From positions 1-64,000 of the IMG/VR virus record IMGVR_UViG_3300020190_000049: DNA of 64,000 bases, one strand, 5' to 3'. This DNA comes from a virus. Each line of letters starts with the position of its first letter. Position 1 is the stretch's first letter. Shown here in pieces: positions 1 to 64,000 of the stretch. The translations under genes were made by a program, and so were the position numbers. Below the pieces are notes generated by a model. The model was not told the origin of the DNA and made no database searches. It saw only the letters and a program-made list of their open reading frames with translations.

Positions 1-1
1 T

Positions 2-82
2 TGGATCTTGGGCAAACATTGCGGCTGCTATGTCATGGGCTATCATAAGTTGTGTGATTTTTCTAAAAGAGTTAAAAAATGA
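2..82 (+). CDS. Possible 3' end of a gene cut by the left edge
   Basis: An open frame enters from the left edge and stops at a TGA that overlaps the ATG of the next gene in the ATGA arrangement common in this genome. Its last residues are basic (SKRVKK). A second frame (from base 3) is also open and hydrophobic, running past base 160, so the true frame cannot be decided from so short a piece. No function can be assigned. Confidence 0.25.
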   Translation, partial: WILGKHCGCYVMGYHKLCDFSKRVKK

Positions 83-300
83 AAATAATGTTGCATTGTA
101 CAGACAAAGGCGTCAATGTAGAAGCAGACATATTGAATCACAAGAAAGATGCCTTTCTAGAAGTGGCTGTGAGTACCGTCAAAATTAGGATGTCTTATAT
201 GAAACAGACCAAAGCCTATGTAGGCAGTATGGCGGGCTTAGAGTTCGTAGTGCGCGAAAATAGTGTGCCCGCAGAGCACAGAAAGGAATGGACGAGATGA
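79..300 (+). CDS. Conserved small phage protein, function unknown
   Basis: A 73-residue soluble protein with no signal peptide, membrane segment or known motif. It reads as a compact beta-rich domain: alternating hydrophobic residues in AFLEVAVSTVKIRMSY, then GSMAGLEFVV, and an acidic/basic end. From memory similar short proteins occur in T4-like marine phages, but no role is known. The gene ends in ATGA shared with the HIT gene, so the two are probably translated together. Confidence 0.7.
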   Translation: MKIMLHCTDKGVNVEADILNHKKDAFLEVAVSTVKIRMSYMKQTKAYVGSMAGLEFVVRENSVPAEHRKEWTR

Positions 301-707
301 TAGGAATATCAAAAGTGGTACCATGGGAAGTCGACTGCATAGATGATTCAAAAGGTGCTCCCTGGACAGAACTAGTGGAAGAAGATTTTCATGTAAAAAT
401 CTTCCGTGATATCTATCCAGTAACTGAAGGGCATCTCTTGTTCGTGCCTAAATACAATACCTTTGGTGTGTTGAATGACGCTTTCTCTAGCGCCATCCGG
501 CACGGTGAACGAAAACTGCTGGAAGGTGAATGGGACGGTTTTAACATTGGAATAAACATAGGTGAAGCTGCAGGACAGACCTGCACTTGGCCTCATGTGC
601 ATTTGATACCTAGGAGAAAGGGCGATATGGCAGATCCTCGTGGTGGTGTTCGCCATGTCATACCAGAAAGAGGAAACTACAAGTTATGGCCCAAGGATAC
701 AGATTAG
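297..707 (+). CDS. HIT-family nucleotide-binding hydrolase-like protein
   Basis: A protein of 136 residues. The C-terminal half carries GQTCTWPHVHLIPRRKGD, which matches the histidine-triad active-site strand of HIT proteins, where histidines separated by hydrophobic residues bind and cleave nucleotide phosphate bonds. The first histidine of the classic triad appears to be replaced (WPHVHLIP rather than HxHxH), so catalysis may be altered. The N-terminal part (YPVTEGHLLFVPK) fits the HIT fold, where a similar segment precedes the nucleotide pocket. I chose the ATG at 297 because it overlaps the upstream stop and has AAAGGA at good spacing, whereas the in-frame ATG at 288 is too close to it. 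The substrate is unknown; HIT members include nucleoside phosphoramidases and dinucleotide hydrolases. Confidence 0.8.
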   Translation: MIGISKVVPWEVDCIDDSKGAPWTELVEEDFHVKIFRDIYPVTEGHLLFVPKYNTFGVLNDAFSSAIRHGERKLLEGEWDGFNIGINIGEAAGQTCTWPHVHLIPRRKGDMADPRGGVRHVIPERGNYKLWPKDTD

Positions 708-736
708 GCGATATACACCCATCAATGGAGAAGAAA

Positions 737-877
737 ATGACGGAAGAAAAAACACCTTGCGGCTGCGGTCGTAGCGCGACAGGATTTTGTACAGGTCTGC
801 ATGAGATGACCGAAGAAGAATATGAAGCATACCTCATGGAGCATTTTGACGAAGATCCCGACCAAATAGGAAACTGA
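737..877 (+). CDS. Very small cysteine-rich protein (CxCGR ... C ... H)
   Basis: This is 46 residues from the ATG at 737, which has GGAG six bases upstream; in-frame starts at 686 and 725 are less well placed and the former overlaps the HIT gene. The N-terminal half has CGCGRSATGFCTGLH, three cysteines and a histidine with spacing that could bind a metal. This resembles the C-x-C-x(n)-C-x(n)-H layout of CDGSH-type iron-sulfur or small zinc proteins, but that is inference only. The C-terminal half is strongly acidic. Similar small proteins occur in marine T4-like phages; the role is unknown. Confidence 0.65.
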   Translation: MTEEKTPCGCGRSATGFCTGLHEMTEEEYEAYLMEHFDEDPDQIGN

Positions 878-878
878 T

Positions 879-1079
879 ATGAGACAACAACTAATCGAAG
901 CCAGCAAACAGCACTTCCAAGCACACATCCTCAAGCATCAGATGAACATCGAAGTCTTGTTGAACAATCCCACTGCCATCCATGAGCATTCTGATATCAT
1001 GGAAGCCATCGAAAAGGAAGCGGGATACATTGCAGAGTACATGGACAAACTAGAGGTCATGGAGAAATATTTTAAATAA
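879..1079 (+). CDS. Small helical phage protein, function unknown
   Basis: A 66-residue, probably all-alpha protein rich in His, Glu and Lys, with heptad-like hydrophobic spacing that suggests a helical hairpin. AGGAAA sits upstream of the ATG. Its stop overlaps the start of the SGNH gene (TAATG). No motif points to a function, although proteins of this type are common in T4-like marine phages. Confidence 0.7.
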   Translation: MRQQLIEASKQHFQAHILKHQMNIEVLLNNPTAIHEHSDIMEAIEKEAGYIAEYMDKLEVMEKYFK

Positions 1080-1906
1080 TGCCTAGATCATTGTTTATCG
1101 GAGATAGTCATACCTGCGGTTATTGGAGCCATCCTGTAAATCTAGGACCAGGTTCGTATACCTATTGGAACAACAATAATTATGCAGAAGTCTATTCAGA
1201 AGAAAATAATAAACCAGTGGCTATATATGCTATGGCTGGAGTCAACAATAGGGTCTACACCGACTGGATGAAATCCATGTTCAACCTCTACGACGATATC
1301 GATGAAGTTTTTTTATGTATGGCCCCATTCAATCGATTTACTGTAGGGTTCGATGGTAAGTTAACCGATAATGTTGTGCCGGTAGATCATTTCACTACTA
1401 AGATTCCCTCGTCTGACGGATTTATAGATCGTTACAGCGATTTAACGATAGAAGGTGAAAATCTACAATTGTTTAATAAAGCACTTAACGATGATTACAA
1501 TAATTTTCCAGGATTAGATTTAGATCCTCAAAACGGTTTAAAAACTCCTAATCTTAGAGAGCATACATTTATGCAGATAAAATTATTTTTTGATATGAAC
1601 ACATTCATCGAAAAGAGAGATTTTTTATTGAACGTATTCGCATGGGATCGAATGTGTGACGAACGAGGAGCTAGACTATATCTATTCAACGTAACTGATC
1701 GATTACGATATCCTCAGACTTTTGATTATTATGGAAAATTAAAATCTACAGTGCTAACACGCAAGGCTGTAGAAGGATTTATGAAAGAACGTCATATCGA
1801 TCATACAAAATATTATTTAGAAGATCAAGAACACTATAACAGAGAATATCACGAACTCATCGCAACTAAGTACTTACCCTGGCTTAAAAATCAATGCACA
1901 TCTTAA
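1079..1906 (+). CDS. SGNH/GDSL hydrolase-like protein (first of a pair)
   Basis: A protein of 275 residues. The N-terminus has SLFIGDSHTCGY, the block I motif of SGNH/GDSL hydrolases with the nucleophile serine near residue 10. Near the C-terminus DQEHYNREYH can supply the Asp-x-x-His of block V. The family removes acyl or acetyl groups from lipids or sugars, with no metal. No signal peptide is seen, so it acts in the infected cell or in the particle. Starts and ends overlap the neighbours by a few bases, placing it in the same transcript. A role in removing O-acetyl groups from glycans is possible but unproven. A non-catalytic SGNH fold is the alternative, because the block III Gly-x-Asn-Asp is not obvious. 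Confidence 0.7.
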   Translation: MPRSLFIGDSHTCGYWSHPVNLGPGSYTYWNNNNYAEVYSEENNKPVAIYAMAGVNNRVYTDWMKSMFNLYDDIDEVFLCMAPFNRFTVGFDGKLTDNVVPVDHFTTKIPSSDGFIDRYSDLTIEGENLQLFNKALNDDYNNFPGLDLDPQNGLKTPNLREHTFMQIKLFFDMNTFIEKRDFLLNVFAWDRMCDERGARLYLFNVTDRLRYPQTFDYYGKLKSTVLTRKAVEGFMKERHIDHTKYYLEDQEHYNREYHELIATKYLPWLKNQCTS

Positions 1907-2484
1907 TAGCAGGAGATAGTTTCGGAGCCAATTGGCAATCTAAAAATAATAACATTGGATGGCCAAATCTTTTCGCATCTGATTTTAAAATCACTAACAT
2001 ATCTCAAGCGGGAGTGGGCGAATATAAAATCCTAAAACAGATAGAGTCTATAAACCAAAACGACTACAACATCATAATTGTTAATCACACCAGTCCAGGT
2101 AGAGTACATACAAAACAACATCCAATTCATTCATCGGGGTTGCACAAAAATTGCGATCTATTATACAATGACATTGATAGAAAATTTTCTTTTTTTAATC
2201 GATCATTGCAAACTGCTCGCAATTGGTTTTTATATCATTATGACGACGAATATCAGATCGATGTCTATAATCTATTGAGAAAAGAAATCAAAAATAAAAT
2301 ACAGATACCATATATCGCGATTTCCCATATGCCTGTTACAGCACAATATCAGATAGAAAAAAATCATTTAGATTTCAGCGAATTATGGCAGCAACACCGA
2401 GGCGATGTTAATCATTATGACAAAGAAGGAAATCGATTAGTATCTCTGGCTATAGAGAATGAAATATGCAAGATATTGAATTGA
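1894..2484 (+). CDS. SGNH/GDSL hydrolase-like protein (second of a pair)
   Basis: A protein of 196 residues. ILIAGDSFGANW at the start is the GDSx block I with a serine near residue 9. GDVNHYDKEGNRLVS near the end contains Asp-x-x-His followed by a helix, as in block V of SGNH hydrolases. The centre (NHTSPGRVHT) sits where block III would be. It overlaps the preceding SGNH gene by 13 bases and the following gene by 19. The two proteins share only the family motifs, so they look like distant relatives rather than a recent duplication. The substrate is unknown; deacylation of a cell-surface or tail glycan would fit the glycosyltransferases elsewhere in the window. Confidence 0.68.
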   Translation: MHILIAGDSFGANWQSKNNNIGWPNLFASDFKITNISQAGVGEYKILKQIESINQNDYNIIIVNHTSPGRVHTKQHPIHSSGLHKNCDLLYNDIDRKFSFFNRSLQTARNWFLYHYDDEYQIDVYNLLRKEIKNKIQIPYIAISHMPVTAQYQIEKNHLDFSELWQQHRGDVNHYDKEGNRLVSLAIENEICKILN

Positions 2485-2690
2485 ACGAAATATTAATTCA
2501 TTGGAAGGCCGGCGATACTGTCACCGGTTGGAGCGATCTCTGTGCCGACATAGTCGATCATTTTGGACTTCCGGGCGACAGATTCACCACAGAAGTCTGT
2601 ACGGATTGGATGAGTTTTAAATTTAAAGATGAAAAGGATGCATTCTTATGCAAGATAATGTTAAGCGAACATCTTGGACCCTCGCAGTAG
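2466..2690 (+). CDS. Small conserved phage protein, function unknown
   Basis: A 74-residue acidic protein starting MQDIELNEILIHW with a predicted alpha/beta character and two cysteines. It overlaps both neighbours in different frames (19 and 43 bases), which is strong compaction. Its C-terminal part (DWMSFKFKDEKDAFLCKIML) looks like a small ferredoxin-like or RAGNYA-type half-fold by eye only. No function is recognised. Confidence 0.6.
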   Translation: MQDIELNEILIHWKAGDTVTGWSDLCADIVDHFGLPGDRFTTEVCTDWMSFKFKDEKDAFLCKIMLSEHLGPSQ

Positions 2691-2830
2691 AAGAGGATCC
2701 TGAGACCGGAGATGGCATATTGACCTTCCCCGAAGACTTGTTAGAATCCGCAGGTTGGCGAGAAGGCGATGTCATAGAATGGATTGATTTGAAAGACGGC
2801 TCTTGGCAATTAAAGAAAAAGAGTGTATAA
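2648..2830 (+). CDS. Small AbrB/SpoVT-like protein
   Basis: A protein of 60 residues. The pattern of a beta strand, ILTFPEDLLESAGWREGDVIEW and a further strand resembles the swapped-hairpin AbrB/MazE fold, in which a proline-led helix and a GD turn are typical. Such domains bind DNA or act as antitoxins. No toxin gene is adjacent, so a transcriptional or structural role is more likely than a toxin-antitoxin pair. Assignment is by fold pattern only. Confidence 0.55.
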   Translation: MQDNVKRTSWTLAVEEDPETGDGILTFPEDLLESAGWREGDVIEWIDLKDGSWQLKKKSV

Positions 2831-2836
2831 TAAACT

Positions 2837-3706
2837 ATGGAAAAACTAAAAGTCTCTGAAATATTCTACAGCATACAAGGCGAAGGACGCTATATGGGCG
2901 TGCCTAGTGTGTTTCTTCGTACATTTGGCTGTAACTTCAAATGCGGTGGATTTGGCATGCCTCGAGGTGAACTCACAGACGAGCCTGATCAGGTAGCCAA
3001 AAATATCCATCTCTATAAAACATACGAAGAACTGCCTTTGGTAGAACGAGGCTGCGATAGTTACGCCACTTGGCATCCAGCCATGAAACATCTATCGCCA
3101 TTCATGGACATTGACGATGTGGCAAATCGAGTGGTAGACTCCCTGCCCTACAAAGAGTGGCGAGATGAACATTTGGTCATCACCGGAGGAGAACCTTTGC
3201 TGAAATGGCAGAACCTCTATCCAGAACTACTGAGCCACGATCGTATGCGTTCATTGAAAGAGCTGACATTCGAGACCAACGGTACCCAAGCACTCACAGA
3301 CGAGTTCAAAACTTGGCTGCACAGAGAATGGCATCACGACGGTACCATTAGCATGGGTCGAGGACATAATTCAGTCACTTTCTCAGTCAGCGCCAAACTC
3401 AGTTGCTCGGGTGAGAGCAGAGAACGTGCTATCAAACCCGAGGTAGTCTGCGAGTATGAAGAATACGGCTACGCCTATTTGAAATTTGTCATAGCCACAG
3501 AAGAGGATGCGGAAGAAGCGGAAGAAACTGTAGATATCTATCGTGCGCATGGGTTTGAAGGTCCGGTGTATCTCATGCCCGTGGGCGGTGTAGAAACCGT
3601 CTACAGCCTCAACAACAAGCGGGTAGCGGAACTTGCGATGAAACTAGGCTATCGCTACAGCGATCGTTTACAGGTCCCATTGTTCAAAAATGCTTGGGGA
3701 ACCTAA
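2837..3706 (+). CDS. queE: QueE-like 7-carboxy-7-deazaguanine synthase (radical SAM)
   Basis: A protein of 289 residues. The start (SEIFYSIQGEGRYMGVPSVF) is the QueE signature, and GGEP at residues 117-120 is the SAM-binding motif of radical SAM enzymes. QueE converts 6-carboxy-tetrahydropterin to 7-carboxy-7-deazaguanine, a step toward preQ0 used for queuosine or for phage DNA base modification. The cluster-binding cysteines are split: C32 and C36 have normal spacing, but the third, in GCDSYATW (C73), is displaced by about 34 extra residues. It aligns with WCDTKHTW of the Escherichia coli enzyme. The other genes of the pathway (folE, queD, queC) are not in this window, and neither is an obvious DNA transglycosylase. 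Confidence 0.87.
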   Translation: MEKLKVSEIFYSIQGEGRYMGVPSVFLRTFGCNFKCGGFGMPRGELTDEPDQVAKNIHLYKTYEELPLVERGCDSYATWHPAMKHLSPFMDIDDVANRVVDSLPYKEWRDEHLVITGGEPLLKWQNLYPELLSHDRMRSLKELTFETNGTQALTDEFKTWLHREWHHDGTISMGRGHNSVTFSVSAKLSCSGESRERAIKPEVVCEYEEYGYAYLKFVIATEEDAEEAEETVDIYRAHGFEGPVYLMPVGGVETVYSLNNKRVAELAMKLGYRYSDRLQVPLFKNAWGT

Positions 3707-3716
3707 AGGGAAAACA

Positions 3717-4154
3717 ATGAAAATAGTAAAGCGATTATTGGGCATTGATAAAATTGAGCAGGACCTCCGGCAGGCACAAGAATCACTAGAAGAAGCCAAA
3801 GCCAAACAGATCGAGGCAGAACGAGCGGCGAGCCTCGCACAGGAACAGGAAGAATTGGCTAAATTATCGCCCAAAGAGCGTGCTACACGCCGAAAAGAGC
3901 CATGGGTTGGCGTACTAAATACCCATATAAACCAAGACAATATACGCAACGGCTTTTTTGAACTTGACTGGAACGACCTTTTCGTGTTAAAATTAAAGCA
4001 AGAAGGTTATGGTGCGGACGGTGACAGAGACGAAGAGATCGTTGATCGCTGGTTCAGAGAACTCTGTGCCAATGTGGTAGTTGATGGTGATTACGGTGGC
4101 CCTGTGAAAACAGGTTCCTTAGACATACAGACAGTAAAGAAAAACAATCTATGA
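3717..4154 (+). CDS. Conserved phage protein with coiled-coil N-terminus
   Basis: A protein of 145 residues from the ATG at 3717, which follows an AAGGG ribosome-binding site; an upstream in-frame ATG at 3690 lies inside queE and is unlikely. Residues 10-55 are a charged coiled coil rich in Ala, Glu, Gln and Lys. Residues 62-130 are a globular domain with EPWVGVLNTHINQDNIRNG, FFELDWNDLFV and DEEIVDRWFRELC. This domain is familiar from T4-like marine phages, but no activity is known. It overlaps the RNase H gene by four bases. Confidence 0.72.
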   Translation: MKIVKRLLGIDKIEQDLRQAQESLEEAKAKQIEAERAASLAQEQEELAKLSPKERATRRKEPWVGVLNTHINQDNIRNGFFELDWNDLFVLKLKQEGYGADGDRDEEIVDRWFRELCANVVVDGDYGGPVKTGSLDIQTVKKNNL

Positions 4155-5137
4155 CATACATACTAGTTGATACTGCCAACACATTCTTCCGTGCAAGGCA
4201 TGTCATTAACGGTGATGCTGATATCAAACTCGGCATGGCATTCCATATAACTCTAAACTCTATACGCAAGGCATGGCAACAATTTAATGGTAGCCATGTT
4301 ATCTTCTGTTTAGAGGGCAGATCTTGGCGCAAAGATTTTTACGAACCATATAAGCGTAATCGTTCTGACGCTCGTGCCGCACACAACGAACGTGAGCAAG
4401 AGGAAGAACGTGTGTTTTGGGAAGCCTTTGATACGTTCAAAGATTTTGTTCGAGACAAGACCAACTGTACCGTCTTACAGAATCCGGAACTGGAGGCAGA
4501 CGACTTGATCGCAGGTTGGATCCGGAGCCATCCCAACGACGATCATGTGGTCATCAGCACTGACACAGACTTCGTGCAGTTGATCGCCCCTAATGTACGA
4601 CAGTATAACGGTGTCATGGAGCAGACCATCACGCACGAAGGTATCTTTGATGACAAAGGCAGGCCCGTCGTTGACAAAAAGACCAAAGAAGCCAAGCCAG
4701 CGCCCGATCCAGAGTGGCTGTTGTTTGAGAAATGTATGCGAGGCGACACTTCAGACAACGTATTCTCTGCCTATCCGGGTGTTAGGACCAAAGGTACATC
4801 TAAGAAGGTAGGGCTCATGGAAGCTTTTGAAGATCGAAAAGCAAAAGGTTTTTCGTGGAACAATCTCATGCTACAGCGTTGGACCGATCATGAAGGCAAG
4901 GAACATCGTGTGCTGGAAGACTATGAGCGCAATCGCCGATTGATTGATCTCTCATATCAACCAGAACGCATCAAAGAAATCATCGCCGCCACCATCGCCG
5001 AGGCCACTGGTGCTGACAAAAACGTCAGCCAGGTTGGCATACGTTTAATGAAATTCTGTCATTTGTATGATTTGAAGAAGATCGCCGAACAGGCACAGAG
5101 TTATGCCGAACCACTTAACGCGAGGTACACACTATGA
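4151..5137 (+). CDS. rnh: T4-type RNase H / 5'-3' exonuclease
   Basis: A protein of 328 residues, close to T4 RNase H (305). It belongs to the FEN-1/PIN-like 5' nuclease family that removes RNA primers and some adjacent DNA from lagging-strand fragments. The metal-binding acidic residues are visible: D7 in YILVDTANTFFRARH, the pair in ELEADDLIAGW, and the DTD of VISTDTDFVQL. RGDTSDNV is the second acidic cluster and marks the helix-hairpin-helix region that follows. The ATG overlaps the previous stop and the last codons overlap the next start (ATGA). Confidence 0.9.
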   Translation: MTYILVDTANTFFRARHVINGDADIKLGMAFHITLNSIRKAWQQFNGSHVIFCLEGRSWRKDFYEPYKRNRSDARAAHNEREQEEERVFWEAFDTFKDFVRDKTNCTVLQNPELEADDLIAGWIRSHPNDDHVVISTDTDFVQLIAPNVRQYNGVMEQTITHEGIFDDKGRPVVDKKTKEAKPAPDPEWLLFEKCMRGDTSDNVFSAYPGVRTKGTSKKVGLMEAFEDRKAKGFSWNNLMLQRWTDHEGKEHRVLEDYERNRRLIDLSYQPERIKEIIAATIAEATGADKNVSQVGIRLMKFCHLYDLKKIAEQAQSYAEPLNARYTL

Positions 5138-5610
5138 CAGAATTATATGCTAAACCAATCATCGACGATAAATTTTGGATCGTAGAAGAAGACGGTGAAA
5201 AGATTGCTACTTTACGAAAGAATGAAGACAATCGATTTGTGATGAGCAATAAGTCAGGCATTAAAATCTATTATGATAAAGAAAGCCTTACTCGCCAATT
5301 CGGAAAAAATTTCTTCGTGGTTAAAATTATAAAAGAAAAAGACAACGCCGAACCAAACGAAGTACATGGTTATGCTACATCGGCCGAACCTCATAATCCG
5401 TTGTACGATGTTAAAAGAAAACTTCCGCTATTTACAAAAAGCAGTGATTCAAAGAGTTTATATTGTGCTGGATATTACGTGATTAAATTTGATAAAGGTT
5501 GGGTTAAATCATTCTGTCCTAAATTAATCACTCTCCAACGATATCCGTATAAAGGTCCGTTTAAAACAGATATAGAAATGAAACAGGTTTTATCAAATGT
5601 CTCAAAATAA
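5134..5610 (+). CDS. Conserved phage protein, function unknown
   Basis: A 158-residue basic alpha/beta protein, no signal or membrane segment. The C-terminal half (AEPHNPLYDVKRKLPLF, then YCAGYYVIKFDKGWVKSFCPKL, then LQRYPYKGPF) is a pattern familiar from T4-like marine phages, where it lies near replication genes. It overlaps RNase H by four bases and the next gene by 14. No catalytic motif is seen. Confidence 0.7.
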   Translation: MTELYAKPIIDDKFWIVEEDGEKIATLRKNEDNRFVMSNKSGIKIYYDKESLTRQFGKNFFVVKIIKEKDNAEPNEVHGYATSAEPHNPLYDVKRKLPLFTKSSDSKSLYCAGYYVIKFDKGWVKSFCPKLITLQRYPYKGPFKTDIEMKQVLSNVSK

Positions 5611-5845
5611 TTTACCAAACACATTACCTACTATAGAAAAATTAATATCTAGGATTGCAGTAGCGGAACGCAGTCAACAGAAAGAGATACGAATCACTAT
5701 ACAAGAAGCCAGAGAATTAACTTCGGAATTAGCGATACTTACTAACAGATTAGGCAAAACAGTACAGGATATCCATCAGATATTGTCGGAAATACGAGAA
5801 TCAACTACAAAAATTGATGTTAAATTCGACGGGGGCTCTTTCTAG
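5597..5845 (+). CDS. Small coiled-coil protein, function unknown
   Basis: An 82-residue, almost wholly helical protein with heptad spacing of Ile and Leu from about residue 10 to 72 and a short C-terminal tail. Oligomerisation is likely. It ends just upstream of a late-promoter-like motif, so it probably closes the first transcription unit. No function is recognised. Confidence 0.6.
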   Translation: MSQNNLPNTLPTIEKLISRIAVAERSQQKEIRITIQEARELTSELAILTNRLGKTVQDIHQILSEIRESTTKIDVKFDGGSF

Positions 5846-5850
5846 ATCTG

Positions 5851-5858
5851 ATAAATAT
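5851..5858 (+). promoter_or_regulatory. T4-like late promoter candidate
   Basis: ATAAATAT lies 31 bases before the ATG at 5889 in the only sizeable gap of this gene group. It fits the T4 late promoter core (TATAAATA), read by the gp55 type of sigma factor encoded at 49008. No -35 element is expected. It would drive the 5889-8060 group. Confidence 0.55.
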
Positions 5859-5888
5859 ATACGTGGTTAATTAGGATACGTATATTAG

Positions 5889-6173
5889 ATGAGCAGACCA
5901 AAACCAAAAGTAATTCTCGAATACGCTAACAAAGAGAACTACAAAGTAGAACAAATTCTAGAAAGCGAAGCCATTTGGGCAGTTTTTTACAAAGGCAAGC
6001 CTTTCAATTTAAAAAGCGGCAGTCTGTTGGCCAGTTATCCAGGACCTAAATATAAAAAGGTCAGTTTTTCAAATCCCGGTCATGCTTATAATCTAGCAAA
6101 AAAATTAAACAAATTATTCAAGACAAATGATTTCAGTGTCTGTAAACTAACGGTCGGTGAAGAAATCAAATAA
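5889..6173 (+). CDS. Small basic phage protein, function unknown
   Basis: A 94-residue basic protein beginning MSRPKPKVILEYANKEN. The middle (IWAVFYKGKPFNLKSG) and the end (GHAYNLAKKLNKLF) suggest a small alpha/beta fold. The first gene after a late-promoter-like sequence, it is followed directly by the next gene with no gap. No motif is recognised. Confidence 0.62.
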   Translation: MSRPKPKVILEYANKENYKVEQILESEAIWAVFYKGKPFNLKSGSLLASYPGPKYKKVSFSNPGHAYNLAKKLNKLFKTNDFSVCKLTVGEEIK

Positions 6174-6176
6174 GTG

Positions 6177-6575
6177 ATGGATCCAAAAGATAGGTACACT
6201 GGAATTTTTTTGAAGGCCGCTGGTCAGCCTTGCGACGACCGGACTATAAAAGATCATCGAGGAAGATGGTGGTTTAGCACACGTGGAAAAAAGGAAGGTG
6301 GCCTGCGCATTACCGATCGCTGTTTGGAATTTATCGAAACCGAATCAGAAATAAAAACATATAAAATAGAATTACCTAAAGATCTAATCATAGGTCCTCA
6401 GGTTTTAATTTGGTTAGATCAATTTCTAGAAACTCCATGGCATTTAGAAAAACGTTACATAAAAGTATTATCGGAAAAATCAGCGTTTGAATTATATCTT
6501 TTTTCTGGAGACGTTAAAAAAATGGGATCTTCAAAAGCCATGTCCAAAAGATTAATCCAAGAATCATCCTCATAA
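6177..6575 (+). CDS. Phage protein of unknown function
   Basis: A protein of 132 residues from the ATG at 6177; a GTG one codon earlier is an alternative. It contains HRGRWWFSTRGKKEGG and a possible beta-rich core, then a long helix near LIWLDQFLETPWHLEKRYIK. It follows its upstream neighbour by three bases. A gap of 26 bases with no clear regulatory signal separates it from the next gene. No family is recognised. Confidence 0.6.
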   Translation: MDPKDRYTGIFLKAAGQPCDDRTIKDHRGRWWFSTRGKKEGGLRITDRCLEFIETESEIKTYKIELPKDLIIGPQVLIWLDQFLETPWHLEKRYIKVLSEKSAFELYLFSGDVKKMGSSKAMSKRLIQESSS

Positions 6576-6601
6576 AAAATATTTGTGTTAAATAATTCGC
6601 T

Positions 6602-6877
6602 ATGTTTGATCTCAATGCCTTAGATATATTAAACTGCAGAAAAATGGCGACAGAAGTTTCTCATTTTTCTAAAGTTAATATAGGAAAACCAGATTGGGGA
6701 GATGACCTGATCGAAGATTGGATTATCTCCAATCTCAAAGGTCGTTATTATCTGTTAGATCGTCCTTATGTAACTGAGGATGGCAAACTTAAAACATCCA
6801 GATTTGCGGGTTTTGAAGATCAAAAAGAGATAACTTATTTTATACTAGCCTGTCCACATTTAAGGAGAAATCAATGA
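6602..6877 (+). CDS. Phage protein of unknown function
   Basis: A 91-residue protein. The start (FDLNALDILNCRKMATEVSHF) is helical and the rest beta-rich (LKGRYYLLDRPYV). No good ribosome-binding site is seen before its ATG. The last codons hold AAGGAG for the next gene, which starts inside the stop (ATGA). No motif is recognised. Confidence 0.6.
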   Translation: MFDLNALDILNCRKMATEVSHFSKVNIGKPDWGDDLIEDWIISNLKGRYYLLDRPYVTEDGKLKTSRFAGFEDQKEITYFILACPHLRRNQ

Positions 6878-7107
6878 CTGAAGACGTACAAAATCAAGAA
6901 GTTCCTGCTACTGGTCAAACCGATGCCGCGGCGACTCAAGCCCCTGCAGGTCCTGATCTAAATATCACCGACTTATCTGCTTTAAGAAATATTGTCGAGA
7001 TCGCATCGCAACGAGGCGCTTTCAAAGCCGCTGAACTAGAAGTAGTAGGGAAAACATACAACAAACTATCTGCTTTTTTAGAAGCAGTAGGCAAAAAGGA
7101 ACAATAA
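6874..7107 (+). CDS. Small conserved phage protein with Ala/Pro-rich N-terminus
   Basis: A protein of 77 residues. The first 30 are a disordered Ala/Gln/Pro/Thr stretch. The rest is a helical domain with LSALRNIVEIASQRGAFKA and TYNKLSAFLEAV. This domain is familiar in T4-like marine phages, usually beside the next two genes, and has no known activity. A strong AAGGAG precedes the ATG. Confidence 0.72.
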   Translation: MTEDVQNQEVPATGQTDAAATQAPAGPDLNITDLSALRNIVEIASQRGAFKAAELEVVGKTYNKLSAFLEAVGKKEQ

Positions 7108-7108
7108 T

Positions 7109-7762
7109 ATGAAAGCACTAAAACATATCGGAAGAGCTATCAAGTCGGGAGCGAAAGTTTTGGTGGCATTTAGAACGCTTCCCGGCGAATCTAACTATGC
7201 TCTGGTGATACCTGTAGCACAGTTATCTGATTCATATCATGACTCTATCATGAAAGTAGTGGAAAGCGATCAAGCACAGGAATCATTCGAATTCGGAGAG
7301 ATACTGTTTACTCGTACGTTTTCGGATGGCAGACCTATGCTACAAGCCCTTCGAGCAGACGGCTTATTAGAAAGGGTAACTACTGATTCGATATTAATGA
7401 CTCCTACTCCCAACGATACTATTCCTTTACACTCTCTCAATCTATTGATCGCTGAACAAAAAAATTGCGCCGTAGACGACCTTTGCAGTTTTGTATCAGG
7501 TGCACCTAAAAAAACCGATGCGACTATAGAAGACGTCGCTACCGTAGAAGACTTGGGCAGAGATGTAGGTGAACCGAAACCTGCTTCTACTAAGATACAG
7601 GCCAAGGCAAACGAAACTTTAACTGACAAAGATATCGCTAAAGGTTTACGTAGCCAGGCAGATGCTCTTTACAAAGAAGCAGCACGTTTACGAAAAGAAG
7701 CAGAAGAACTCGATCCCACTGTAAAGAAATCTTCAAAGGTCAAAGAAACAGCAGATGCCTAA
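7109..7762 (+). CDS. Conserved phage protein, function unknown
   Basis: A protein of 217 residues. Residues 1-130 form an alpha/beta domain (VLVAFRTLPGESNYALVIPV, then FEFGEILFTRTFSDGRPMLQAL). Residues 170-217 are a charged coiled coil (ADALYKEAARLRKEAEELD). AAGGA precedes the ATG and the 3' end overlaps the next gene by eight bases. The trio 6874-8060 keeps the order seen in related phages; its role is not established. Confidence 0.7.
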   Translation: MKALKHIGRAIKSGAKVLVAFRTLPGESNYALVIPVAQLSDSYHDSIMKVVESDQAQESFEFGEILFTRTFSDGRPMLQALRADGLLERVTTDSILMTPTPNDTIPLHSLNLLIAEQKNCAVDDLCSFVSGAPKKTDATIEDVATVEDLGRDVGEPKPASTKIQAKANETLTDKDIAKGLRSQADALYKEAARLRKEAEELDPTVKKSSKVKETADA

Positions 7763-8060
7763 ATCGTTGTTTAAACCTCCTCGGCACCTCGTCGAGGAGT
7801 GGCCTGAGATTTTTGAAGATATGTATATGAATACGATGCCAGTCTATTATATAGATATGGTTCGGATGGAGTTTACCGATGGAAGAGTTTGGGAAATCAA
7901 TATACAAGAACAATTATACGATCTTCCTAACGAACTAGTTGCTACGAGATTAGTAGATACTTTTCAAGAATTCAAAGAAGATATTAAAAAGATCGATTTT
8001 AAAATTGATGTTGATCGATTAAAACAAGATATTAAAAAACAATCTAGGGATATACTTTAA
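7755..8060 (+). CDS. Conserved phage protein, last gene of the left operon
   Basis: A protein of 101 residues. It starts MPKSLFKPPRHLVEEWPEIFEDMYM, continues into a beta segment (YYIDMVRMEFTDGRVWEINI), and ends in a lysine-rich helix with repeated DIKK/FKI units. It is the last plus-strand gene before the convergent minus-strand block. The family is known from T4-like marine phages without assigned function. Confidence 0.7.
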   Translation: MPKSLFKPPRHLVEEWPEIFEDMYMNTMPVYYIDMVRMEFTDGRVWEINIQEQLYDLPNELVATRLVDTFQEFKEDIKKIDFKIDVDRLKQDIKKQSRDIL

Positions 8061-8163
8061 ACATTTGTTGAAAAATGATTCCACGCATAGGGACAATATT
8101 TTTTATTCATTTTATTGATTTAGTAAATAACTCTCCAAGTTCGGGTATATAATCAACTATTTT
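8061..8163. other. Convergent intergenic gap
   Basis: These 103 bases lie between converging genes and are A+T-rich. A transcription terminator would be expected here, but I see no convincing hairpin with a T-run on either strand and no open frame of note. Confidence 0.5.
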
Positions 8164-9432
8164 TCATAGACCTTTCACCGCTTTGCGAACAACCTCCATC
8201 TCTGGAATAGTTTCGAATACATTCTCTTTTCTCAGATTATCTACTTGTGCAGATACTATTAGAAACTTTTTAGCGGCTTCTAGATTAAATGGCTGGCGTA
8301 GTTCGTGAAGTATCTGTGTAAAAATAGAATCTATGCTAGTATTGTATTTTTTATTGTACTCTACAATAAACGATTCTATCTTTTCTATGGTAGACATTCT
8401 GTAATCGTCTGGTAAGATACTTACATGATAATGTTTAGGATGATCCAGTAAGTTGATAAAGAAGTTGTTATAGTTGACATATCGATATATATTAGGATGC
8501 CTTCTAATAACACCCAAGTCTGTCAAATAAGTAATCATCTCGGGCAATCGGGCAACGTTCCATGCACCGATAGTCATGCCAGGTCGCATGATAATATTAT
8601 CATATTTGGCAATTTCTTTGAGATTGTCTGCTACCTTACTCCATACTGTGCCGCTACGGATCAATTCAGCACGTTCGTCAATCTCGTCGATGCTAGGCCA
8701 TACTTCTAATTTGCCCAGTTTCCATTGCTTCCAGTAGTCTAGTACATTCTTTTTTCCATATTCGAGAACTGAACAGTTTGTATTGTAGCTAAGTTTAACG
8801 TCGAAACGTTTATTTTCTACAAGTTTATCGAGTATATGCCAGTGCTCGTCCATCAACAACGGTTCACCACCAGCAAAATAGATACGTTTAACGTTATCCA
8901 TTTGATCTTCTAAGAAGTCGAAGTTTGTTTTATCCTCGACTCCTTCAATGTTCCATACCTTTTCTTGGTCAGTGTAACCTAGTTTCTTGGCATCGGGCAC
9001 CCACGCACTGCTGTATCGTGGCCCGCAACTACGGCATTTGAAGTTACACAAGTTACTAAAACGAAAGTCCCAGTACTTCAAATCCATTTCAGTGCAAGTT
9101 CCGTCTTCTAATGTAATGCTAGGAATCTTTTCTAGCACATCAGGAAAGTCTCGATTGTGATAAAACCTGCCGCTGACGCCAGTAACATCTTCTTTGTTAA
9201 AACAAGTATCGCAGACCTTAGGACGCTTTCCTTCAATCATGTCTTTGCGTAACTTCTTCATGTTATCGCTATTCCAGATTTCTTCGATGCTTTGCGTAGT
9301 TAAGTCACCTGCAAAATAGTTATGATGGCTAGTGAGGCAACACGGCACCACTTTGCCGTTTGGCTCAAAGTTTAAGTGCATCCAAGGGACTGCACATAAT
9401 GTTTCATTCTTTATAGGTATAATTTTGCTCAT
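8164..9432 (-). CDS. Twitch/SPASM-type radical SAM protein
   Basis: A protein of 422 residues. The radical SAM cluster motif is CNFKCRSC at C129, C133 and C136, followed by FAGGEPLLM, the SAM-binding GGEP. Before the core, residues 13-77 carry more cysteines (C13, C31-C32, C74, C77: VPCCLTS, KVCDTCF), a SPASM/twitch-like auxiliary cluster site that here lies N-terminal to the core. Members of this superfamily modify peptides or other large substrates. Proteins like this are frequent in T4-like marine phages and their substrate is unknown. It is the last gene of the minus-strand block with glycosyltransferases, so a role in modifying a tail protein or a surface glycan is plausible. Confidence 0.83.
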   Translation of the reverse strand: MSKIIPIKNETLCAVPWMHLNFEPNGKVVPCCLTSHHNYFAGDLTTQSIEEIWNSDNMKKLRKDMIEGKRPKVCDTCFNKEDVTGVSGRFYHNRDFPDVLEKIPSITLEDGTCTEMDLKYWDFRFSNLCNFKCRSCGPRYSSAWVPDAKKLGYTDQEKVWNIEGVEDKTNFDFLEDQMDNVKRIYFAGGEPLLMDEHWHILDKLVENKRFDVKLSYNTNCSVLEYGKKNVLDYWKQWKLGKLEVWPSIDEIDERAELIRSGTVWSKVADNLKEIAKYDNIIMRPGMTIGAWNVARLPEMITYLTDLGVIRRHPNIYRYVNYNNFFINLLDHPKHYHVSILPDDYRMSTIEKIESFIVEYNKKYNTSIDSIFTQILHELRQPFNLEAAKKFLIVSAQVDNLRKENVFETIPEMEVVRKAVKGL

Positions 9433-9492
9433 TGTATACTTATGTCCATAGACCGCGACGTACTTTGATAAGACGTATCATCAATTTTAGAC

Positions 9493-10860
9493 TTAAGGAT
9501 GAATATTTTTTGTTCGTTGCTCATACAGGTCCTTAAGCCATTCAAAATCATTTATTTTAAATAACGCATCGTTGTTTCCGATATTATCATATCCGTACTC
9601 TCTTCCTGCTATAGCACCGTCAATAGAATATTTTCCAAACAATCTATCTCGACCGAGATTACACCATGCTTGCAATCTTAAATCTGTTTCCTCATCATAT
9701 GTCTCATCCACAGGACGACTAGCCAGTTTTACACATTCGCGAAATGCAGATTTCCATGTAGAAAATTCGTCTGTATCAAATCTAGTTTTGTTACTAACTA
9801 ATTCTATCACTTTTAATCTATCGCTTATCGACATCGTCATATCTACAGTATTTGTATTCATTGAAAGAACTAAATCTCTGGGTAACAATTTTACTCCGCC
9901 ATATCCATACACCAAATCATTTATAGGATTAATAGATTGCCAAATAAAAACGATATCTCTTTCGTATCTAGATACTTCATAATCGAATTCAAAATCATCT
10001 ACTATTTCAGCATCGCCATCTACTACATAAAACATGTTTGTTTCTACTATTCCAGCAGCGGCTTTGTGTGCATTATGTATACCTTTTATACCATGCACTC
10101 TTTTTGCTCTAGGAAATCTCGATTTTAATTTTTCAAAATTTTCATCTGCATTAGGCTCATTATAACTGATAAAAACAATATCATAAGATTTTAATTTAGA
10201 TGCAACGATTTCGTATTGTTTTTTTTCGATAGGAAATCTAAAATCAATTTCTTTTTTCGATAATTTTTTATTTTTAGGAATGCAGGAGATTCCGTTGTAA
10301 GTTAATTCGTTCCTAAACTTATGTTGAAATACATGATTCATATTTCTATCATAGAAATTATGATGATTAAAATAAAGATCAAAGTCAAAATCTAAAACCT
10401 CTACTTCTTTAGGTATCATCCAAAACATTTCCATTCTACTTTTGTCGCAAGCATCGATATAATCATCATACGTGTCTATGATAAATTTTTCAAATTGTCG
10501 AGGACGAGATGCAACTATATCTATTTCTTTTTTATTTAAAAAGAGTCTATAAGAAAATTCTCTATTTGTAACATTATGTTCTTTAGAAAAAATACAAATT
10601 CCATCAAAAAAGTCTTTATTTTTAAATATGTGAACATAAGAACGATCCCAAATTTCTATCGTATAATCGAAAGAAAAACCTTCTTCGACTATTAGGTCGT
10701 TCCAAACCACCCAGAAAAATTTAGTCAGAGATTTAGATTTTATTTTATCTAAAGAATCAACATTCTCAAGTTTCTGTGCTAGCGGAAATCGACTTTGAAA
10801 TAGTTTCCAGTCGTTTTCGTTTATTTGATTTTTGCTGACATAGAAAAGATCATATTTCAT
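9493..10860 (-). CDS. Glycosyltransferase-like protein with a degenerate duplicated N-terminal domain
   Basis: A protein of 455 residues. The C-terminal half, from about residue 224, has YDIVFISYNEPNAD, AKRVHGIKGIHNAHKAAA and FYVVDGDAEIVDDF. The DGD near residue 281 fits the metal- and nucleotide-sugar-binding DxD of GT-A glycosyltransferases. YGYGGVKLLPRDLVL follows. This half is homologous to the next gene (10850-11740). The N-terminal half keeps the same plan (DLFYVSKNQINENDW, FPLAQKLENV, FFWVVWNDLIVEEGFSFDY), but the DGD is replaced by WND, so it is probably inactive. The gene is markedly A+T-rich. Specificity cannot be deduced. Confidence 0.7.
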   Translation of the reverse strand: MKYDLFYVSKNQINENDWKLFQSRFPLAQKLENVDSLDKIKSKSLTKFFWVVWNDLIVEEGFSFDYTIEIWDRSYVHIFKNKDFFDGICIFSKEHNVTNREFSYRLFLNKKEIDIVASRPRQFEKFIIDTYDDYIDACDKSRMEMFWMIPKEVEVLDFDFDLYFNHHNFYDRNMNHVFQHKFRNELTYNGISCIPKNKKLSKKEIDFRFPIEKKQYEIVASKLKSYDIVFISYNEPNADENFEKLKSRFPRAKRVHGIKGIHNAHKAAAGIVETNMFYVVDGDAEIVDDFEFDYEVSRYERDIVFIWQSINPINDLVYGYGGVKLLPRDLVLSMNTNTVDMTMSISDRLKVIELVSNKTRFDTDEFSTWKSAFRECVKLASRPVDETYDEETDLRLQAWCNLGRDRLFGKYSIDGAIAGREYGYDNIGNNDALFKINDFEWLKDLYEQRTKNIHP

Positions 10861-11740
10861 GAGAGGATCTATAATAGGTTTTTGATAATTCTATGGTTTC
10901 TATATAAAGATTATAGGTATATTCGCTTTGTTTAGGATCTAGATATGGCCAATTGAATCCCAATTCGTGTTTAATTTTCGTTCCTAAATCTTGTGTGTCA
11001 TGTTCTATATCTAAATGTTTTACTTGAGTTTCATAGATTTCTTTCAATACTTCAAAATCTCTAACTTGCACATAATCCCAATCTGTACAATTAGTCATCC
11101 AGGTTCCCATCCTAGTTCCAAGAACGGCATACTTTCCATTGTCAACATGTGATCCAACTGTTGCCCACTGCTTCAATCTATGTAAATTGTGCCACCAAAT
11201 ACGTTCTTTAATTTCTTGCGGTGGAACTTTGACTCCATCGAGCAAGGTCATCTTAACGCCCTCACGGAATCCTGCTCGCCATGCTTGGAATGGAGAACCA
11301 GTAATAATTACATCGCTAAAACAATCTGGAAATTGTCTATATCCTTTTTCCCAACAAAAATCTACTTGAGCACGATCGCTGTTGCTGGCTTCGTGAGTCT
11401 TCATGTTTAGAACAAAATCTTTTTTCCATAATTTAACTCCGCCATTACCGTACATAAGACCATTAATAATATTTTTTCCTACCCAACTATATACGTCAAT
11501 TTCTTTCTTAAGATCCAAATCTAAATTAAAGAAAGAAGTATAGACAATATTGTCTGCATCTACAGTGACGAATCGATCAGTTTCCGATAACTCCGCTGCG
11601 GCTTTATGCGCTGCATCACTGCCTTTTACACCATGAACACGCTTTGCCCAAGGAACTTTGTTGCACAGATCAGCATAATGTAGATCTGCATTAGGTTCAT
11701 CATAACTTAGAAAAACTACATCAAATTCAATTATTTTCAT
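10850..11740 (-). CDS. Glycosyltransferase-like protein (DAD motif)
   Basis: A 296-residue single-domain relative of the C-terminal half of the neighbouring protein. It has DVVFLSYDEPNADLHY, AKRVHGVKGSDAAHKAAA, FVTVDADNIVY with a DAD near residues 58-60, and YGNGGVKLWKKDFVL. A region near residues 150-165 (SPFQAWRAGFREGVKM) is also shared with the neighbour. GT-A type glycosyl transfer is inferred from the DxD and the Rossmann-like start; the acceptor is unknown. It overlaps both neighbours by about 11-14 bases, so the group is one operon. Confidence 0.7.
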   Translation of the reverse strand: MKIIEFDVVFLSYDEPNADLHYADLCNKVPWAKRVHGVKGSDAAHKAAAELSETDRFVTVDADNIVYTSFFNLDLDLKKEIDVYSWVGKNIINGLMYGNGGVKLWKKDFVLNMKTHEASNSDRAQVDFCWEKGYRQFPDCFSDVIITGSPFQAWRAGFREGVKMTLLDGVKVPPQEIKERIWWHNLHRLKQWATVGSHVDNGKYAVLGTRMGTWMTNCTDWDYVQVRDFEVLKEIYETQVKHLDIEHDTQDLGTKIKHELGFNWPYLDPKQSEYTYNLYIETIELSKTYYRSSHEI

Positions 11741-12323
11741 AATTCATTACATAATTTTTAAAAATTCTTCTGGTATAGATACTAAAATTCAGAGGAACAT
11801 TGATTTCAAATTCTATGATTTTCGAATTGAACAAATTATCCACAGTAGTCGAAAAAGTTTCGTGTAATCCGTTTGGATCATTATAATCGGTCACGAGAAA
11901 TAACATTTCTGTGCTGCCATCCCAATAAATTTTTCTAGATTTATAAAATTTATCTGATAATTTTATTATCATTTTTTTAGAAAAAACAGAAATTATTACA
12001 TCCGGATCTGAGATATCTGACCAAGAAGAATCGATTATTCTATGTAAAACATCATCAATTTTAGTCAGACTTTTATTTTCAATAATTTCTAAAGAATTAT
12101 CATCTGTGTTAACGACATACGAATTTAATAATGTTTTACCTTCGAGAACTGATTGTGCAATCTCCTCATCAACTTCTATTTTATTAGAAACAGACGGACA
12201 TGAATGATCCGGATAGATACCTAAAATACCGCCGGATGCAGGATCAAATACAGCATAGTATCTGATCTCTGTTACAGGAAGACTCTGCATCCATTCTATT
12301 AAATCTTTTATCGCGTCTTCCAC
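11727..12323 (-). CDS. Phage protein of unknown function in the glycosyltransferase block
   Basis: A protein of 198 residues. The N-terminal half has EIRYYAVFDPASGGILGIYPDHSCP followed by NKIEVDEEIAQSVLEGKT and KSLTKIDDVLHRI. Similar segments occur in proteins encoded near tail fibres of T4-like marine phages. The C-terminal half is beta-rich. No signal peptide, membrane segment or catalytic motif is visible. Overlaps of 14-16 bases with both neighbours tie it to the operon. Confidence 0.65.
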   Translation of the reverse strand: MEDAIKDLIEWMQSLPVTEIRYYAVFDPASGGILGIYPDHSCPSVSNKIEVDEEIAQSVLEGKTLLNSYVVNTDDNSLEIIENKSLTKIDDVLHRIIDSSWSDISDPDVIISVFSKKMIIKLSDKFYKSRKIYWDGSTEMLFLVTDYNDPNGLHETFSTTVDNLFNSKIIEFEINVPLNFSIYTRRIFKNYVMNYENN

Positions 12324-13150
12324 GCTATCTCCTCAAGAATGCTAACTACTTCATCGGTAATTAAATCTTTTTCTACATAATGAACAATGTCGTACTGCTG
12401 ATAATTTCCTATTTTTAATCGAGCATCTTTGTTTAAATAAAACCCTATATGATTTGTAAATTTATCGGCAGGCCAGGGCCAGTTTTGTATTTCACCTTTC
12501 ATATGTACGATTCTAGGAAATTCTAAATCATAAGAAACATCATCTTGTATATCTAGAATTTTAGATGATAATGCAAACGCTTCGTCTGTGCCTATCACCT
12601 TAGGTTTAAATTCAGTTAAGAATAAATTACTAAATTCTTTAGGATTTTTAAGAACGTATCTTCCTAGACTGAAAAATTCCTCGACTAATTTTGAATCTTT
12701 ACGAAACCATGTCCACATAGAATATAAATTAGGAAGATCGTTTTTAGTAAAACATCTTCTATAAAAATCATTGGTAATGACCTCTCCTCTATATGTAAAA
12801 CTTCGATTCGGAACGTACAACTCGCAATTTTCTATAAAATAATCAATCCAATGGCTGTAATCTCTTAAAAATAGCATGTCTGCATCTAAACATACTGTAT
12901 ATTCCCAAGGAGTTAATTTATCCATCCAGGATCTTCCGTCCCAGAACGTTTCCTGATTCCACTCTATTATATGATCAAATACCCAAGATGATTTAATTTT
13001 TTCCAATGAAGTCTTATTATCTATAACTAATGCTACTTTATCATATCCCGATTTTTGAGTATTTTTAATACTCAAGGCTAAAACATATGCTAATTTTAAA
13101 TAATCAACAGATTCATTTTTAGAAACAATTATTAAATATCCGAAATTCAT
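12308..13150 (-). CDS. GT8-like glycosyltransferase
   Basis: A protein of 280 residues. The order of elements fits a GT-A glycosyltransferase: a Rossmann start (YLIIVSKNESVDYLKLA), then a central DxD in YTVCLDADMLFLRDY (near residues 86-90). A later GTDEAFALS resembles the acidic D-E/Q segment that often follows in GT8 or nucleotide-diphospho-sugar transferases. Near the C-terminus is IVHMKGEIQNWPW, with the His commonly seen in GT8 proteins as a third metal ligand. It is probably a paralogue of the next gene. Donor and acceptor are unknown. Confidence 0.7.
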   Translation of the reverse strand: MNFGYLIIVSKNESVDYLKLAYVLALSIKNTQKSGYDKVALVIDNKTSLEKIKSSWVFDHIIEWNQETFWDGRSWMDKLTPWEYTVCLDADMLFLRDYSHWIDYFIENCELYVPNRSFTYRGEVITNDFYRRCFTKNDLPNLYSMWTWFRKDSKLVEEFFSLGRYVLKNPKEFSNLFLTEFKPKVIGTDEAFALSSKILDIQDDVSYDLEFPRIVHMKGEIQNWPWPADKFTNHIGFYLNKDARLKIGNYQQYDIVHYVEKDLITDEVVSILEEIAWKTR

Positions 13151-14004
13151 AGATTGATTAATCCTTCGTAATTTCTAATAATACTTTGCTTGTTCATTAT
13201 ATGAATATCTTGGTCTTTTATCGATGCTAGATAAAAAGATAAATCATCATTCCAATATTTGATTGAAAATATCATTCTTCCGTTTTCATATATTTTTTCC
13301 AATATATCTTTTCCTTGCAAAGTTAAAATTGCGGGCAAAGAATATCTATTAAATTCAAAACCATTTAATATATGATATGCTATACTAAATGTAATATCGT
13401 TTCTATATTGTCTAGGATCAAATCTAAAAAGGTCTGCATAAAATTTATAATTATCTTTTATAAAATCAATTAATTTAAAAAATATTCTGCTATTTTCGTT
13501 TTTAGTAAACATTACTGTAGTTGCCCAATAAAGGTGAACTCCTGTTTCGCTGATCCAATCATCTAGATATCCCTTTCGATCACCTTGTATATCATTAAAT
13601 CGTTGACCTAATAACACATCTTGATTGATTTCCCAATAATTGTTTAGGACGTCTGTCATTATAAGAAAATCGCTATCTATCATCAACGTTTTTTCATAAG
13701 GAGTATAATCCCAGACCGACGATCTATTTGAGTTTAAAAAAGGAACTGTCGATGATGTCGTTCCGTCGTGTAAAATTCTTTGATTTCCCGGCACAGGTCT
13801 AGGCACTGATATTATGTTTTCAAAAACATCTACTGCGGTCGACATCAATTTAGAAGTTTTCATCCACTCCTTAGTTGACTCATCAGTTATAAGACTAACT
13901 GGCAATCGAAGATTTTTTTTGGCGAATTTTGCAGATATTATCGCCATTTTAGCATAATCGATATCTCGACTATTATGAGCTATGATTACTATTCCTTTTT
14001 TCAT
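13147..14004 (-). CDS. GT8-like glycosyltransferase paralogue
   Basis: A protein of 285 residues. It starts KGIVIIAHNSRDIDYAKMAI, matching the YxKxA pattern of its neighbour, and has EKTLMIDSDFLIMTD with a DSD near residue 107. It continues with a WATTVMFTKNENSRIFF strand and a helical segment ending in NDITFSIAYHIL, a likely equivalent of the GTDEAFALS of the neighbour. A nucleotide-sugar transferase fold is inferred. The gene overlaps 12308-13150 by four bases and abuts 14001, so they are co-translated. It is A+T-rich compared with the baseplate genes. Confidence 0.68.
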   Translation of the reverse strand: MKKGIVIIAHNSRDIDYAKMAIISAKFAKKNLRLPVSLITDESTKEWMKTSKLMSTAVDVFENIISVPRPVPGNQRILHDGTTSSTVPFLNSNRSSVWDYTPYEKTLMIDSDFLIMTDVLNNYWEINQDVLLGQRFNDIQGDRKGYLDDWISETGVHLYWATTVMFTKNENSRIFFKLIDFIKDNYKFYADLFRFDPRQYRNDITFSIAYHILNGFEFNRYSLPAILTLQGKDILEKIYENGRMIFSIKYWNDDLSFYLASIKDQDIHIMNKQSIIRNYEGLINL

Positions 14005-14351
14005 AGATCTACTAGTTTTTCTACAGATCTACTTTTTTTAATTTTATCGTATTCTTCTTGATATTCAAAAGCGACAGAGAAAAATCTATCAAAAATTTCT
14101 GTTTTGAACATCTCTAAATTTTCTATGAGTATGGGATTTTCATTAGCATCTAAAAGCACAACTCCTTGTGTTCTGCCCTCGGAACATAGAATTGAAACAA
14201 AAGATAAAAGAGTTTGATCAATCTTAAAAATACCGCCATTGAACCCATAGGTTAACTTGGCCTGTATTTTTTCTTTAAGCGATTTACGTTGTACTGCTAA
14301 TGTCTGTCTATAGTTAGAAAAATCTAATGCGTTTTTTAATCGATCGTCCAT
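14001..14351 (-). CDS. Conserved tail-fibre-linked phage protein, function unknown
   Basis: A 116-residue protein with NALDFSNYRQTLAVQRKSLKEKI, a coiled-coil-like start, followed by LTYGFNGGIFKIDQTLLSFV and a small beta/alpha domain. Similar proteins lie beside short tail fibre genes in T4-like marine phages, where they may be assembly factors, but that is not proved. GGAG lies before the ATG (CTGGAGTAC). Confidence 0.66.
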   Translation of the reverse strand: MDDRLKNALDFSNYRQTLAVQRKSLKEKIQAKLTYGFNGGIFKIDQTLLSFVSILCSEGRTQGVVLLDANENPILIENLEMFKTEIFDRFFSVAFEYQEEYDKIKKSRSVEKLVDL

Positions 14352-14405
14352 TTGTACTCCAGAATAAAGTGTGCATATTATTTACCTGGAATTTTTTACT
14401 TATTT

Positions 14406-15173
14406 TTATTTTCGCAGCCTAGGTTGATGGTTTTCAAATTTGTTATTGTCAGCATCCTCCCCTTTCCAGTATCTTCTACCAGCATTATGAGGTTTTTTTA
14501 AATCTGGATCTTGTCTCTCATAGGCGAATCTAGATCCCATACGTCGCTCATTGCTGATAACTTCATCGGAAAATAATTCATTATCTAATCGTAATTCGAA
14601 ACTTTCTACGAAATATCTAGGAATCGGTAAAATTGCTGCTATAGGTTGCCCTTTGCAAATCTTGATCTGCTTGTGCGCAGCGGTAATTTTTAAATTGAAT
14701 GTAAAATCTCGTCTTAGATTATCAGCTTCTATTACGCCAGTTAAATTTTGAAGATTTTCGAGAATAAAATTTGGAGGATTCAAAGTTATTAGATTTACTT
14801 TCTTAGCCGTTCGAAAATGGAATCTATTTTGAATCGTGACTATTCCTGAACCAAAATGGCTAGATATAAATTGATGTTGATCTAGGTCTGGTTCTTCTAT
14901 ATCTATTGTCACAGCATCATTACCTTCTCGACCATCCCAGATTGCAGTCCATGTATAATAACTACGGATTATGAATCCGTATTGATTTCCTATCACTAAC
15001 GGAAGGCAATAATAAAAATGAGAATTAAACCAATCTCGTTTTTTGTTTCCGATTAACGGTTCTACGATTTCATTTACCGATTGTCTAAATTTATCTCCCT
15101 GAGATATAACCGCTATCACATTATCAGGAATAAGATTGTTTTCATCATTTATTTTAGATTTTATATCCGTCAT
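14406..15173 (-). CDS. DUF6065-like protein
   Basis: A protein of 255 residues. It matches my memory of DUF6065 proteins: an N-terminal beta-rich part (YCLPLVIGNQYGFIIRSYYTW), a WDG segment, HFGSGIVTIQNRFHFRT, and KICKGQPIAAILPIPRYFVESF near the middle. The C-terminal 60 residues are charged and probably disordered (RRMGSRFAYERQDPDLKKP). DUF6065 has no established activity; members often sit with 2-oxoglutarate oxygenases and glycosyltransferases. It overlaps the oxygenase gene by 20 bases. Confidence 0.65.
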   Translation of the reverse strand: MTDIKSKINDENNLIPDNVIAVISQGDKFRQSVNEIVEPLIGNKKRDWFNSHFYYCLPLVIGNQYGFIIRSYYTWTAIWDGREGNDAVTIDIEEPDLDQHQFISSHFGSGIVTIQNRFHFRTAKKVNLITLNPPNFILENLQNLTGVIEADNLRRDFTFNLKITAAHKQIKICKGQPIAAILPIPRYFVESFELRLDNELFSDEVISNERRMGSRFAYERQDPDLKKPHNAGRRYWKGEDADNNKFENHQPRLRK

Positions 15174-15720
15174 GTCTCGTCTTATCGAATGTAAAAAAAC
15201 CAGCTATCGTATATCTTTCTCCCTCTTGGACTTTGGTAACACCATGCATATATTTTAAAGTTGTAGGAAAAATAACTAAGGTTCCAGGCGATAATTTTGG
15301 TTTGAAATTATCAAATTCGGTGAAATAAATTTCACCTCCTTTGTAATTATCATTTAAGTACGTGATGGCAGAATAATTTCTATAACTAAACGGATGCGTT
15401 GTTCCGCCGATGTATTCTGCATCGGCATGCGGTGGATATAAAGAATCTCCGACTCGCCATCTAACAAATTGAAAAATATCGCAGTACAAACTATCGGCTA
15501 CAGAAAAAAAATCTAAAATTTTATTTTTAACTGTGATTCGATATTCTAAAATAGATTCACGAAGGTCGTCAGGCATGGAAGAGATATTGATAGATCTATT
15601 ATTCCATACGCTGTGACCGTTGTTTTCCCAGAGATTCGAGAAAATAGCGAAATCGTAATAACTTTGAACTGATCGTTGATTTAAAAAATTTTCAACGATC
15701 AGTATTTGATCTTTTTCCAC
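15154..15720 (-). CDS. 2-oxoglutarate/Fe(II)-dependent oxygenase, prolyl 4-hydroxylase-like
   Basis: A protein of 188 residues, the size of a minimal P4H domain. The iron facial triad is visible: H98 and D100 in YPPHADAEY, and H159 in LKYMHGVTKV. R169 in GERYTIAGFF is the expected 2-oxoglutarate ligand. The double-stranded beta-helix strands lie between (SAITYLNDNYKGGEIYF, LSPGTLVIFP). The layout matches prolyl 4-hydroxylase-like enzymes, which hydroxylate proline in proteins. The gene starts only five bases after the stop of the poly-proline tail protein and is followed by glycosyltransferase-like genes. Protein proline hydroxylation is therefore a reasonable but untested role. Related oxygenases are common in marine T4-like phages. 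Confidence 0.85.
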   Translation of the reverse strand: MEKDQILIVENFLNQRSVQSYYDFAIFSNLWENNGHSVWNNRSINISSMPDDLRESILEYRITVKNKILDFFSVADSLYCDIFQFVRWRVGDSLYPPHADAEYIGGTTHPFSYRNYSAITYLNDNYKGGEIYFTEFDNFKPKLSPGTLVIFPTTLKYMHGVTKVQEGERYTIAGFFTFDKTRHDGYKI

Positions 15721-15725
15721 AAATT

Positions 15726-17072
15726 TTAAGAGGCATTGAAATCTACAATTCTAGTATTTCCGGAACCGGAAAAGAACACAGTAAGCCTAAACTGACCAGT
15801 TATGTTCCATGTTCCAGGTGAGGAGAATCCACCAGATCCGTTTAAAGTAGAACTACCCGATAATAAAACCACTCCTGTGTTTCTGTTAGTATAAGTCGCG
15901 GTAAATGATGTGAACGGAACACCACCGCTAGCACTTCCAGTGAAAGATACCGGATAAGGACCCACAAAATTAGGCGGCGATATTGATACCGATTCATTAT
16001 ACACCGGGGGAGGTGGCGGCGGTGGCGGTGGCGGCGGTGGCGGTGGCGGTGGTGGCGGTGGTGGCGGCGGTGGCGGTAATGGGGGAGGCGGAGGAGGCGT
16101 TGTATCGTAGATAAATGAACCGAAAGAGGTGCTACCACCACCTGCACCATTGGGGCCTTTTACAGTAAAGTTACCTGCTGCCGGAGCAGGTTGCATCGTT
16201 CCTCCGGGCTTAATCATGTCTGTAGACACAATGAACGTACCGTTAACAGAATCTTCTGGAGGGAACGATCCAGAACCTCCACCCGGAGGATCTACGTAAC
16301 CATCAGTAAATAATACTCTAATAACTATGATATTGGCTGTTCCAGCGGCATTATTTGATACATTACATCGTGCCTGTAATCTATAATTATTTGCCGAATA
16401 AGGGCTGCTGGCAGATAGTGTATAATAAGTCTGTAATGAACTAGTCAATCTATAAAAATTTGTTCCGTCCATAGGCGAAAATCCCGAGGACGGGATCTGT
16501 CCACCAAATGCTCGAGAGCCGGCAGATGCTAATAGACCAGCCCAACTAGTCGTCTGAGCCTTGGTCACTGAGGGAGTAAAACTGCTGGAAACACGAAGTT
16601 GTCCTCCGCTATTAAAGAAAAATCTCGCTTCATTGGCATTATTGAAAGTATATGTAACATCTACATAACATGTGCTATACCATGTTATGTCGCCGGAATT
16701 AGTATTAGTTAACGCTTCTGTCGAAAATCTTCCTGTACCAAGATTGAATCTATTTGTGGTTATAGTATCGGCTAATGTATCATAGGCGTTATTAGGATGT
16801 GCAGCACCATATCTGAGAACATCTCCAGTAGAAATTTGAACGATAGTAGGATTCGTTCCGTTTTGATGTACTAAACAATTAAAAATATCAAATCGGAGAT
16901 TAGACCATTGCGCGGCACCGACTACAACTCCACTAGATACTGATCCGCTCTGTATTCTTGCATCTTGACCGTAGCCAGATGTGCCGGATCCGGAGCCTAA
17001 AACAGCAATGACTTTGTTTCTTATACTGTTATAATCGACCGCTTCAATTATTCCGCCTACGCTGTTTGCCAT
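15726..17072 (-). CDS. Virion (tail) structural protein with poly-proline linker
   Basis: A protein of 448 residues. Residues 1-260 form a beta-rich domain that starts ANSVGGIIEAVDYNSIRNKV and includes SGYGQ and WSNLRFDI, patterns found in structural proteins of marine T4-like phages. A Gly/Pro linker leads to a tract of 30 prolines with one leucine (residues 326-356). The last 90 residues are an Ig/PKD-like beta domain (ISPPNFVGPYPVSFTG, FTATYTNRNTGVVLL, TGQFRLTVFFSG). An adhesin-like tail part on a rigid rod is inferred. The neighbours are four tail fibres on one side and a prolyl hydroxylase-like gene on the other. Confidence 0.72.
   Translation of the reverse strand: MANSVGGIIEAVDYNSIRNKVIAVLGSGSGTSGYGQDARIQSGSVSSGVVVGAAQWSNLRFDIFNCLVHQNGTNPTIVQISTGDVLRYGAAHPNNAYDTLADTITTNRFNLGTGRFSTEALTNTNSGDITWYSTCYVDVTYTFNNANEARFFFNSGGQLRVSSSFTPSVTKAQTTSWAGLLASAGSRAFGGQIPSSGFSPMDGTNFYRLTSSLQTYYTLSASSPYSANNYRLQARCNVSNNAAGTANIIVIRVLFTDGYVDPPGGGSGSFPPEDSVNGTFIVSTDMIKPGGTMQPAPAAGNFTVKGPNGAGGGSTSFGSFIYDTTPPPPPPLPPPPPPPPPPPPPPPPPPPPPPPPVYNESVSISPPNFVGPYPVSFTGSASGGVPFTSFTATYTNRNTGVVLLSGSSTLNGSGGFSSPGTWNITGQFRLTVFFSGSGNTRIVDFNAS
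16005..16097 (-). repeat. Poly-proline coding tract
   Basis: Thirty-one consecutive codons give six Pro, one Leu and 24 Pro. The codons are mixed CCG, CCA, CCT and CCC, so this is not a pure DNA microsatellite, though GGC/GGT triplets alternate on the plus strand and may slip. It is the longest homopolymer in the window. Confidence 0.95.
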
Positions 17073-17081
17073 TTTTGATCC

Positions 17082-18062
17082 TTATAAAACTATTGCTTCA
17101 ACAAGTTTCACATCATGTTTGTCGCTGCTTTCTAATGCAATCGCAAAAAAGACGTCATTCTGACTATGTGTACCGACTGCATATCCGTCATTCCAAGCCA
17201 TTAGTTTTTGACCTTTCTGTATTGGTCCCCATACTTTCACAGGAACTCTACCTTTCAGTGCGATATAAGTTCCACCTTCTAGATCCTTGTTCATCATAAA
17301 AGCAGGATTTGCACTGACTACACCTATAGCTCTTGCTCCGGACTCGCAGGCTGTGACTTCTTTTTCTCCCCCCACCATAATCACCGTGCCTACATCGTAT
17401 TCTTGGTCTGCTAGATATTTTTCGGCTAAATCAGCATATTTTGCCGCGGTGGCTGTTCCGTCAAATAGTACCGCAAATAGATTTCCAGAACTATCTCTAG
17501 CCGCGATAGTATTAGCGGTCGCTGTTGTTTTTGCGGAGCGATAGGCCGGATCGGTGTCAGTGGCAGTATCATCTATCTTCAATCTATCAACCCTATCCGC
17601 GACACCTATGAATCGGGTCGCTGTGATATTTGCGCTGGCATCTCTCAATACCACTGACGTAGCGACTGCTCCGCTTTCTCCCGCTAGGCTGTTTAATGTA
17701 AGAGCATTCGTTGAAGTGCCTGTCACTGATCCGATAACGTTTCCTGTTAGCGTGCCGGTGACATTACCAGTAACATTGCCGGTAATGTTACCAACTACTG
17801 GTCCTGTATGCGTTCCTGCGGTGTTACCTGTGACGTTGCCCGTTAAATCTCCGGTAAATGTAAAGGCATGAACATTAGACCATCTTTCTGTGGAGGTACC
17901 TAAAGAATAAAAATTATTAGTCCCGGGAATGAAACCAGTACTGGTGATATAAAAATTCCGTAAACTGTTACCCGCTGCCCTGACACGCAAAGTCAATGGA
18001 TTACCCAATTTTGATTCAGGTGATATAAAAATTCCGTAAACTGTTACCCGCTGCCCTGACAC
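17082..18062 (-). CDS. C-terminal part of tail fibre protein, split by a 76-bp duplication
   Basis: This frame is the C-terminal continuation of 18016-18900. Its apparent GTG start and first 15 residues read through the duplicated DNA in a foreign frame and are probably not real. The body holds the GNVTGN-type short repeats of tail fibre shafts (about ten units in 17760-17880). It ends in the domain YADLAEKYLADQEYDVGTVIMVGG ... RVPVKVWGPIQKGQKLMAW, which is also at the end of the 595-residue paralogue. Deleting one repeat copy gives one 580-residue protein, the size of its paralogues. Confidence 0.75.
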   Translation of the reverse strand: MSGQRVTVYGIFISPESKLGNPLTLRVRAAGNSLRNFYITSTGFIPGTNNFYSLGTSTERWSNVHAFTFTGDLTGNVTGNTAGTHTGPVVGNITGNVTGNVTGTLTGNVIGSVTGTSTNALTLNSLAGESGAVATSVVLRDASANITATRFIGVADRVDRLKIDDTATDTDPAYRSAKTTATANTIAARDSSGNLFAVLFDGTATAAKYADLAEKYLADQEYDVGTVIMVGGEKEVTACESGARAIGVVSANPAFMMNKDLEGGTYIALKGRVPVKVWGPIQKGQKLMAWNDGYAVGTHSQNDVFFAIALESSDKHDVKLVEAIVL

Positions 18063-18094
18063 GCAAAGTCAATGGATTACCCAATTTTGATTCA
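17943..18094. repeat. Perfect 76-bp tandem duplication
   Basis: The first copy is 17943-18018 and the second 18019-18094. Both begin GGTGATATAAAAATTCCG and end CCAATTTTGATTCA, and I find no difference between them. A period of 76 is not a multiple of three, so the duplication shifts the frame of the tail fibre gene. The peptide ending ...NSLRNFYIT occurs on both sides of the break. Confidence 0.95.
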
Positions 18095-18900
18095 ATCACC
18101 GGTTCGTCACCATTTTCTATACGTATCACGAGATCTTTGGAATAATCAGGAAAATTACCACCGACTGTGAAACCAGGATCTGAATAATTAACTTCACTGT
18201 CAAATCTTACTTCGCTGGTCCTGACATATTCTGTAGCCAAGAATCCACCTAATCTAGCAGCATTTGAAGCAGTGCCCCAATAGAAATGATCTGTGCTAGT
18301 AACTCCAGTAACACTATTAGTATTAACTAAGTTTAAACCTTTTTTAATCGCCGTAAATCCAGTGATCGGATTAATCGAACTATCTAATGTAAAGGCATCT
18401 TTGCTGACGATTACAACCGTGTCTCCGCCCGTTATAAATTTACCTATGCTGTGATTGGTTCCTAGGTTATCTTTTACGACCTGCGCGACCAACGAAGAGG
18501 CACCCAATTCAGGGGCAGTTTCTGGACCAATAAGCACAAAAGTAGAACCATTGTAGGCATATAATTGTTCTGCGCTAGTATCAAACCAAAAATCTCCGGT
18601 TTGAAGCCCGGAGGGTGCAGTAGGTCCTATTTCGGCACCACTAGCCGTCCTGAACCTATTACCATCATAAAATTTTAATTTTTTGTTTCCGCTATCGTAC
18701 CAGATCTGACCTGTGATTACTTTAGGTGGAGCACTGGTATTGGCAAAATTCTCTAATAAGTGTAGGAAATTTTCATTCTGTACTTCGCCGTATCCGGCAT
18801 AGTTTTTACCTACAAAACGAATATCAGTGGTGGTATCGATGGTACCGTCATCTACAGATACTAAAAATGTTCCATTAAATCTATCTACTTGATATGCCAT
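18016..18900 (-). CDS. N-terminal part of tail fibre protein, first of four paralogues
   Basis: A 294-residue frame ending early because of the 76-bp duplication. Residues 1-130 are the domain shared with the three following genes: DRFNGTFLVSVDDGT, VGKNYAGYGEVQNENFLHLLENFAN, VITGQIWYDSGNKKLKFYDG and GDFWFDTSAEQLYAYNG. A shaft-like region follows. The shared domain probably attaches the fibre to the baseplate or to its neighbours. A late-promoter-like motif lies just upstream. The reading is reliable apart from the break. Confidence 0.8.
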   Translation of the reverse strand: MAYQVDRFNGTFLVSVDDGTIDTTTDIRFVGKNYAGYGEVQNENFLHLLENFANTSAPPKVITGQIWYDSGNKKLKFYDGNRFRTASGAEIGPTAPSGLQTGDFWFDTSAEQLYAYNGSTFVLIGPETAPELGASSLVAQVVKDNLGTNHSIGKFITGGDTVVIVSKDAFTLDSSINPITGFTAIKKGLNLVNTNSVTGVTSTDHFYWGTASNAARLGGFLATEYVRTSEVRFDSEVNYSDPGFTVGGNFPDYSKDLVIRIENGDEPVIESKLGNPLTLRVRAAGNSLRNFYIT

Positions 18901-18920
18901 CGATTAACTCCGTTATAGTG

Positions 18921-18929
18921 TTATTTATC
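18921..18929 (-). promoter_or_regulatory. T4-like late promoter candidate
   Basis: On the minus strand this reads GATAAATAA, 21-29 bases upstream of the fibre gene that starts at 18900. It matches the T4 late promoter core and would start the transcript that runs through the fibre, poly-proline, oxygenase and glycosyltransferase genes. Confidence 0.55.
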
Positions 18930-18943
18930 GTAAATGGTTTCTT

Positions 18944-20731
18944 TTAAATTCTACCCACTACGACCTCAATAACCCCGTCCGACCCGTCAAAATCTTCAAG
19001 AGCCTTACCTAAAATAGTGCCTAATTTAGGATCATGTGTAGGTCTAGCATAACCGTTTCCACCGCTGACCAGCATATCTCCTTTGCGAATCTTACCTCTA
19101 ACTTTGCAGGGTACTCGTCCCTGTAAAGCAAGCGCAATTACATGATTTCCCTGTAATCCGCTATTCATTAAATATGCGGGATTACCGGAAACTATTCCCG
19201 CTACTCTGCGTGTTTCGTCCTCTGCTAGAGTAACCTCAAAATTTCCACCGAATTCTAAAACCGTTCCCGGATCGTAATCTTTATCTGCCTGATAATTTTC
19301 GGCGAGATCGGCGTATTGGGCTGCGATGGCTGTACCGTCAAAAATACCGGCATAGACTATTTTCCATTTTTTAGTAGTCAGTCCTAAATCAGTTATGTTA
19401 CTATTCTCTGGGGCAAATGCGGGATTATTATTTCCCCCTAGCGACAGTGCAACATCGCTAGGCAATAACCCGACATGAGCATATCCTCCTGGTTGTGTCA
19501 CATCAGTGACTTCGATATTTAGGCTTTTATTAGGTACCGAACATCGGAGTGTTGGCACTGATCCGGATTCTAGAAACAGATTTATCTGAGAACCTATCGT
19601 GATTCCTTGATCTGTCGTGGATAGATTCGTTAAAGTGCCCAATGTCACTATATTAGCGGCTAACTGTGTACCAGTCAATGTATCAGCGGCCGCAGTAACA
19701 GTGATATCAGCAGTTCCATCAAACTGAACTCCGTTTATCGTCCTGGGCGTTTTTAATCGAGTCGCTGTTTGAGCATTACCGCTCAGCGTGGCTCCGACGA
19801 ATTGATTAGCCTGCACAACATTGAAAGAACTGGATCCCTCTGTGGCTGTTACATTACCTGTGACATTTCCTATTAAATTAGCCGTGATAGTCCCGGCTGC
19901 AAAATCACCGGCACTGTCTCTGGCCACAACTTTTCCAATCAAATTAGATGGACTGGCATCTACCTGCCAGGTCGTGCTTGTCGCACCATTAAAATTAGCA
20001 CCAGTAAGGTACGACCCTCTAGATAATGTTCCCGTCGTAGGTGCAGTAACATTTATATCATTCTGTCCATCAAATGCGATACCATTAATAGTTCTTGGTG
20101 TGGCTAATCTTGTCGCCGAGGCTGCATTTCCGTCTAATATTCCTTTAAAATTTTTCGCAGATGATATAGTAAATCCTGCAGAAATCTGTCCGAATCCTGC
20201 GATAGGTGTGCTATCGTCTAACTGAAATGCTGTTTTGCTAATAACTCCTATCACTTCACCGTCTACTAAAACTTCTAGTATGATTTTTTGGTTGCCAAAA
20301 TTGTCCAGGACCTGGCGAGATCTAATCTTTGTTACGCCAAATCCTTCCGCGCCTTCGGGACCTATTAGGTTCCAAGAATCATTATTATAGACAAAAAGTT
20401 GTGAAGTTGCTGTTTTAAACCACAATGTTCCCGTAGTACCTTCCGGAGCAGAATTTTGAATAATCGCAGATCCCACAGGAGACCAAGCAACTCCATTATA
20501 AACATTTAAAGTTTTGTTGAGAGCGTTGAACCATGTCTGTCCCGACAATGGCCTAGGCGGTGGATTATTATTGGCCCAGTTTTCTAACAAACCTACAAAA
20601 TTTTCATTTTGTATTTCTCCGTAACCGGTGTAATTCCTACCAACTAATCCTACACTGGTAGATGTATTCACAGTTCCGTCTTCTAAAACTACTAATTGAG
20701 ATCCGTTGGTTCTATTAATTACGTAAGCCAT
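18944..20731 (-). CDS. Tail fibre protein paralogue (595 residues)
   Basis: The N-terminal 130 residues carry the shared fibre domain (INRTNGSQLVVLEDGT, VGRNYTGYGEIQNENFVGLLENWAN, LSGQTWFNALNKTLNVYNG). The shaft is built of short beta segments with repeated ATRLxTPRTINGxxFDGxxDI units (two clear copies) and GNVTGNVT. The C-terminal domain (QYADLAENYQADKDYDPGTVLEFGG ... RVPCKVRGKIRKGDML) is homologous to that of the 17082-18062 part. It could be a trimerisation or receptor-binding end. The gene is 18 bases from the next gene. Confidence 0.78.
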   Translation of the reverse strand: MAYVINRTNGSQLVVLEDGTVNTSTSVGLVGRNYTGYGEIQNENFVGLLENWANNNPPPRPLSGQTWFNALNKTLNVYNGVAWSPVGSAIIQNSAPEGTTGTLWFKTATSQLFVYNNDSWNLIGPEGAEGFGVTKIRSRQVLDNFGNQKIILEVLVDGEVIGVISKTAFQLDDSTPIAGFGQISAGFTISSAKNFKGILDGNAASATRLATPRTINGIAFDGQNDINVTAPTTGTLSRGSYLTGANFNGATSTTWQVDASPSNLIGKVVARDSAGDFAAGTITANLIGNVTGNVTATEGSSSFNVVQANQFVGATLSGNAQTATRLKTPRTINGVQFDGTADITVTAAADTLTGTQLAANIVTLGTLTNLSTTDQGITIGSQINLFLESGSVPTLRCSVPNKSLNIEVTDVTQPGGYAHVGLLPSDVALSLGGNNNPAFAPENSNITDLGLTTKKWKIVYAGIFDGTAIAAQYADLAENYQADKDYDPGTVLEFGGNFEVTLAEDETRRVAGIVSGNPAYLMNSGLQGNHVIALALQGRVPCKVRGKIRKGDMLVSGGNGYARPTHDPKLGTILGKALEDFDGSDGVIEVVVGRI

Positions 20732-20749
20732 CTATCGCTCCAATTTTGA

Positions 20750-22588
20750 TTAAGACACAAATGTCCATGCTCCACTCACTATCTGGAAAGTTTTTACTGT
20801 CCTAGAAACTAGAATTCCGGGAGCCGCAATAGACGCACTCGAAAAAGCAATGCTACTGAGACCAAAGGCTGTACCAGTAGGAGTTACGAATTCTGTAGCA
20901 CCGGTCGATACCAAAGGATTGATGTTTAGACTAGTAGTACCATTCACTAACAATGAACATAAAATCCTTGCTATGGTTCCGCTGGAGTATTCCGACACCG
21001 GTGCTATCTGTTCGAGAAGAATAGCGATACCCGAATTAGAGATGCCGTCAGATATATCCATACTTAACACTAGGCTCCTGCTCCTCACCGTATTATCTAC
21101 ATAAACTTTAGTAGCAGCATCTTGGTTAGAGGTAGGATTCGCTAGATTAGATATTTTCTTGCTTCCTAGATTTAATGTTCCCGATCCGTCGATAACTAAA
21201 TTTAAATCTGTGTTCGACGCAGTGACTTCTATAGTAGAACCATCCATAAAGATATCATCTACTGTGAATTGCGTCTGAGGTCCAAATGATGTGACGCCCG
21301 GGATACTGGTAATGCCCGGGCCTAGAGAGGTCGCAGACAACACAGTCACTCCGTCGATCTGGAACTCCTTGCCAGATTTAAGATTTATATGTTCCGAACT
21401 ATTCCAGGCTCCGCTGTACAGTTGAGGTAACGAATCATTATAACCCCCTGCGATAGCCTCTGCAGAATTGGGTGTCGGCACCTGTCCTACGTCATGCCAC
21501 AAGAACACATGGCTAGTGGCTCCTTGCAATATTACACCGCCGCCGGCTGCATTTGTATCTGTAGGAACTATTCCTGTCTGTTTTGCTAAAACAATATTCT
21601 TGTCTTCTACAGTCACGGTACTGGTATTGATAGTTACCAGATCTCCGTTGACTGTGAGGTCACCTTGCACAGTCAAATCGCCGCCGATATCAACTTCGCT
21701 GGCTGAAATACCTTCGTAGATATTGACCTTTCTGGCAAGAGATCTGATTTTTATCGCTTGTTCGGCAATCACATCTCGCCGGACAGTTAATGTGATATCT
21801 TTATTAGAAGCGATGTTTGCAACAGTTAGATCACCGTCAAATACATTAAATTGCCCCTGATTAGCATCACCAATGATTAGACCTAGATTTGATGTAAGGA
21901 TTAATTGTCCATTGATAATGTTATTAGCATCGTTTCTCACATAAGAACTTGCCGGTTGATTTCCTAGACTATCTGAATTTGCTGCAGTGACGTAGAATTT
22001 TATTCCCGGAAGTGTCCCAGCGTTAAATCCAGGATTGATAATTCCGCTGAATCCTTCGATCGGTAATTTAGGTGTAAACGAATCTTTAGAAAATATTCCT
22101 AAAAGAATCCCGTTGGTATAAAGGTAAGTAATGACTCGGTTCTGATTAAGGGTATCTAATATATTTGCTACTCTCAGACCGCTCACGCCTTGGCTCTGTG
22201 AATAATCAGGACCTAATAAGATCGTATTAGCACCATCGAAGAAAAATAACTGTTTATCTACATCATTGAACCAAAGATCTCCTACACCTAGATTTGTAGG
22301 TTGTGTGTTTGAAATAGTAGCGGAACTGACTGGTACGAATCCATTTCCACTATAAACTTTTAATTTTAATTCATTGACATCAAACCATATCTGTCCGCGT
22401 ATGGGATTTTCTGGCTGTGCCGTGTTCGCAAAATTTTCTAATAATTTTACGAAATTTTCATTCAGTGATTCGCCGAACCCACTGTAATTTTTTCCAATAA
22501 GGGTTAGATCGCTGCTTATATTATCTATTTGCCCGTCTGCTACAGTTGCTAGGATCGTTCCGTCAGTTTTATTAATCGTGTATGCCAT
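20750..22588 (-). CDS. Tail fibre protein paralogue (612 residues)
   Basis: The N-terminal 130 residues again match the shared fibre domain (VGLNF-like segments are SDLTLIGKNYSGFGESLNENFVKLLENFAN, quoted here only by its core IGKNYSGFGE, and IRGQIWFDVNELKLKVYSG). The middle carries DLTVQGDLTVNGDLV, a left-handed repeat-like shaft, and ends NLGSKKISNLANPTSNQDAATKVYVD. This last segment is a phage fibre motif seen in many tail proteins. The C-terminal part is beta-rich. It lacks the YADLAE domain of two of its paralogues. Its position in the array suggests a structural fibre unit. Confidence 0.77.
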   Translation of the reverse strand: MAYTINKTDGTILATVADGQIDNISSDLTLIGKNYSGFGESLNENFVKLLENFANTAQPENPIRGQIWFDVNELKLKVYSGNGFVPVSSATISNTQPTNLGVGDLWFNDVDKQLFFFDGANTILLGPDYSQSQGVSGLRVANILDTLNQNRVITYLYTNGILLGIFSKDSFTPKLPIEGFSGIINPGFNAGTLPGIKFYVTAANSDSLGNQPASSYVRNDANNIINGQLILTSNLGLIIGDANQGQFNVFDGDLTVANIASNKDITLTVRRDVIAEQAIKIRSLARKVNIYEGISASEVDIGGDLTVQGDLTVNGDLVTINTSTVTVEDKNIVLAKQTGIVPTDTNAAGGGVILQGATSHVFLWHDVGQVPTPNSAEAIAGGYNDSLPQLYSGAWNSSEHINLKSGKEFQIDGVTVLSATSLGPGITSIPGVTSFGPQTQFTVDDIFMDGSTIEVTASNTDLNLVIDGSGTLNLGSKKISNLANPTSNQDAATKVYVDNTVRSRSLVLSMDISDGISNSGIAILLEQIAPVSEYSSGTIARILCSLLVNGTTSLNINPLVSTGATEFVTPTGTAFGLSSIAFSSASIAAPGILVSRTVKTFQIVSGAWTFVS

Positions 22589-22600
22589 ATCGCTTTACCT

Positions 22601-24673
22601 TTAGAACGCTGGCGGGCCAGAGTGAATAATATAATTTAATGTTAAGAACGGGTTCATTACTGAAAATGGTTGTCCTAACTGCCCTGCCGTTTTAATCCCG
22701 CCGGAAGTCGGCACGTATTGAGCCTGGGCAGTAGTGGTAGGCCCTTTTTCCGAAAATGCTCCGGTGTCTAACGGAATAGCAGTATCTAATCTCGTGGCAA
22801 AATATTGCTGTCCTGTAGAACCTTTCATGTTGTGCTCGTGGTCAGGCAAATTAGAAACTATCAGCGTGTTGGTAGATTGACCTCCACCTTGACCTATATT
22901 GTCCGGAGCGGTCCCTGAAACTCTATCTATGTTTCCGCCACCTGCATCGACGAATCCGCCAGTACTGTTAGGGACCGTATTGGCATTGTCCATATTATCT
23001 CGTCCTAGAGGAAACCTTCCGCGTAGATCCGGTAATCTAAAAGTTCCGACACCTACCAACGGTATAGCTCCATTGTAGGTATTTCCTATAATATCAAACA
23101 ACAAATTGAATTTTGTTTTTTCAACTTCGCTGCCATCGCAGAACAGATAACCGTAGGGAGCAGAGGCGCCGGCGTACGGAAGTATGCTGCCGATCGGAAC
23201 TGCTAGATCACTAACGAACACATCTCTGCTTTCTTTGATTAGGCCCAAGCCCGATCTAAAAACCAGCACGAAATCATTGGATTGAGAAAGATTAGGATTG
23301 GGTTCATTTTTACTGCTTATCAATGCAGAAGTCAACGTAGTATTGAAAGTTTTAGTAAGGCCGCCAATTTGACCATCAAACTGTAAGTTCGGTGATGTTA
23401 CATCTCCTTGTAAACTAAATGTGGTTGGAAATTTCAAATTGGTAGCCGTGGTAGCATTACCTACGATATTGCCTGTTAAAACTCCTTCGATCGTTTCAGC
23501 GACTAATGTTTTTGTCCTTACAGTTTTCCATCGTTTAGAGACAGATCCAGAGTCATAGATATCTGTTGTTTGAGGTTGGATGTTTTCAAAATTAGAAGTA
23601 CCCGTGATCGTAATCCCATCACCTACTAACAGATTCTTTGATATAGCGACTCCACCTGCGGTCCTAAAAGTTCCATTATTAAAATTGGTGCTTGGAGTAG
23701 AATCAGTCAATATTAATGAACCATTTGATTTGATATTTCCAGATACATGTAATGCTTCGTCGGGAGAATTTATGTTGATACCTACTGTATTTTCAATAAC
23801 TCGCAAGACTGTAGTCGGAATTCCTTCTCTATTAGTCTGTAGGTCTATACTAGAACCAACAGAACTATTATAGATCCTCGATCCTATTTCCGTTGAGCTA
23901 ATCGATAAATTGCTGTTCGAACCGATAGTCAATCCTGTATTGTTTCTTATGTTAAAAGAAAAATCAGTAGTATTAATCGTGTCAGTTCTCATAAATCTAG
24001 CAGCAGGAATTTCACTGCCAGAGATAACTAGAGATTCTGCAGAAGTTGCTGTTCCCCAAATTTTAGTTTCGGCAGCAATAGCGCTGACATCATTGCTGGT
24101 AATGTTGAAACCAGAATTAATAACTGCGAATCCCGAGATATTAATTTTAGGAGTAAACGCATCTTTGCTGATTATGATTACAGGAATATCTTCGATATAA
24201 AGTGTCAGTACTACTCGAGTGATATTATCGGAATCGATGATCTGCTCTACTATAGGACCACTTCTTAGTCCTGTCGAAAATGTAGGTCCAACTAAAATCC
24301 ATCTTGTTCCGGAATAGACATAGACCTGTTGATTAACTGTATCTACCCATAATTCTCCCACTTTTGATTCTTCTGTAGGAGGCTCGACACCGCTAGTTTG
24401 AATACTCGATGCTGCTTTCCAGAGTGTACTATCCCATATTTTTAATCTGGCTACGCTGGTATCGTACCACAATTGTCCTTCAACGGGATTGGCGGGGGCG
24501 GAGTCCTTGGCAAAATTTTCCAAGATGGCTAGAAAATTTTCAGCGATAATCTGTCCGTATCCGGTGACATTACGTCCGGGAAAAGTTAAACTAGTATCGG
24601 TGCTGGATGTATTATCGTATACCGTGATTGGTAATTTATTATCCCTGTCTGTAAAATTTACGATGTATGGCAT
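22601..24673 (-). CDS. Short tail fibre with phage collar domain (gp12-like)
   Basis: A protein of 690 residues. Residues 1-130 match the shared fibre domain. The C-terminal 200 carry a tail collar domain: VPIGSILPYAGASAPYGYLF, CDGSEVEKTKFNLLFDIIG, FRLPDLRGRFPLGRDN and LIVSNLPDHEHNMKGS, ending in LTLNYIIHSGPPAF. The collar fold is that of T4 gp12 and many fibre tips, where the HEH-type motif binds metal. This makes it the best candidate for the receptor-binding fibre tip. It is the most upstream fibre gene in the transcript. Confidence 0.85.
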   Translation of the reverse strand: MPYIVNFTDRDNKLPITVYDNTSSTDTSLTFPGRNVTGYGQIIAENFLAILENFAKDSAPANPVEGQLWYDTSVARLKIWDSTLWKAASSIQTSGVEPPTEESKVGELWVDTVNQQVYVYSGTRWILVGPTFSTGLRSGPIVEQIIDSDNITRVVLTLYIEDIPVIIISKDAFTPKINISGFAVINSGFNITSNDVSAIAAETKIWGTATSAESLVISGSEIPAARFMRTDTINTTDFSFNIRNNTGLTIGSNSNLSISSTEIGSRIYNSSVGSSIDLQTNREGIPTTVLRVIENTVGININSPDEALHVSGNIKSNGSLILTDSTPSTNFNNGTFRTAGGVAISKNLLVGDGITITGTSNFENIQPQTTDIYDSGSVSKRWKTVRTKTLVAETIEGVLTGNIVGNATTATNLKFPTTFSLQGDVTSPNLQFDGQIGGLTKTFNTTLTSALISSKNEPNPNLSQSNDFVLVFRSGLGLIKESRDVFVSDLAVPIGSILPYAGASAPYGYLFCDGSEVEKTKFNLLFDIIGNTYNGAIPLVGVGTFRLPDLRGRFPLGRDNMDNANTVPNSTGGFVDAGGGNIDRVSGTAPDNIGQGGGQSTNTLIVSNLPDHEHNMKGSTGQQYFATRLDTAIPLDTGAFSEKGPTTTAQAQYVPTSGGIKTAGQLGQPFSVMNPFLTLNYIIHSGPPAF

Positions 24674-24676
24674 CTA

Positions 24677-25345
24677 TTATACCTCGATAAAACTAGTTAA
24701 ACTTTGTATACGTATAGTATAATCTACCTGAAGTAATCGGTTTAAGGATTTTTGGACAGGATGAAAAATCACATGCGTTAATAATTTACCGTCCCCGTTA
24801 GGATTATAACTTTTTAAACCCAGTTCATCAAAAACAAAATTACCATTCATGTCGACACTGTTATCGAATGCTTGTTGACCATCCGGTTCGCCGTAATCTA
24901 GAACACAACTTACTATAATGTCACTGTAAGTGGCTCCGCTAACATGTCGTATTTCCATCTTATTCCTCACAGAATCTGTGTTGTTAGCAGAATTTTGATC
25001 AACAACTTTGTTATAAGTTTGATTATACAAACTAGTGTTGATTCCCACCGTATTTGTAGTCAAATAAGTAATCAATCCGGTAGGATCAACGGTAGTTCCT
25101 CCGTTACCAAACACCATTTCATATATACTGCCCTGTCCTTGATTTGACAATGCATTAACCATAGCGACACTCATATTTTCATAGTGGATAGCATTGCGTT
25201 TATCTATAAAAATTTCCTCAGTTTCTGGATCAAAAATTTTAATGTGCCCTTCAAAATGGAACCCTCCCACTTCGTTGGGTTTTTTTTCACAAGTATCGTA
25301 TTCTTGTAGTTCGTCTGACATAGTTGACTCTGGGTGATTATTCAT
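24677..25345 (-). CDS. Virion structural protein
   Basis: A protein of 222 residues (214 if the ATG at 25321 is used). It contains GGFHFEGHIKIFDPET, VFIDKRNAIHYENMSVAMVNAL and SIYEMVFGNGGTTVDPTG, a pattern I recall from structural proteins between the large baseplate protein and the fibres of T4-like marine phages. The 25321 start is attractive because a late-promoter-like motif lies about 31 bases upstream of it. The 25345 start is six bases from that motif and would give almost no leader. Its exact place in the tail is unknown. Confidence 0.7.
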   Translation of the reverse strand: MNNHPESTMSDELQEYDTCEKKPNEVGGFHFEGHIKIFDPETEEIFIDKRNAIHYENMSVAMVNALSNQGQGSIYEMVFGNGGTTVDPTGLITYLTTNTVGINTSLYNQTYNKVVDQNSANNTDSVRNKMEIRHVSGATYSDIIVSCVLDYGEPDGQQAFDNSVDMNGNFVFDELGLKSYNPNGDGKLLTHVIFHPVQKSLNRLLQVDYTIRIQSLTSFIEV

Positions 25346-25350
25346 AGTTG

Positions 25351-25358
25351 TATTTATT
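25351..25358 (-). promoter_or_regulatory. T4-like late promoter candidate
   Basis: The minus-strand sequence AATAAATA overlaps the last codons of the giant gene and lies about 31 bases before the ATG at 25321. It would give the fibre genes their own late transcript, independent of the 13-kb giant gene upstream. Confidence 0.45.
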
Positions 25359-26988
25359 CGGGCGATTCTGTGCTTCCTGCAGCGATGAATTTTGCTATAG
25401 GTGTATTGTTAGACAACAGCGAAACTCCGGTCGTGGCCGTAGTTTGACCTCTATCATACCACAATCTACCGATTTTCCTTATAATTTTGATCTTAGTTCC
25501 TGCGGGTACCGCTTCGGTTAGTCTTATGAACGGAGTGAGCCCATCTACACTGAATTCTGCTTCTAACAATCCATCGCCGTCTGGACTGTTGGGTGCTATA
25601 TCGGAATCATACATGTTTAAAGGATTTTTTCTAAGTCGTTTTCCTCCGACGAAAATTTCGATCTGATCACAGGGCCCATGGGTTTGCGGAATCGTATCTC
25701 TATACCAAACTGTTCGTGCGCCTTGTGCTGGAACATAATTCAAAGGTCCTATATTTTTAGTGCTACCATCGCTGAAGAAATCTTCTATCTCTTCGGTGTC
25801 TTTATAGGGTATAGTTTCGTTGGATCCAAGGTCAATAACGTAGCTACCATCATGATGTAATTCTTTGATCGCTGTTCCTAAACTGCCCCTACGGAGTTGT
25901 GATAGCGTATTTCCAGTTTTTTCAAAATATTCAATGCGTTCATTATTGATAGATAATACACCTGGAATATTTTTTGATAGGATAGGGTCCGATAAACCAG
26001 AGGCATCAGTGACTTCTATAGTAGTATCGTAATAATTTAAATTTTTAGTTAATGTCACAGTTTTTTTCTTTTCGTATCTTTTGTAGATAACGTTATTGAG
26101 CATATCTTTAAAGACCTCAAAAGCACGAGGTGGTTGCCATATTATGTTACCAAACTGAACTATTTTAATTAGATCAGTCGCTGTCGTAGGATCGGTTAGA
26201 TAAACAACTGCTCTAGGCAATTCGAGATAATAATCTCTGTCTTTGGTCAATCGTTGTCCGTTCTTATAGACCCAGATATAATTAGAATTTAACGGAGATC
26301 TAGGCAATTTATAATTCACTTTACCACCGCTGAACTCATCGCTGATAAGATCTAGAGTCGGATACTCACTAAACCAGGTAATAGTTATGTCATCATTGAT
26401 CGCCAATGGTACAGTTGGATCTATTACGATATTATTGTTTTCTAGTCTATATTTTACGGCAAGATCATTTATCACCGATACAACATCGCCTATGTCTAAA
26501 ATATTTTCATCGACAGTCAACGTATTTGTGTTACCATCGAACACATAGTCTATGACAAATCTCTTTAATTGTCCGTTAACATAAACTTTGATGAATCCCG
26601 AAGTGATCGATCCTAAACTTTCTAGAGGATCTGTTCCTAGAATTAAAGAGTTATTTGTGCCGTCGTATACAAAATAATTGCTATCTACGCCTCGAAGATA
26701 CTGTCCATTTACCTCGACTATGATAGATGCTAGTGCTGAATTCCTTCCGAGATCTACGAATTTATCGAGATCGAAATTTCTAGTGCTACCATCATAGGTC
26801 ACTGTCTGTTGATTAACACGTATAAAAGGAACTCCAGTGGAATCTGTTTCTGTAGAACTTCCGAAACAGATAATCTTAATCACCTGTCTAAATGCGGGCG
26901 GAATTCCAAATTGTATCAAGGTTCTATTTTCTGTGTCTATCAACTCTGAACTATTCGCAAAACCCGTGTCTATAACCTGGCCATCCAC
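25354..26988 (-). CDS. C-terminal part of the giant baseplate/tail protein
   Basis: A frame of 544 codons continuing 27053-39202 after a frame-breaking 133-bp duplication. Its apparent GTG start is inside a duplicated copy and is not a true start. The sequence is made of repeated beta units of the type VTYDGSTRNFDLDKFVDLGR ... VEVNGQYLRG and YVNGQLKRFVIDYVFDGNT, each coding a Val-Asn-Gly hairpin, ending in GRLWYDRGQT. The repeats continue the same pattern as the end of the larger part, so the two are one protein of about 4,571 residues when one copy is removed. Confidence 0.75.
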   Translation of the reverse strand: MDGQVIDTGFANSSELIDTENRTLIQFGIPPAFRQVIKIICFGSSTETDSTGVPFIRVNQQTVTYDGSTRNFDLDKFVDLGRNSALASIIVEVNGQYLRGVDSNYFVYDGTNNSLILGTDPLESLGSITSGFIKVYVNGQLKRFVIDYVFDGNTNTLTVDENILDIGDVVSVINDLAVKYRLENNNIVIDPTVPLAINDDITITWFSEYPTLDLISDEFSGGKVNYKLPRSPLNSNYIWVYKNGQRLTKDRDYYLELPRAVVYLTDPTTATDLIKIVQFGNIIWQPPRAFEVFKDMLNNVIYKRYEKKKTVTLTKNLNYYDTTIEVTDASGLSDPILSKNIPGVLSINNERIEYFEKTGNTLSQLRRGSLGTAIKELHHDGSYVIDLGSNETIPYKDTEEIEDFFSDGSTKNIGPLNYVPAQGARTVWYRDTIPQTHGPCDQIEIFVGGKRLRKNPLNMYDSDIAPNSPDGDGLLEAEFSVDGLTPFIRLTEAVPAGTKIKIIRKIGRLWYDRGQTTATTGVSLLSNNTPIAKFIAAGSTESPE

Positions 26989-27191
26989 AGTAACTAATAC
27001 TCGAAAAGTTTGATCATAGACCGCTTTTGTTAAAAACAGGGTGGTATTACCGTCAGCGATTTTCTGTGTCTGTCAACTCTGAACTATTCGCAAAACCCGT
27101 GTCTATAACCTGGCCATCCACAGTAACTAATACTCGAAAAGTTTGATCATAGACCGCTTTTGTTAAAAACAGGGTGGTATTACCGTCAGCG
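26926..27191. repeat. 133-bp tandem duplication with one mismatch
   Basis: The first copy is 26926-27058 and the second 27059-27191. They differ at one base (A at 26939, G at 27072), which changes Ile to Thr in the SELxDTENR segment. The period is not a multiple of three, so the giant gene frame is shifted. A shared ATTTTCTGTGTCT occurs at the start of both copies. Confidence 0.95.
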
Positions 27192-30100
27192 ACAAACTCT
27201 TGGTAATCTAATAAAGTGATACCGCCGATACCTACTGAAATTATTTCTATTATAGATCCCACAGCAGGAGCCGTGTTAAACTCTATTCTGTTGTTTACAA
27301 AATCTATAGAATAATTTATCGTGCTGTCGCCGATATATTCTTGGCGCACTTTGTCTATGTAAACCATGACTCCGGAAGATTCAAATATCGTCAACCCTAT
27401 GTCAAAAAATCTAGTGATCCCATCTCCTATTATGATTTTATTCTGTAAAGGTGCTGCTCCTGGACTGGTAGTCGTAAAAACTTTTAAACTTAGACTATCA
27501 AGTACTTGTCCGGGAATATTTTCTTCAGGGGCCGGTACCTGATCAGGACTGATAAATTTTTCACCATCTACTATTATTTCTTCGGCAGATGTACCGGTAG
27601 CGGTCACGTAGGCTCCACCGATATTAGACAATGATCCACCGCTGATTCTGGTATCTAAGAGATTTACATCAGATATAGTGACCGAACCGTCACTGTCTAA
27701 TGTACGGAAAATTAAAGTATCACCCGTTTGTGTACTAAGATAATCATGAATTTCGACAAAATTAGTCGATCCGTCTCCGATAAAAGTAGGCATCTGCGCA
27801 TTAGGATTAGTTGAAACTGCACTATCCCAGGCAGGAGTCCAGGCGGGATCATCTATTCTCGTTGGTCTGGTTTCGCCCGATCTTTTTAAGTAGACAGAAA
27901 TCAACTGTCCGGCGCTGGGGGTATAGGGTAATACAACAAAAGTGGTGCTGCCGTCTGCGACATAATAAAAATCGGCTGAAGATTCTACACTATCCCAGTT
28001 ATCTATAAACCAAGGTAACGCATCCCAACCGCCAGTGACATCAAACGTAGTTCCTTGGATTCGGACTCCACCGTAATCAATACCAGTCATTAATTGATTT
28101 AATTCTTTACCTATCATACCGCTAGACGGAGAGTAATATCTGTCAATTCGATCTATGCTATTAAACAATTCTTGATTTATTTCATAGTCGATTTTTATAA
28201 CATCACCGGTTTTAGGGGCGATTAGAAATCTTATTTTTCCCCTAAGCAAATCGAAGGTATCCACCGATGATCTATAAAGGTCAATGACATATTCGCTACT
28301 TAATATCAATTGATCATTTTTTGTTATCGTAATAGATCGTTTCTCGATATTAGGGGCAAAGGCTAAATTAAAAATTGCACTAAACCCTGTAGCGACAAAT
28401 ATCTGTGTTTTATTATAATCGGAATAATTCCCAATTTTATCGATTCTATCAAATTTTAGGGTAAGATTTAGTGTTCTAACCACAGAATTTCCTAGGATGG
28501 CCACGGCCTTCGCCTTGTTTGGAGAACTGCCATTACCACCTACTAAAGTTATGACGGGAGTCTTTGTATATCCCCGACCTTCAGTCAGCATACGAATTGC
28601 TCTAACTGACCCGTTAGAGATATAAGCCTGTGCCGTGGCACCTGTGCCGTCGCCTGTTATCAACACCGTGGGTACATTTATATAATCGCTGCCGCCATCT
28701 GATATTTCTATTGACGTTATAGAAAATCCATTATTATCCGTCCATGCTTTCCAAGGATATTCGTTGAATATATCGTTGTTCTCGTCTACCGGTAAGATCT
28801 TACCTGCTACTGTAGAGTATGCTGCAGGCAAATCGAAGTCTGACGTTGCCAGGCCAGAATTTTGTTTTTCGGTGTATCGACTGGTATACTCTCGAATAGT
28901 TGTCTTATATGGCTTGATCTCTTCGATGTATTTTTTGTAACTGTCTAGATTATCATTCTTGTAAGTGGGTCGCTGATCTAGATCGCCTACATTGTGGATC
29001 GCATTCAAGAAACTGGTTTTAAACAGCCAATCGGCAGAGGTCTGCTCTGACAATGCGTATCTTATAGAGTTAAAAAACAACTTATTCCATTCGACTCTCA
29101 AGTCATCGACAAAAATATCATTCTTAACAGCCTGTAATATTATCCTAAGTTCTAATATAGGCTGTAGATCATATAATCCGGCATCGTAGGCTCCAGTCGT
29201 ATCGTAACCTAGCCTACCACTTACTGAATCATACAGCAAAGAACTGATCTGTAATGTTCCGTTCTTCCGTCCAATTAAATTATAATCTCCTAATAGATCG
29301 CCTTGCCCTTCGGCGGTCTTTTCAAGCACAGCCCAGCCACCGCTGGAATATTCTTTGATTCTCAGTAGTTGACCAATCTCTAATTCTACTGTAGGTTCTA
29401 GATAGATGTTGTCTATCTCTTTTATTATTTTACTTTGCGAATCGTATCCTGTGGCCCACCAATCTACATATTCCCAATATCTGGTAACATCGTACGCTTG
29501 AGATTTGCTTCTAAAGAATGTTTTTCTAACATCATCCCATCCATAGATGCTCCAAAAATTATTTAAAGAGACGTCCGATGTCACTAGCACAGAAAACTCA
29601 CGTATCTTTACAAAAGCAGATGTGTATTTTTTTCCTCTATTGACGACCGTTATAGAATTTATCTTTCCTTGATTATCAATAGTCACTGTCGCTTTAGCAC
29701 CTTTGCCTGTTCCTTCTATTTTTATAAAGGGAGTAGTTCGATAACCGAATCCGGGATCTACGATATCTATCGTATCAACTTCACCGTTGATGATATTAAC
29801 TTTAAATTCTGCTTTTTTGATTCTCACAGTTCCTATCTGCTCTAAATCGATCAGTGTATCTACTTTTATATCATACTCATTTAGATTGCCGTCAGGTAAA
29901 GGATCGAGGCTTTGTAATCTTCCAAGATTGATTAGGTCGATAAAAGGTCGTTGTAATAAAATATTATTGATATAGTCGATCGCACCTTCTAAGGCTCTAG
30001 ATTTATCCACAAAAATACTCTGCCTGGGTCTAAATTTCAATCCGTATCTTTGTTTTTCAGGAAGAGAAATATCAGGAATCGCATTGCCAACTTCGTCATA

Positions 30101-33100
30101 TCCTACTAAACTGTCTATCCATTTTGTTTCTAAGGCATGAGTCGGAAGGCTATCAGCGACCCCTTCTGTGAGCAACTGATATTCTTTATGGCTTTGATTT
30201 ATTCTGCCTTGATCGTTAAAATACTCGATGTTAAACAATACCGAATCTGAATTCATCAGCGAAGTGAGATTAGATGCTGAAAATTTATTTCCATCTATCA
30301 CTGCCACAAAAGGAAATCCTGTACCGATCGGGTTGCTGATAAAATTAGTTACTGAACTGATAGCGACTTTTCTTTCAGGTCTATCTGGGATCGTAGTTTT
30401 TCCTTTAACCCAATAATAATATTTGGTACCCGATTGTTGTCCTGTGTTAGGATTAAATAATGTCCTAGTATTAAAAACAGAATCGTCTGGATGTTTAGGT
30501 TGTCCCGAAATTCCTTCTGCCAGTCCTTCTACAGTGTCGGCCAGCAAAGACCATTCCGATGGCAGCAACACTGATTCTACCCATTCATATACATCTACCG
30601 ATGATCCTTCGGCCTGGGCGTTCCAATTTCCCACACGATAAGCGAGATCTCCCTGTTCATAATTGATAAATTTGACAGTGCTTAAATCCCACCAAACTAA
30701 TCCTACATTTTTTTCGAACCATGCGGTCGATTCATCTATCACTTGTTCAGGGGTGGCTAACATGTACACGGCAGGATCATAAGGAGTCTTATACTTGATC
30801 TCTTGATCTGCGACTCCTAAAATTTTCATCTTATATCCGTCAACAATGTCGATATCTCCTAATTTAATATTATTGACATTGTTATAAAGTTCGATATTTT
30901 TAATCCTTCCGATATCCACTAATTTTGTCTCTTGAGATATAGTTTTCAAACTATTGACATCTGCAGGTTTCTTGAATAATCTCACATTTCCTTTTATCAG
31001 ATCATCGACCGTATATCTAGGACTTCCAACAACTATGACATTTCCCACGCAGTCGAGCGATTCACCGAAACTTTCGTTAGGAACGAAATCTGTATCTAGT
31101 TTTTCTACAAGAAAATACCCTTCAGATTTTCTTTCAAACACATAAGCCTGCCCCGGAAATCCTTGCGAATCTTTGAAAATAGTTTTGTTTTTATCGAACG
31201 TTGTTCCTTCGATAAATCTCGTAACTAAATCGAACGACGAATTTTTAGCGCCTACTACGATTCGTTCAGTAGTAGGACTAATAGATACTGCAGATCCAAA
31301 ATATTCGTTGGTTCGATATTCGAAACTGGTTAATTTCTGAACTAGATATTCGAAACTGGTTAATTTCTGAACTAGTCTAAACTCGACATCATCTATGCTA
31401 TTTGTGTTGAATATATAGACTGCTCCCTGTGTCTGCCTAAACACATCGGCTCTAGGACTGCTGACTATTAAAATCCTACCAGAGGCATCTAAATCTAAAG
31501 CGAATCCGAATTCATCGCCGCTCATTATTTCGATATCCGCGGTGGAATCATTATAATTGTTAATATTCTGTTCGGTGATAGTTTGAACTAGATTATATCT
31601 ATTGTTGGCATCTCTCTTATAGATATAGAGTTTGCCGGCGGTTTGATAAGTGCTATCTCCCACATTTATCCAAGGATCACCTTGGTCGGGAGGCTGATTA
31701 AGGCTTTCATCGTTGGCCGAATCTATGGTTAAGAATTTATGATAACCGCCTTGATACTTGACAACATCATTAGGTTTATATTCGTTATAGGGCTTCCAAA
31801 CTCCTTTGTAATTGGCAAAATATTGTCCATCTGATGTCGGCGTACTCACGACTAAAATACTACCGTCTCGGTTCATGGCGGTGGCTTGACCAAACCTATC
31901 CCCTTGTTTCACCAACTCCGCCATCTGATCGGGATTCAATAATCCCTCTATAAGAGTCGATCCGTCATCGTCTATAGATATATTTGTTGGAAGACTAAAT
32001 TGCGTAGAAACCGCATCCAGACGCTGCCAGTCGTTGGATTCGATCGATAGTGTGCTACCGTCACCAAAATTATCATATAGCGCCTGATAAAAATTGTTTT
32101 CCCACCAGACTATGCTTCCGGTAGGATACGGCACACCTATTGTAGGATCATACAATCCTAGATAATTGGTATTTTCAAAATATTGCCATTTAACTCCGTC
32201 GTAGTAATAGAGATACACCCTGCCTTTATTATCCAAGGATCCGGGAGCAGAAATGCTCATGTGATATTTGTTACCGCTGACTCCGATGCTGATAGAACTA
32301 CCGAATAATTCATATGCTGATTGTCGAGGGCTGACGAGATTTACGCTAGGTTCCCATTGTTGATTAGTATACCTATACAATGTAACCATACCCTGTTCAA
32401 AATATCCATCATTTCTACCGATCGAGTTTGCTTCTATCAGCGTGGCGGGTTCCCAATCTTCCGAATTAAAGTCGATGGAACTACCATCTCCTACTCTGAT
32501 ATTAACCTTGGCTTTCCATAACTTTCCTTTCCATAATACTATCTCGCCGGCGAGATAGGCTCTAAAAGATACTAGGTCTTCCCTATAGGTACTTTTAACT
32601 CCGCTGGCCCTAGGACTTCCGACAGCCAACAATTTATAATCCGGGCTTATTGCTAGGACTTCGCCGAAGACTGATTCAGCGGCAGTTTCAAATCCATCAG
32701 GTATCGGTATGATCTGTTTCACAGCGATGTTAGTAAATCCGGCGGTTACCTTATCTGTGTAAATCATTACGAAATTAGATTCGGACACGCTTACCGCTAT
32801 CTGTTTGAGAGAATCGATATAGATCACTGACTTGCCTAGGCCTCTAGGATCGGTGATACCGTATTCTAATAAAGTATAATCTGTATACTGTTTTGTTTTC
32901 TCAACGACTTCCCATCTATCTTCACCGTTATTGTCGATCCAGAGTTTAGATCCGTTCTTTAATAAAGCGATTTCTCCTTTGTTCATCGATTCATATGACG
33001 GATATCTCACGACACTGAACAATCCTAATGCCGCCGAAGAACTATCTACGATTTCCACTGGATCGGTACTGGTAGGAGTAACTATAAAAGTATTATTAGT

Positions 33101-36100
33101 AACTTCTAATAATTTAAAAAATCCCGTGAGATTTTGTATCTGTATGCCTACGATATCGCCGACCGCCAAACGATGGGGTCTGTTGGTAAAACATCTTATG
33201 TTTTGACCTTCTTTGATAACTCCCGATACCGATAAGAAAGGATCTTCATTGTATCGGAGAATCGTCCAAGAATTTTTATCGAAGGTAATCCAGATATTTG
33301 AGTTATCCCTAACTACAGATATATCAAGATTGAGAATATCATCCTTGTTTCGTAAAATTAAATCAACATTGTCTAGTTTCACATATCCGGCATTCCTACT
33401 AGGTCCTGTATAATAGTCAACCGGGTTTATATTTGTATCGAAAGGTATCGGTGATATAGTAAATTTAGATCTATAGATTCTTAGATATTGATCTTCGATT
33501 ACTTCTCGTTCGACTCCCGAATCTACAATTATCGGCTGTGGGTTGACTACAAACTGTCCCTTATCTAACTCGAATTCATATTCAGTGGTTTGATCTAGTC
33601 CGCCGATATCGCCTAATTTAAATGCCCATTCTTCTTTGAGAACCACGCTGTCATCATCGGTTCTGCTTATTTTATCAAATACCTTTACTATTGCATTGGC
33701 TGTGCCTTTTTCTTTGATGAAACCTTGATATAATTTAAACTGTGACACTTCATCTTCTGCTAGATTCTGTAGATACTCTCTCGGTTGATATCCGATAGCA
33801 TGCCTTGATAGATCTCTCTGGCTAGATCCTACTCCCGACGAATCTGCTTCGTAATAATCTTCAAACTGTGTTATTCTATAATCAAAATTAGCGACTAACC
33901 CCTTGGTCGGAGTAGAATCTAATTTTATCCAGTAAGCATCATTAAATTCGGCTGTGGCCAATTGATTACGCTTGCTAGTCCAAAAATAGGATTTATAAGC
34001 CACGATATCACCGAGTTTATAATCAGTAAATGGCTGCCAAGTCTGTATATCTACCGCATCGAAAATAAATCCAGGACTGGTATAATCACCATCCCAATCG
34101 ACTGTCCTGAATCCTCTGCTCTTAATCCTTTCCTGTCGATAGCCCGTAGGCTTATCATAGATAACATCATTAAACACGGTCCTATCAGAAAAAATCGTGA
34201 CATGTTCTTTTAGCACGAGATTAAATTTAACAAAATAAATTCCATCATTGGTATCTACAGTCGATAATTCTACAGATCTAAATCCTCGATTAATATCGAG
34301 ATTTCTAGGAGCGAGCGGAGTACCATCATTCCTTAATATCTGATAATCATAAAAACTGTCTAAAAAATTATCCGGAACTCCCAACGATAAATTTGCCTGA
34401 ATTTTTTTGGCGGCTGGACTCAAGGATAGCAGCGATCCGATACTCCAATTATGCTTTGACCAAAACATAAATTCTTTACAACTGGTAAGCCAATCCTCTG
34501 CCTCTTTCAATTCAGAATTATAAGAATCAAACTTAAAACCTAGGAATTTTAAATATTCTTGATATCCTAATAAAAAATCAACGACACCCTGTACATCTGT
34601 AAAAATCCTATTATATGGCAATTCTCGTATTTTAATTGTATTAAAAGATCTTCTATTAAATGCTGTAATAGAATTTTTGATCGGAAGAGAAGGCAATTGT
34701 TTCCAATTATTATTTTCAAAAGTATCTGTGCTAGAATGGCTCTTTAAAGATCTATAAAATCTAGTCTGATATCTACAGATCACTCCATTTCCATAAAATT
34801 GATTAGCCGTCCATTCGATAAAATCTTCGCTGACTCCACCTATAGTAATGAGCGGATCACTCTGTGAGGGAACTGCTTCGAAATATTTAAAAATAGGATT
34901 TACATTATCATAACCCGATAATTTCCAACCCCTGTCTGTTTTTTCTATCAATACACCACTGTAAGTCAATGTAAGAAAAGAACTTCCTACGTTAAAAATT
35001 ATGTCATAATTTTCACTGGGAACAAAAACTGAACTAGATGAAGAACTAGGATTTTTACTGTCTAGAATATATTTCTGTTGTCCTGGATCTACAAACCCAG
35101 AATTTCTGGTTGACAATCTTATATCCAGATTAGATATCTTTTTTTCTAACTTAGAAGAATCTAGCGTTTTGTTCTTGAGGTAATCGATGATATAAAGATA
35201 CAATCCCGAAACATTTCTTGATGTCTGATCTAAAATTAGATCAGAAACTGTAAAAAATTCTTCGGTAGTTCTGCACACAGTCTGACCTAGTTTATTTTCA
35301 ACGACCTCGGACTTATTCAAATTGTCTGTGATAAATTCGAAAGGCTTTAATAAACACAATGCTTTGATCACTGCGAACGGCCATTCTGAACTCTGTCTCC
35401 AGGCATACTCTACCGGACCTCTATCTCCAAATACAAATAATCCTTGATTATTAATTAGACTAAAATTATTAGCCAGGCCGGAATTTAACGGGTCTAGCAA
35501 TTTTCCATCGCCGTCCGTTGGAATATGAGACATTAAACTGGAACGTTTATACCTATCATAGATTCCTTGACGACTACCTCTACGTATGATACCGTCTCGG
35601 AGATCTTCCCATAATATTAAGTTATTACTGGTATACGGTGCCGGACCATACTGCGTTTCCCACCAATCGGGTTTTTCTGAAAATCCCAACATTTCCCAAG
35701 GGCAGTCGTGCGGTCTCGTGGTATCATAGAACCACTCGTATACTCCTCTCCAATATCCCGGTAGATTCTTAGTACCGGTAGGATCGGTCATATTAGAATA
35801 TGTATAAGTAAATGGATTTTCGGTATCTAGATAAACATTGTTTACATAATCTATATTTGTATCTGCTATCCAATTTAAAAATTCTGTTTGTACGATACTA
35901 TCGAGATCCATTTTAGAAAAAAGAGAATTTCCATAATAGCCTCCGAGAACGGCATCGATATCGAAGATATTTTCATCGTACTGCTGTTTTATATTATTAT
36001 AGATACGTAATTCTAATTCTAATAAAACATCATCTCTATAATCACCGTACGATACCGTGATACTACCATCGTGTCCTTGTATCACATGTCTAGGTTGTTG

Positions 36101-39100
36101 ATAAGTGTCATCTAAAAATTTTCTAGGTAGATATTTTTTATATAAACCTAACTTTGTCGGGGTTGGCGGGATAAAGTTTATAGAAGTAGAAACATATTCT
36201 CTAATTTCTATTTCATCTCCTTCATTTAGATCTAAATTCAACCTCATAAAACCAAAAATAGAATCAAAAGTATAATCTTTTCCATATATTAATTGTTCCG
36301 CGTTTATATAAACATAAACGGCTCTTGAACTAAGAGTTTCTAGATCAAATTTTTCAGATAATGCAAATGTTTTGATTCCTTCATCTTCAACGATATACTT
36401 TAAAGACGTAAACGCACCGCTGCCTATCATATCGCTGCCTGCAAAGGGGCTCGAACTTGTTAAATTATTTCCTATCTCAGTTAGGATCGAATCAACAAAA
36501 TCTCTAGGTTCTTGATTTAAATACAATTCGTCTGCTAATTTAATAAAATTATTTTTAAAATCGGTATACGATTTTTTAGCAAACTGTAAAGATTTTATTA
36601 TATTAATTTCTTTGTCACACAAAAGAACGGTAGAAATTGCCGATGGAGCAGAATGTTTTAAAAACCGTCTGGCCAACTGTTGGAATCCAGATGCGTCTCT
36701 TAGATTACTGGATCCCGGAAAATTACCCACTATGTCATCTCTTAATTCTACGGCTGTTGCTAGATGGTCTGTGGCCTGTCCTAGAGTAAAATTTTCTATT
36801 TTTTGATTTAAAGGATTTTTTTCTAGGCTCAAAGGAATCTCATAATAGCCGGTATCTGGAGGAATATTCGTATAGATTTTAATCGTAACTATATCGCCAA
36901 TGTCAAATTCTCGATCAAAGATAAATCTATTTTCGATCCGTGTATAAGTGTCATTTGATTTTATGCCATTAAGTAAAAAGACAATTTTACTGATATTTTC
37001 ATCATCGGCCGATCTCCAATCTATCGCTGTGGAAACGATCGTATCGGTTCTGTTGGCTATCGTGATACTGTCAATAATAGGCTGTACATAAGACTTGTCT
37101 AAAACTATCCATGCATTAGAATATTTTTCTCTCTCGTATCGATAAAATCCTGTAGATATTTTTTTTGTTAATATTTCTCTACCTATCTTGTATTCAAAAA
37201 AATCAGAATCTAAATTAAAATTAAACCGTATATCTCCCACATTATCAATATTAAGATAACTTATAGAAAATCCTAATTCTGTATCGATTCTGCCGTTTCC
37301 TTGTCTGTAACTTAGAATAGGGGTCCCATTAAAAGTATTGACAGGATAAGTTTCCTGATCCCCAAAACTGATTTCATGTTTATCAAACAAGTCAAAAAGA
37401 GGAGCCTGATTAGCCGAAGATTTTAATTGGCTCTTAGTCCACCCTGTTCCCGTGTAATGATACATTACTCCCCGATTGTTCTTTCCTCTCTTAACTAATA
37501 CACATTCATTTATTACGGAGTCGGCATCGGGTTCTTTGACTAATGTTATCTGTTTTCTATTTCGATGCGTTATGAACTTAACTCGATAAATCTGATTGTT
37601 AACTAAAATATCGGTATCTGCCGTTATGAGAATCCTCGCTCCTTCAAAAAGAAATTCTCCATCGACGATATATCCTGTACTGCCTTCTAAATTACTAAAA
37701 ACGTCTGTGGTAAAATCGTCTATATAATCCACAGATTGTTTTGCTATCTCGCCATGATTGAAAAGTTTTATATCTGGCTGGAATTCAATTATAGGACGTT
37801 TCGCTCTCGATCGTTCGTCTGCGACAAAATCGCTGTTATTCGATCTATGCGCATAATCTAAAACAGATCTATGGAACCATCTATTGTATCGACTCCAACT
37901 GTTACTATCTCTGCTGGATCGATTGATAGTTAGATAATCTTTCTGACCGGGATATAAACTGGCGTCATCGAATGGTTCTGTGTCAAATCCACCGTCATCA
38001 AAAAGCACTTCAGGAACATCTGCAGTATCTATAGGAGAAATAGGCAAGTCATCGAGACTGATTAATCTTATAGATGTTCCAACTCCTTCTACTACAAATT
38101 TTCCGCTTGTTCCAGATTTCGCGTATTCTTTAGGAATAACCTGACCTTGAAATCTCACTACTAATCCATTAGTAAATTCTATGCCGTTACTACTTGTATA
38201 AGTCTGTTTACCAATTATTTCTTTTTCGACATCTATTTTGGTATTAGAATCTATGTCGGCGATGATAAATTTTCCAAAATAATTTGGATCTATCGCACTC
38301 TGATAATAAAGCACATCAGGGGCATCTAATGGAATTTCAAAAGTCAATACGCCCGTTTCTTTTCCTGCACCAGCGACTCCGTCGTTATAATCAAAGGACG
38401 ATGTGTCATAGTAAACATCTACCAATTCCCAATCCTGGCTATTCTCATCTATAGAACTACCGTCAGTCACAGAAATATTTGTTCTAGCCTTCCATATTTT
38501 TCCATCAAACACTACTACTTGCCCGGCGGAATAAGGTAATGCAGGATTATAAAATAACACACCGACGTCTATATTTGTCCTAATAAAGATAGGTTGGCCG
38601 GGAATGTTTAGATTAAATTTATAAGACTGTCCTCTATAAAGAACTAGGTCGGGATTATTTGTCTGCCCATCGGGCGTGAAAATATAGGAGTTGACTCCTA
38701 GGCCTATCCTATATGTGCTGACAACGCTCTGACTCTGTCCTGTTACTGTTACATCTGGCGGAAATTCTGGTATCCAGTAATACTCTCTGTAATTGACAAA
38801 CTTGTCCCAATCAATAGGAGGATTCCAAGTATAATGTTCGTGATCGGTAATCTTATTATCGTTTTCGTTAAAATTGTTAAAGAATCTTAATTGATTTTTA
38901 AAATCTAAATAGTCATAAAAATTTTCGATATTTTGATCTTCGGTGATGACGATTCCAGGTTCTAATTGATATCTGCTGCGCAGAGTCTGATCTGTATCGA
39001 GATAAACATCCGTGGAGTTATACGTCTTACCGTAGCGCCTACCGATATATCCTACTGTCTTATCTAATGTGCCTGGCTGTATTAACGGGTCGATCACCGC

Positions 39101-39202
39101 GCCCATAAATTTAGAATTAGAGTCCGATTGGAATATGATCGGCAACAAATCTACTGTCCTACGTATAGGCAGGCCGCTTTCTGGGAATGTATTATAAGCC
39201 AT
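27053..39202 (-). CDS. Giant virion protein, baseplate/tail (4,049 residues plus C-terminal part)
   Basis: This frame spans over 12 kb. It lies directly downstream of gp6 in the late baseplate transcript, where T4 has gp7, gp8 and fibre-attachment genes, so a baseplate or side-fibre role is inferred. Six segments at about residues 2170-2740 fit FG-GAP-like propeller blades (FGEVLAISPDYKLLAVGSP, FGFALDLDASGRILIVSSP, FGSAVSISPTTERIVVGA). Several inserted modules have VxWKGKLWKAxxNIxxGDGSS and a closing DW, resembling carbohydrate-binding modules. Gly-rich units (GDGTGATAQAYI, GTGKGAKATVTI) near residues 3140 and 3490 resemble beta-helix repeats. Much of the rest is repeated beta hairpins. No signal peptide or membrane segment is seen. 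The final residues run into the 133-bp duplication. Confidence 0.82.
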   Translation of the reverse strand: MAYNTFPESGLPIRRTVDLLPIIFQSDSNSKFMGAVIDPLIQPGTLDKTVGYIGRRYGKTYNSTDVYLDTDQTLRSRYQLEPGIVITEDQNIENFYDYLDFKNQLRFFNNFNENDNKITDHEHYTWNPPIDWDKFVNYREYYWIPEFPPDVTVTGQSQSVVSTYRIGLGVNSYIFTPDGQTNNPDLVLYRGQSYKFNLNIPGQPIFIRTNIDVGVLFYNPALPYSAGQVVVFDGKIWKARTNISVTDGSSIDENSQDWELVDVYYDTSSFDYNDGVAGAGKETGVLTFEIPLDAPDVLYYQSAIDPNYFGKFIIADIDSNTKIDVEKEIIGKQTYTSSNGIEFTNGLVVRFQGQVIPKEYAKSGTSGKFVVEGVGTSIRLISLDDLPISPIDTADVPEVLFDDGGFDTEPFDDASLYPGQKDYLTINRSSRDSNSWSRYNRWFHRSVLDYAHRSNNSDFVADERSRAKRPIIEFQPDIKLFNHGEIAKQSVDYIDDFTTDVFSNLEGSTGYIVDGEFLFEGARILITADTDILVNNQIYRVKFITHRNRKQITLVKEPDADSVINECVLVKRGKNNRGVMYHYTGTGWTKSQLKSSANQAPLFDLFDKHEISFGDQETYPVNTFNGTPILSYRQGNGRIDTELGFSISYLNIDNVGDIRFNFNLDSDFFEYKIGREILTKKISTGFYRYEREKYSNAWIVLDKSYVQPIIDSITIANRTDTIVSTAIDWRSADDENISKIVFLLNGIKSNDTYTRIENRFIFDREFDIGDIVTIKIYTNIPPDTGYYEIPLSLEKNPLNQKIENFTLGQATDHLATAVELRDDIVGNFPGSSNLRDASGFQQLARRFLKHSAPSAISTVLLCDKEINIIKSLQFAKKSYTDFKNNFIKLADELYLNQEPRDFVDSILTEIGNNLTSSSPFAGSDMIGSGAFTSLKYIVEDEGIKTFALSEKFDLETLSSRAVYVYINAEQLIYGKDYTFDSIFGFMRLNLDLNEGDEIEIREYVSTSINFIPPTPTKLGLYKKYLPRKFLDDTYQQPRHVIQGHDGSITVSYGDYRDDVLLELELRIYNNIKQQYDENIFDIDAVLGGYYGNSLFSKMDLDSIVQTEFLNWIADTNIDYVNNVYLDTENPFTYTYSNMTDPTGTKNLPGYWRGVYEWFYDTTRPHDCPWEMLGFSEKPDWWETQYGPAPYTSNNLILWEDLRDGIIRRGSRQGIYDRYKRSSLMSHIPTDGDGKLLDPLNSGLANNFSLINNQGLFVFGDRGPVEYAWRQSSEWPFAVIKALCLLKPFEFITDNLNKSEVVENKLGQTVCRTTEEFFTVSDLILDQTSRNVSGLYLYIIDYLKNKTLDSSKLEKKISNLDIRLSTRNSGFVDPGQQKYILDSKNPSSSSSSVFVPSENYDIIFNVGSSFLTLTYSGVLIEKTDRGWKLSGYDNVNPIFKYFEAVPSQSDPLITIGGVSEDFIEWTANQFYGNGVICRYQTRFYRSLKSHSSTDTFENNNWKQLPSLPIKNSITAFNRRSFNTIKIRELPYNRIFTDVQGVVDFLLGYQEYLKFLGFKFDSYNSELKEAEDWLTSCKEFMFWSKHNWSIGSLLSLSPAAKKIQANLSLGVPDNFLDSFYDYQILRNDGTPLAPRNLDINRGFRSVELSTVDTNDGIYFVKFNLVLKEHVTIFSDRTVFNDVIYDKPTGYRQERIKSRGFRTVDWDGDYTSPGFIFDAVDIQTWQPFTDYKLGDIVAYKSYFWTSKRNQLATAEFNDAYWIKLDSTPTKGLVANFDYRITQFEDYYEADSSGVGSSQRDLSRHAIGYQPREYLQNLAEDEVSQFKLYQGFIKEKGTANAIVKVFDKISRTDDDSVVLKEEWAFKLGDIGGLDQTTEYEFELDKGQFVVNPQPIIVDSGVEREVIEDQYLRIYRSKFTISPIPFDTNINPVDYYTGPSRNAGYVKLDNVDLILRNKDDILNLDISVVRDNSNIWITFDKNSWTILRYNEDPFLSVSGVIKEGQNIRCFTNRPHRLAVGDIVGIQIQNLTGFFKLLEVTNNTFIVTPTSTDPVEIVDSSSAALGLFSVVRYPSYESMNKGEIALLKNGSKLWIDNNGEDRWEVVEKTKQYTDYTLLEYGITDPRGLGKSVIYIDSLKQIAVSVSESNFVMIYTDKVTAGFTNIAVKQIIPIPDGFETAAESVFGEVLAISPDYKLLAVGSPRASGVKSTYREDLVSFRAYLAGEIVLWKGKLWKAKVNIRVGDGSSIDFNSEDWEPATLIEANSIGRNDGYFEQGMVTLYRYTNQQWEPSVNLVSPRQSAYELFGSSISIGVSGNKYHMSISAPGSLDNKGRVYLYYYDGVKWQYFENTNYLGLYDPTIGVPYPTGSIVWWENNFYQALYDNFGDGSTLSIESNDWQRLDAVSTQFSLPTNISIDDDGSTLIEGLLNPDQMAELVKQGDRFGQATAMNRDGSILVVSTPTSDGQYFANYKGVWKPYNEYKPNDVVKYQGGYHKFLTIDSANDESLNQPPDQGDPWINVGDSTYQTAGKLYIYKRDANNRYNLVQTITEQNINNYNDSTADIEIMSGDEFGFALDLDASGRILIVSSPRADVFRQTQGAVYIFNTNSIDDVEFRLVQKLTSFEYLVQKLTSFEYRTNEYFGSAVSISPTTERIVVGAKNSSFDLVTRFIEGTTFDKNKTIFKDSQGFPGQAYVFERKSEGYFLVEKLDTDFVPNESFGESLDCVGNVIVVGSPRYTVDDLIKGNVRLFKKPADVNSLKTISQETKLVDIGRIKNIELYNNVNNIKLGDIDIVDGYKMKILGVADQEIKYKTPYDPAVYMLATPEQVIDESTAWFEKNVGLVWWDLSTVKFINYEQGDLAYRVGNWNAQAEGSSVDVYEWVESVLLPSEWSLLADTVEGLAEGISGQPKHPDDSVFNTRTLFNPNTGQQSGTKYYYWVKGKTTIPDRPERKVAISSVTNFISNPIGTGFPFVAVIDGNKFSASNLTSLMNSDSVLFNIEYFNDQGRINQSHKEYQLLTEGVADSLPTHALETKWIDSLVGYDEVGNAIPDISLPEKQRYGLKFRPRQSIFVDKSRALEGAIDYINNILLQRPFIDLINLGRLQSLDPLPDGNLNEYDIKVDTLIDLEQIGTVRIKKAEFKVNIINGEVDTIDIVDPGFGYRTTPFIKIEGTGKGAKATVTIDNQGKINSITVVNRGKKYTSAFVKIREFSVLVTSDVSLNNFWSIYGWDDVRKTFFRSKSQAYDVTRYWEYVDWWATGYDSQSKIIKEIDNIYLEPTVELEIGQLLRIKEYSSGGWAVLEKTAEGQGDLLGDYNLIGRKNGTLQISSLLYDSVSGRLGYDTTGAYDAGLYDLQPILELRIILQAVKNDIFVDDLRVEWNKLFFNSIRYALSEQTSADWLFKTSFLNAIHNVGDLDQRPTYKNDNLDSYKKYIEEIKPYKTTIREYTSRYTEKQNSGLATSDFDLPAAYSTVAGKILPVDENNDIFNEYPWKAWTDNNGFSITSIEISDGGSDYINVPTVLITGDGTGATAQAYISNGSVRAIRMLTEGRGYTKTPVITLVGGNGSSPNKAKAVAILGNSVVRTLNLTLKFDRIDKIGNYSDYNKTQIFVATGFSAIFNLAFAPNIEKRSITITKNDQLILSSEYVIDLYRSSVDTFDLLRGKIRFLIAPKTGDVIKIDYEINQELFNSIDRIDRYYSPSSGMIGKELNQLMTGIDYGGVRIQGTTFDVTGGWDALPWFIDNWDSVESSADFYYVADGSTTFVVLPYTPSAGQLISVYLKRSGETRPTRIDDPAWTPAWDSAVSTNPNAQMPTFIGDGSTNFVEIHDYLSTQTGDTLIFRTLDSDGSVTISDVNLLDTRISGGSLSNIGGAYVTATGTSAEEIIVDGEKFISPDQVPAPEENIPGQVLDSLSLKVFTTTSPGAAPLQNKIIIGDGITRFFDIGLTIFESSGVMVYIDKVRQEYIGDSTINYSIDFVNNRIEFNTAPAVGSIIEIISVGIGGITLLDYQEFVADGNTTLFLTKAVYDQTFRVLVTVDGQVIDTGFANSSELTDTENR
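31315..31374. repeat. Perfect in-frame 30-bp tandem duplication
   Basis: Copies at 31315-31344 and 31345-31374 each encode ten residues, giving LVQKLTSFEYLVQKLTSFEY in the giant protein. The identity of the copies points to a recent event or an assembly join. It lies between two of the FG-GAP-like blades. Confidence 0.9.
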
Positions 39203-39205
39203 AAA

Positions 39206-39337
39206 TTAACTTGTACTGGTCACTATAGAATTAGCACTAATTCTCAATTCTGCTGCTGTAATAGATGTTATGATTTCTATATCATCTACCGATTTTCTTA
39301 TAGGCAACTTGCTGAAAGGAAAAAATTTATCTAACAT
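39206..39337 (-). pseudogene. Displaced copy of the gp6 C-terminal coding sequence (43-codon frame)
   Basis: On the minus strand an ATG at 39335-39337 opens 43 codons ending in SITAAELRISANSIVTSTS, four bases before the giant gene start. The 75-base stretch 39217-39291 repeats 39663-39737 inside gp6 with one mismatch, and both code VDDIEIxTSITAAELRISANSIVT. It may be the old end of gp6, left behind when the serine-glycine tail was added, or a trace of another gp6 allele. It has no clear ribosome-binding site, so independent translation is doubtful. Confidence 0.6.
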
Positions 39338-39366
39338 ATTAATAGATCTTATATGAATGCTTATAA

Positions 39367-42300
39367 TTAATACCCATAGCCGCTGCCGCCACTGCCGCCA
39401 CTGCTGCCACTGCTGCCACTGCTGCCGCCACTGCTGCCACTGCTGCCACTGCTGCCGCCACTGCTGCCACTGCTGCCACTGCTGCCACTGCTGCCACTGC
39501 TGCTGCCACTGCTGCTGCCACTGCTGCCACTGCTGCCACTGCTGCCACTGCCGCCACTGCTGCCACTGCTGCCACTGCTGCCACTGCTGCCACTGCTGCC
39601 ACTGCTGCCACTTCTACCACTGCTGCTGCCACTCCCGGTTGTGCTGATTCTAGTTCCTGTATTGGTCACTATAGAATTAGCACTAATTCTCAATTCTGCT
39701 GCTGTAATAGATGTTACGATTTCTATATCATCTACCGTGGCGCCGCTGATGAATATCTCATCTACTCTGCTCTGTATTTCAAACAGACTGCCGAAGGACT
39801 GCGATGCCTGCCTCGGAACTAAAACAAAATTAGAAATATCTGGAGCACAGGTGTTGATAACATAAGTTATCATTTCGCTGACATAGAATTTATCTCCGAA
39901 ATCCCAATTGTTTACATCAAAAAATTCATTTACCGCAGAAATTATTCGGACTTTTAGATCATTATCATTGATTAACTTACTTGGATTTTTTACTATTTTA
40001 AATTTTGCCTGTAATTTTACATCGGCAGTAGGACCAAATAGCACTTTATAAATCACAGGATGGTATATTATTTCATCGCTGATCGATTTAATAAGATCGA
40101 GATTCTGCCCGAACGCCACACGGAGACTATCACTCGACGGCATAGGAGGCTGTTTGGCTGCTCCTATTAAGAAATTTCTAAAAGCAGTATCATAACTTCG
40201 TGTCAATAGATAAACATCGATTATATTGCTTGCACTTGGATCTATTCTTCTATCTACACCTGAATTATGTATATATTGAAACTTTAATTTGTCTCTTCCT
40301 ATATTAGCCGTATAGAACGGTTCTAGAATAAAGGTGTTTGTAGATCTATCTACTCTTTTTACTACATTCTCATCTATGTCATAAAAATAAACCAGTTGTC
40401 CATCGACAAAATCGCTGATATTTACTAGACTTTCTTTCTGCCGTATTAGAACGGCATCATCGGAATTATCTACGAATTCTTTTATAGTGTAACCAAAAGA
40501 ATCAGTGACTGTGTTAAAGAAGAGATATTTGTTGTCAGAATCGGGACCAACAACTTGGCTGAAAGAATCAGGATCGTCTATCACTCCATCATCATCGCTG
40601 TCATAGAATGTTATTTTTATTTCATTAGCACTTTCGTAACCGTCATCAAATCTAACGCTGTCTGATATTTCAAAAACTTGATCTGTTTTTAATGGATCTA
40701 GTAAATTTGCAGCAGTATTGACGCCTAAAACCAATATCTTATCTTTCACTACTTTACCTGTTTCACTGTCAAATACTTTTTGCGCACTGTCAAAATAAAA
40801 TCTATTCTGTCGTATGCTTCTAAAAATATAATCCATTCCTCTAATCCTAATCACATATTGATCCGGTTCTTTTACAAAAGCAATAACCCACGACGAATCT
40901 AAATTTGAATTTGTAACATCACCCGTCTTACCTAAACTAAAATCAGATACTAGATTGATATTAGAAGACGTGATAATCTTCCACTGTGATTCTAATGTGC
41001 TGTACCTAAGTCCAAAGTTTAGATTATTAAAGATTAATTCTATCATCTGAGATTCTAAGGCAAGATCAAGATCATTCACAAACTTAGGAATTATAATCGA
41101 TGCTATCGCCCCACTCGGTATCGTATCATTAAATTGTATAGGACCTAACCCGGTCGTTAGTGTCCCTGTATTATTTGCCGTACCGTCACCTGTGATTTTA
41201 ACTATTTTAGTCCATAGGTAAGATTTCTGTAAGGAGTCTGAAATATCCTCGTTGACTAATTTTCCTTTTTTAAACTTTTTTCCCGCGGGGGGAACAAATT
41301 TAATTATGGCGCCGGGAGCAAGATATCTCAGCAGACTGGTAGTATAGGTTGCTACAGGTAAAATAGATGTAACGTCTACTAAATTTGTAAAATATCCGGA
41401 ACTGAGATTGATATCATCAGAAACCTGATTCCATACTGTATTCAGATCAGTAAATAAGATCCTATTAAATTTAGTCAGATAAAAATTGTAAACATCTGTG
41501 TCTGTAAAAATAGGTTCTATTCTATTACGTATAAAATTAATGATATCTACTCTGTTTGCATATTTGAATGTCAATGATCTCTCTATTTCTTCTTTATAAA
41601 TGATGCCGTCATCAGCAAACACATTTATATTACTGTATTTGCCCGATGCGTCGATGATATCAAAATTTCTAGATATTCCGCTAGATGTCCTGTTTATGGA
41701 TTTCACCTTGAGTATGTTTTGGCTCGCAGTCAACGGTGCTAGATTATAATCTTCGCCGGTGATCATTCTGTTCTGAGTATAGTAGGCTGCCGGAGCGTTT
41801 ACTCGTATAGCGTCGATACTTTCAGCGCTGGTCGAAGAATCTACCGTGTATTTCAAACTACAGGTCACTGTTAAGGTATGTCTTATACCTTGTTTGTTGA
41901 CATAAGAAATCGCTAAACTTATGCCCTGCATTTCGCTAGGAGAAATCTGATAGGTCAATCCGTTGCTCTTTCTATAATAAACTCTGAACGTACCTAACGG
42001 TAGATTTCCGTAGACTCCGTCAGCAAAGGCAAGATCGATCCTATCGTTTTCTTTGGTGATTACCGAATAGATATTTCTGACGTTAGAGGAAATGCTATTA
42101 TAGGCGATATTGTTACCGATCAAAGACTGGACCTTAGTCCATTCTTCTATCTGAGATCCCAGACTGTTTAATTTGAACAACCAGACATCATTCTCATTGA
42201 TGTTATTAGAATCTACAGCAACAATTTCATTTGGTCGACCGATGCTGATATTAAAATCGGCTAACTCTAGATTTCCTTGTTTGAATAAAAAGAAAAATCC

Positions 42301-43056
42301 CGTGTTGGCGCTGGTACCACCCTTACCGTCATTTTTATAAATGAAACCCAATTGGTTGGCTGGGGTCGGTGACTCTTCATAAACTGATTCGCTGCCTCGA
42401 AATGAGGTGCTTACTATTTCGAACGGCATTTGCCGACCAGCAACTATTTTGTTAAAACTGAACACAGGAACATCCGTGGAAGCGGTCCTAAATCTATATT
42501 GCTCCGTTGGTATACCGTCAATTACCGCTGACCCTTGGCTCCTGCCAAATTCTGTGTTGTCGCTCATTGCGGCATTTAATACCGCAACAAATTGTTCGGC
42601 CCAATTTTGATTAGTTGGATCGTTCCAGATTATCGTCTGTTGTGCAAGATTTTTACCGTTGTTATCTAAAATGTTTTCTGTCGTACTAACAGTATCGAAT
42701 TTTAACAGTCCGCTGGCCGGAACGTTTCGTTTAGCGTTATAACTCAGCATCCTTGCTAGACGAAGAACGCTTTCTTTTCTTTCTGCTAATTCAATAAAAT
42801 TTTCTCTGGACGCGAGATCTATGCGGAATGCTAGACTCTGTCCGAGAAATGCCATGGCATCTATCAATGCTAGATATTCACTGCTTTCGATATAATCGTT
42901 AAAATCTTCCGGATAATTTTCACGGAAATAGGCTATGATAACTCTACGAAGATTCTCAAAATCGTAGGATTTGAAATCAGCGTTTTTAAATGTCTGATAT
43001 ATTCTAGTCCAATCTTCATTTAAAATCAAACTATTCTGTCTCGATGTCGTGGTCAT
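39367..43056 (-). CDS. 6: Baseplate wedge protein gp6
   Basis: A protein of 1,229 residues, far longer than T4 gp6 (660). The N-terminus has LILNEDWTRIYQTFKNADFK, YESxEYLALIDAMAFLGQSLAFRIDLASREN-like segments and ERKESVLRLARMLSYNAKRN, the best-conserved part of the gp6 family. gp6 dimers tie neighbouring baseplate wedges together. The middle is long and beta-rich. Residues from about 1140 are a Gly-Ser tail (SSGSSG repeats ending GGSGGSGYGY), not expected in gp6. A late-promoter-like motif lies 17 bases upstream of the start codon. The gene order gp6, gp25, gp5 supports the assignment. Confidence 0.88.
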   Translation of the reverse strand: MTTTSRQNSLILNEDWTRIYQTFKNADFKSYDFENLRRVIIAYFRENYPEDFNDYIESSEYLALIDAMAFLGQSLAFRIDLASRENFIELAERKESVLRLARMLSYNAKRNVPASGLLKFDTVSTTENILDNNGKNLAQQTIIWNDPTNQNWAEQFVAVLNAAMSDNTEFGRSQGSAVIDGIPTEQYRFRTASTDVPVFSFNKIVAGRQMPFEIVSTSFRGSESVYEESPTPANQLGFIYKNDGKGGTSANTGFFFLFKQGNLELADFNISIGRPNEIVAVDSNNINENDVWLFKLNSLGSQIEEWTKVQSLIGNNIAYNSISSNVRNIYSVITKENDRIDLAFADGVYGNLPLGTFRVYYRKSNGLTYQISPSEMQGISLAISYVNKQGIRHTLTVTCSLKYTVDSSTSAESIDAIRVNAPAAYYTQNRMITGEDYNLAPLTASQNILKVKSINRTSSGISRNFDIIDASGKYSNINVFADDGIIYKEEIERSLTFKYANRVDIINFIRNRIEPIFTDTDVYNFYLTKFNRILFTDLNTVWNQVSDDINLSSGYFTNLVDVTSILPVATYTTSLLRYLAPGAIIKFVPPAGKKFKKGKLVNEDISDSLQKSYLWTKIVKITGDGTANNTGTLTTGLGPIQFNDTIPSGAIASIIIPKFVNDLDLALESQMIELIFNNLNFGLRYSTLESQWKIITSSNINLVSDFSLGKTGDVTNSNLDSSWVIAFVKEPDQYVIRIRGMDYIFRSIRQNRFYFDSAQKVFDSETGKVVKDKILVLGVNTAANLLDPLKTDQVFEISDSVRFDDGYESANEIKITFYDSDDDGVIDDPDSFSQVVGPDSDNKYLFFNTVTDSFGYTIKEFVDNSDDAVLIRQKESLVNISDFVDGQLVYFYDIDENVVKRVDRSTNTFILEPFYTANIGRDKLKFQYIHNSGVDRRIDPSASNIIDVYLLTRSYDTAFRNFLIGAAKQPPMPSSDSLRVAFGQNLDLIKSISDEIIYHPVIYKVLFGPTADVKLQAKFKIVKNPSKLINDNDLKVRIISAVNEFFDVNNWDFGDKFYVSEMITYVINTCAPDISNFVLVPRQASQSFGSLFEIQSRVDEIFISGATVDDIEIVTSITAAELRISANSIVTNTGTRISTTGSGSSSGRSGSSGSSGSSGSSGSSGSSGGSGSSGSSGSSGSSSGSSSGSSGSSGSSGSSGGSSGSSGSSGGSSGSSGSSGGSGGSGYGY
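39371..39635 (-). repeat. Ser/Gly-coding microsatellite at the gp6 C-terminus
   Basis: A run of 9-base units (plus strand CTGCTGCCA and variants), some with an extra triplet, codes GSS and GGS repeats in the gp6 frame. The same DNA is open in all three minus-strand frames, and slippage would change length or frame. The frame +2 from gp6 runs on into the displaced gp6-like fragment. Confidence 0.93.
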
Positions 43057-43072
43057 ATTCTATTCCTATTCC

Positions 43073-43082
43073 GTATTTATTT
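43073..43082 (-). promoter_or_regulatory. T4-like late promoter candidate before gp6
   Basis: The minus strand reads AAATAAATAC, 17-26 bases upstream of the gp6 ATG, with AATAGGAATAG as ribosome-binding site between them. A start about ten bases downstream would leave a short leader. Confidence 0.5.
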
Positions 43083-43097
43083 TAGAAAATTATATGG

Positions 43098-43535
43098 TCA
43101 GTTTATGATATTATTTTCTTTATCGAAATTAAAAACCATACGTTCGTTGATGTTAAAGGGCAGATATGTTATGTCTGCTTCTATGCGTATTCCCATATCT
43201 GTAGAATCTATGCTGACACTATTGATAGCGATTCGAGGATCATAATTGATAATCTGTTCGACATCTTCGGTTATGAGTTTTTTTACTTCTTCGGTAAATG
43301 GTTCGAATAGTATATCCCAGATTATCGTGCCGAAATCGGGATTCATCAATTTTTCTCCTTTACGGATATAGAAATGATTGATGATATCTTGTTTGACTAA
43401 ATCAATGTCGTATAATTTAAACTTATTTTTAGTTTCTTGAGAATTAAATCCCTTATAGGTGAATGCTATATTGCTGTCATTTAAGATCACGACTCCCTGG
43501 GAACCTACTGTTTTTTGATTATATAATTTGGCCAT
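43098..43535 (-). CDS. 25: Baseplate wedge protein gp25
   Basis: A protein of 145 residues, close to T4 gp25 (132). It has the gp25/lysozyme-like signature RKGEKLMNPDFGTIIWDILFEP followed by TEEVKKLITEDVEQIINYDPRI and a beta strand pair. gp25 proteins anchor the contractile sheath to the baseplate wedge and are conserved in T6SS (TssE). The gene is one base from gp5 and in the same direction. Confidence 0.9.
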   Translation of the reverse strand: MAKLYNQKTVGSQGVVILNDSNIAFTYKGFNSQETKNKFKLYDIDLVKQDIINHFYIRKGEKLMNPDFGTIIWDILFEPFTEEVKKLITEDVEQIINYDPRIAINSVSIDSTDMGIRIEADITYLPFNINERMVFNFDKENNIIN

Positions 43536-43536
43536 A

Positions 43537-45087
43537 TCATGCTTCCCTATCTGTGTTATCGGGTGTTAGTTGTCCAGGCGCTTGATTTTCGTGCAGGGCC
43601 CAGGGCTCGTGCATTGGTACACGTTTCATTATGCTTTTTAAGGGTTCTTCTACTGAATATCTTTTTTTGTTTTCCCAAGGTTCCGTGGGATCGGTAACTA
43701 TGTTGTCGTGGGTCGGCAGCACTTCTGCAGGAAGTGCTGGGGTGGCTGGTACCCCATTCATGTTTATAGTTACAGCAGTTTCAAAATGTCCTATACCGCT
43801 TAGGATATTCGTGTTAGCACCGGCGGTAACATTATTATTCAATGTAGTTAAAATATCGAGGCTACCGGAGGTGGTGATATATCCGTCGCCGCCCACTAAT
43901 ATTTTAGTATCATATTGACTTTCGATGTGTATCCTACCGCTGTCAAATCCGTTAACATCTGCGCTGTCTCCGTCACTGTAATCCGCAGAAGCTTTGACGT
44001 TAACGTTTCTACCTGCTTCGAGATTTATATCTCTGTCTGCTCTGATATTCAGATCATTCTGAGAATGGATGCTGATACTATCTGCTGAATAAATGTCTAT
44101 CTTACCGTTGCTAGTGAGCTCTATCCAAGCAGTACCTTTAGCATTACCTATGTAGATAAGATCTTCCGAATTATGCAAAAGCAGTTGGTGTCCAGTCCTA
44201 GTCCTTATTCGAAAATATTCGTTATATGGAATATTTGGGTCTCCCTTTTCTCCGTTATCAGTATCTGCATATTCGACTGGGCCTTCGCTGGCTGATGTGA
44301 TACGTTGATATCTATCTTCTCCATCATCCATAACCAATGTGGTTCCCCCTAGCCTTGACACAGGCACCGGCACTGAACTTAAGGTATTTTTCTTACCTAT
44401 AAATTGTTTTTTAGTTCCCTCTCCTCTGTTGAAAGGTCCTGGGGTGCTGATACCAAATACTGCATTAGGAACACTGCGTCTGCTAGTAGAAGTAGTCACT
44501 CCTCGGACGTCGTCCTCTAATAACCCTTGCTTTAGAAAGATATCTGCGATAGGATGAATGGCTTTTTTGATCTTGTCTATGTTAAGACTTTTTTCTAGGC
44601 TGTTTGTTTTTCTATTAACCTCGGCGACCGGCAGTGGCTGGGTAGTATCGTACTTCTTTTTTTGATCTGCAGTGGCTTCGACTTCAATAGAACCTCCGAT
44701 CGCCGGAATCATTTGATTCATGAATCTTCCGGGGACACACCCAATAAAATAACCGTCGGCAGGATTTCCATTGATAAAAACGACTAAAACTGTGGTTCCT
44801 ATTTCTACTGTAGGAAACCACATACCGTAACTGGTCTGCGTATCGTTCCAGTCAGTCTTGTTCAATCCCATATTTTCGTAGGCCGTAGAACCATAGAACG
44901 GGCTAGCATATTTTACAGGGAATGTCTGAGAATCTTCTCCTATGGTATTACCTTGATCTCTCAGCAGAGTAACTTCTAGACCGCACATGAAACTAGGATC
45001 TAGGTATCCTATAACTTTGGCCAATAATATACCAGTACCAACTGATCCGTCAGATAACTGTCCAGAACTTCTCTTTTCAATAGCCAT
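43537..45087 (-). CDS. 5: Baseplate central spike/hub protein gp5-like, no lysozyme domain
   Basis: A protein of 516 residues. The N-terminal OB-fold region has GTGILLAKVIGYLDPSFMCGLEV, KYASPFYGSTAYENMGLN, SYGMWFPTVEIGTTVLVVF and PADGYFIGCVPG. This region fits gp5/VgrG-type spike proteins. The C-terminal part has short repeats of polar and hydrophobic residues (TSNGKIDIYSADSISIHSQ, RADRDINLEAGRNVNVKA), as in the beta-helix needle of VgrG and gp5. I see no lysozyme motif between them. T4 gp5 carries a lysozyme domain there, so this phage must digest peptidoglycan by other means. Pairs with the 802-residue neighbour. Confidence 0.83.
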   Translation of the reverse strand: MAIEKRSSGQLSDGSVGTGILLAKVIGYLDPSFMCGLEVTLLRDQGNTIGEDSQTFPVKYASPFYGSTAYENMGLNKTDWNDTQTSYGMWFPTVEIGTTVLVVFINGNPADGYFIGCVPGRFMNQMIPAIGGSIEVEATADQKKKYDTTQPLPVAEVNRKTNSLEKSLNIDKIKKAIHPIADIFLKQGLLEDDVRGVTTSTSRRSVPNAVFGISTPGPFNRGEGTKKQFIGKKNTLSSVPVPVSRLGGTTLVMDDGEDRYQRITSASEGPVEYADTDNGEKGDPNIPYNEYFRIRTRTGHQLLLHNSEDLIYIGNAKGTAWIELTSNGKIDIYSADSISIHSQNDLNIRADRDINLEAGRNVNVKASADYSDGDSADVNGFDSGRIHIESQYDTKILVGGDGYITTSGSLDILTTLNNNVTAGANTNILSGIGHFETAVTINMNGVPATPALPAEVLPTHDNIVTDPTEPWENKKRYSVEEPLKSIMKRVPMHEPWALHENQAPGQLTPDNTDREA

Positions 45088-47495
45088 TATCCACCCTCAT
45101 CACCATAACCATAACCATATACTGTGGTATCAACAGGACCTGTCTGTGGCGGCGCTTCTTTAATTTCATACAACGATTGGCTCTGTTTTTCAATTTCGGC
45201 CCGTCCTTTGAAATCGATGCTTTGATGAACCACTCGATTTAAATCTAATGTTTGCGTATATACGCCGCCTGAAAATTTATTGTCTACAGCGAGCACTCTG
45301 TATAGCCCGCTATAAGGACTGACCCACTGCCCTTTGGGAAAATTAAATAAACCCCCCTTTCCTGTGGTTCCTAGGTTAGGCTCTATGGGATTCCTAAAAG
45401 TCACATATATGAACACTTCGGTTCCTTGCCAATTCATCGTTCCATCTGAAGTAACTTGTTCGTTAGGCCCATATTCTCCTAGATATAGAGAACATATACC
45501 AGCGTCCGAAAGATAAAAAGGATCGCCTATGATATCCATTTTCACCTGCATCATGTCTCTGTTACCATCCTGGAAAGCGTCCTGGAAAGCATCTGCTATA
45601 ATCTGTTCAACGTTCTTTTCACCAGAAAAAGATCCGGTCCGTATTTTATAATTCGGTTTTACTTCCGGAGTTCCAGTTTCAGATGCGGCTGCTGCTGGTG
45701 CGGAACCAGATTGAGCTTGTGCTGCTAATCTTCTCGTCTCGGCCGCTGATTGATTATCGGTATTCTGTATGGCACTGTGTTCTTGTGGTGGGCGAGGCAA
45801 GCGTCCCGTATGGAACATTCCGTTGAAAATTAAATCAAATTTTAATATATTATTGTTGAGTCCTGTATAAAGATAGTCGTATCTCTTGGCACATATTGTT
45901 TCTCTTCCTTGAGTGCCTGCTGTGGCCGAAGTGGGATTTTTTAGATATTCAGCGCTGACTTTAAAAGGTATGATTCTGTAGATATATTTTTTCGCACGTT
46001 GATTTCTTATCTTATCAAAATCTAAAAGATTGATCTGTATGTCAACCCTAAACCAGTTGACAAGACCGGTCTTCGGATCTATGGCTTCTGGTTTGAGATT
46101 TTTCGCGCAATATTCACTGGCTAACACTATTAGTTTGATAATATTTGTTATCGGGGTCAATTTTCCGAATATAAAAGCCCGACGAGTGGGATCGATCGAC
46201 ATATTATCTCGCTGTATCCTTCCGGTCTTAGGGTCTACCGTATCTACTGCATCTTTAAAAAGATAGTTACCGCCAGAAGTCGCGCTAAATCCCATGCTGC
46301 TGTAGCCTATATCACCTTGACCGTAATCGATAGTTTCAAAATCTGCACTGCTCGCACTCGCAGATATGGGTTTTCCGGCGTTTAGGTCTATTATAGCACG
46401 TAGCGCTTCTGTAGATATTCCTCCCTGTAATCCCACTTTATCCTGCCAGTCTACAGGAAAAACTATTTCGTAGACATCGGGCTTTCCTACTAATTTCCTG
46501 TCTTCTAGACCAAATTGTATCTGATTAAGGGCATTCATTAGACTAGATTTGCCACTGGATAAAACTTCTAGCACTGTGCTACCTGTTATGGTGAGATCTG
46601 TTGGAAAAGTATTAGCACTGTCTTGATATCCTGCATGGTGCAACGGCACCGCCGTGACTTTATATCTACTGCCGCCTTCGTCAACTTTCATTTCCGAATC
46701 GGTAATCTTTATAGTAAAATATTTGGCTAGTTGTTCTTTGCTTGAAAAAATTCTTCCTTTGTCGTCGAACCCAACGAATTCTAGTTTTAATAGAAACGGT
46801 ACTTCTCCTATATATTGAGGATAACCGGCATCTATGGCCGCGGCCTGGAGGCTCTGATAAAATAATCCCATAGAATATGGTTCATACACTTCGAACGTAA
46901 ATCCGGTCACGTTCGTCCATCCCGCATCTTGGCCGGCTAATCGTGTGGCTAAGACGACGTTGTCTATGAAAAATTCTGGACTTCCGTTGGCTGTTTTTAC
47001 TCGCTGTTTATCATATCTACCAGCGGTAGACAAAACGATATTTTTCAACGCTCCGGGTTTTCCTCTATAGGTATTGGGATTATTGAATTGATTAGGCTCT
47101 AGACAGCACAGTGTCCATAGGCAGTTATAAGAAGCGAACTGTTCCAAAACATTTTCATAAGGCGGACCATTAGTTATTTTTTCTAGACCGAACGTCTTGA
47201 TGGCTGGAGTTTTGGTCGGATCTTCGTTGACCTCAGATGCTTCAGATGGATTAATGGTAGCAGAATTTCCTGTCGGAGCACCAGTCGTCGTTCGAGCCGA
47301 TCCGTTAGGCAGTCCTGGTTTAGGTGCAGTTGGATCTAATGGGGATCCGTCTGGTTTCCTTCCTAGAAATCCTGAAAGAGATGCATTGAGATTCCTGTTT
47401 CTTTCTACCTGCTCTGCTGTGATACCTTCCGGATCGCCACTGGCTGCGTTTATTCTTGCTGCTTCTTGGGCCGGTGTTTCGTCAAACACAGCCAT
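45087..47495 (-). CDS. Baseplate hub-type structural protein, gp5 neighbour
   Basis: A protein of 802 residues. Residues 1-95 are polar and probably disordered. The folded part starts FEQFASYNCLWTLCCLEPNQFN and includes FTFEVYEPYSMGLFYQSLQAAA and YPQYIGEVPFLLKLEFVGFDD, a beta-rich hub-like domain. The C-terminal part has GDPFYLSDAGICSLYLGEYG and YRVLAVDNKFSGGVYTQTLDLNRV, resembling a LysM or gp27-like late domain, and the protein ends VYGYGYGDEGG. It overlaps gp5 by one base, as expected for a gp27 functional counterpart. A direct match to gp27 is not claimed. It contains a short tandem repeat AFQDAFQD near 45570. Confidence 0.68.
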   Translation of the reverse strand: MAVFDETPAQEAARINAASGDPEGITAEQVERNRNLNASLSGFLGRKPDGSPLDPTAPKPGLPNGSARTTTGAPTGNSATINPSEASEVNEDPTKTPAIKTFGLEKITNGPPYENVLEQFASYNCLWTLCCLEPNQFNNPNTYRGKPGALKNIVLSTAGRYDKQRVKTANGSPEFFIDNVVLATRLAGQDAGWTNVTGFTFEVYEPYSMGLFYQSLQAAAIDAGYPQYIGEVPFLLKLEFVGFDDKGRIFSSKEQLAKYFTIKITDSEMKVDEGGSRYKVTAVPLHHAGYQDSANTFPTDLTITGSTVLEVLSSGKSSLMNALNQIQFGLEDRKLVGKPDVYEIVFPVDWQDKVGLQGGISTEALRAIIDLNAGKPISASASSADFETIDYGQGDIGYSSMGFSATSGGNYLFKDAVDTVDPKTGRIQRDNMSIDPTRRAFIFGKLTPITNIIKLIVLASEYCAKNLKPEAIDPKTGLVNWFRVDIQINLLDFDKIRNQRAKKYIYRIIPFKVSAEYLKNPTSATAGTQGRETICAKRYDYLYTGLNNNILKFDLIFNGMFHTGRLPRPPQEHSAIQNTDNQSAAETRRLAAQAQSGSAPAAAASETGTPEVKPNYKIRTGSFSGEKNVEQIIADAFQDAFQDGNRDMMQVKMDIIGDPFYLSDAGICSLYLGEYGPNEQVTSDGTMNWQGTEVFIYVTFRNPIEPNLGTTGKGGLFNFPKGQWVSPYSGLYRVLAVDNKFSGGVYTQTLDLNRVVHQSIDFKGRAEIEKQSQSLYEIKEAPPQTGPVDTTVYGYGYGDEGG

Positions 47496-47496
47496 C

Positions 47497-47796
47497 TTAG
47501 ACTCCTAAAAATTTTTCTATATTTGATTTTTTAGGACAGTAGATCTGTGTCCCTGGTTCAAAATCATAGATCGGATCTTTGATCACACTCATGTTTCTCT
47601 GAACGAATATCCACCATAACTGCGAATTTCCGTATAGATCAAAAGCCAATAAATCTGGTCTATGTCTATACTGGTTTTCTATAGTGTATAAAAAATCATC
47701 TGACTCTGCGGGAACTGGTCGGATAGTCAACAGTTCTAGATAAAAATTGTTTTCTCTGGTATTCCTATAAGGAGAATAAGCAGTATATGATGCCAT
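47497..47796 (-). CDS. 53: Baseplate wedge protein gp53-like
   Basis: A protein of 99 residues. It has the short gp53/LysM-type pattern YRHRPDLLAFDLYGNSQLWWIFVQRN, then NMSVIKDPIYDFEPGTQIYCPKK. In T4, gp53 joins adjacent wedges near the hub; shorter versions of about 100 residues occur in marine relatives. The ends abut the 802-residue hub protein (one base) and the gp48-like protein (two bases). Confidence 0.82.
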   Translation of the reverse strand: MASYTAYSPYRNTRENNFYLELLTIRPVPAESDDFLYTIENQYRHRPDLLAFDLYGNSQLWWIFVQRNMSVIKDPIYDFEPGTQIYCPKKSNIEKFLGV

Positions 47797-47798
47797 GA

Positions 47799-48923
47799 TT
47801 AAACGAATCCTGCTCCTGCTACGACATTGCCATTAGCATATTCTTTGAGGTTGAACTGTCTCAGTCTCGTCCTATTATAAATGGGGGCCAGCACTATAGT
47901 TATGTTGCTACTGGTAGGAACCCAAGTAGGTTCTGTTCCTTTAGTGTATTTGAGATAATTCACATCTTCTTTTAAATCTACACTAAATGATTTTATGATA
48001 ACTGGTACCCCTTTAAAAACTCTAGCACCGTATCCGCTTAATTGACAGATGACTGGCGGATTTCCTACATTTTCGCCTGTACCGAAAAACATCCTAGTGG
48101 CCGTTTTAAAAAAAGTCGTTCCTTGTATCCAATATTCCGCATCCAGTTCTGTTTCAACAGAAAATTCTCCAGTGATCTGGATATCATCCACTTGACTATT
48201 TTTATAAGCATAGTACGGTTGTATATTGTGTATAGGATCTATCTGCGTATAATTTGCCTTGGTTGATACCGTGATATTAGGAAGATATGGAAAAACAAAC
48301 CCGCCCGTTTCTGAAAGCCTGGCAAAGGCATTTCCAAAAAGCCCAAAATTGCAGTTTATTTTTACACGCCAATCGTTTTCCGATCCCGGTTTCAGTTCGA
48401 CAAAGGATCCCTGGGCACTAAATAATTCTGCACCACTTGGTAAATTTTTTCCTCTGGCCATACTTAATAAATTGTTCAACATGCCTGCTCCCGACGACAC
48501 CTGTCCTGCTAGTTTTGCTAGCCCGGCTCCAAGCCCTCCACCAGCGAGCCCTAATTTGTCTAGGCTGGCTCCGATGTTAGATGTTACATTGCTGATAGAT
48601 CCCACCGCATCTGTTATGCCGCCGAGAGCACCTTGTGCGTTAGATACTAAACTTTGTATGGGATTACCTACACCTCCCATCGCACCTGTGACTCCGCCTA
48701 GCGCACTTTGGGCATCTGCGGCAAATGTACTGGCGGCCGCTGTAAATCCATTGAGTCCGGTACCGACAGCGCCTGATAGTTTAGATATTGTGTCATTGAC
48801 GTTTGATTTAAGTGAGGCAAACTGTTCACCATTCATTGCTCCGGCTGCAGAATCAGCAGCCGCTGAGACCTGCTGAGATACAGAAGAAACTAATTTTGCC
48901 AAAGGGTTAATAGATAATGCCAT
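47799..48923 (-). CDS. Baseplate tail tube cap protein, gp48/gp54-like
   Basis: A protein of 374 residues. The first 170 are Ala/Gly/Ser-rich and low in complexity (SSVSQQVSAAADSAAGAM, ALGGVTGAMGGVG), perhaps helical and partly disordered. The folded part has ENDWRVKINCNFGLFGNAFARL, GGFVFPYLPNITVSTKANY, AYKNSQVDDIQITGEFS and QGTTFFKTATRMFFGTGENVG. This pattern fits the tube-initiating cap proteins of T4-like phages. A strong AAAGGAG precedes the ATG. It is the first gene of the long minus-strand structural transcript. Confidence 0.74.
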   Translation of the reverse strand: MALSINPLAKLVSSVSQQVSAAADSAAGAMNGEQFASLKSNVNDTISKLSGAVGTGLNGFTAAASTFAADAQSALGGVTGAMGGVGNPIQSLVSNAQGALGGITDAVGSISNVTSNIGASLDKLGLAGGGLGAGLAKLAGQVSSGAGMLNNLLSMARGKNLPSGAELFSAQGSFVELKPGSENDWRVKINCNFGLFGNAFARLSETGGFVFPYLPNITVSTKANYTQIDPIHNIQPYYAYKNSQVDDIQITGEFSVETELDAEYWIQGTTFFKTATRMFFGTGENVGNPPVICQLSGYGARVFKGVPVIIKSFSVDLKEDVNYLKYTKGTEPTWVPTSSNITIVLAPIYNRTRLRQFNLKEYANGNVVAGAGFV

Positions 48924-48950
48924 TTTGGTAAGAAATCTCCTTTATAGCAC

Positions 48951-48958
48951 TATTTATT
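48951..48958 (-). promoter_or_regulatory. T4-like late promoter candidate before the gp48-like gene
   Basis: The minus-strand AATAAATA core lies 28-35 bases upstream of the ATG at 48923, with AAAGGAG between. It sits in the 84-base gap between divergent genes and would drive the baseplate operon. Confidence 0.6.
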
Positions 48959-49007
48959 ATAGGAAAAATATGCTAATATTATTATCTAATAGGAGTAATC
49001 AAGATCG

Positions 49008-49865
49008 ATGACCACGCCAGTTACTAAAATAAAATATCTCACAAATAAAGATCTGTTAAGAGAAATACATCTAAGCAAAAACACATATTGCAGTTTTTCT
49101 AAACCGGAATATAGCGAATACGACACTATAATAACCAGTTTAGAAAAAATCAACATAAGAACTATCGCAGAGGCTAAGAGAAATAGAGCTGCTAGATTAT
49201 CTAAACAAAATCACGAATCTGCTGTGCTCACAGGCGGCAAAAAACTTTCTGCTAAGGAATTTGAAATAGATTATAAAAAAATCGCTAAACAAGATGTGGT
49301 ATTCCGCGTAATGACATTTGAGCATGTACCGTTAGCACCTGGTCGTAAAAAGACTCTGAAGAATACCGCGGACAGCCACGAAAAGGTAAACTTTCCTCCG
49401 TTCCAGCATTGGAAGTTTGACGAAAACGATAATTTGATCTGCGTAGGCAAGAGCCACTGGAAAGGTGGGGTCAAAACTGGTAAATTCAACAAAGAGCACG
49501 GCAGGATGACTGACAATCTAGCCCGCATGTTCCTTAAACTCTGCGAGAGATATGCGACTCGAGGTAATGTCCGTGGATACACCTACAACGACGAGATGCG
49601 TGGACAGGCTATCCTACAGTTAACACAGATTGGATTACAGTTTGACGAGAGTAAATCTGACAATCCTTTCGCTTATTATACTGCTGCTGTGACTAATTCC
49701 TTCGTGCGTATCATCAATATCGAAAAACGCAATCAGAATATCAGGGACGACATATTAGAGATGAACGGTATGAACCCTTCCTGGACTAGGCAGAACAGCG
49801 GTGGAGGGAATTATATAGGTAATAGTGGTGCTACTTCCGGAGAAGGATCAGGCTTTGATGATTGA
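49008..49865 (+). CDS. 55: Late-transcription sigma factor gp55
   Basis: A protein of 285 residues. The C-terminal part (ARMFLKLCERYATRGNVRGYTY, then EMRGQAILQLTQIGLQFDESKSDNPFAYYTAAVTN and SFVRIINIEKRNQNIRDDIL) matches the sigma region 2-like core of T4 gp55, which recognises TATAAATA late promoters with the host RNA polymerase. The core is preceded by about 100 residues (lysine-rich, KNTADSHEKVNFPPFQHWKF) that T4 gp55 (185 residues) lacks, a form seen in marine T4-like phages. TAGGAG lies before the ATG. It is transcribed divergently from the late baseplate operon it should activate. Confidence 0.9.
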   Translation: MTTPVTKIKYLTNKDLLREIHLSKNTYCSFSKPEYSEYDTIITSLEKINIRTIAEAKRNRAARLSKQNHESAVLTGGKKLSAKEFEIDYKKIAKQDVVFRVMTFEHVPLAPGRKKTLKNTADSHEKVNFPPFQHWKFDENDNLICVGKSHWKGGVKTGKFNKEHGRMTDNLARMFLKLCERYATRGNVRGYTYNDEMRGQAILQLTQIGLQFDESKSDNPFAYYTAAVTNSFVRIINIEKRNQNIRDDILEMNGMNPSWTRQNSGGGNYIGNSGATSGEGSGFDD

Positions 49866-49930
49866 TCATGTAGAACAAATTGTAGTAAAATTAAAAGTCT
49901 CCGGATAGATTGCAGATAGGAAAAAACTCT

Positions 49931-50941
49931 ATGGCATTATTTAAAAAATTAGCAGCATTTACCGACATACACTTCGGATTGAAATCGGGTAGTAGGACAC
50001 ACAATCAAGATTGTGAAGACTTTGTAAAATGGTTCTGTGAAACTGCTAGGACAGAAGGTTGTGAAACTGCTATATTCCTAGGCGACTGGCATCATAATAG
50101 AAGTGCTACAGATGTTTCTACCATGAACTACACGCTTTCGAATCTCGAAAGGCTTAGTAAAAACTTCGAAAAGGTTTATTTTATCTTAGGCAACCACGAT
50201 CTATTCTATAAAGACAAACGCGAAATTAATTCTGTAGAATTTATGAGATTGTTTCCTAACGTCATTCCGATTCGAGAACCTTTTACTGGAGGTGATGTCA
50301 CTATTCTACCTTGGCTAGTAGGTGATGAATGGAAGGATGTTCCTCAAATCAAAAGTCGATACATATTCGGACACCTAGAATTGCCATCATTTTACATGAA
50401 CGCCATGGTACAGATGCCGGATCACGGACAATTGCAGCGCAGTCATTTTAAAAATCAAGAATACGTGTTCACTGGACACTTCCATAAACGCCAGCATAGC
50501 GGAAATATCATTTACATGGGCAATGCTTTCCCCCATAACTATGCAGATGCTGGCGACGATGATCGCGGCATGATGATCCTAGAGTGGGGTGGCACACCAG
50601 AATATCGCACATGGCCCGATCAACCGGTCTACAGATTGTACAGGTTAAGTCAAATCATGGATGACAGTGACAATCTCATGAGACCAAAGATGCACTGTCG
50701 TGTCACTATCGATCTTCCTATCACATTCGAAGAGGCTAATTTTATCAAAGAACAGTTTATTCCGCAATATAGTCTCAGAGAACTGATGCTGATACCTGAA
50801 AAAGTAGAAATAGAAAGCAGTTCAACTCCCATCGATATCGCTTTCGAATCAGTAGATACTATCGTCATGAATCAACTGAACGCCATCGATAGTGATGCAT
50901 ACGACAAAGCCTTGTTGCTAGACATATACAAAGATCTATGA
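49931..50941 (+). CDS. 47: Recombination nuclease subunit gp47 (SbcD/Mre11-like)
   Basis: A protein of 336 residues from the ATG at 49931; a TTG 21 bases upstream would extend it but lacks a ribosome-binding site. The calcineurin-like phosphoesterase motifs are present: FTDIHFGLKS, LGDWHHNRS, LGNHDLFYKD and GHFHKRQHSG, with a further His in IFGHLELP. These bind two metal ions. gp47 pairs with gp46 to resect DNA ends in recombination-dependent replication. The next gene overlaps it by four bases, as in other T4-like phages. Confidence 0.92.
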   Translation: MALFKKLAAFTDIHFGLKSGSRTHNQDCEDFVKWFCETARTEGCETAIFLGDWHHNRSATDVSTMNYTLSNLERLSKNFEKVYFILGNHDLFYKDKREINSVEFMRLFPNVIPIREPFTGGDVTILPWLVGDEWKDVPQIKSRYIFGHLELPSFYMNAMVQMPDHGQLQRSHFKNQEYVFTGHFHKRQHSGNIIYMGNAFPHNYADAGDDDRGMMILEWGGTPEYRTWPDQPVYRLYRLSQIMDDSDNLMRPKMHCRVTIDLPITFEEANFIKEQFIPQYSLRELMLIPEKVEIESSSTPIDIAFESVDTIVMNQLNAIDSDAYDKALLLDIYKDL

Positions 50942-52719
50942 CTATTAAAATAAAAAATCTCACAGTACGTAATTTCATGAGCGTGGGCAATCAAACCCAG
51001 GCTATCGACTTTGATCGTGGACAGCTAACTTTAGTCCTAGGTGAAAATCTAGATCTAGGAGGTGATGATTCCGGTGCTCGAAACGGTACGGGCAAGACAA
51101 CAATCATAAATGGACTAAGTTATGCTATCTACGGCCAAGCCTTGACTAATATCAAACGCGACAATCTAGTTAACAAGATCAACGGTAAAGGCATGTTGGT
51201 CACTGTAACTTTTGAAAAAGACGGTGCTGAATACCACATCGAAAGAGGTCGTAAACCTAACTTATTGAGATTTTCAATCAATGGTCAAGAACAGGATCTA
51301 AAAGATTTAGATGAAAGTCAAGGCGACAGTCGAGAAACACAAAAGGCCATAGAAGAAATATTTGGAATGAGTCCTGATATGTTCAAGCATCTCGTAGCTC
51401 TAAACACTTATACAGAACCATTTTTAAGCATGAAGGCTGCAGATCAACGTGCTATTATCGAAGAATTATTAGGCATCACACTGTTAAGCGAAAAAGCAGA
51501 TCACCTCAAAGAGCAGATTAAATTTAGCAAAGATGCTATCGCTACAGAAAACACCAAAATAGAAACTATCAAAATTTCCAACGATAAAATACAGCAGAGC
51601 ATCCAAGCATTAGAGAGAAAACAAAAAATATGGAGCGAAAATAATGCTGCAGCGATCGGAGATCTCGAAACTAGCATACGTCATCTAGAAAAGATCGATA
51701 TCGAAGCAGAGATATCTGCCCACAAATGTTGGGACGACTACAACAAACGCAAGAATCGCAAGCAAGAAGCAGAACGATGGCTCGCCAGCATCATTGCGGA
51801 CAACCAGAAACAAGAAAAACTTATAGAAAAACTTAAAAAAGAAATAGAAAGCCTCGAGGCTCATAAATGTTATGCCTGCGGTCAAGATGTGCATGATAAC
51901 AAACAAGCAGAAATACTCAAGCAAAAAACAGATCAAATCAAAGAAGCGGCTCTGCAGATATTAGCCAACCAGACACAGGAACAAGAACATCAGGACACGC
52001 TGAAAGAAATCGGTGAGATAGAGAATTGTCCGGTAACACAATACGACACTATCGAGCAGGCCTACAATCATCGCAGCACTGTGGAAGGATTACAGAAGGA
52101 GTTGACTGCCAAACAGGTCGAAACTAATCCTTATACCGATCAGATCGAAGAATTATCTAAAACGGCTTTGCAAGAAATCGACTGGGAAATGATCAATGAA
52201 TTGACTAGAATCAAAGATCATCAAGAATTTTTATACAAATTGCTAACAAGCAAGGATAGTTTCGTACGTAAGCGTATTATCGATCAGAATCTAGCATTTT
52301 TAAACCAACGACTAACATATTATCTCGATAAAATCGGCTTGCCGCACATCGTAGAATTTCAAAATGATCTGTCGGTGCTTATCACACAATTAGGCCAGGA
52401 TCTAGATTTTGACAATTTATCTAGAGGTGAACGCAATAGATTGATACTTTCCATGTCATGGGCTTTCCGTGATGTATGGGAAAATCTCTATCACAGCATC
52501 AATCTACTTTTTATTGACGAACTAGTAGATTCGGGTATGGATGCCAGCGGGGTAGAATCTAGTATCGCTGTACTAAAAAAGATGACCCGCGAACGCGATA
52601 AGAATGTTTTCTTGATTTCTCATAGAGATGATCTAACCAGCCGTGTTAACCATGTCTTAAAGGTGATCAAAGAAAACGGTTTCACTTCGTACAGCACAGA
52701 TATTGATATCATAGAATAA
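50938..52719 (+). CDS. 46: Recombination nuclease subunit gp46 (SbcC/Rad50-like ATPase)
   Basis: A protein of 593 residues, close to T4 gp46 (560). It has the Walker A GARNGTGKTTIING (residues 46-58), a long coiled-coil pair with a zinc hook CYACGQ (C311, C314) between, the ABC signature LSRGERNRL (near 494-502), and Walker B INLLFIDELVDSGMD (near 523-535). With gp47 it forms a Rad50/Mre11-type nuclease for end resection. Overlaps link it to both neighbours. Confidence 0.94.
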   Translation: MTIKIKNLTVRNFMSVGNQTQAIDFDRGQLTLVLGENLDLGGDDSGARNGTGKTTIINGLSYAIYGQALTNIKRDNLVNKINGKGMLVTVTFEKDGAEYHIERGRKPNLLRFSINGQEQDLKDLDESQGDSRETQKAIEEIFGMSPDMFKHLVALNTYTEPFLSMKAADQRAIIEELLGITLLSEKADHLKEQIKFSKDAIATENTKIETIKISNDKIQQSIQALERKQKIWSENNAAAIGDLETSIRHLEKIDIEAEISAHKCWDDYNKRKNRKQEAERWLASIIADNQKQEKLIEKLKKEIESLEAHKCYACGQDVHDNKQAEILKQKTDQIKEAALQILANQTQEQEHQDTLKEIGEIENCPVTQYDTIEQAYNHRSTVEGLQKELTAKQVETNPYTDQIEELSKTALQEIDWEMINELTRIKDHQEFLYKLLTSKDSFVRKRIIDQNLAFLNQRLTYYLDKIGLPHIVEFQNDLSVLITQLGQDLDFDNLSRGERNRLILSMSWAFRDVWENLYHSINLLFIDELVDSGMDASGVESSIAVLKKMTRERDKNVFLISHRDDLTSRVNHVLKVIKENGFTSYSTDIDIIE

Positions 52720-52949
52720 TGTCTACAGACTCACACGATCAAATGATACAGGCGTTCCAAGAATATTTTAAATGGCAGGAGCGTTTTGAGTACAGAGGCA
52801 GCGACGAAGCAGGCATCAAGGCAAGATTTTGGTTGGCAGAAATACGCAGACAGGCGATGTTGAGGCGTAAAGAAATACAGGCAAAAAGAGAACAAAGAAA
52901 AACATCCAGAAAAGGCACGAGAGGCAAACCACTGAATATAACTAAATGA
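52719..52949 (+). CDS. Small basic phage protein, function unknown
   Basis: A 76-residue, strongly helical protein with FQEYFKWQERFEYRGSDEAGIKARFWLAEIRR and a basic C-terminal tail (KEIQAKREQRKTSRKG), which could bind nucleic acid. It begins in the last base of gp46 and ends against the GTG of the next gene. It is known from T4-like marine phages without a role. Confidence 0.72.
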   Translation: MSTDSHDQMIQAFQEYFKWQERFEYRGSDEAGIKARFWLAEIRRQAMLRRKEIQAKREQRKTSRKGTRGKPLNITK

Positions 52950-53384
52950 GTGCTGTGGACGTATCAAAACGAGTTCGTAGAAGAAATACCCGAAGGCTAC
53001 ATTGGCTTCGTGTATCTTATCACGAATCTACAGACCGGACAGAAATACATAGGCAAGAAACTAGCACAGTTTAAAAAAACTCGACCACCACTCAAAGGCA
53101 AACGACTTAAAAGAAGATCTACAGTTGAAAGCGATTGGCGCGATTATTGGGGTTCTTCCGATAGGCTCAACGCAGATGTCCAAGCACTAGGTCCGGAAAA
53201 CTTCACTAGAGAAATACTTTATCTTTGCAAATCCAAGGCAGAAATGTCATATCTAGAGGCAAGAGAGCAGTTTGAACGCAGGGTTTTAGAGTCTGATGAC
53301 TATTATAATGGCATTATAAACGTCAGAGTTGGCGGCTCAAACACGCTTAGGCAGCGTCTACAAGAACAATCTAAGGCAAAATAA
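52950..53384 (+). CDS. GIY-YIG nuclease-like protein
   Basis: A protein of 144 residues starting at GTG. GFVYLITNLQTGQKYIGKKL at residues 17-36 is the GIY-YIG signature, followed by a lysine/arginine-rich stretch, then WRDYWGSSDRLNADVQALG, FTREILYLCKSKAEMSYLEAREQF with the expected Glu of the active site, and a C-terminal NVRVGGSN. It is close to the seg-type homing endonuclease-like genes of T4-like phages. The next 500 bases are noncoding and look structured, so an intron-related or mobile origin was considered. Confidence 0.82.
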   Translation: MLWTYQNEFVEEIPEGYIGFVYLITNLQTGQKYIGKKLAQFKKTRPPLKGKRLKRRSTVESDWRDYWGSSDRLNADVQALGPENFTREILYLCKSKAEMSYLEAREQFERRVLESDDYYNGIINVRVGGSNTLRQRLQEQSKAK

Positions 53385-53830
53385 CGCGGTATTTTGGCTA
53401 GCGCAGGCTAATTTCTTGCGCCCATGATAAGGGGAACATGATTCGCCCGGACGGAAATCCTTGCCGCAGAGGTACTCAACCACTATCCTTGACAGGACGT
53501 TAATGGCAAAGACCTTGCTGTATGGTTGTTTGGAGAGCGAAATAGGCAAAATGAGGGGAGAAAAACCCCACGTCTACAGGTATGATAGCAGATATTTGTA
53601 GGCCGCCGTTGTGATAAGACGGAGCTCGAGGTACCGGACAACCGCCTCTGTAATGCTCTACTGCTGTGTGACCGTATGCGACTCGGATAATGCTTCTTAG
53701 CCCTAGGTTGGGCTAAGTGTGACTGGACGATCTGGATAATACTAACTTTGCGCTTCGCGCAAAAAAATTATTACGTCTAATATCGAAATAATTAAAAGAA
53801 AAGAAAGTGCGTTGAGCGCGAGCGAAAACG
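53385..53830 (+). ncRNA. Candidate structured noncoding RNA
   Basis: This is the largest gap without a gene, and by eye it is more G+C-rich than its surroundings up to about 53740. Paired segments on the plus strand include: GCGCA 53401-53405 with TGCGC 53417-53421; a multiloop closed by CAACCA 53477-53482 and TGGTTG 53523-53528 that holds the hairpins TCCT/AGGA (53486-53497) and GCAA/TTGC (53506-53518); GGGG 53555-53558 with CCCC 53566-53569; and TTAGCCC 53697-53703 with GGGCTAA 53710-53716. No good open frame crosses it. No tRNA, tmRNA, RNase P or group I intron core was recognised. The strand is inferred from the neighbours and the terminator after it. It lies 3' of a GIY-YIG gene. Confidence 0.5.
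53747..53763. other. GC-rich hairpin in the noncoding region
   Basis: TTTGCGC at 53747-53753, loop TTC, and GCGCAAA at 53757-53763 form a seven-pair hairpin. It is followed by A-residues rather than T-residues on the plus strand, so it is not a normal plus-strand terminator. It may be a processing or protective hairpin at the end of the RNA. Confidence 0.4.
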
Positions 53831-53831
53831 C

Positions 53832-53853
53832 AAACGAGCGTATGCTCGTTTTT
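53832..53853 (+). terminator. Rho-independent terminator candidate
   Basis: AAACGAGC at 53832-53839, loop GTAT, and GCTCGTTT at 53844-53851 pair over eight bases, and the T-run continues to 53853. The hairpin is G+C-rich enough and followed by T-residues, so it would end transcription of the noncoding RNA before the next gene. Confidence 0.6.
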
Positions 53854-53855
53854 AC

Positions 53856-53863
53856 AATAAATA
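53856..53863 (+). promoter_or_regulatory. T4-like late promoter candidate
   Basis: AATAAATA lies 25-32 bases before the ATG at 53888 and directly after the terminator hairpin. It would start late transcription of the two large virion-associated candidates and the 39-residue protein. Confidence 0.5.
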
Positions 53864-53887
53864 AACTATATTCTTTGGATTCGTCAC

Positions 53888-56011
53888 ATGAGATTAATGC
53901 ATCTAGAGCCTCAACTAAAACGAAATTATCTATACGAAGGTCTAGGTGATTCTGACAGAACTTCGGCGATGTTATGGGAAACCGCAGGTCACGAACTGCG
54001 AGAAGCAGCACTGACCGCTGATCAAATACAGAATCTGTTCAAAGAGATCGAAGCCGGAGCCACTGCCGCTGGCGACAATAGAACTATGCTAGGCAAAGGC
54101 AAAGACGCTGTGTCGGCGGTCAACAAGGCCTGGGAAGATCTCAAAACAAAGATGCAGGATTCGGGTCCTGTCAAAGGGTTCGATCAGAAAGTCAGCGATG
54201 CGCTCAGCAAGATAGGCATGGGAGCCGCTGAACCAGAATTCAATGGGCAGGTCAATAAATGGGTACAAAAATATCGTGACTTTGCCAAAAAACACCCTAT
54301 CGCGCAGGGCGCTATCTATGCTACATTGATCGCACTGGCAGGTATCACGGGTGCTGGCATAGGTGGTGCTGCGGCGCTGGGTCTGCTCAAGATGGCGGAT
54401 CAACTCTTGCAAGGTAAACGCTTTTCGTCAGCGGCCTATTCAGGTGTCAAGGCAGGCGCCCTGGCATTTGCTGCTTCTAAGTTAGGAGATCTGATTAAAG
54501 GAGCCAAACCAGGAGAACAGATCCCAGTCAGTCCTGAAGATTCTGCAGCGTGGCAAGCGGTCAAACGTGATTTTGAAAATTATGATTATTACCTGCATCC
54601 CTCAAACGACAGTGTAATTGCCGTGCCTAAAGGCATGGGCAATCCGTTTGATCCATCCACGGCTGCTGGAGCCGCTAGAGATCAACTTACAAATATGTCT
54701 GCCGGAGCACTGAGAGATCAAGCAAGATCTATCGCAGATCGAGCTGTAGAAGATGCATTGAAATCGGGAGTAACTAGACCTAACGAACTAGCAGACGCTG
54801 CGGCCATGGCCATGGAAAAAGCAGGTGTAGGCACTAATGTAGGTGGTAAACTGTCTGTGCAGACTGTAGAACGTATCGCCGATCAGGCCGCTGATGCTGC
54901 TAGGTCAGTGTCCAGCGGTGCTGCCAAAGGTGCTGCTCAAAGCGCAGGAACATCTGCCGCTGACATGGCAGCATCGATTTCAGATGTTCCTGCCGGTGGT
55001 GGCATTAAAGCGCCGGATTTTGATGCGGGAGATGCTGTGTCCAAAGCCGCAGATGCTTCATCCTCGATGCCCAAAGGCGCTACATTTAGTCCCGATTATC
55101 TGCAGGGAGTAGTAGACGGAGAAATATCTAGACCAAAGATATCTGCAAGTGATGCTCAAGCCGCTCTAGATTGGCAGGCTCAGAATGGCGGGCAGAGCAA
55201 GATCAATCTAGGCGCCACTGATCCAGTACCACCTGAAGAAGCAGGCAAAACGAGACCGTTCGCTAACAAAACACGCATGCCTGCATCTGATGTGCAGACT
55301 ACCACAGCACCCGATGGTACTACCACTACCACAGGTACTCTCAAAGGTGTGACCAGCGATCAGATCCAGAGCCACCCAGCATACAAAGCAGAAATTGAAC
55401 GATGGGGAGACAACCCAGAAAGCAGGCGAGCCGCGGCAATGAAAGCTCGTGCAGCCTTGCTCAAGGGAGAAATTGGCGCCGGAGACACAGTACCTCCAGA
55501 TCAGGCTGCAGAACAACCTCTGCGATTGAGACCACGCATCAAGCGTCCCGCAGAAAGCCGGACCTATCCTGGACGCAAACTCAGCGAAGGTCAAGTCTAC
55601 ATGGTCATCAATCGTGTCTGTGCGAAAAATCAACAGATGCTGGCAGAAGGACTGATCTTCGAAGGACCTTGGGACGCTATCAAGGGCGCGGCCAGCAAAG
55701 GCATGGACTGGGTCAAGACCAAAGGCAAGAATCTCACTACCAAAGTAACCGCAGACAAACTAACATCGGCCTGGAAGAGTGCAGGCAGTCCCATGGACAG
55801 CAATGCTATAGCAGACCTACTCAAAGCACAAGGTGTCGCCGACACAGTGATATCATCTGTGTACTCACAATTAAAATTACCAGCACCTGGTGCTGCCGAT
55901 CATGCAGGTACTGTAGACATAGAAACCGTTAAACAGATGATCGCTAAATTGCCTACGGATCGTAAGGTAAGATTAATTAATTACATGACCAAACAACTCA
56001 AGGTAGCCTAA
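53888..56011 (+). CDS. Large conserved phage protein, possibly virion-associated
   Basis: A protein of 707 residues; a second ATG three codons on is equally possible since neither has a clear ribosome-binding site. Residues 1-110 are helical (NYLYEGLGDSDRTSAMLWETAG, TADQIQNLFKEIEAGATAAG). Residues 130-220 have a glycine-rich hydrophobic stretch (AIYATLIALAGITGAGIGGAAALGLLK), a candidate membrane segment. The middle is Ala/Gly-rich and low in complexity. A C-terminal domain contains MLAEGLIFEGPWDAIKGAASKGM with LAE-G and IFE-G, matching T4 gp21 protease sites (L/I-x-E before A/G). It overlaps the next gene by one base and follows a late-promoter-like motif. The role is unknown. Confidence 0.72.
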   Translation: MRLMHLEPQLKRNYLYEGLGDSDRTSAMLWETAGHELREAALTADQIQNLFKEIEAGATAAGDNRTMLGKGKDAVSAVNKAWEDLKTKMQDSGPVKGFDQKVSDALSKIGMGAAEPEFNGQVNKWVQKYRDFAKKHPIAQGAIYATLIALAGITGAGIGGAAALGLLKMADQLLQGKRFSSAAYSGVKAGALAFAASKLGDLIKGAKPGEQIPVSPEDSAAWQAVKRDFENYDYYLHPSNDSVIAVPKGMGNPFDPSTAAGAARDQLTNMSAGALRDQARSIADRAVEDALKSGVTRPNELADAAAMAMEKAGVGTNVGGKLSVQTVERIADQAADAARSVSSGAAKGAAQSAGTSAADMAASISDVPAGGGIKAPDFDAGDAVSKAADASSSMPKGATFSPDYLQGVVDGEISRPKISASDAQAALDWQAQNGGQSKINLGATDPVPPEEAGKTRPFANKTRMPASDVQTTTAPDGTTTTTGTLKGVTSDQIQSHPAYKAEIERWGDNPESRRAAAMKARAALLKGEIGAGDTVPPDQAAEQPLRLRPRIKRPAESRTYPGRKLSEGQVYMVINRVCAKNQQMLAEGLIFEGPWDAIKGAASKGMDWVKTKGKNLTTKVTADKLTSAWKSAGSPMDSNAIADLLKAQGVADTVISSVYSQLKLPAPGAADHAGTVDIETVKQMIAKLPTDRKVRLINYMTKQLKVA

Positions 56012-57345
56012 TGAAGATCAACGAGATATTGATAGAATCACAACTGCAGGAAGGACCTCTCCTAAACAAACTAGGATCAGCCATCGGTAAAGGTGTTGGC
56101 ACATTGGCCAAAGGTGTTGGTGCAGTAGCAGGCGGCATCGCAGGTATAGGATCTGCTGTTAAAAAAGGTTATCAGGCCGGTAAAGCGCAGGTAGGTGCTG
56201 CAGGAGACGACGCACCATCGCCTGCAGCAGGGCCTGGGACGACTGCTACTGGAAGTGCTCCAGCGGCGAAACCTGCTGCAGGTTCTACAGCAGGAGCAGC
56301 CAAACCTGGAACACAGACATTAGCCAATCCCAAAGATCCTAACACGGGTACTACCCCTGCTGCTGCCGCAGGCCAAGATGGAGCAGCAGGTGCAGCAGGC
56401 AAACCAGGTGCCGCTGGTGCCGCAGGCCAAGATGGAGCAGCAGGTGCAGCAGGCAAACCAGGTGCCGCTGGTGCCGCAGGCCAAGATGGAGCAGCAGGTG
56501 CAGCAGGCCAAGATGGAGCAGCAGGTGCAGCAGGCCAAGATGGAGCAGCAGGTGCAGCAGGCAAACCAGGTACACCTAAAACCAAACCTCAACCTGTTGC
56601 GGCCGGACCTGCAGATTCTCAAGGAAGAATTGAACCTAAGATGGGATCCACAGCATCTGCTAACGACACACAGTATGCTCAAGCACAGAAAGCCATAGCC
56701 GCACTACAACCAGAAGATCAAAAACAGATTTTAGCGGCATTACAATCTGATCCAAAAGTAAAATCGTCTCTGTCTCAGCAGACTACTAAACAACCTGTCG
56801 CACAAACAGGAACTACCAAAGGTGCTCCAGGTAAACCTACTTTTACAGGAGTTCCTAAGAAAAATCCAACGCCTAAAGGAGAACCACCTTCAGCGACACC
56901 CGCAGCAGAACCCGCACTTACGAAAACTAAGGGTCGTAAAAAACCGGCAGCACCTAGTCAAGCAGAGATTGATGCTGATCGTGAAAGACTTATAGGCCCA
57001 ACCAGTGACAGTATTATCAGAAGAGGACGATCTATAGTCGAACATATTGATGAAGCAGGACTGATGGCCAAACTAGGAACCAAAGTTGGACAGGCCGCAC
57101 AGGCAGTGGGCAAGACCGCAGGCAAAGCAGTTGGCACGGTGCAGCAGGCTGTGCCTGATGCTGATCACGCCAAAGCACTGGTTAAAGCATTTAATACAGG
57201 TAATACCAGTGCTGATCCAAACAGTCGTCCGCCCATACAAGACAGCAGCGGTACAGTACCTAGACCGATCATAGACAAAATAAATCAGCTTAATCTAGAA
57301 CAACGTGCAGAACTGCACAAATTAATTACACAGAAGACCTTATGA
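56011..57345 (+). CDS. Collagen-like repeat protein
   Basis: A protein of 444 residues starting MKINEILIESQLQEGPLLNK. A Gly/Ala/Val stretch follows (LGSAIGKGVGTLAKGVGAVA). Residues 120-190 are collagen-like Gly-x-y triplets (GQDGAAGAAGKPGAAGAA) in five DNA-level repeats. A Pro/Lys-rich linker and a second folded domain follow: IVEHIDEAGLMAKLGTKVGQAA to QLNLEQRAELHKLI. Gly-Lys-Pro triplets are typical hydroxylation sites if a proline hydroxylase acts on it. The LQE-G and IDE-A sequences fit T4 prohead protease sites. Co-transcribed with 53888-56011, it may be an internal or structural virion protein. Confidence 0.78.
   Translation: MKINEILIESQLQEGPLLNKLGSAIGKGVGTLAKGVGAVAGGIAGIGSAVKKGYQAGKAQVGAAGDDAPSPAAGPGTTATGSAPAAKPAAGSTAGAAKPGTQTLANPKDPNTGTTPAAAAGQDGAAGAAGKPGAAGAAGQDGAAGAAGKPGAAGAAGQDGAAGAAGQDGAAGAAGQDGAAGAAGKPGTPKTKPQPVAAGPADSQGRIEPKMGSTASANDTQYAQAQKAIAALQPEDQKQILAALQSDPKVKSSLSQQTTKQPVAQTGTTKGAPGKPTFTGVPKKNPTPKGEPPSATPAAEPALTKTKGRKKPAAPSQAEIDADRERLIGPTSDSIIRRGRSIVEHIDEAGLMAKLGTKVGQAAQAVGKTAGKAVGTVQQAVPDADHAKALVKAFNTGNTSADPNSRPPIQDSSGTVPRPIIDKINQLNLEQRAELHKLITQKTL
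56373..56578 (+). repeat. Collagen-like DNA repeats (54-bp and 27-bp units)
   Basis: Near-identical units start at 56373, 56427, 56481, 56508 and 56535. Each codes GQDGAAGAA, and three of the five are followed by a GKPG extension. Two units are 54 bp and two are 27 bp; the last runs into the linker. Such repeats are prone to expansion and contraction. Confidence 0.93.
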
Positions 57346-57461
57346 AAATCCAAGAACTCACAGAACAGGAAATCGACATAAACGCTCTAGCAGACGAAAT
57401 CGTCAAGGCCGGCATGCAGGTATATCAGATGGTTCAAAAACTAATAGAACCCAAAGGCTAA
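57342..57461 (+). CDS. 39-residue phage protein
   Basis: An ATG overlapping the stop of the collagen-like gene (ATGA) opens 39 codons: MKIQELTEQEIDINAL, then DEIVKAGMQVYQMVQKLIEPKG. The start MKIxE and the LTE sequence echo the beginning of the collagen-like protein, and the helix is amphipathic. Its stop overlaps the convergent minus-strand gene by four bases. The gene is too short for usual gene finders, and the coupled start supports its being real. Confidence 0.6.
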   Translation: MKIQELTEQEIDINALADEIVKAGMQVYQMVQKLIEPKG

Positions 57462-57724
57462 AAGAAAGGCAATTTGGTCTTTTTAGTAGTTTCTAGATTT
57501 TCTTTGATTATCTCTCCGACGATCATGCGCTCGTCATAGCTTAACATCAATGCTTCTTGATATCCCATACCTCGCATATACCAACAGATCTTTAGTATAT
57601 CTTTCTTGATGTCTCGTTCTTCTTTCTCTAGTTGCCTGACATATTCTTGGATCTCAACCAGAGACTGAGTTAAGACCCTTTGCCGAAAAAATTTGTCTGA
57701 TCCAATTCTAGATTGACTTTCCAT
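57458..57724 (-). CDS. Small protein paired with gp26
   Basis: An 88-residue helical protein with EIQEYVRQLEKEERDIKKDILKICWYMRGMGYQEALML, familiar from T4-like phages, next to gp26. Its ATG at 57724 lies 55 bases inside gp26 in another frame, so expression would be coupled; a shorter start is possible but no better codon is obvious. It could be an assembly factor of the baseplate hub or tape measure, but this is not shown. Confidence 0.66.
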   Translation of the reverse strand: MESQSRIGSDKFFRQRVLTQSLVEIQEYVRQLEKEERDIKKDILKICWYMRGMGYQEALMLSYDERMIVGEIIKENLETTKKTKLPFF

Positions 57725-58548
57725 TCATGGCTGCAATTAGAACACTTAACCTGCTGTGATTGCAATTTCATAGCGTCTTTCATATTATCCACATGATCTT
57801 TGATAGCATTGAAAATTTCGCTGGTGGTATTTTCTATGAAGTTTTTTATGATGTCTTTGTCAGTGACCGTACCTTCTGGTGTAGCGATACTTTCGATGCA
57901 GCCACAGATCACATCTACGGTCATCTCTGTGAGTTTTAGGAAACTAGAGCCGAATCTTTCTAGTTTTTCTTCGTCGCTCATGTTTTCGTCATTGACTATG
58001 GCAAATATTTTCTGTTGTTCTAGAGTCTTTATAGCGGTTTTTGATATTTCTCTATAAGAATATGGACGTATGTTTATGATCAACGGTCCGATATTTAAAG
58101 TATCTTCATAGACGAATTGAGAAACGGAATCGAGATATCCGATCAAACTCATCACAAAATCGTTCGATGTTTGGCAGTTAGGACAGGTAGCGGTGACATC
58201 CATGTTATCACCGTAGGTGGCTATGCGGATAGCAACTAGACAAGCATCGAGATCCAGGCTAGGCATCTGCCATGGATCTTTGATCGCAGGAATACAACTT
58301 TTAAGTACGCTGACTGTGGCCTGACCATTCATCAGTGCGTCCGGAGTTTTGAACATCAGTTCATCTTTGGCAGTCATAGCGAACACAGGATATTCTTCGA
58401 TGGCACTGCGATCTAGAGATCCTTCGGGATAAAATCGTCCTTGGCTAGGCAATTTGATAAAAATTTTAGGTTGCCTGAAATAATTGGCCAAAGGATTTCC
58501 TGCGGTTTTGACCGCGGTAGCGATTGGATTCATCTGTTGTTGTGACAT
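57670..58548 (-). CDS. 26: Baseplate hub protein gp26
   Basis: A protein of 292 residues. Segments FIKLPSQGRFYPEGSL, VFAMTAKDELMFKTPDALMNGQATVSVLKSCIPAI and DLDACLVAIRIATYGDNMDV fit the T4 gp26-like baseplate hub family. Two CxxC pairs (CPNCQTSN near residues 121-124 and CSNCSHEWKV near the C-terminus) suggest zinc ribbons. GGAG lies before the ATG. A late promoter candidate is 33-40 bases upstream. gp26 is needed for hub assembly in T4. Confidence 0.86.
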   Translation of the reverse strand: MSQQQMNPIATAVKTAGNPLANYFRQPKIFIKLPSQGRFYPEGSLDRSAIEEYPVFAMTAKDELMFKTPDALMNGQATVSVLKSCIPAIKDPWQMPSLDLDACLVAIRIATYGDNMDVTATCPNCQTSNDFVMSLIGYLDSVSQFVYEDTLNIGPLIINIRPYSYREISKTAIKTLEQQKIFAIVNDENMSDEEKLERFGSSFLKLTEMTVDVICGCIESIATPEGTVTDKDIIKNFIENTTSEIFNAIKDHVDNMKDAMKLQSQQVKCSNCSHEWKVNLELDQTNFFGKGS

Positions 58549-58559
58549 GTTTTTCTCCG

Positions 58560-58567
58560 ATAAATAT
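58560..58567 (+). promoter_or_regulatory. Late promoter candidate for the tape-measure gene
   Basis: ATAAATAT on the plus strand, 49-56 bases before the ATG at 58616, in the divergent gap between gp26 and the tape-measure gene. Together with the minus-strand copy 14 bases downstream it makes a back-to-back pair. Confidence 0.55.
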
Positions 58568-58580
58568 AATATCTGTGCAT

Positions 58581-58588
58581 ATATTTAT
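58581..58588 (-). promoter_or_regulatory. Late promoter candidate for gp26
   Basis: ATAAATAT on the minus strand, 33-40 bases before the gp26 ATG at 58548. The two inverted cores cross over each other, so the two transcripts start inside each other's leaders. Confidence 0.55.
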
Positions 58589-58615
58589 GTGCGTAGTTTT
58601 CGAGGTTTTTATTAA

Positions 58616-61600
58616 ATGGCAGAAGTAACTGGCGACCTTGGCGGTCAACCGATCCAATTAAACAATGCATCTACAGAAGCGACTCTGAAAGAGATCCTCG
58701 CGGCGATCTTGCGACAGGGCGTGACCGGCAAAGGCGGCAAAGCACAGAAAGATGTAGAAAAAAAACTCCGAGCACTGGCTGAACAATCACAAAAACTTAC
58801 CAAGGAACAAAAAGAGGCGATCAAAAAACAAAATGACCTAAAAAAGAAAAAAGAAGAAGAAATTAAGCAGGCTGCAGCATTAGGAGAGATTACTAGAACT
58901 GTAGTGGGGGGCTTCACTAATCTAGTCACAGGCATGGCCAACGTGATCAGTACTCTCAGCAAAATGGAAGATTCTCTGACTGCTGCAGCGTCGTCATTGA
59001 GTGCTATTCCTATCGTAGGCGGTACACTGGCTGCAGTGTTTGGAGCGGCCGCCGATGCTGCTGAGCGTACCTACAAGTCCTTCAATGAAGCCGCTAGCGT
59101 AGGTGCTAATTTTGGCGGCAGCATCACAGCCATGGTCAATGCCGCATCTGGTGCGGGCCTTACATTTAATCAATTGTCAGGCATAGTTTCTAGGACTGGG
59201 CAGGATCTAGCGCTGCTGGGTGGCAGCACCGAAGAAGGAGCCAAGCGCCTAGCACAGTTAGGCAAAGAGATCAGAAAGTCACCATTAAATTCTCAATTGG
59301 CCGCGCTGGGCTACACCACTGAACAGATCAACGAAAGCATGGCCAAATACGGCGGTGTTATGGCCAAGACTGGTGCTCTGCAGGGAATGTCTAACAGTCA
59401 GTTAGTAGCGCAAACTGGACAGTATCTACAGAATCTAGATGCGGTGTCAAAACTCACAGGTCTGAACAAAAAAGATCTCGAAGATCAACGTGCCAAGATG
59501 ATGAAGGATTCGCAGATACGTAATACTTTGAGAAAAATGGATGCTGCTAGTCAAGAAGAACTGATGGCTTTCTTACAGACTCTGCCACCGGAACTACAAG
59601 AAGGTGCCAAAGAAGTAATAGCCACAGGAACAGCAACAACAGAAGCGGGTAAAGCAGCACTGCAATATCTACCAGATTCTGGTCGTGCATTTATGCAGAT
59701 GAATGCACAGATACGACAGACCGGTAAGTTTACCAAAGAAAATAATCGAGCATTAAACGAATCTATACAATCAGAAGCCAAACGTGTAGCAGATAGTAAT
59801 TTGGCAGAGAACATGAGACTTCACGGCGACAAATATGCAATGGGAGTTTTCACAGCCATAGACGATGTAGCAGCCAGAGAAAAAAATATAGCACAGGTAC
59901 AGGACGAAGCGGCCAGGGCTGCTAAAGCAGCGAACGATTCGACTGCTGCTAGGATAAAAGGATTCAAAGAACAGATAGCCCAGATCAGTAACTCATTTTC
60001 AATTTTTTTAGTCAACAGCGGATTGTTAGAAACTTTCATGACAGTGTTTCAGAAATTTGTTGGATTTGTTCAAACTGTCGTAATACCTATAGTTCAGTTC
60101 TTAGTGACTCACATCGAAACAGTAGGATTGGTATTAGCAGGTTTAGTCGGGGTTATGATTGCAAATAAAATAGCCATGGAGGCTCTCACTTTTTACACTA
60201 ATTTAGAAACACTGGCTAAGACAAAAGCAGTGATAGCGACGAAAGGATTCGTAGCAAAAATACTTGCAGGAGCAATAACTGCTAGCGCAGCATTGTTCAA
60301 ATTAGCAGCCGGTGTGTTAATCGCTTCACTACCATTTTTGAAAATCGCTGTGCCAATAATTGCATTAATTGCCGCATTCAAACTTTTGTACGATGCAGGA
60401 TTTACTGTAGGAGATGTGCTTGAAGCCACAGGAGACGCTTTTAAAAGAATTTTATTAACGGTCTCGGAAGGATTTCTTTGGTTAATAGATAAACTTACTC
60501 CAGACGCTTCTGATATAAACAAAAAAGTCAAACAGGCACAAAGGGCTCTTAAATTAGAAAGAGAAGAATTAGACGAAAAAGAAAAAGCCAGAGATCAGCG
60601 CAGAAAAGATAAGCGTGCGGAAAGAGGAATAAAGGAAGAAGAAGACAAAGCTACCAAAGAAGGCATAGAACTCCAGGAAAAAGAAAACGCGGCTCGACAG
60701 GCTGGAGGGGCTGGAGGGGCGGGAGGAGCATCAACTGCTGCTCCAACGACTCCTACTGGTCGGCTAGATCTAAGTACTCCGCAGAAGATGTTTGAAAGCG
60801 CTATGCGCAGACAGCAAGGAGCAGCACAACAACCAGGGGCAGCAGCCGTGGCACCTGGTCTAGGAGGAATGGCAGCCAAATTTGAATCAGGAAGAGCCGG
60901 AAGTGCTGCTGTAGGATGGGATTCGACTGGAGGGACCAGTTTCGGCAAGTATCAGATAGCCACGAAAACTGGTACCATGGACAAGTTCATGCAACATCTC
61001 AAGGCCACTAATCCAGAGGCCTTTGAAAGATTATCTAAAGCTGGTCCAGCAGATTCGGGCAAAGATGGCGCATTCGCACAAGAATGGAAAAAACTAGCAG
61101 GAGAAGGAAAACTAGCCGAATCCGAACACGAGTTTATCAAAAAAACACATTATGATGTTGGCGTAGGAAAAGTACAAGATAAAAATCTACAGGATATGAT
61201 CGGCAAAAGCAAAGCCCTGCAAGAAGTCATGTGGTCGACTTCTGTGCAGCATGGTGGTGGTGGCGCAGGCAGCATATTCAACAAAGTTTACAAAGAAGGA
61301 ATGACCGAGCAGGATCTCATCAAGGCCATATATGCTGAGCGTTCTACTAAATTTGGATCTAGTACCGCCGATGTCCAACAGAGCGTGATGAATAGATTCG
61401 CACAAGAACAGCAATTGGCTCTTGGCATGGTCGGAATGCCGACCACTCCTGAAACACAGGTCGCCCAAGCACTAGGCCGAGGAGGCCAACGTGCTCAAAT
61501 GGCACGGGGATCTTTGCCAAGAGGAGCATCAGCGACCCCGACAGCGACCGCAGCCCAAACTGCGTTAGCACAGGCACCTACACCCTCAACTACTCCAACG

Positions 61601-61846
61601 ACTACTCCTACCCAAACTGCACGGGCACCTGCACAAACCCAAGAAGATCCCATAACTCTGCTGGCTAGTTTAAATACAAAGATGGAGACTCTGATAGCAC
61701 TGAATAGAAGAGCAAATGATACGAGATTAAATACAAAGATGGAGACTCTGATAGCACTGAATAGAAGAGCAAATGATACGAGAGACAGCCAACTAAGGGC
61801 TGCTAAAGCATCAGCAGGCGAAGTCACAGCCTGGGTCGCGGCCTAA
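58616..61846 (+). CDS. Tape-measure-like protein with a lysozyme-like domain
   Basis: A protein of 1,076 residues. Residues 45-90 are a charged coiled coil (AEQSQKLTKEQKEAIKKQ). Residues 470-600 hold hydrophobic helices (FVQTVVIPIVQFLVTHI, VGLVLAGLVGVMIANK, IASLPFLKIAVPIIALIAAF) typical of tape-measure proteins. Residues 750-935 match the VgrG3/chitosanase-like glycan hydrolase fold: AAKFESGRAGSAAVGWDSTG (E757 the likely catalytic acid), TSFGKYQIATKTGTMDKFMQ, FAQEWKKLAGEGKLAESEH and HYDVGVGKVQDKN. The last 130 are Ala/Pro/Thr-rich and contain a 57-bp in-frame duplication. Tape-measure proteins set tail length; fused muramidases help DNA cross the cell wall. gp5 here lacks a lysozyme, which fits relocation. 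Confidence 0.8.
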   Translation: MAEVTGDLGGQPIQLNNASTEATLKEILAAILRQGVTGKGGKAQKDVEKKLRALAEQSQKLTKEQKEAIKKQNDLKKKKEEEIKQAAALGEITRTVVGGFTNLVTGMANVISTLSKMEDSLTAAASSLSAIPIVGGTLAAVFGAAADAAERTYKSFNEAASVGANFGGSITAMVNAASGAGLTFNQLSGIVSRTGQDLALLGGSTEEGAKRLAQLGKEIRKSPLNSQLAALGYTTEQINESMAKYGGVMAKTGALQGMSNSQLVAQTGQYLQNLDAVSKLTGLNKKDLEDQRAKMMKDSQIRNTLRKMDAASQEELMAFLQTLPPELQEGAKEVIATGTATTEAGKAALQYLPDSGRAFMQMNAQIRQTGKFTKENNRALNESIQSEAKRVADSNLAENMRLHGDKYAMGVFTAIDDVAAREKNIAQVQDEAARAAKAANDSTAARIKGFKEQIAQISNSFSIFLVNSGLLETFMTVFQKFVGFVQTVVIPIVQFLVTHIETVGLVLAGLVGVMIANKIAMEALTFYTNLETLAKTKAVIATKGFVAKILAGAITASAALFKLAAGVLIASLPFLKIAVPIIALIAAFKLLYDAGFTVGDVLEATGDAFKRILLTVSEGFLWLIDKLTPDASDINKKVKQAQRALKLEREELDEKEKARDQRRKDKRAERGIKEEEDKATKEGIELQEKENAARQAGGAGGAGGASTAAPTTPTGRLDLSTPQKMFESAMRRQQGAAQQPGAAAVAPGLGGMAAKFESGRAGSAAVGWDSTGGTSFGKYQIATKTGTMDKFMQHLKATNPEAFERLSKAGPADSGKDGAFAQEWKKLAGEGKLAESEHEFIKKTHYDVGVGKVQDKNLQDMIGKSKALQEVMWSTSVQHGGGGAGSIFNKVYKEGMTEQDLIKAIYAERSTKFGSSTADVQQSVMNRFAQEQQLALGMVGMPTTPETQVAQALGRGGQRAQMARGSLPRGASATPTATAAQTALAQAPTPSTTPTTTPTQTARAPAQTQEDPITLLASLNTKMETLIALNRRANDTRLNTKMETLIALNRRANDTRDSQLRAAKASAGEVTAWVAA
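61670..61783. repeat. Perfect in-frame 57-bp tandem duplication
   Basis: Copies at 61670-61726 and 61727-61783 each encode 19 residues (LNTKMETLIALNRRANDTR) at the C-terminal end of the tape-measure protein. The copies are identical by eye. They lie in a coiled-coil-like segment. Confidence 0.93.
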
Positions 61847-61859
61847 AGGAAAAATAAAT

Positions 61860-63572
61860 ATGTCTTGGAAAAAGTATTTCACTCCTGTACAAGTTAACAA
61901 CGAAAATCGATCGTTGAGCCCGATCAGCGGCGGTGGAAGACCAGGACCTGCTCGCGCAAATTACAGTTCATTCTTACCAGACGTATATGCTGGTGCACCA
62001 AATCGTGTAGAAAGATATATGCAGTATGATACCATGGATATGGATTCGGAAGTAAATGCCGCATTAGATATATTAACAGAATTCTGCACACAGAAAGACA
62101 AAGAAAACGCCACGCCATTCCATACTTTTTTCCGAGGACAGCCGACGTCTACAGAAGTTAAATTGATCAAAGAAAGCCTACAGAAATGGTGTAAACAGCA
62201 GCAGTTTGAAACTAGGATATTCCGCATAGTAAGGAATGCTTTCAAATACGGAGACTGTTTTTTTATCAGAGATCCCCAGACACTAAAATGGTTGCATGTA
62301 GACGCTGCCAAAGTCAGTAAAATTATCGTCAATGAAAGCGAAGGCAAGATACCTGAACAATATACAGTAAGAGACATCAATTTTAATTTCAAAGACATGA
62401 TAGCCACTACACCACATGGCACTACGAATACCGCGCCCAGCGGCACGAGCTCCTATACATCAGGTGGAGGATTTGGTCGAGGATTCGTGGGCGATGCTGC
62501 TAGGCCCGCAGGCACTAGATTTCAAAATGCTACAAACGAAATCACTGTGGATGCCAAACACATAGTCCATATATCCATGTCAGAAGGTCTAGACAACAAC
62601 TATCCTTTTGGTAACAGCCTACTAGAATCCGTGTTCAAAGTCTACAAGCAGAAAGAACTGTTAGAAGATGCCATCATCATCTATCGAATACAGCGTGCTC
62701 CGGAGCGTAGGATATTCTATGTAGACGTAGGTAACATGCCTGCGCACATGGCCATGGCATTCGTTGAACGTGTGAAAAACGAAATACAACAACGAAGAAT
62801 TCCGTCGTCTACTGGCGGCGGTCAGAGTATGATAGATGCCAGTTATAATCCATTGAGCGTGAACGAAGACTACTTCTTTCCACAGACAGCAGAAGGTCGC
62901 GGATCTAAAGTTGAAACACTACCAGGAGGTACTAATCTAGGAGAAATCACAGATCTTAGATACTTTACCAACAAATTATTTAGAGCATTACGGATTCCCA
63001 GTTCTTATCTACCCACTGCCATCGATGAGCAGGCCAATACTCTGGCCGACGGCAAAGTAGGAACTGCTTATATCCAAGAATTGAGATTCAACAAATACTG
63101 CGAAAGATTACAGAGTATGCTCGTCGAAGTGTTTGATCTAGAATTTAAAATGTGGTTAAAAAACAATGGTGTCAATATCGATAGCAGCCTCTTTGAGTTG
63201 AAATTCAATCCTCCACAGAATTTCGCAGCCTACAGGCAAAGCGAATTAGATACCGCTAGAGTAGCTACGTTCACGCAACTCATGGAAGTTCCGTATATCA
63301 GCAAACGTTTCGCTATGAAGCGTTTCTTAGGTATAACGCAAGAAGAAATCACAGAAAACGAGCGTCTATGGAAAGAAGAAAATGGAGCCAAATTGAAACC
63401 TGCTCTAGATGCAGGCGCACAAATGAGAGGAGCAGGCATCACTCCGGGTGATATACAAGGAGATATGACCGATCAAAACGCCGAGGCACCTGCAGACATG
63501 GCCGCTGCAGCAGATCAAGGTGCCGCGGGAGAAACAGCCGCTCCTGCAGGACAATCACCTACACCTGCCTAA
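61860..63572 (+). CDS. 20: Portal protein gp20
   Basis: A protein of 570 residues, close to T4 gp20 (524). It has the gp20 signature YMQYDTMDMDSEVNAALDILTEFCTQKDKENA, and later IVHISMSEGLDNNYPFGNSLLESVFKVYKQKELLEDAIIIYRIQRAPERRIFYVDVGNMP and LRYFTNKLFRALRIPSSYLP. The portal sits at one head vertex and is the channel for DNA. The last 60 residues are Ala/Gly/Gln-rich. AAAGGA precedes the ATG. It is followed by a small protein in the position of a prohead core protein. Confidence 0.95.
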   Translation: MSWKKYFTPVQVNNENRSLSPISGGGRPGPARANYSSFLPDVYAGAPNRVERYMQYDTMDMDSEVNAALDILTEFCTQKDKENATPFHTFFRGQPTSTEVKLIKESLQKWCKQQQFETRIFRIVRNAFKYGDCFFIRDPQTLKWLHVDAAKVSKIIVNESEGKIPEQYTVRDINFNFKDMIATTPHGTTNTAPSGTSSYTSGGGFGRGFVGDAARPAGTRFQNATNEITVDAKHIVHISMSEGLDNNYPFGNSLLESVFKVYKQKELLEDAIIIYRIQRAPERRIFYVDVGNMPAHMAMAFVERVKNEIQQRRIPSSTGGGQSMIDASYNPLSVNEDYFFPQTAEGRGSKVETLPGGTNLGEITDLRYFTNKLFRALRIPSSYLPTAIDEQANTLADGKVGTAYIQELRFNKYCERLQSMLVEVFDLEFKMWLKNNGVNIDSSLFELKFNPPQNFAAYRQSELDTARVATFTQLMEVPYISKRFAMKRFLGITQEEITENERLWKEENGAKLKPALDAGAQMRGAGITPGDIQGDMTDQNAEAPADMAAAADQGAAGETAAPAGQSPTPA

Positions 63573-63588
63573 TAAGAATAAATACACT

Positions 63589-63834
63589 ATGCTTCTGTGC
63601 GAATTCTTTTATTTTAACAACAATACCAACGACTTTGCTGTCGATCGTCGTTACGACAACAGCGAAGACAAATCAGTATTAAAACGCAGTGATACTAGAA
63701 AAACCCGATTAACTCTACGACAGATCAATAAACTCCGTATGCAATCAGAGGCACACGAATATGAAAGAGAAAGCGAATTAGAGTTCGTTAAACAGATGTA
63801 CGGAACACCAGTTGAAGCAGCACCTGCCGAGTAA
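63589..63834 (+). CDS. Small protein after the portal, possible prohead core
   Basis: A protein of 81 residues from the ATG at 63589, whose ATG is directly preceded by an AATAAATA sequence; an earlier in-frame start at 63520 overlaps the portal end and is less likely. It has KRSDTRKTRLTLRQINKLRMQ, a charged helix seen in proteins between portal and prohead protease of marine T4-like phages. T4 has gp67, of 80 residues, in this place, but gp67 is highly acidic and this protein is not. Hence the assignment is only positional. Confidence 0.6.
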   Translation: MLLCEFFYFNNNTNDFAVDRRYDNSEDKSVLKRSDTRKTRLTLRQINKLRMQSEAHEYERESELEFVKQMYGTPVEAAPAE

Positions 63835-64000
63835 ACCTGCATTTGTACTTGGAAACGGAACTAGCAGGCTTTCACTAAAACACAACAACTTGCTGGATAA
63901 AGGTACTGTATATGCCTGCAATGCCATCTATCGAGAATTCGAACCTCATTACCTGGTAGCAGTCGATGTTAAAATGGTCAACGAAATAGTAGCGTCGGGT
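63812..64000 (+). CDS. Partial gene at the right edge, conserved GNG protein
   Basis: A frame starting with TTG at 63812 (no in-frame ATG is available before it) reads KPAFVLGNGTSRLSLKHNN, then YACNAIYREFEPHYLVAVDVKMVNEI, and runs off the right edge. It overlaps the small protein by 23 bases. Similar FVLGNGxSR and VAVDxKMVxEI motifs occur in T4-like marine phages, where the protein may have an unknown enzymatic or glycosyltransferase-like role. The product is incomplete, so no size or function is given. Confidence 0.55.
   Translation, partial: MKQHLPSKPAFVLGNGTSRLSLKHNNLLDKGTVYACNAIYREFEPHYLVAVDVKMVNEIVASG

Follow-up and report, generated by a model that had tools for sequence, protein, structure and literature searches.

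A predicted pseudoknotted RNA with twin heptamers downstream of segE in a T4-like aquatic phage

Structured RNAs next to endonuclease genes are known from the HEARO and OMEGA RNAs, and in the ribosome hop of T4 gene 60 two matched triplets lie about 50 nt apart, with a stop codon and an intervening hairpin. Phages and prophages also encode large, ornate RNAs, GOLLD and ROOL. GOLLD combines a constant 3' part with a variable 5' part, and in OLE RNA a symmetric A-A helix joins the chains (PMC12286853). The closest described relative of the locus presented here is the Polynucleobacter-1 motif (Rfam RF01718), one of a 2010 set of 104 candidate RNAs, reported from Burkholderiales and from fresh water and estuary and regarded as a probable RNA (Weinberg 2010, PMC2864571). 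That paper gives the motif no function and marks it as probably cis-regulatory (PMC2864571).

The window, that is, the whole stretch of DNA analysed, comprises 64,000 nucleotides of a 68,679-base virus record. The phage is T4-like and aquatic, and homologue comparison predicts that 53386-53853 on the + strand of the window encodes a single RNA, about 470 bases long, conserved and pseudoknotted. The RNA spans from directly 3' of the stop codon of a segE-like GIY-YIG gene, which ends at 53384, to a terminator-like hairpin; the next gene lies at 53888. The gene order is gp55-gp47-gp46-76-aa ORF-segE-RNA, followed by T4-type structural genes:

49008-49865, + strand: gp55-like late sigma factor (PHROGs, phrog_12791)
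49910-50941, + strand: gp47-like nuclease subunit (PHROGs)
50938-52719, + strand: gp46-like nuclease subunit (PHROGs)
52719-52949, + strand: 76-aa ORF of the upstream run, between the gp46-like gene and segE
52950-53384, + strand: segE-like GIY-YIG gene, 144 aa (Pfam SegE_GIY-YIG, 126.9 bits; phrog_447)
53386-53853, + strand: whole structured RNA, ~468 nt, from homologue alignment and covariation; exact transcript ends putative
53396-53531, + strand: Rfam RF01718, Polynucleobacter-1 (cmscan 85.8 bits, cut-off 37, E 8e-17; model positions 1-141)

RF01718 is the sole Rfam family matched across the whole window. The match is well above the cut-off and meets the full consensus structure of the family, the alignment spanning model positions 1-141 with few broken pairs. 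It covers only the first third of the RNA, which is about 3.4 times longer than the family; the model stops approximately 320 bases short of 53853 and includes neither the 5' pseudoknot P1, nor any helix 3' of 53531, nor the twin heptamers, P15 and P16 described below. The initial annotation had found no known family here and raised the possibility of a new class. An Rfam search, which it had proposed, shows that this does not hold for 53396-53531, which is RF01718, and does hold for the remaining ~330 nt with the pseudoknots and twin heptamers, and for the marine relatives, none of which Rfam covers. Thus, the first third is known, and the full extent of the RNA and its twin sites are new. 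Twenty-one of 23 records carry RF01718, in one copy each; the two records without it are marine.

The same Rfam search returned no group I or group II intron core and no covariance-model match to HEARO or OMEGA RNAs. The suggestion that the element might be an intron relic is not supported: no intron model matches, and the RNA lies 3' of the segE stop codon and not within a gene. ARAGORN reported neither tRNA nor tmRNA, and tRNA-like ends with a tag frame were not found. Like HEARO and OMEGA RNAs, the RNA adjoins an endonuclease gene, but its neighbour is a GIY-YIG protein and not HNH or RuvC-like. It resembles GOLLD and ROOL in being a large ornate phage RNA, and GOLLD also in combining a constant 3' part with a variable 5' part, but is shorter, sits beside segE and not tRNAs, carries twin heptamers and matches neither family in Rfam.

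The association with segE is close, with segE directly upstream in 121 of the 122 loci that were fetched by RNA sequence and have at least 600 nt upstream. Using the SegE protein (144 aa) as a query we collected 80 viral contigs, and nearly all of the closer relatives extending past segE continue into a similar RNA. Scans for two patterns within the RNA gave many matches, counting only those listed, so the family is common. All copies that we found are in viral contigs. In bacterial genomes one pattern had no match and a second only chance matches, and none of 369 genomes from a single bacterial class contained the RNA; no positive control responded in either case. The isolated phages with SegE relatives that we examined have no such RNA at the equivalent place. 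DNA searches of isolated phages gave no match with the window or a distant member as query, and a single chance-like match of 41 bases with a marine member.

A profile built from the scan sequences yielded 231 full-length copies, 176 of them distinct and 149 under 95% identity (mean identity 67%). Column covariation on the 149 sequences gave helices P1, P2, P4 and P6-P12; hairpins P13 and P14 come from the alignment, and P15 and P16 lie 3' of the heptamers. The predicted elements are:

53386-53389 (GCGG) with 53464-53467 (CCGC), + strand: pseudoknot P1; 4/4 pairs change on both sides, 93.7% of cells paired
53401-53405 with 53417-53421, + strand: hairpin P2; 5/5 pairs change on both sides
53477-53482 with 53523-53528, + strand: P4, CAACCA/TGGTTG; covariation; encloses P6
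53502-53507 with 53517-53522, + strand: P6, inside P4; covariation
53556-53558 with 53567-53569, + strand: hairpin P7; 2/3 pairs change on both sides
53572-53576 with 53599-53603 and 53579-53584 with 53591-53596, + strand: hairpin P8; 10/10 counted pairs change on both sides
53585-53591 (P8 loop) with 53661-53667, + strand: pseudoknot P9; 5/6 counted pairs change on both sides, 96.3% paired
53608-53612 with 53638-53642 (into the P12 loop), + strand: pseudoknot P10
53622-53625 with 53655-53658, + strand: P11
53628-53632 with 53644-53648, + strand: P12; P10, P11 and P12 are 97.6 to 100% paired, with changes on both sides in all three
53685-53691, + strand: heptamer copy 1, GGATAAT, after ACTC
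53696-53717, + strand: hairpin P13, CTTAGCCC/GGGCTAAG, between the heptamers; alignment, little covariation
53734-53740, + strand: heptamer copy 2, GGATAAT, after ATCT
53747-53763, + strand: hairpin P14, TTTGCGC/GCGCAAA; alignment
53809-53831, + strand: hairpin P15, GCGTT/AACGC around GAGCGnnAGCGA; GNNA-type loop, possible tandem G-A pairs
53833-53850, + strand: terminator-like hairpin P16, AACGAGC/GCTCGTT, then TTT; 7/7 pairs change on both sides, 98.9% paired

The 3' strand of P1 sits in a hairpin loop, which makes P1 a pseudoknot; a weaker short contact joins 53397-53399 and 53406-53408. P4 is among the best-supported helices, four of its six pairs covarying at 17 to 28 standard deviations above background. 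A multiloop closed by CAACCA/TGGTTG had been drawn from the single sequence, and is real in that P4 encloses an additional stem; the terminator-like hairpin proposed at the end corresponds to P16. P15 is the least sure in the pair count because a variable linker 5' of it spoils the alignment: all 5 pairs change on both sides, and 66% of cells are paired where the alignment register is poor. Its motif GAGCGnnAGCGA is present in 182 of 235 loci.

A pair count with another tool, covering 83 homologues and 66 proposed pairs, found standard pairs in 93.1% of cells and both-side changes in 53 of the 66 pairs. The covariation score was 0.508, as against 0.064-0.083 with slid partners, and shuffles never scored as high. 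Folding energy alone would have missed the RNA (53385-53770 folds no better than shuffled sequence, z = -0.48), and we therefore base its support on covariation. G-T cells outnumber A-C cells 808 to 66 over the proposed pairs, identifying the + strand as the RNA strand. There is no conserved coding frame in the 149 homologues, where stop-free runs (median 50 codons on the + strand and 64 on the - strand) are not longer than in shuffled copies (55). The initial annotation had placed a structured RNA in the gap next to a seg-type nuclease, at coordinates matching those of the whole RNA, in a region without a gene; it had advised collecting homologues and looking for compensating base changes, and stated that a lack of covariation or a conserved coding frame would count against the proposal. 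The homologues show the covariation and have no such frame, and the structured RNA is borne out.

The top covariation signals in the 149 sequences include column pairs that cannot base pair and always carry the same letter. These columns form two heptamers, 47-61 nt apart and outside all helices found. The copies are identical in 148 of the 149 RNAs under 95% identity and in 175 of the 176 distinct RNAs; 76 of these 176 were retrieved by a scan that ignored the heptamer. The sole exception, L053, has GGATAAA as its first copy. Ten heptamers occur in all: this GGATAAA, and AGATAAT, GGATAAT, GCATAAT, GGATGAA, AGATGAA, GGATGAT, AGATGAG, GAATAAT and GAATGAT. The heptamers must have changed at least 38 times on a tree that leaves out their columns. 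All 149 RNAs carry A at position 3, U at position 4, A or G at position 5 and A at position 6, and positions 1 and 5 are only ever A or G. The preceding letters are fixed yet unlike, ACTC before copy 1 and ATCT before copy 2, and the two letters 5' of these also co-vary between the copies, less strictly. The identity is unlikely to stem from one repeat having been copied onto the other, since four fixed, copy-specific letters lie inside the covarying stretch and copying would need to pass over them. It is most simply read as a need for both copies to fit one common partner.

We searched for this partner within the RNA and in phage genomes. Within the RNA, no further column shows pairing and covariation with the heptamers, and no base covaries with them in the 600 nt upstream of the RNA, segE region included; likewise, no SegE residue clearly tracks the heptamer. 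Comparison of own phages with others showed no enrichment of the heptamer or of its complement, in the flanks or across 17 phage records covered completely or for the most part. These 17 records show no orthologous gene with a shared heptamer site near its start and no complementary target of the kind expected for an antisense-type trans-acting small RNA. With a 13-nt complement, own sequences score no better than swapped ones, and the own-class highs are the RNA itself. The late promoter NATAAATA, in records where it is prominent, has no variant linked to heptamer class. As the phage searches found no partner, it is probably outside the phage, or a protein.

In marine SegE relatives the equivalent position is occupied by a different RNA, without an Rfam match (0 of 15 marine-scaffold loci). 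A pattern for the heptamer start ACATGA revealed a twin module in at least 80 marine copies; this pattern fixed the first six heptamer bases and left only the seventh free, and the seventh is the same in both copies in 77 of 80 among the matches listed. Among the matches listed with enough upstream sequence, segE lies upstream of the marine RNA in 48 of 55. Covariation in the marine scaffold is weak. Two more scaffolds with a twin module occur 3' of segE in L037 and L076, which fit Rfam and the main groups poorly. L236 and its ~92% identical relatives L230 and L272 differ in their 3' modules, as though by exchange of the module.

We lean, at somewhat less than even probability, toward a trans-acting RNA with two copies of one recognition site for a host molecule. 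The gp55-gp47-gp46-segE run would give rise, at its 3' end, to a stable phage RNA of ~470 nt that stops at its own terminator. Both heptamers would bind the same partner, and the RNA might work in trans as a two-site binder: a decoy, sponge or antisense RNA. The partner would most likely be a host RNA or RNA-protein complex, as none was found in the phage genomes; it would differ between hosts, and the heptamers would follow host changes. Covariation across the scaffold and the recurrence of the twin module on a second scaffold argue for a two-site binder, and the trans role draws on the absence of a cis partner. Against it, the tight link to segE could mean a role in cis; and plain pairing with a changing RNA would be expected to bring pyrimidines to heptamer positions 1 and 5, where only A and G occur. 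Less probable is that the RNA is a cis element, serving the gp55-gp47-gp46-segE transcript as its structured 3' untranslated region and terminator; it would protect that transcript or tune its expression, and would set it apart from the late structural genes downstream. Its location right behind segE in 121/122 loci, its terminator-like end and the marking of the motif as probably cis-regulatory (PMC2864571) all suit such an element. However, the identical, co-changing heptamers are left unexplained, their complement is absent from the segE region and the structure far exceeds a terminator's needs.

Like-with-like contact between parallel strands, of the heptamers with each other or with another chain in a GOLLD/ROOL-like self-assembly, would demand identical copies and make their identity structural. 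OLE RNA has its symmetric A-A helix between chains, and GOLLD likewise combines a conserved 3' part with a less conserved 5' part (PMC12286853); yet mixed-sequence pairing of this kind is rare and GOLLD, ROOL and OLE are not matched in the Rfam search, so we regard self-assembly as improbable. The heptamer is also readable as a sense codon NNA, a stop codon UAA or UGA and one base, consistent with the letters at positions 3 to 6 in 149/149 RNAs, and the RNA could on this basis be a decoy for a host toxin or a component of translation, tying up ribosomes or release factors or titrating a host enzyme that cuts RNA. The layout recalls T4 gene 60, with two matched triplets 5' of a stop, about 50 nt apart, and a hairpin between; unlike gene 60, the RNA has no open frame, a stop follows both copies and the scaffold is non-coding. 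No reading frame reaches the heptamers, the copy spacing is not a multiple of three and the codon reading may be chance, which leaves such a decoy very unlikely. By analogy with OMEGA RNAs, the RNA might instead guide SegE to DNA, its constant neighbour being a full-length GIY-YIG protein. This we consider the most far-fetched of the alternatives: the SegE relatives examined in isolated phages lack an adjacent RNA of this kind, SegE residues do not clearly track the heptamer and seven bases are insufficient for guiding alone.

Two sites co-changing in 175/176 RNAs are a strong sign of recognition. It is possible, and we say so a little more tentatively than for the trans role itself, that these RNAs form a new phage class that reads one changing partner via two identical heptamers, is carried on two or more scaffolds and keeps a constant place next to segE in T4-like phages of aquatic origin. 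RF01718, unexplained since 2010, gains a full length, a gene neighbourhood and a handle on function. Such a class would show the use of a large RNA behind late sigma factor and recombination genes in abundant aquatic T4-like phages.

The window also holds several other unusual genes. A 4049-aa frame (27053-39202, - strand) that contains FG-GAP repeats and weakly matches a carbohydrate-binding module is probably a giant fibre or adhesin. A QueE-like radical SAM protein (2837-3706, + strand) may indicate that the phage DNA contains modified guanine; another radical SAM protein is encoded at 8164-9432 (- strand). Downstream of the RNA, a 444-aa protein with collagen-like repeats (GAAGQDGAAGAAGKPG; 56011-57345, + strand) resembles tail fibre families, and a 1076-aa protein (58616-61846, + strand), whose gene adjoins T4-type baseplate and portal genes, has a domain resembling the C-terminus of the type VI secretion spike VgrG3.
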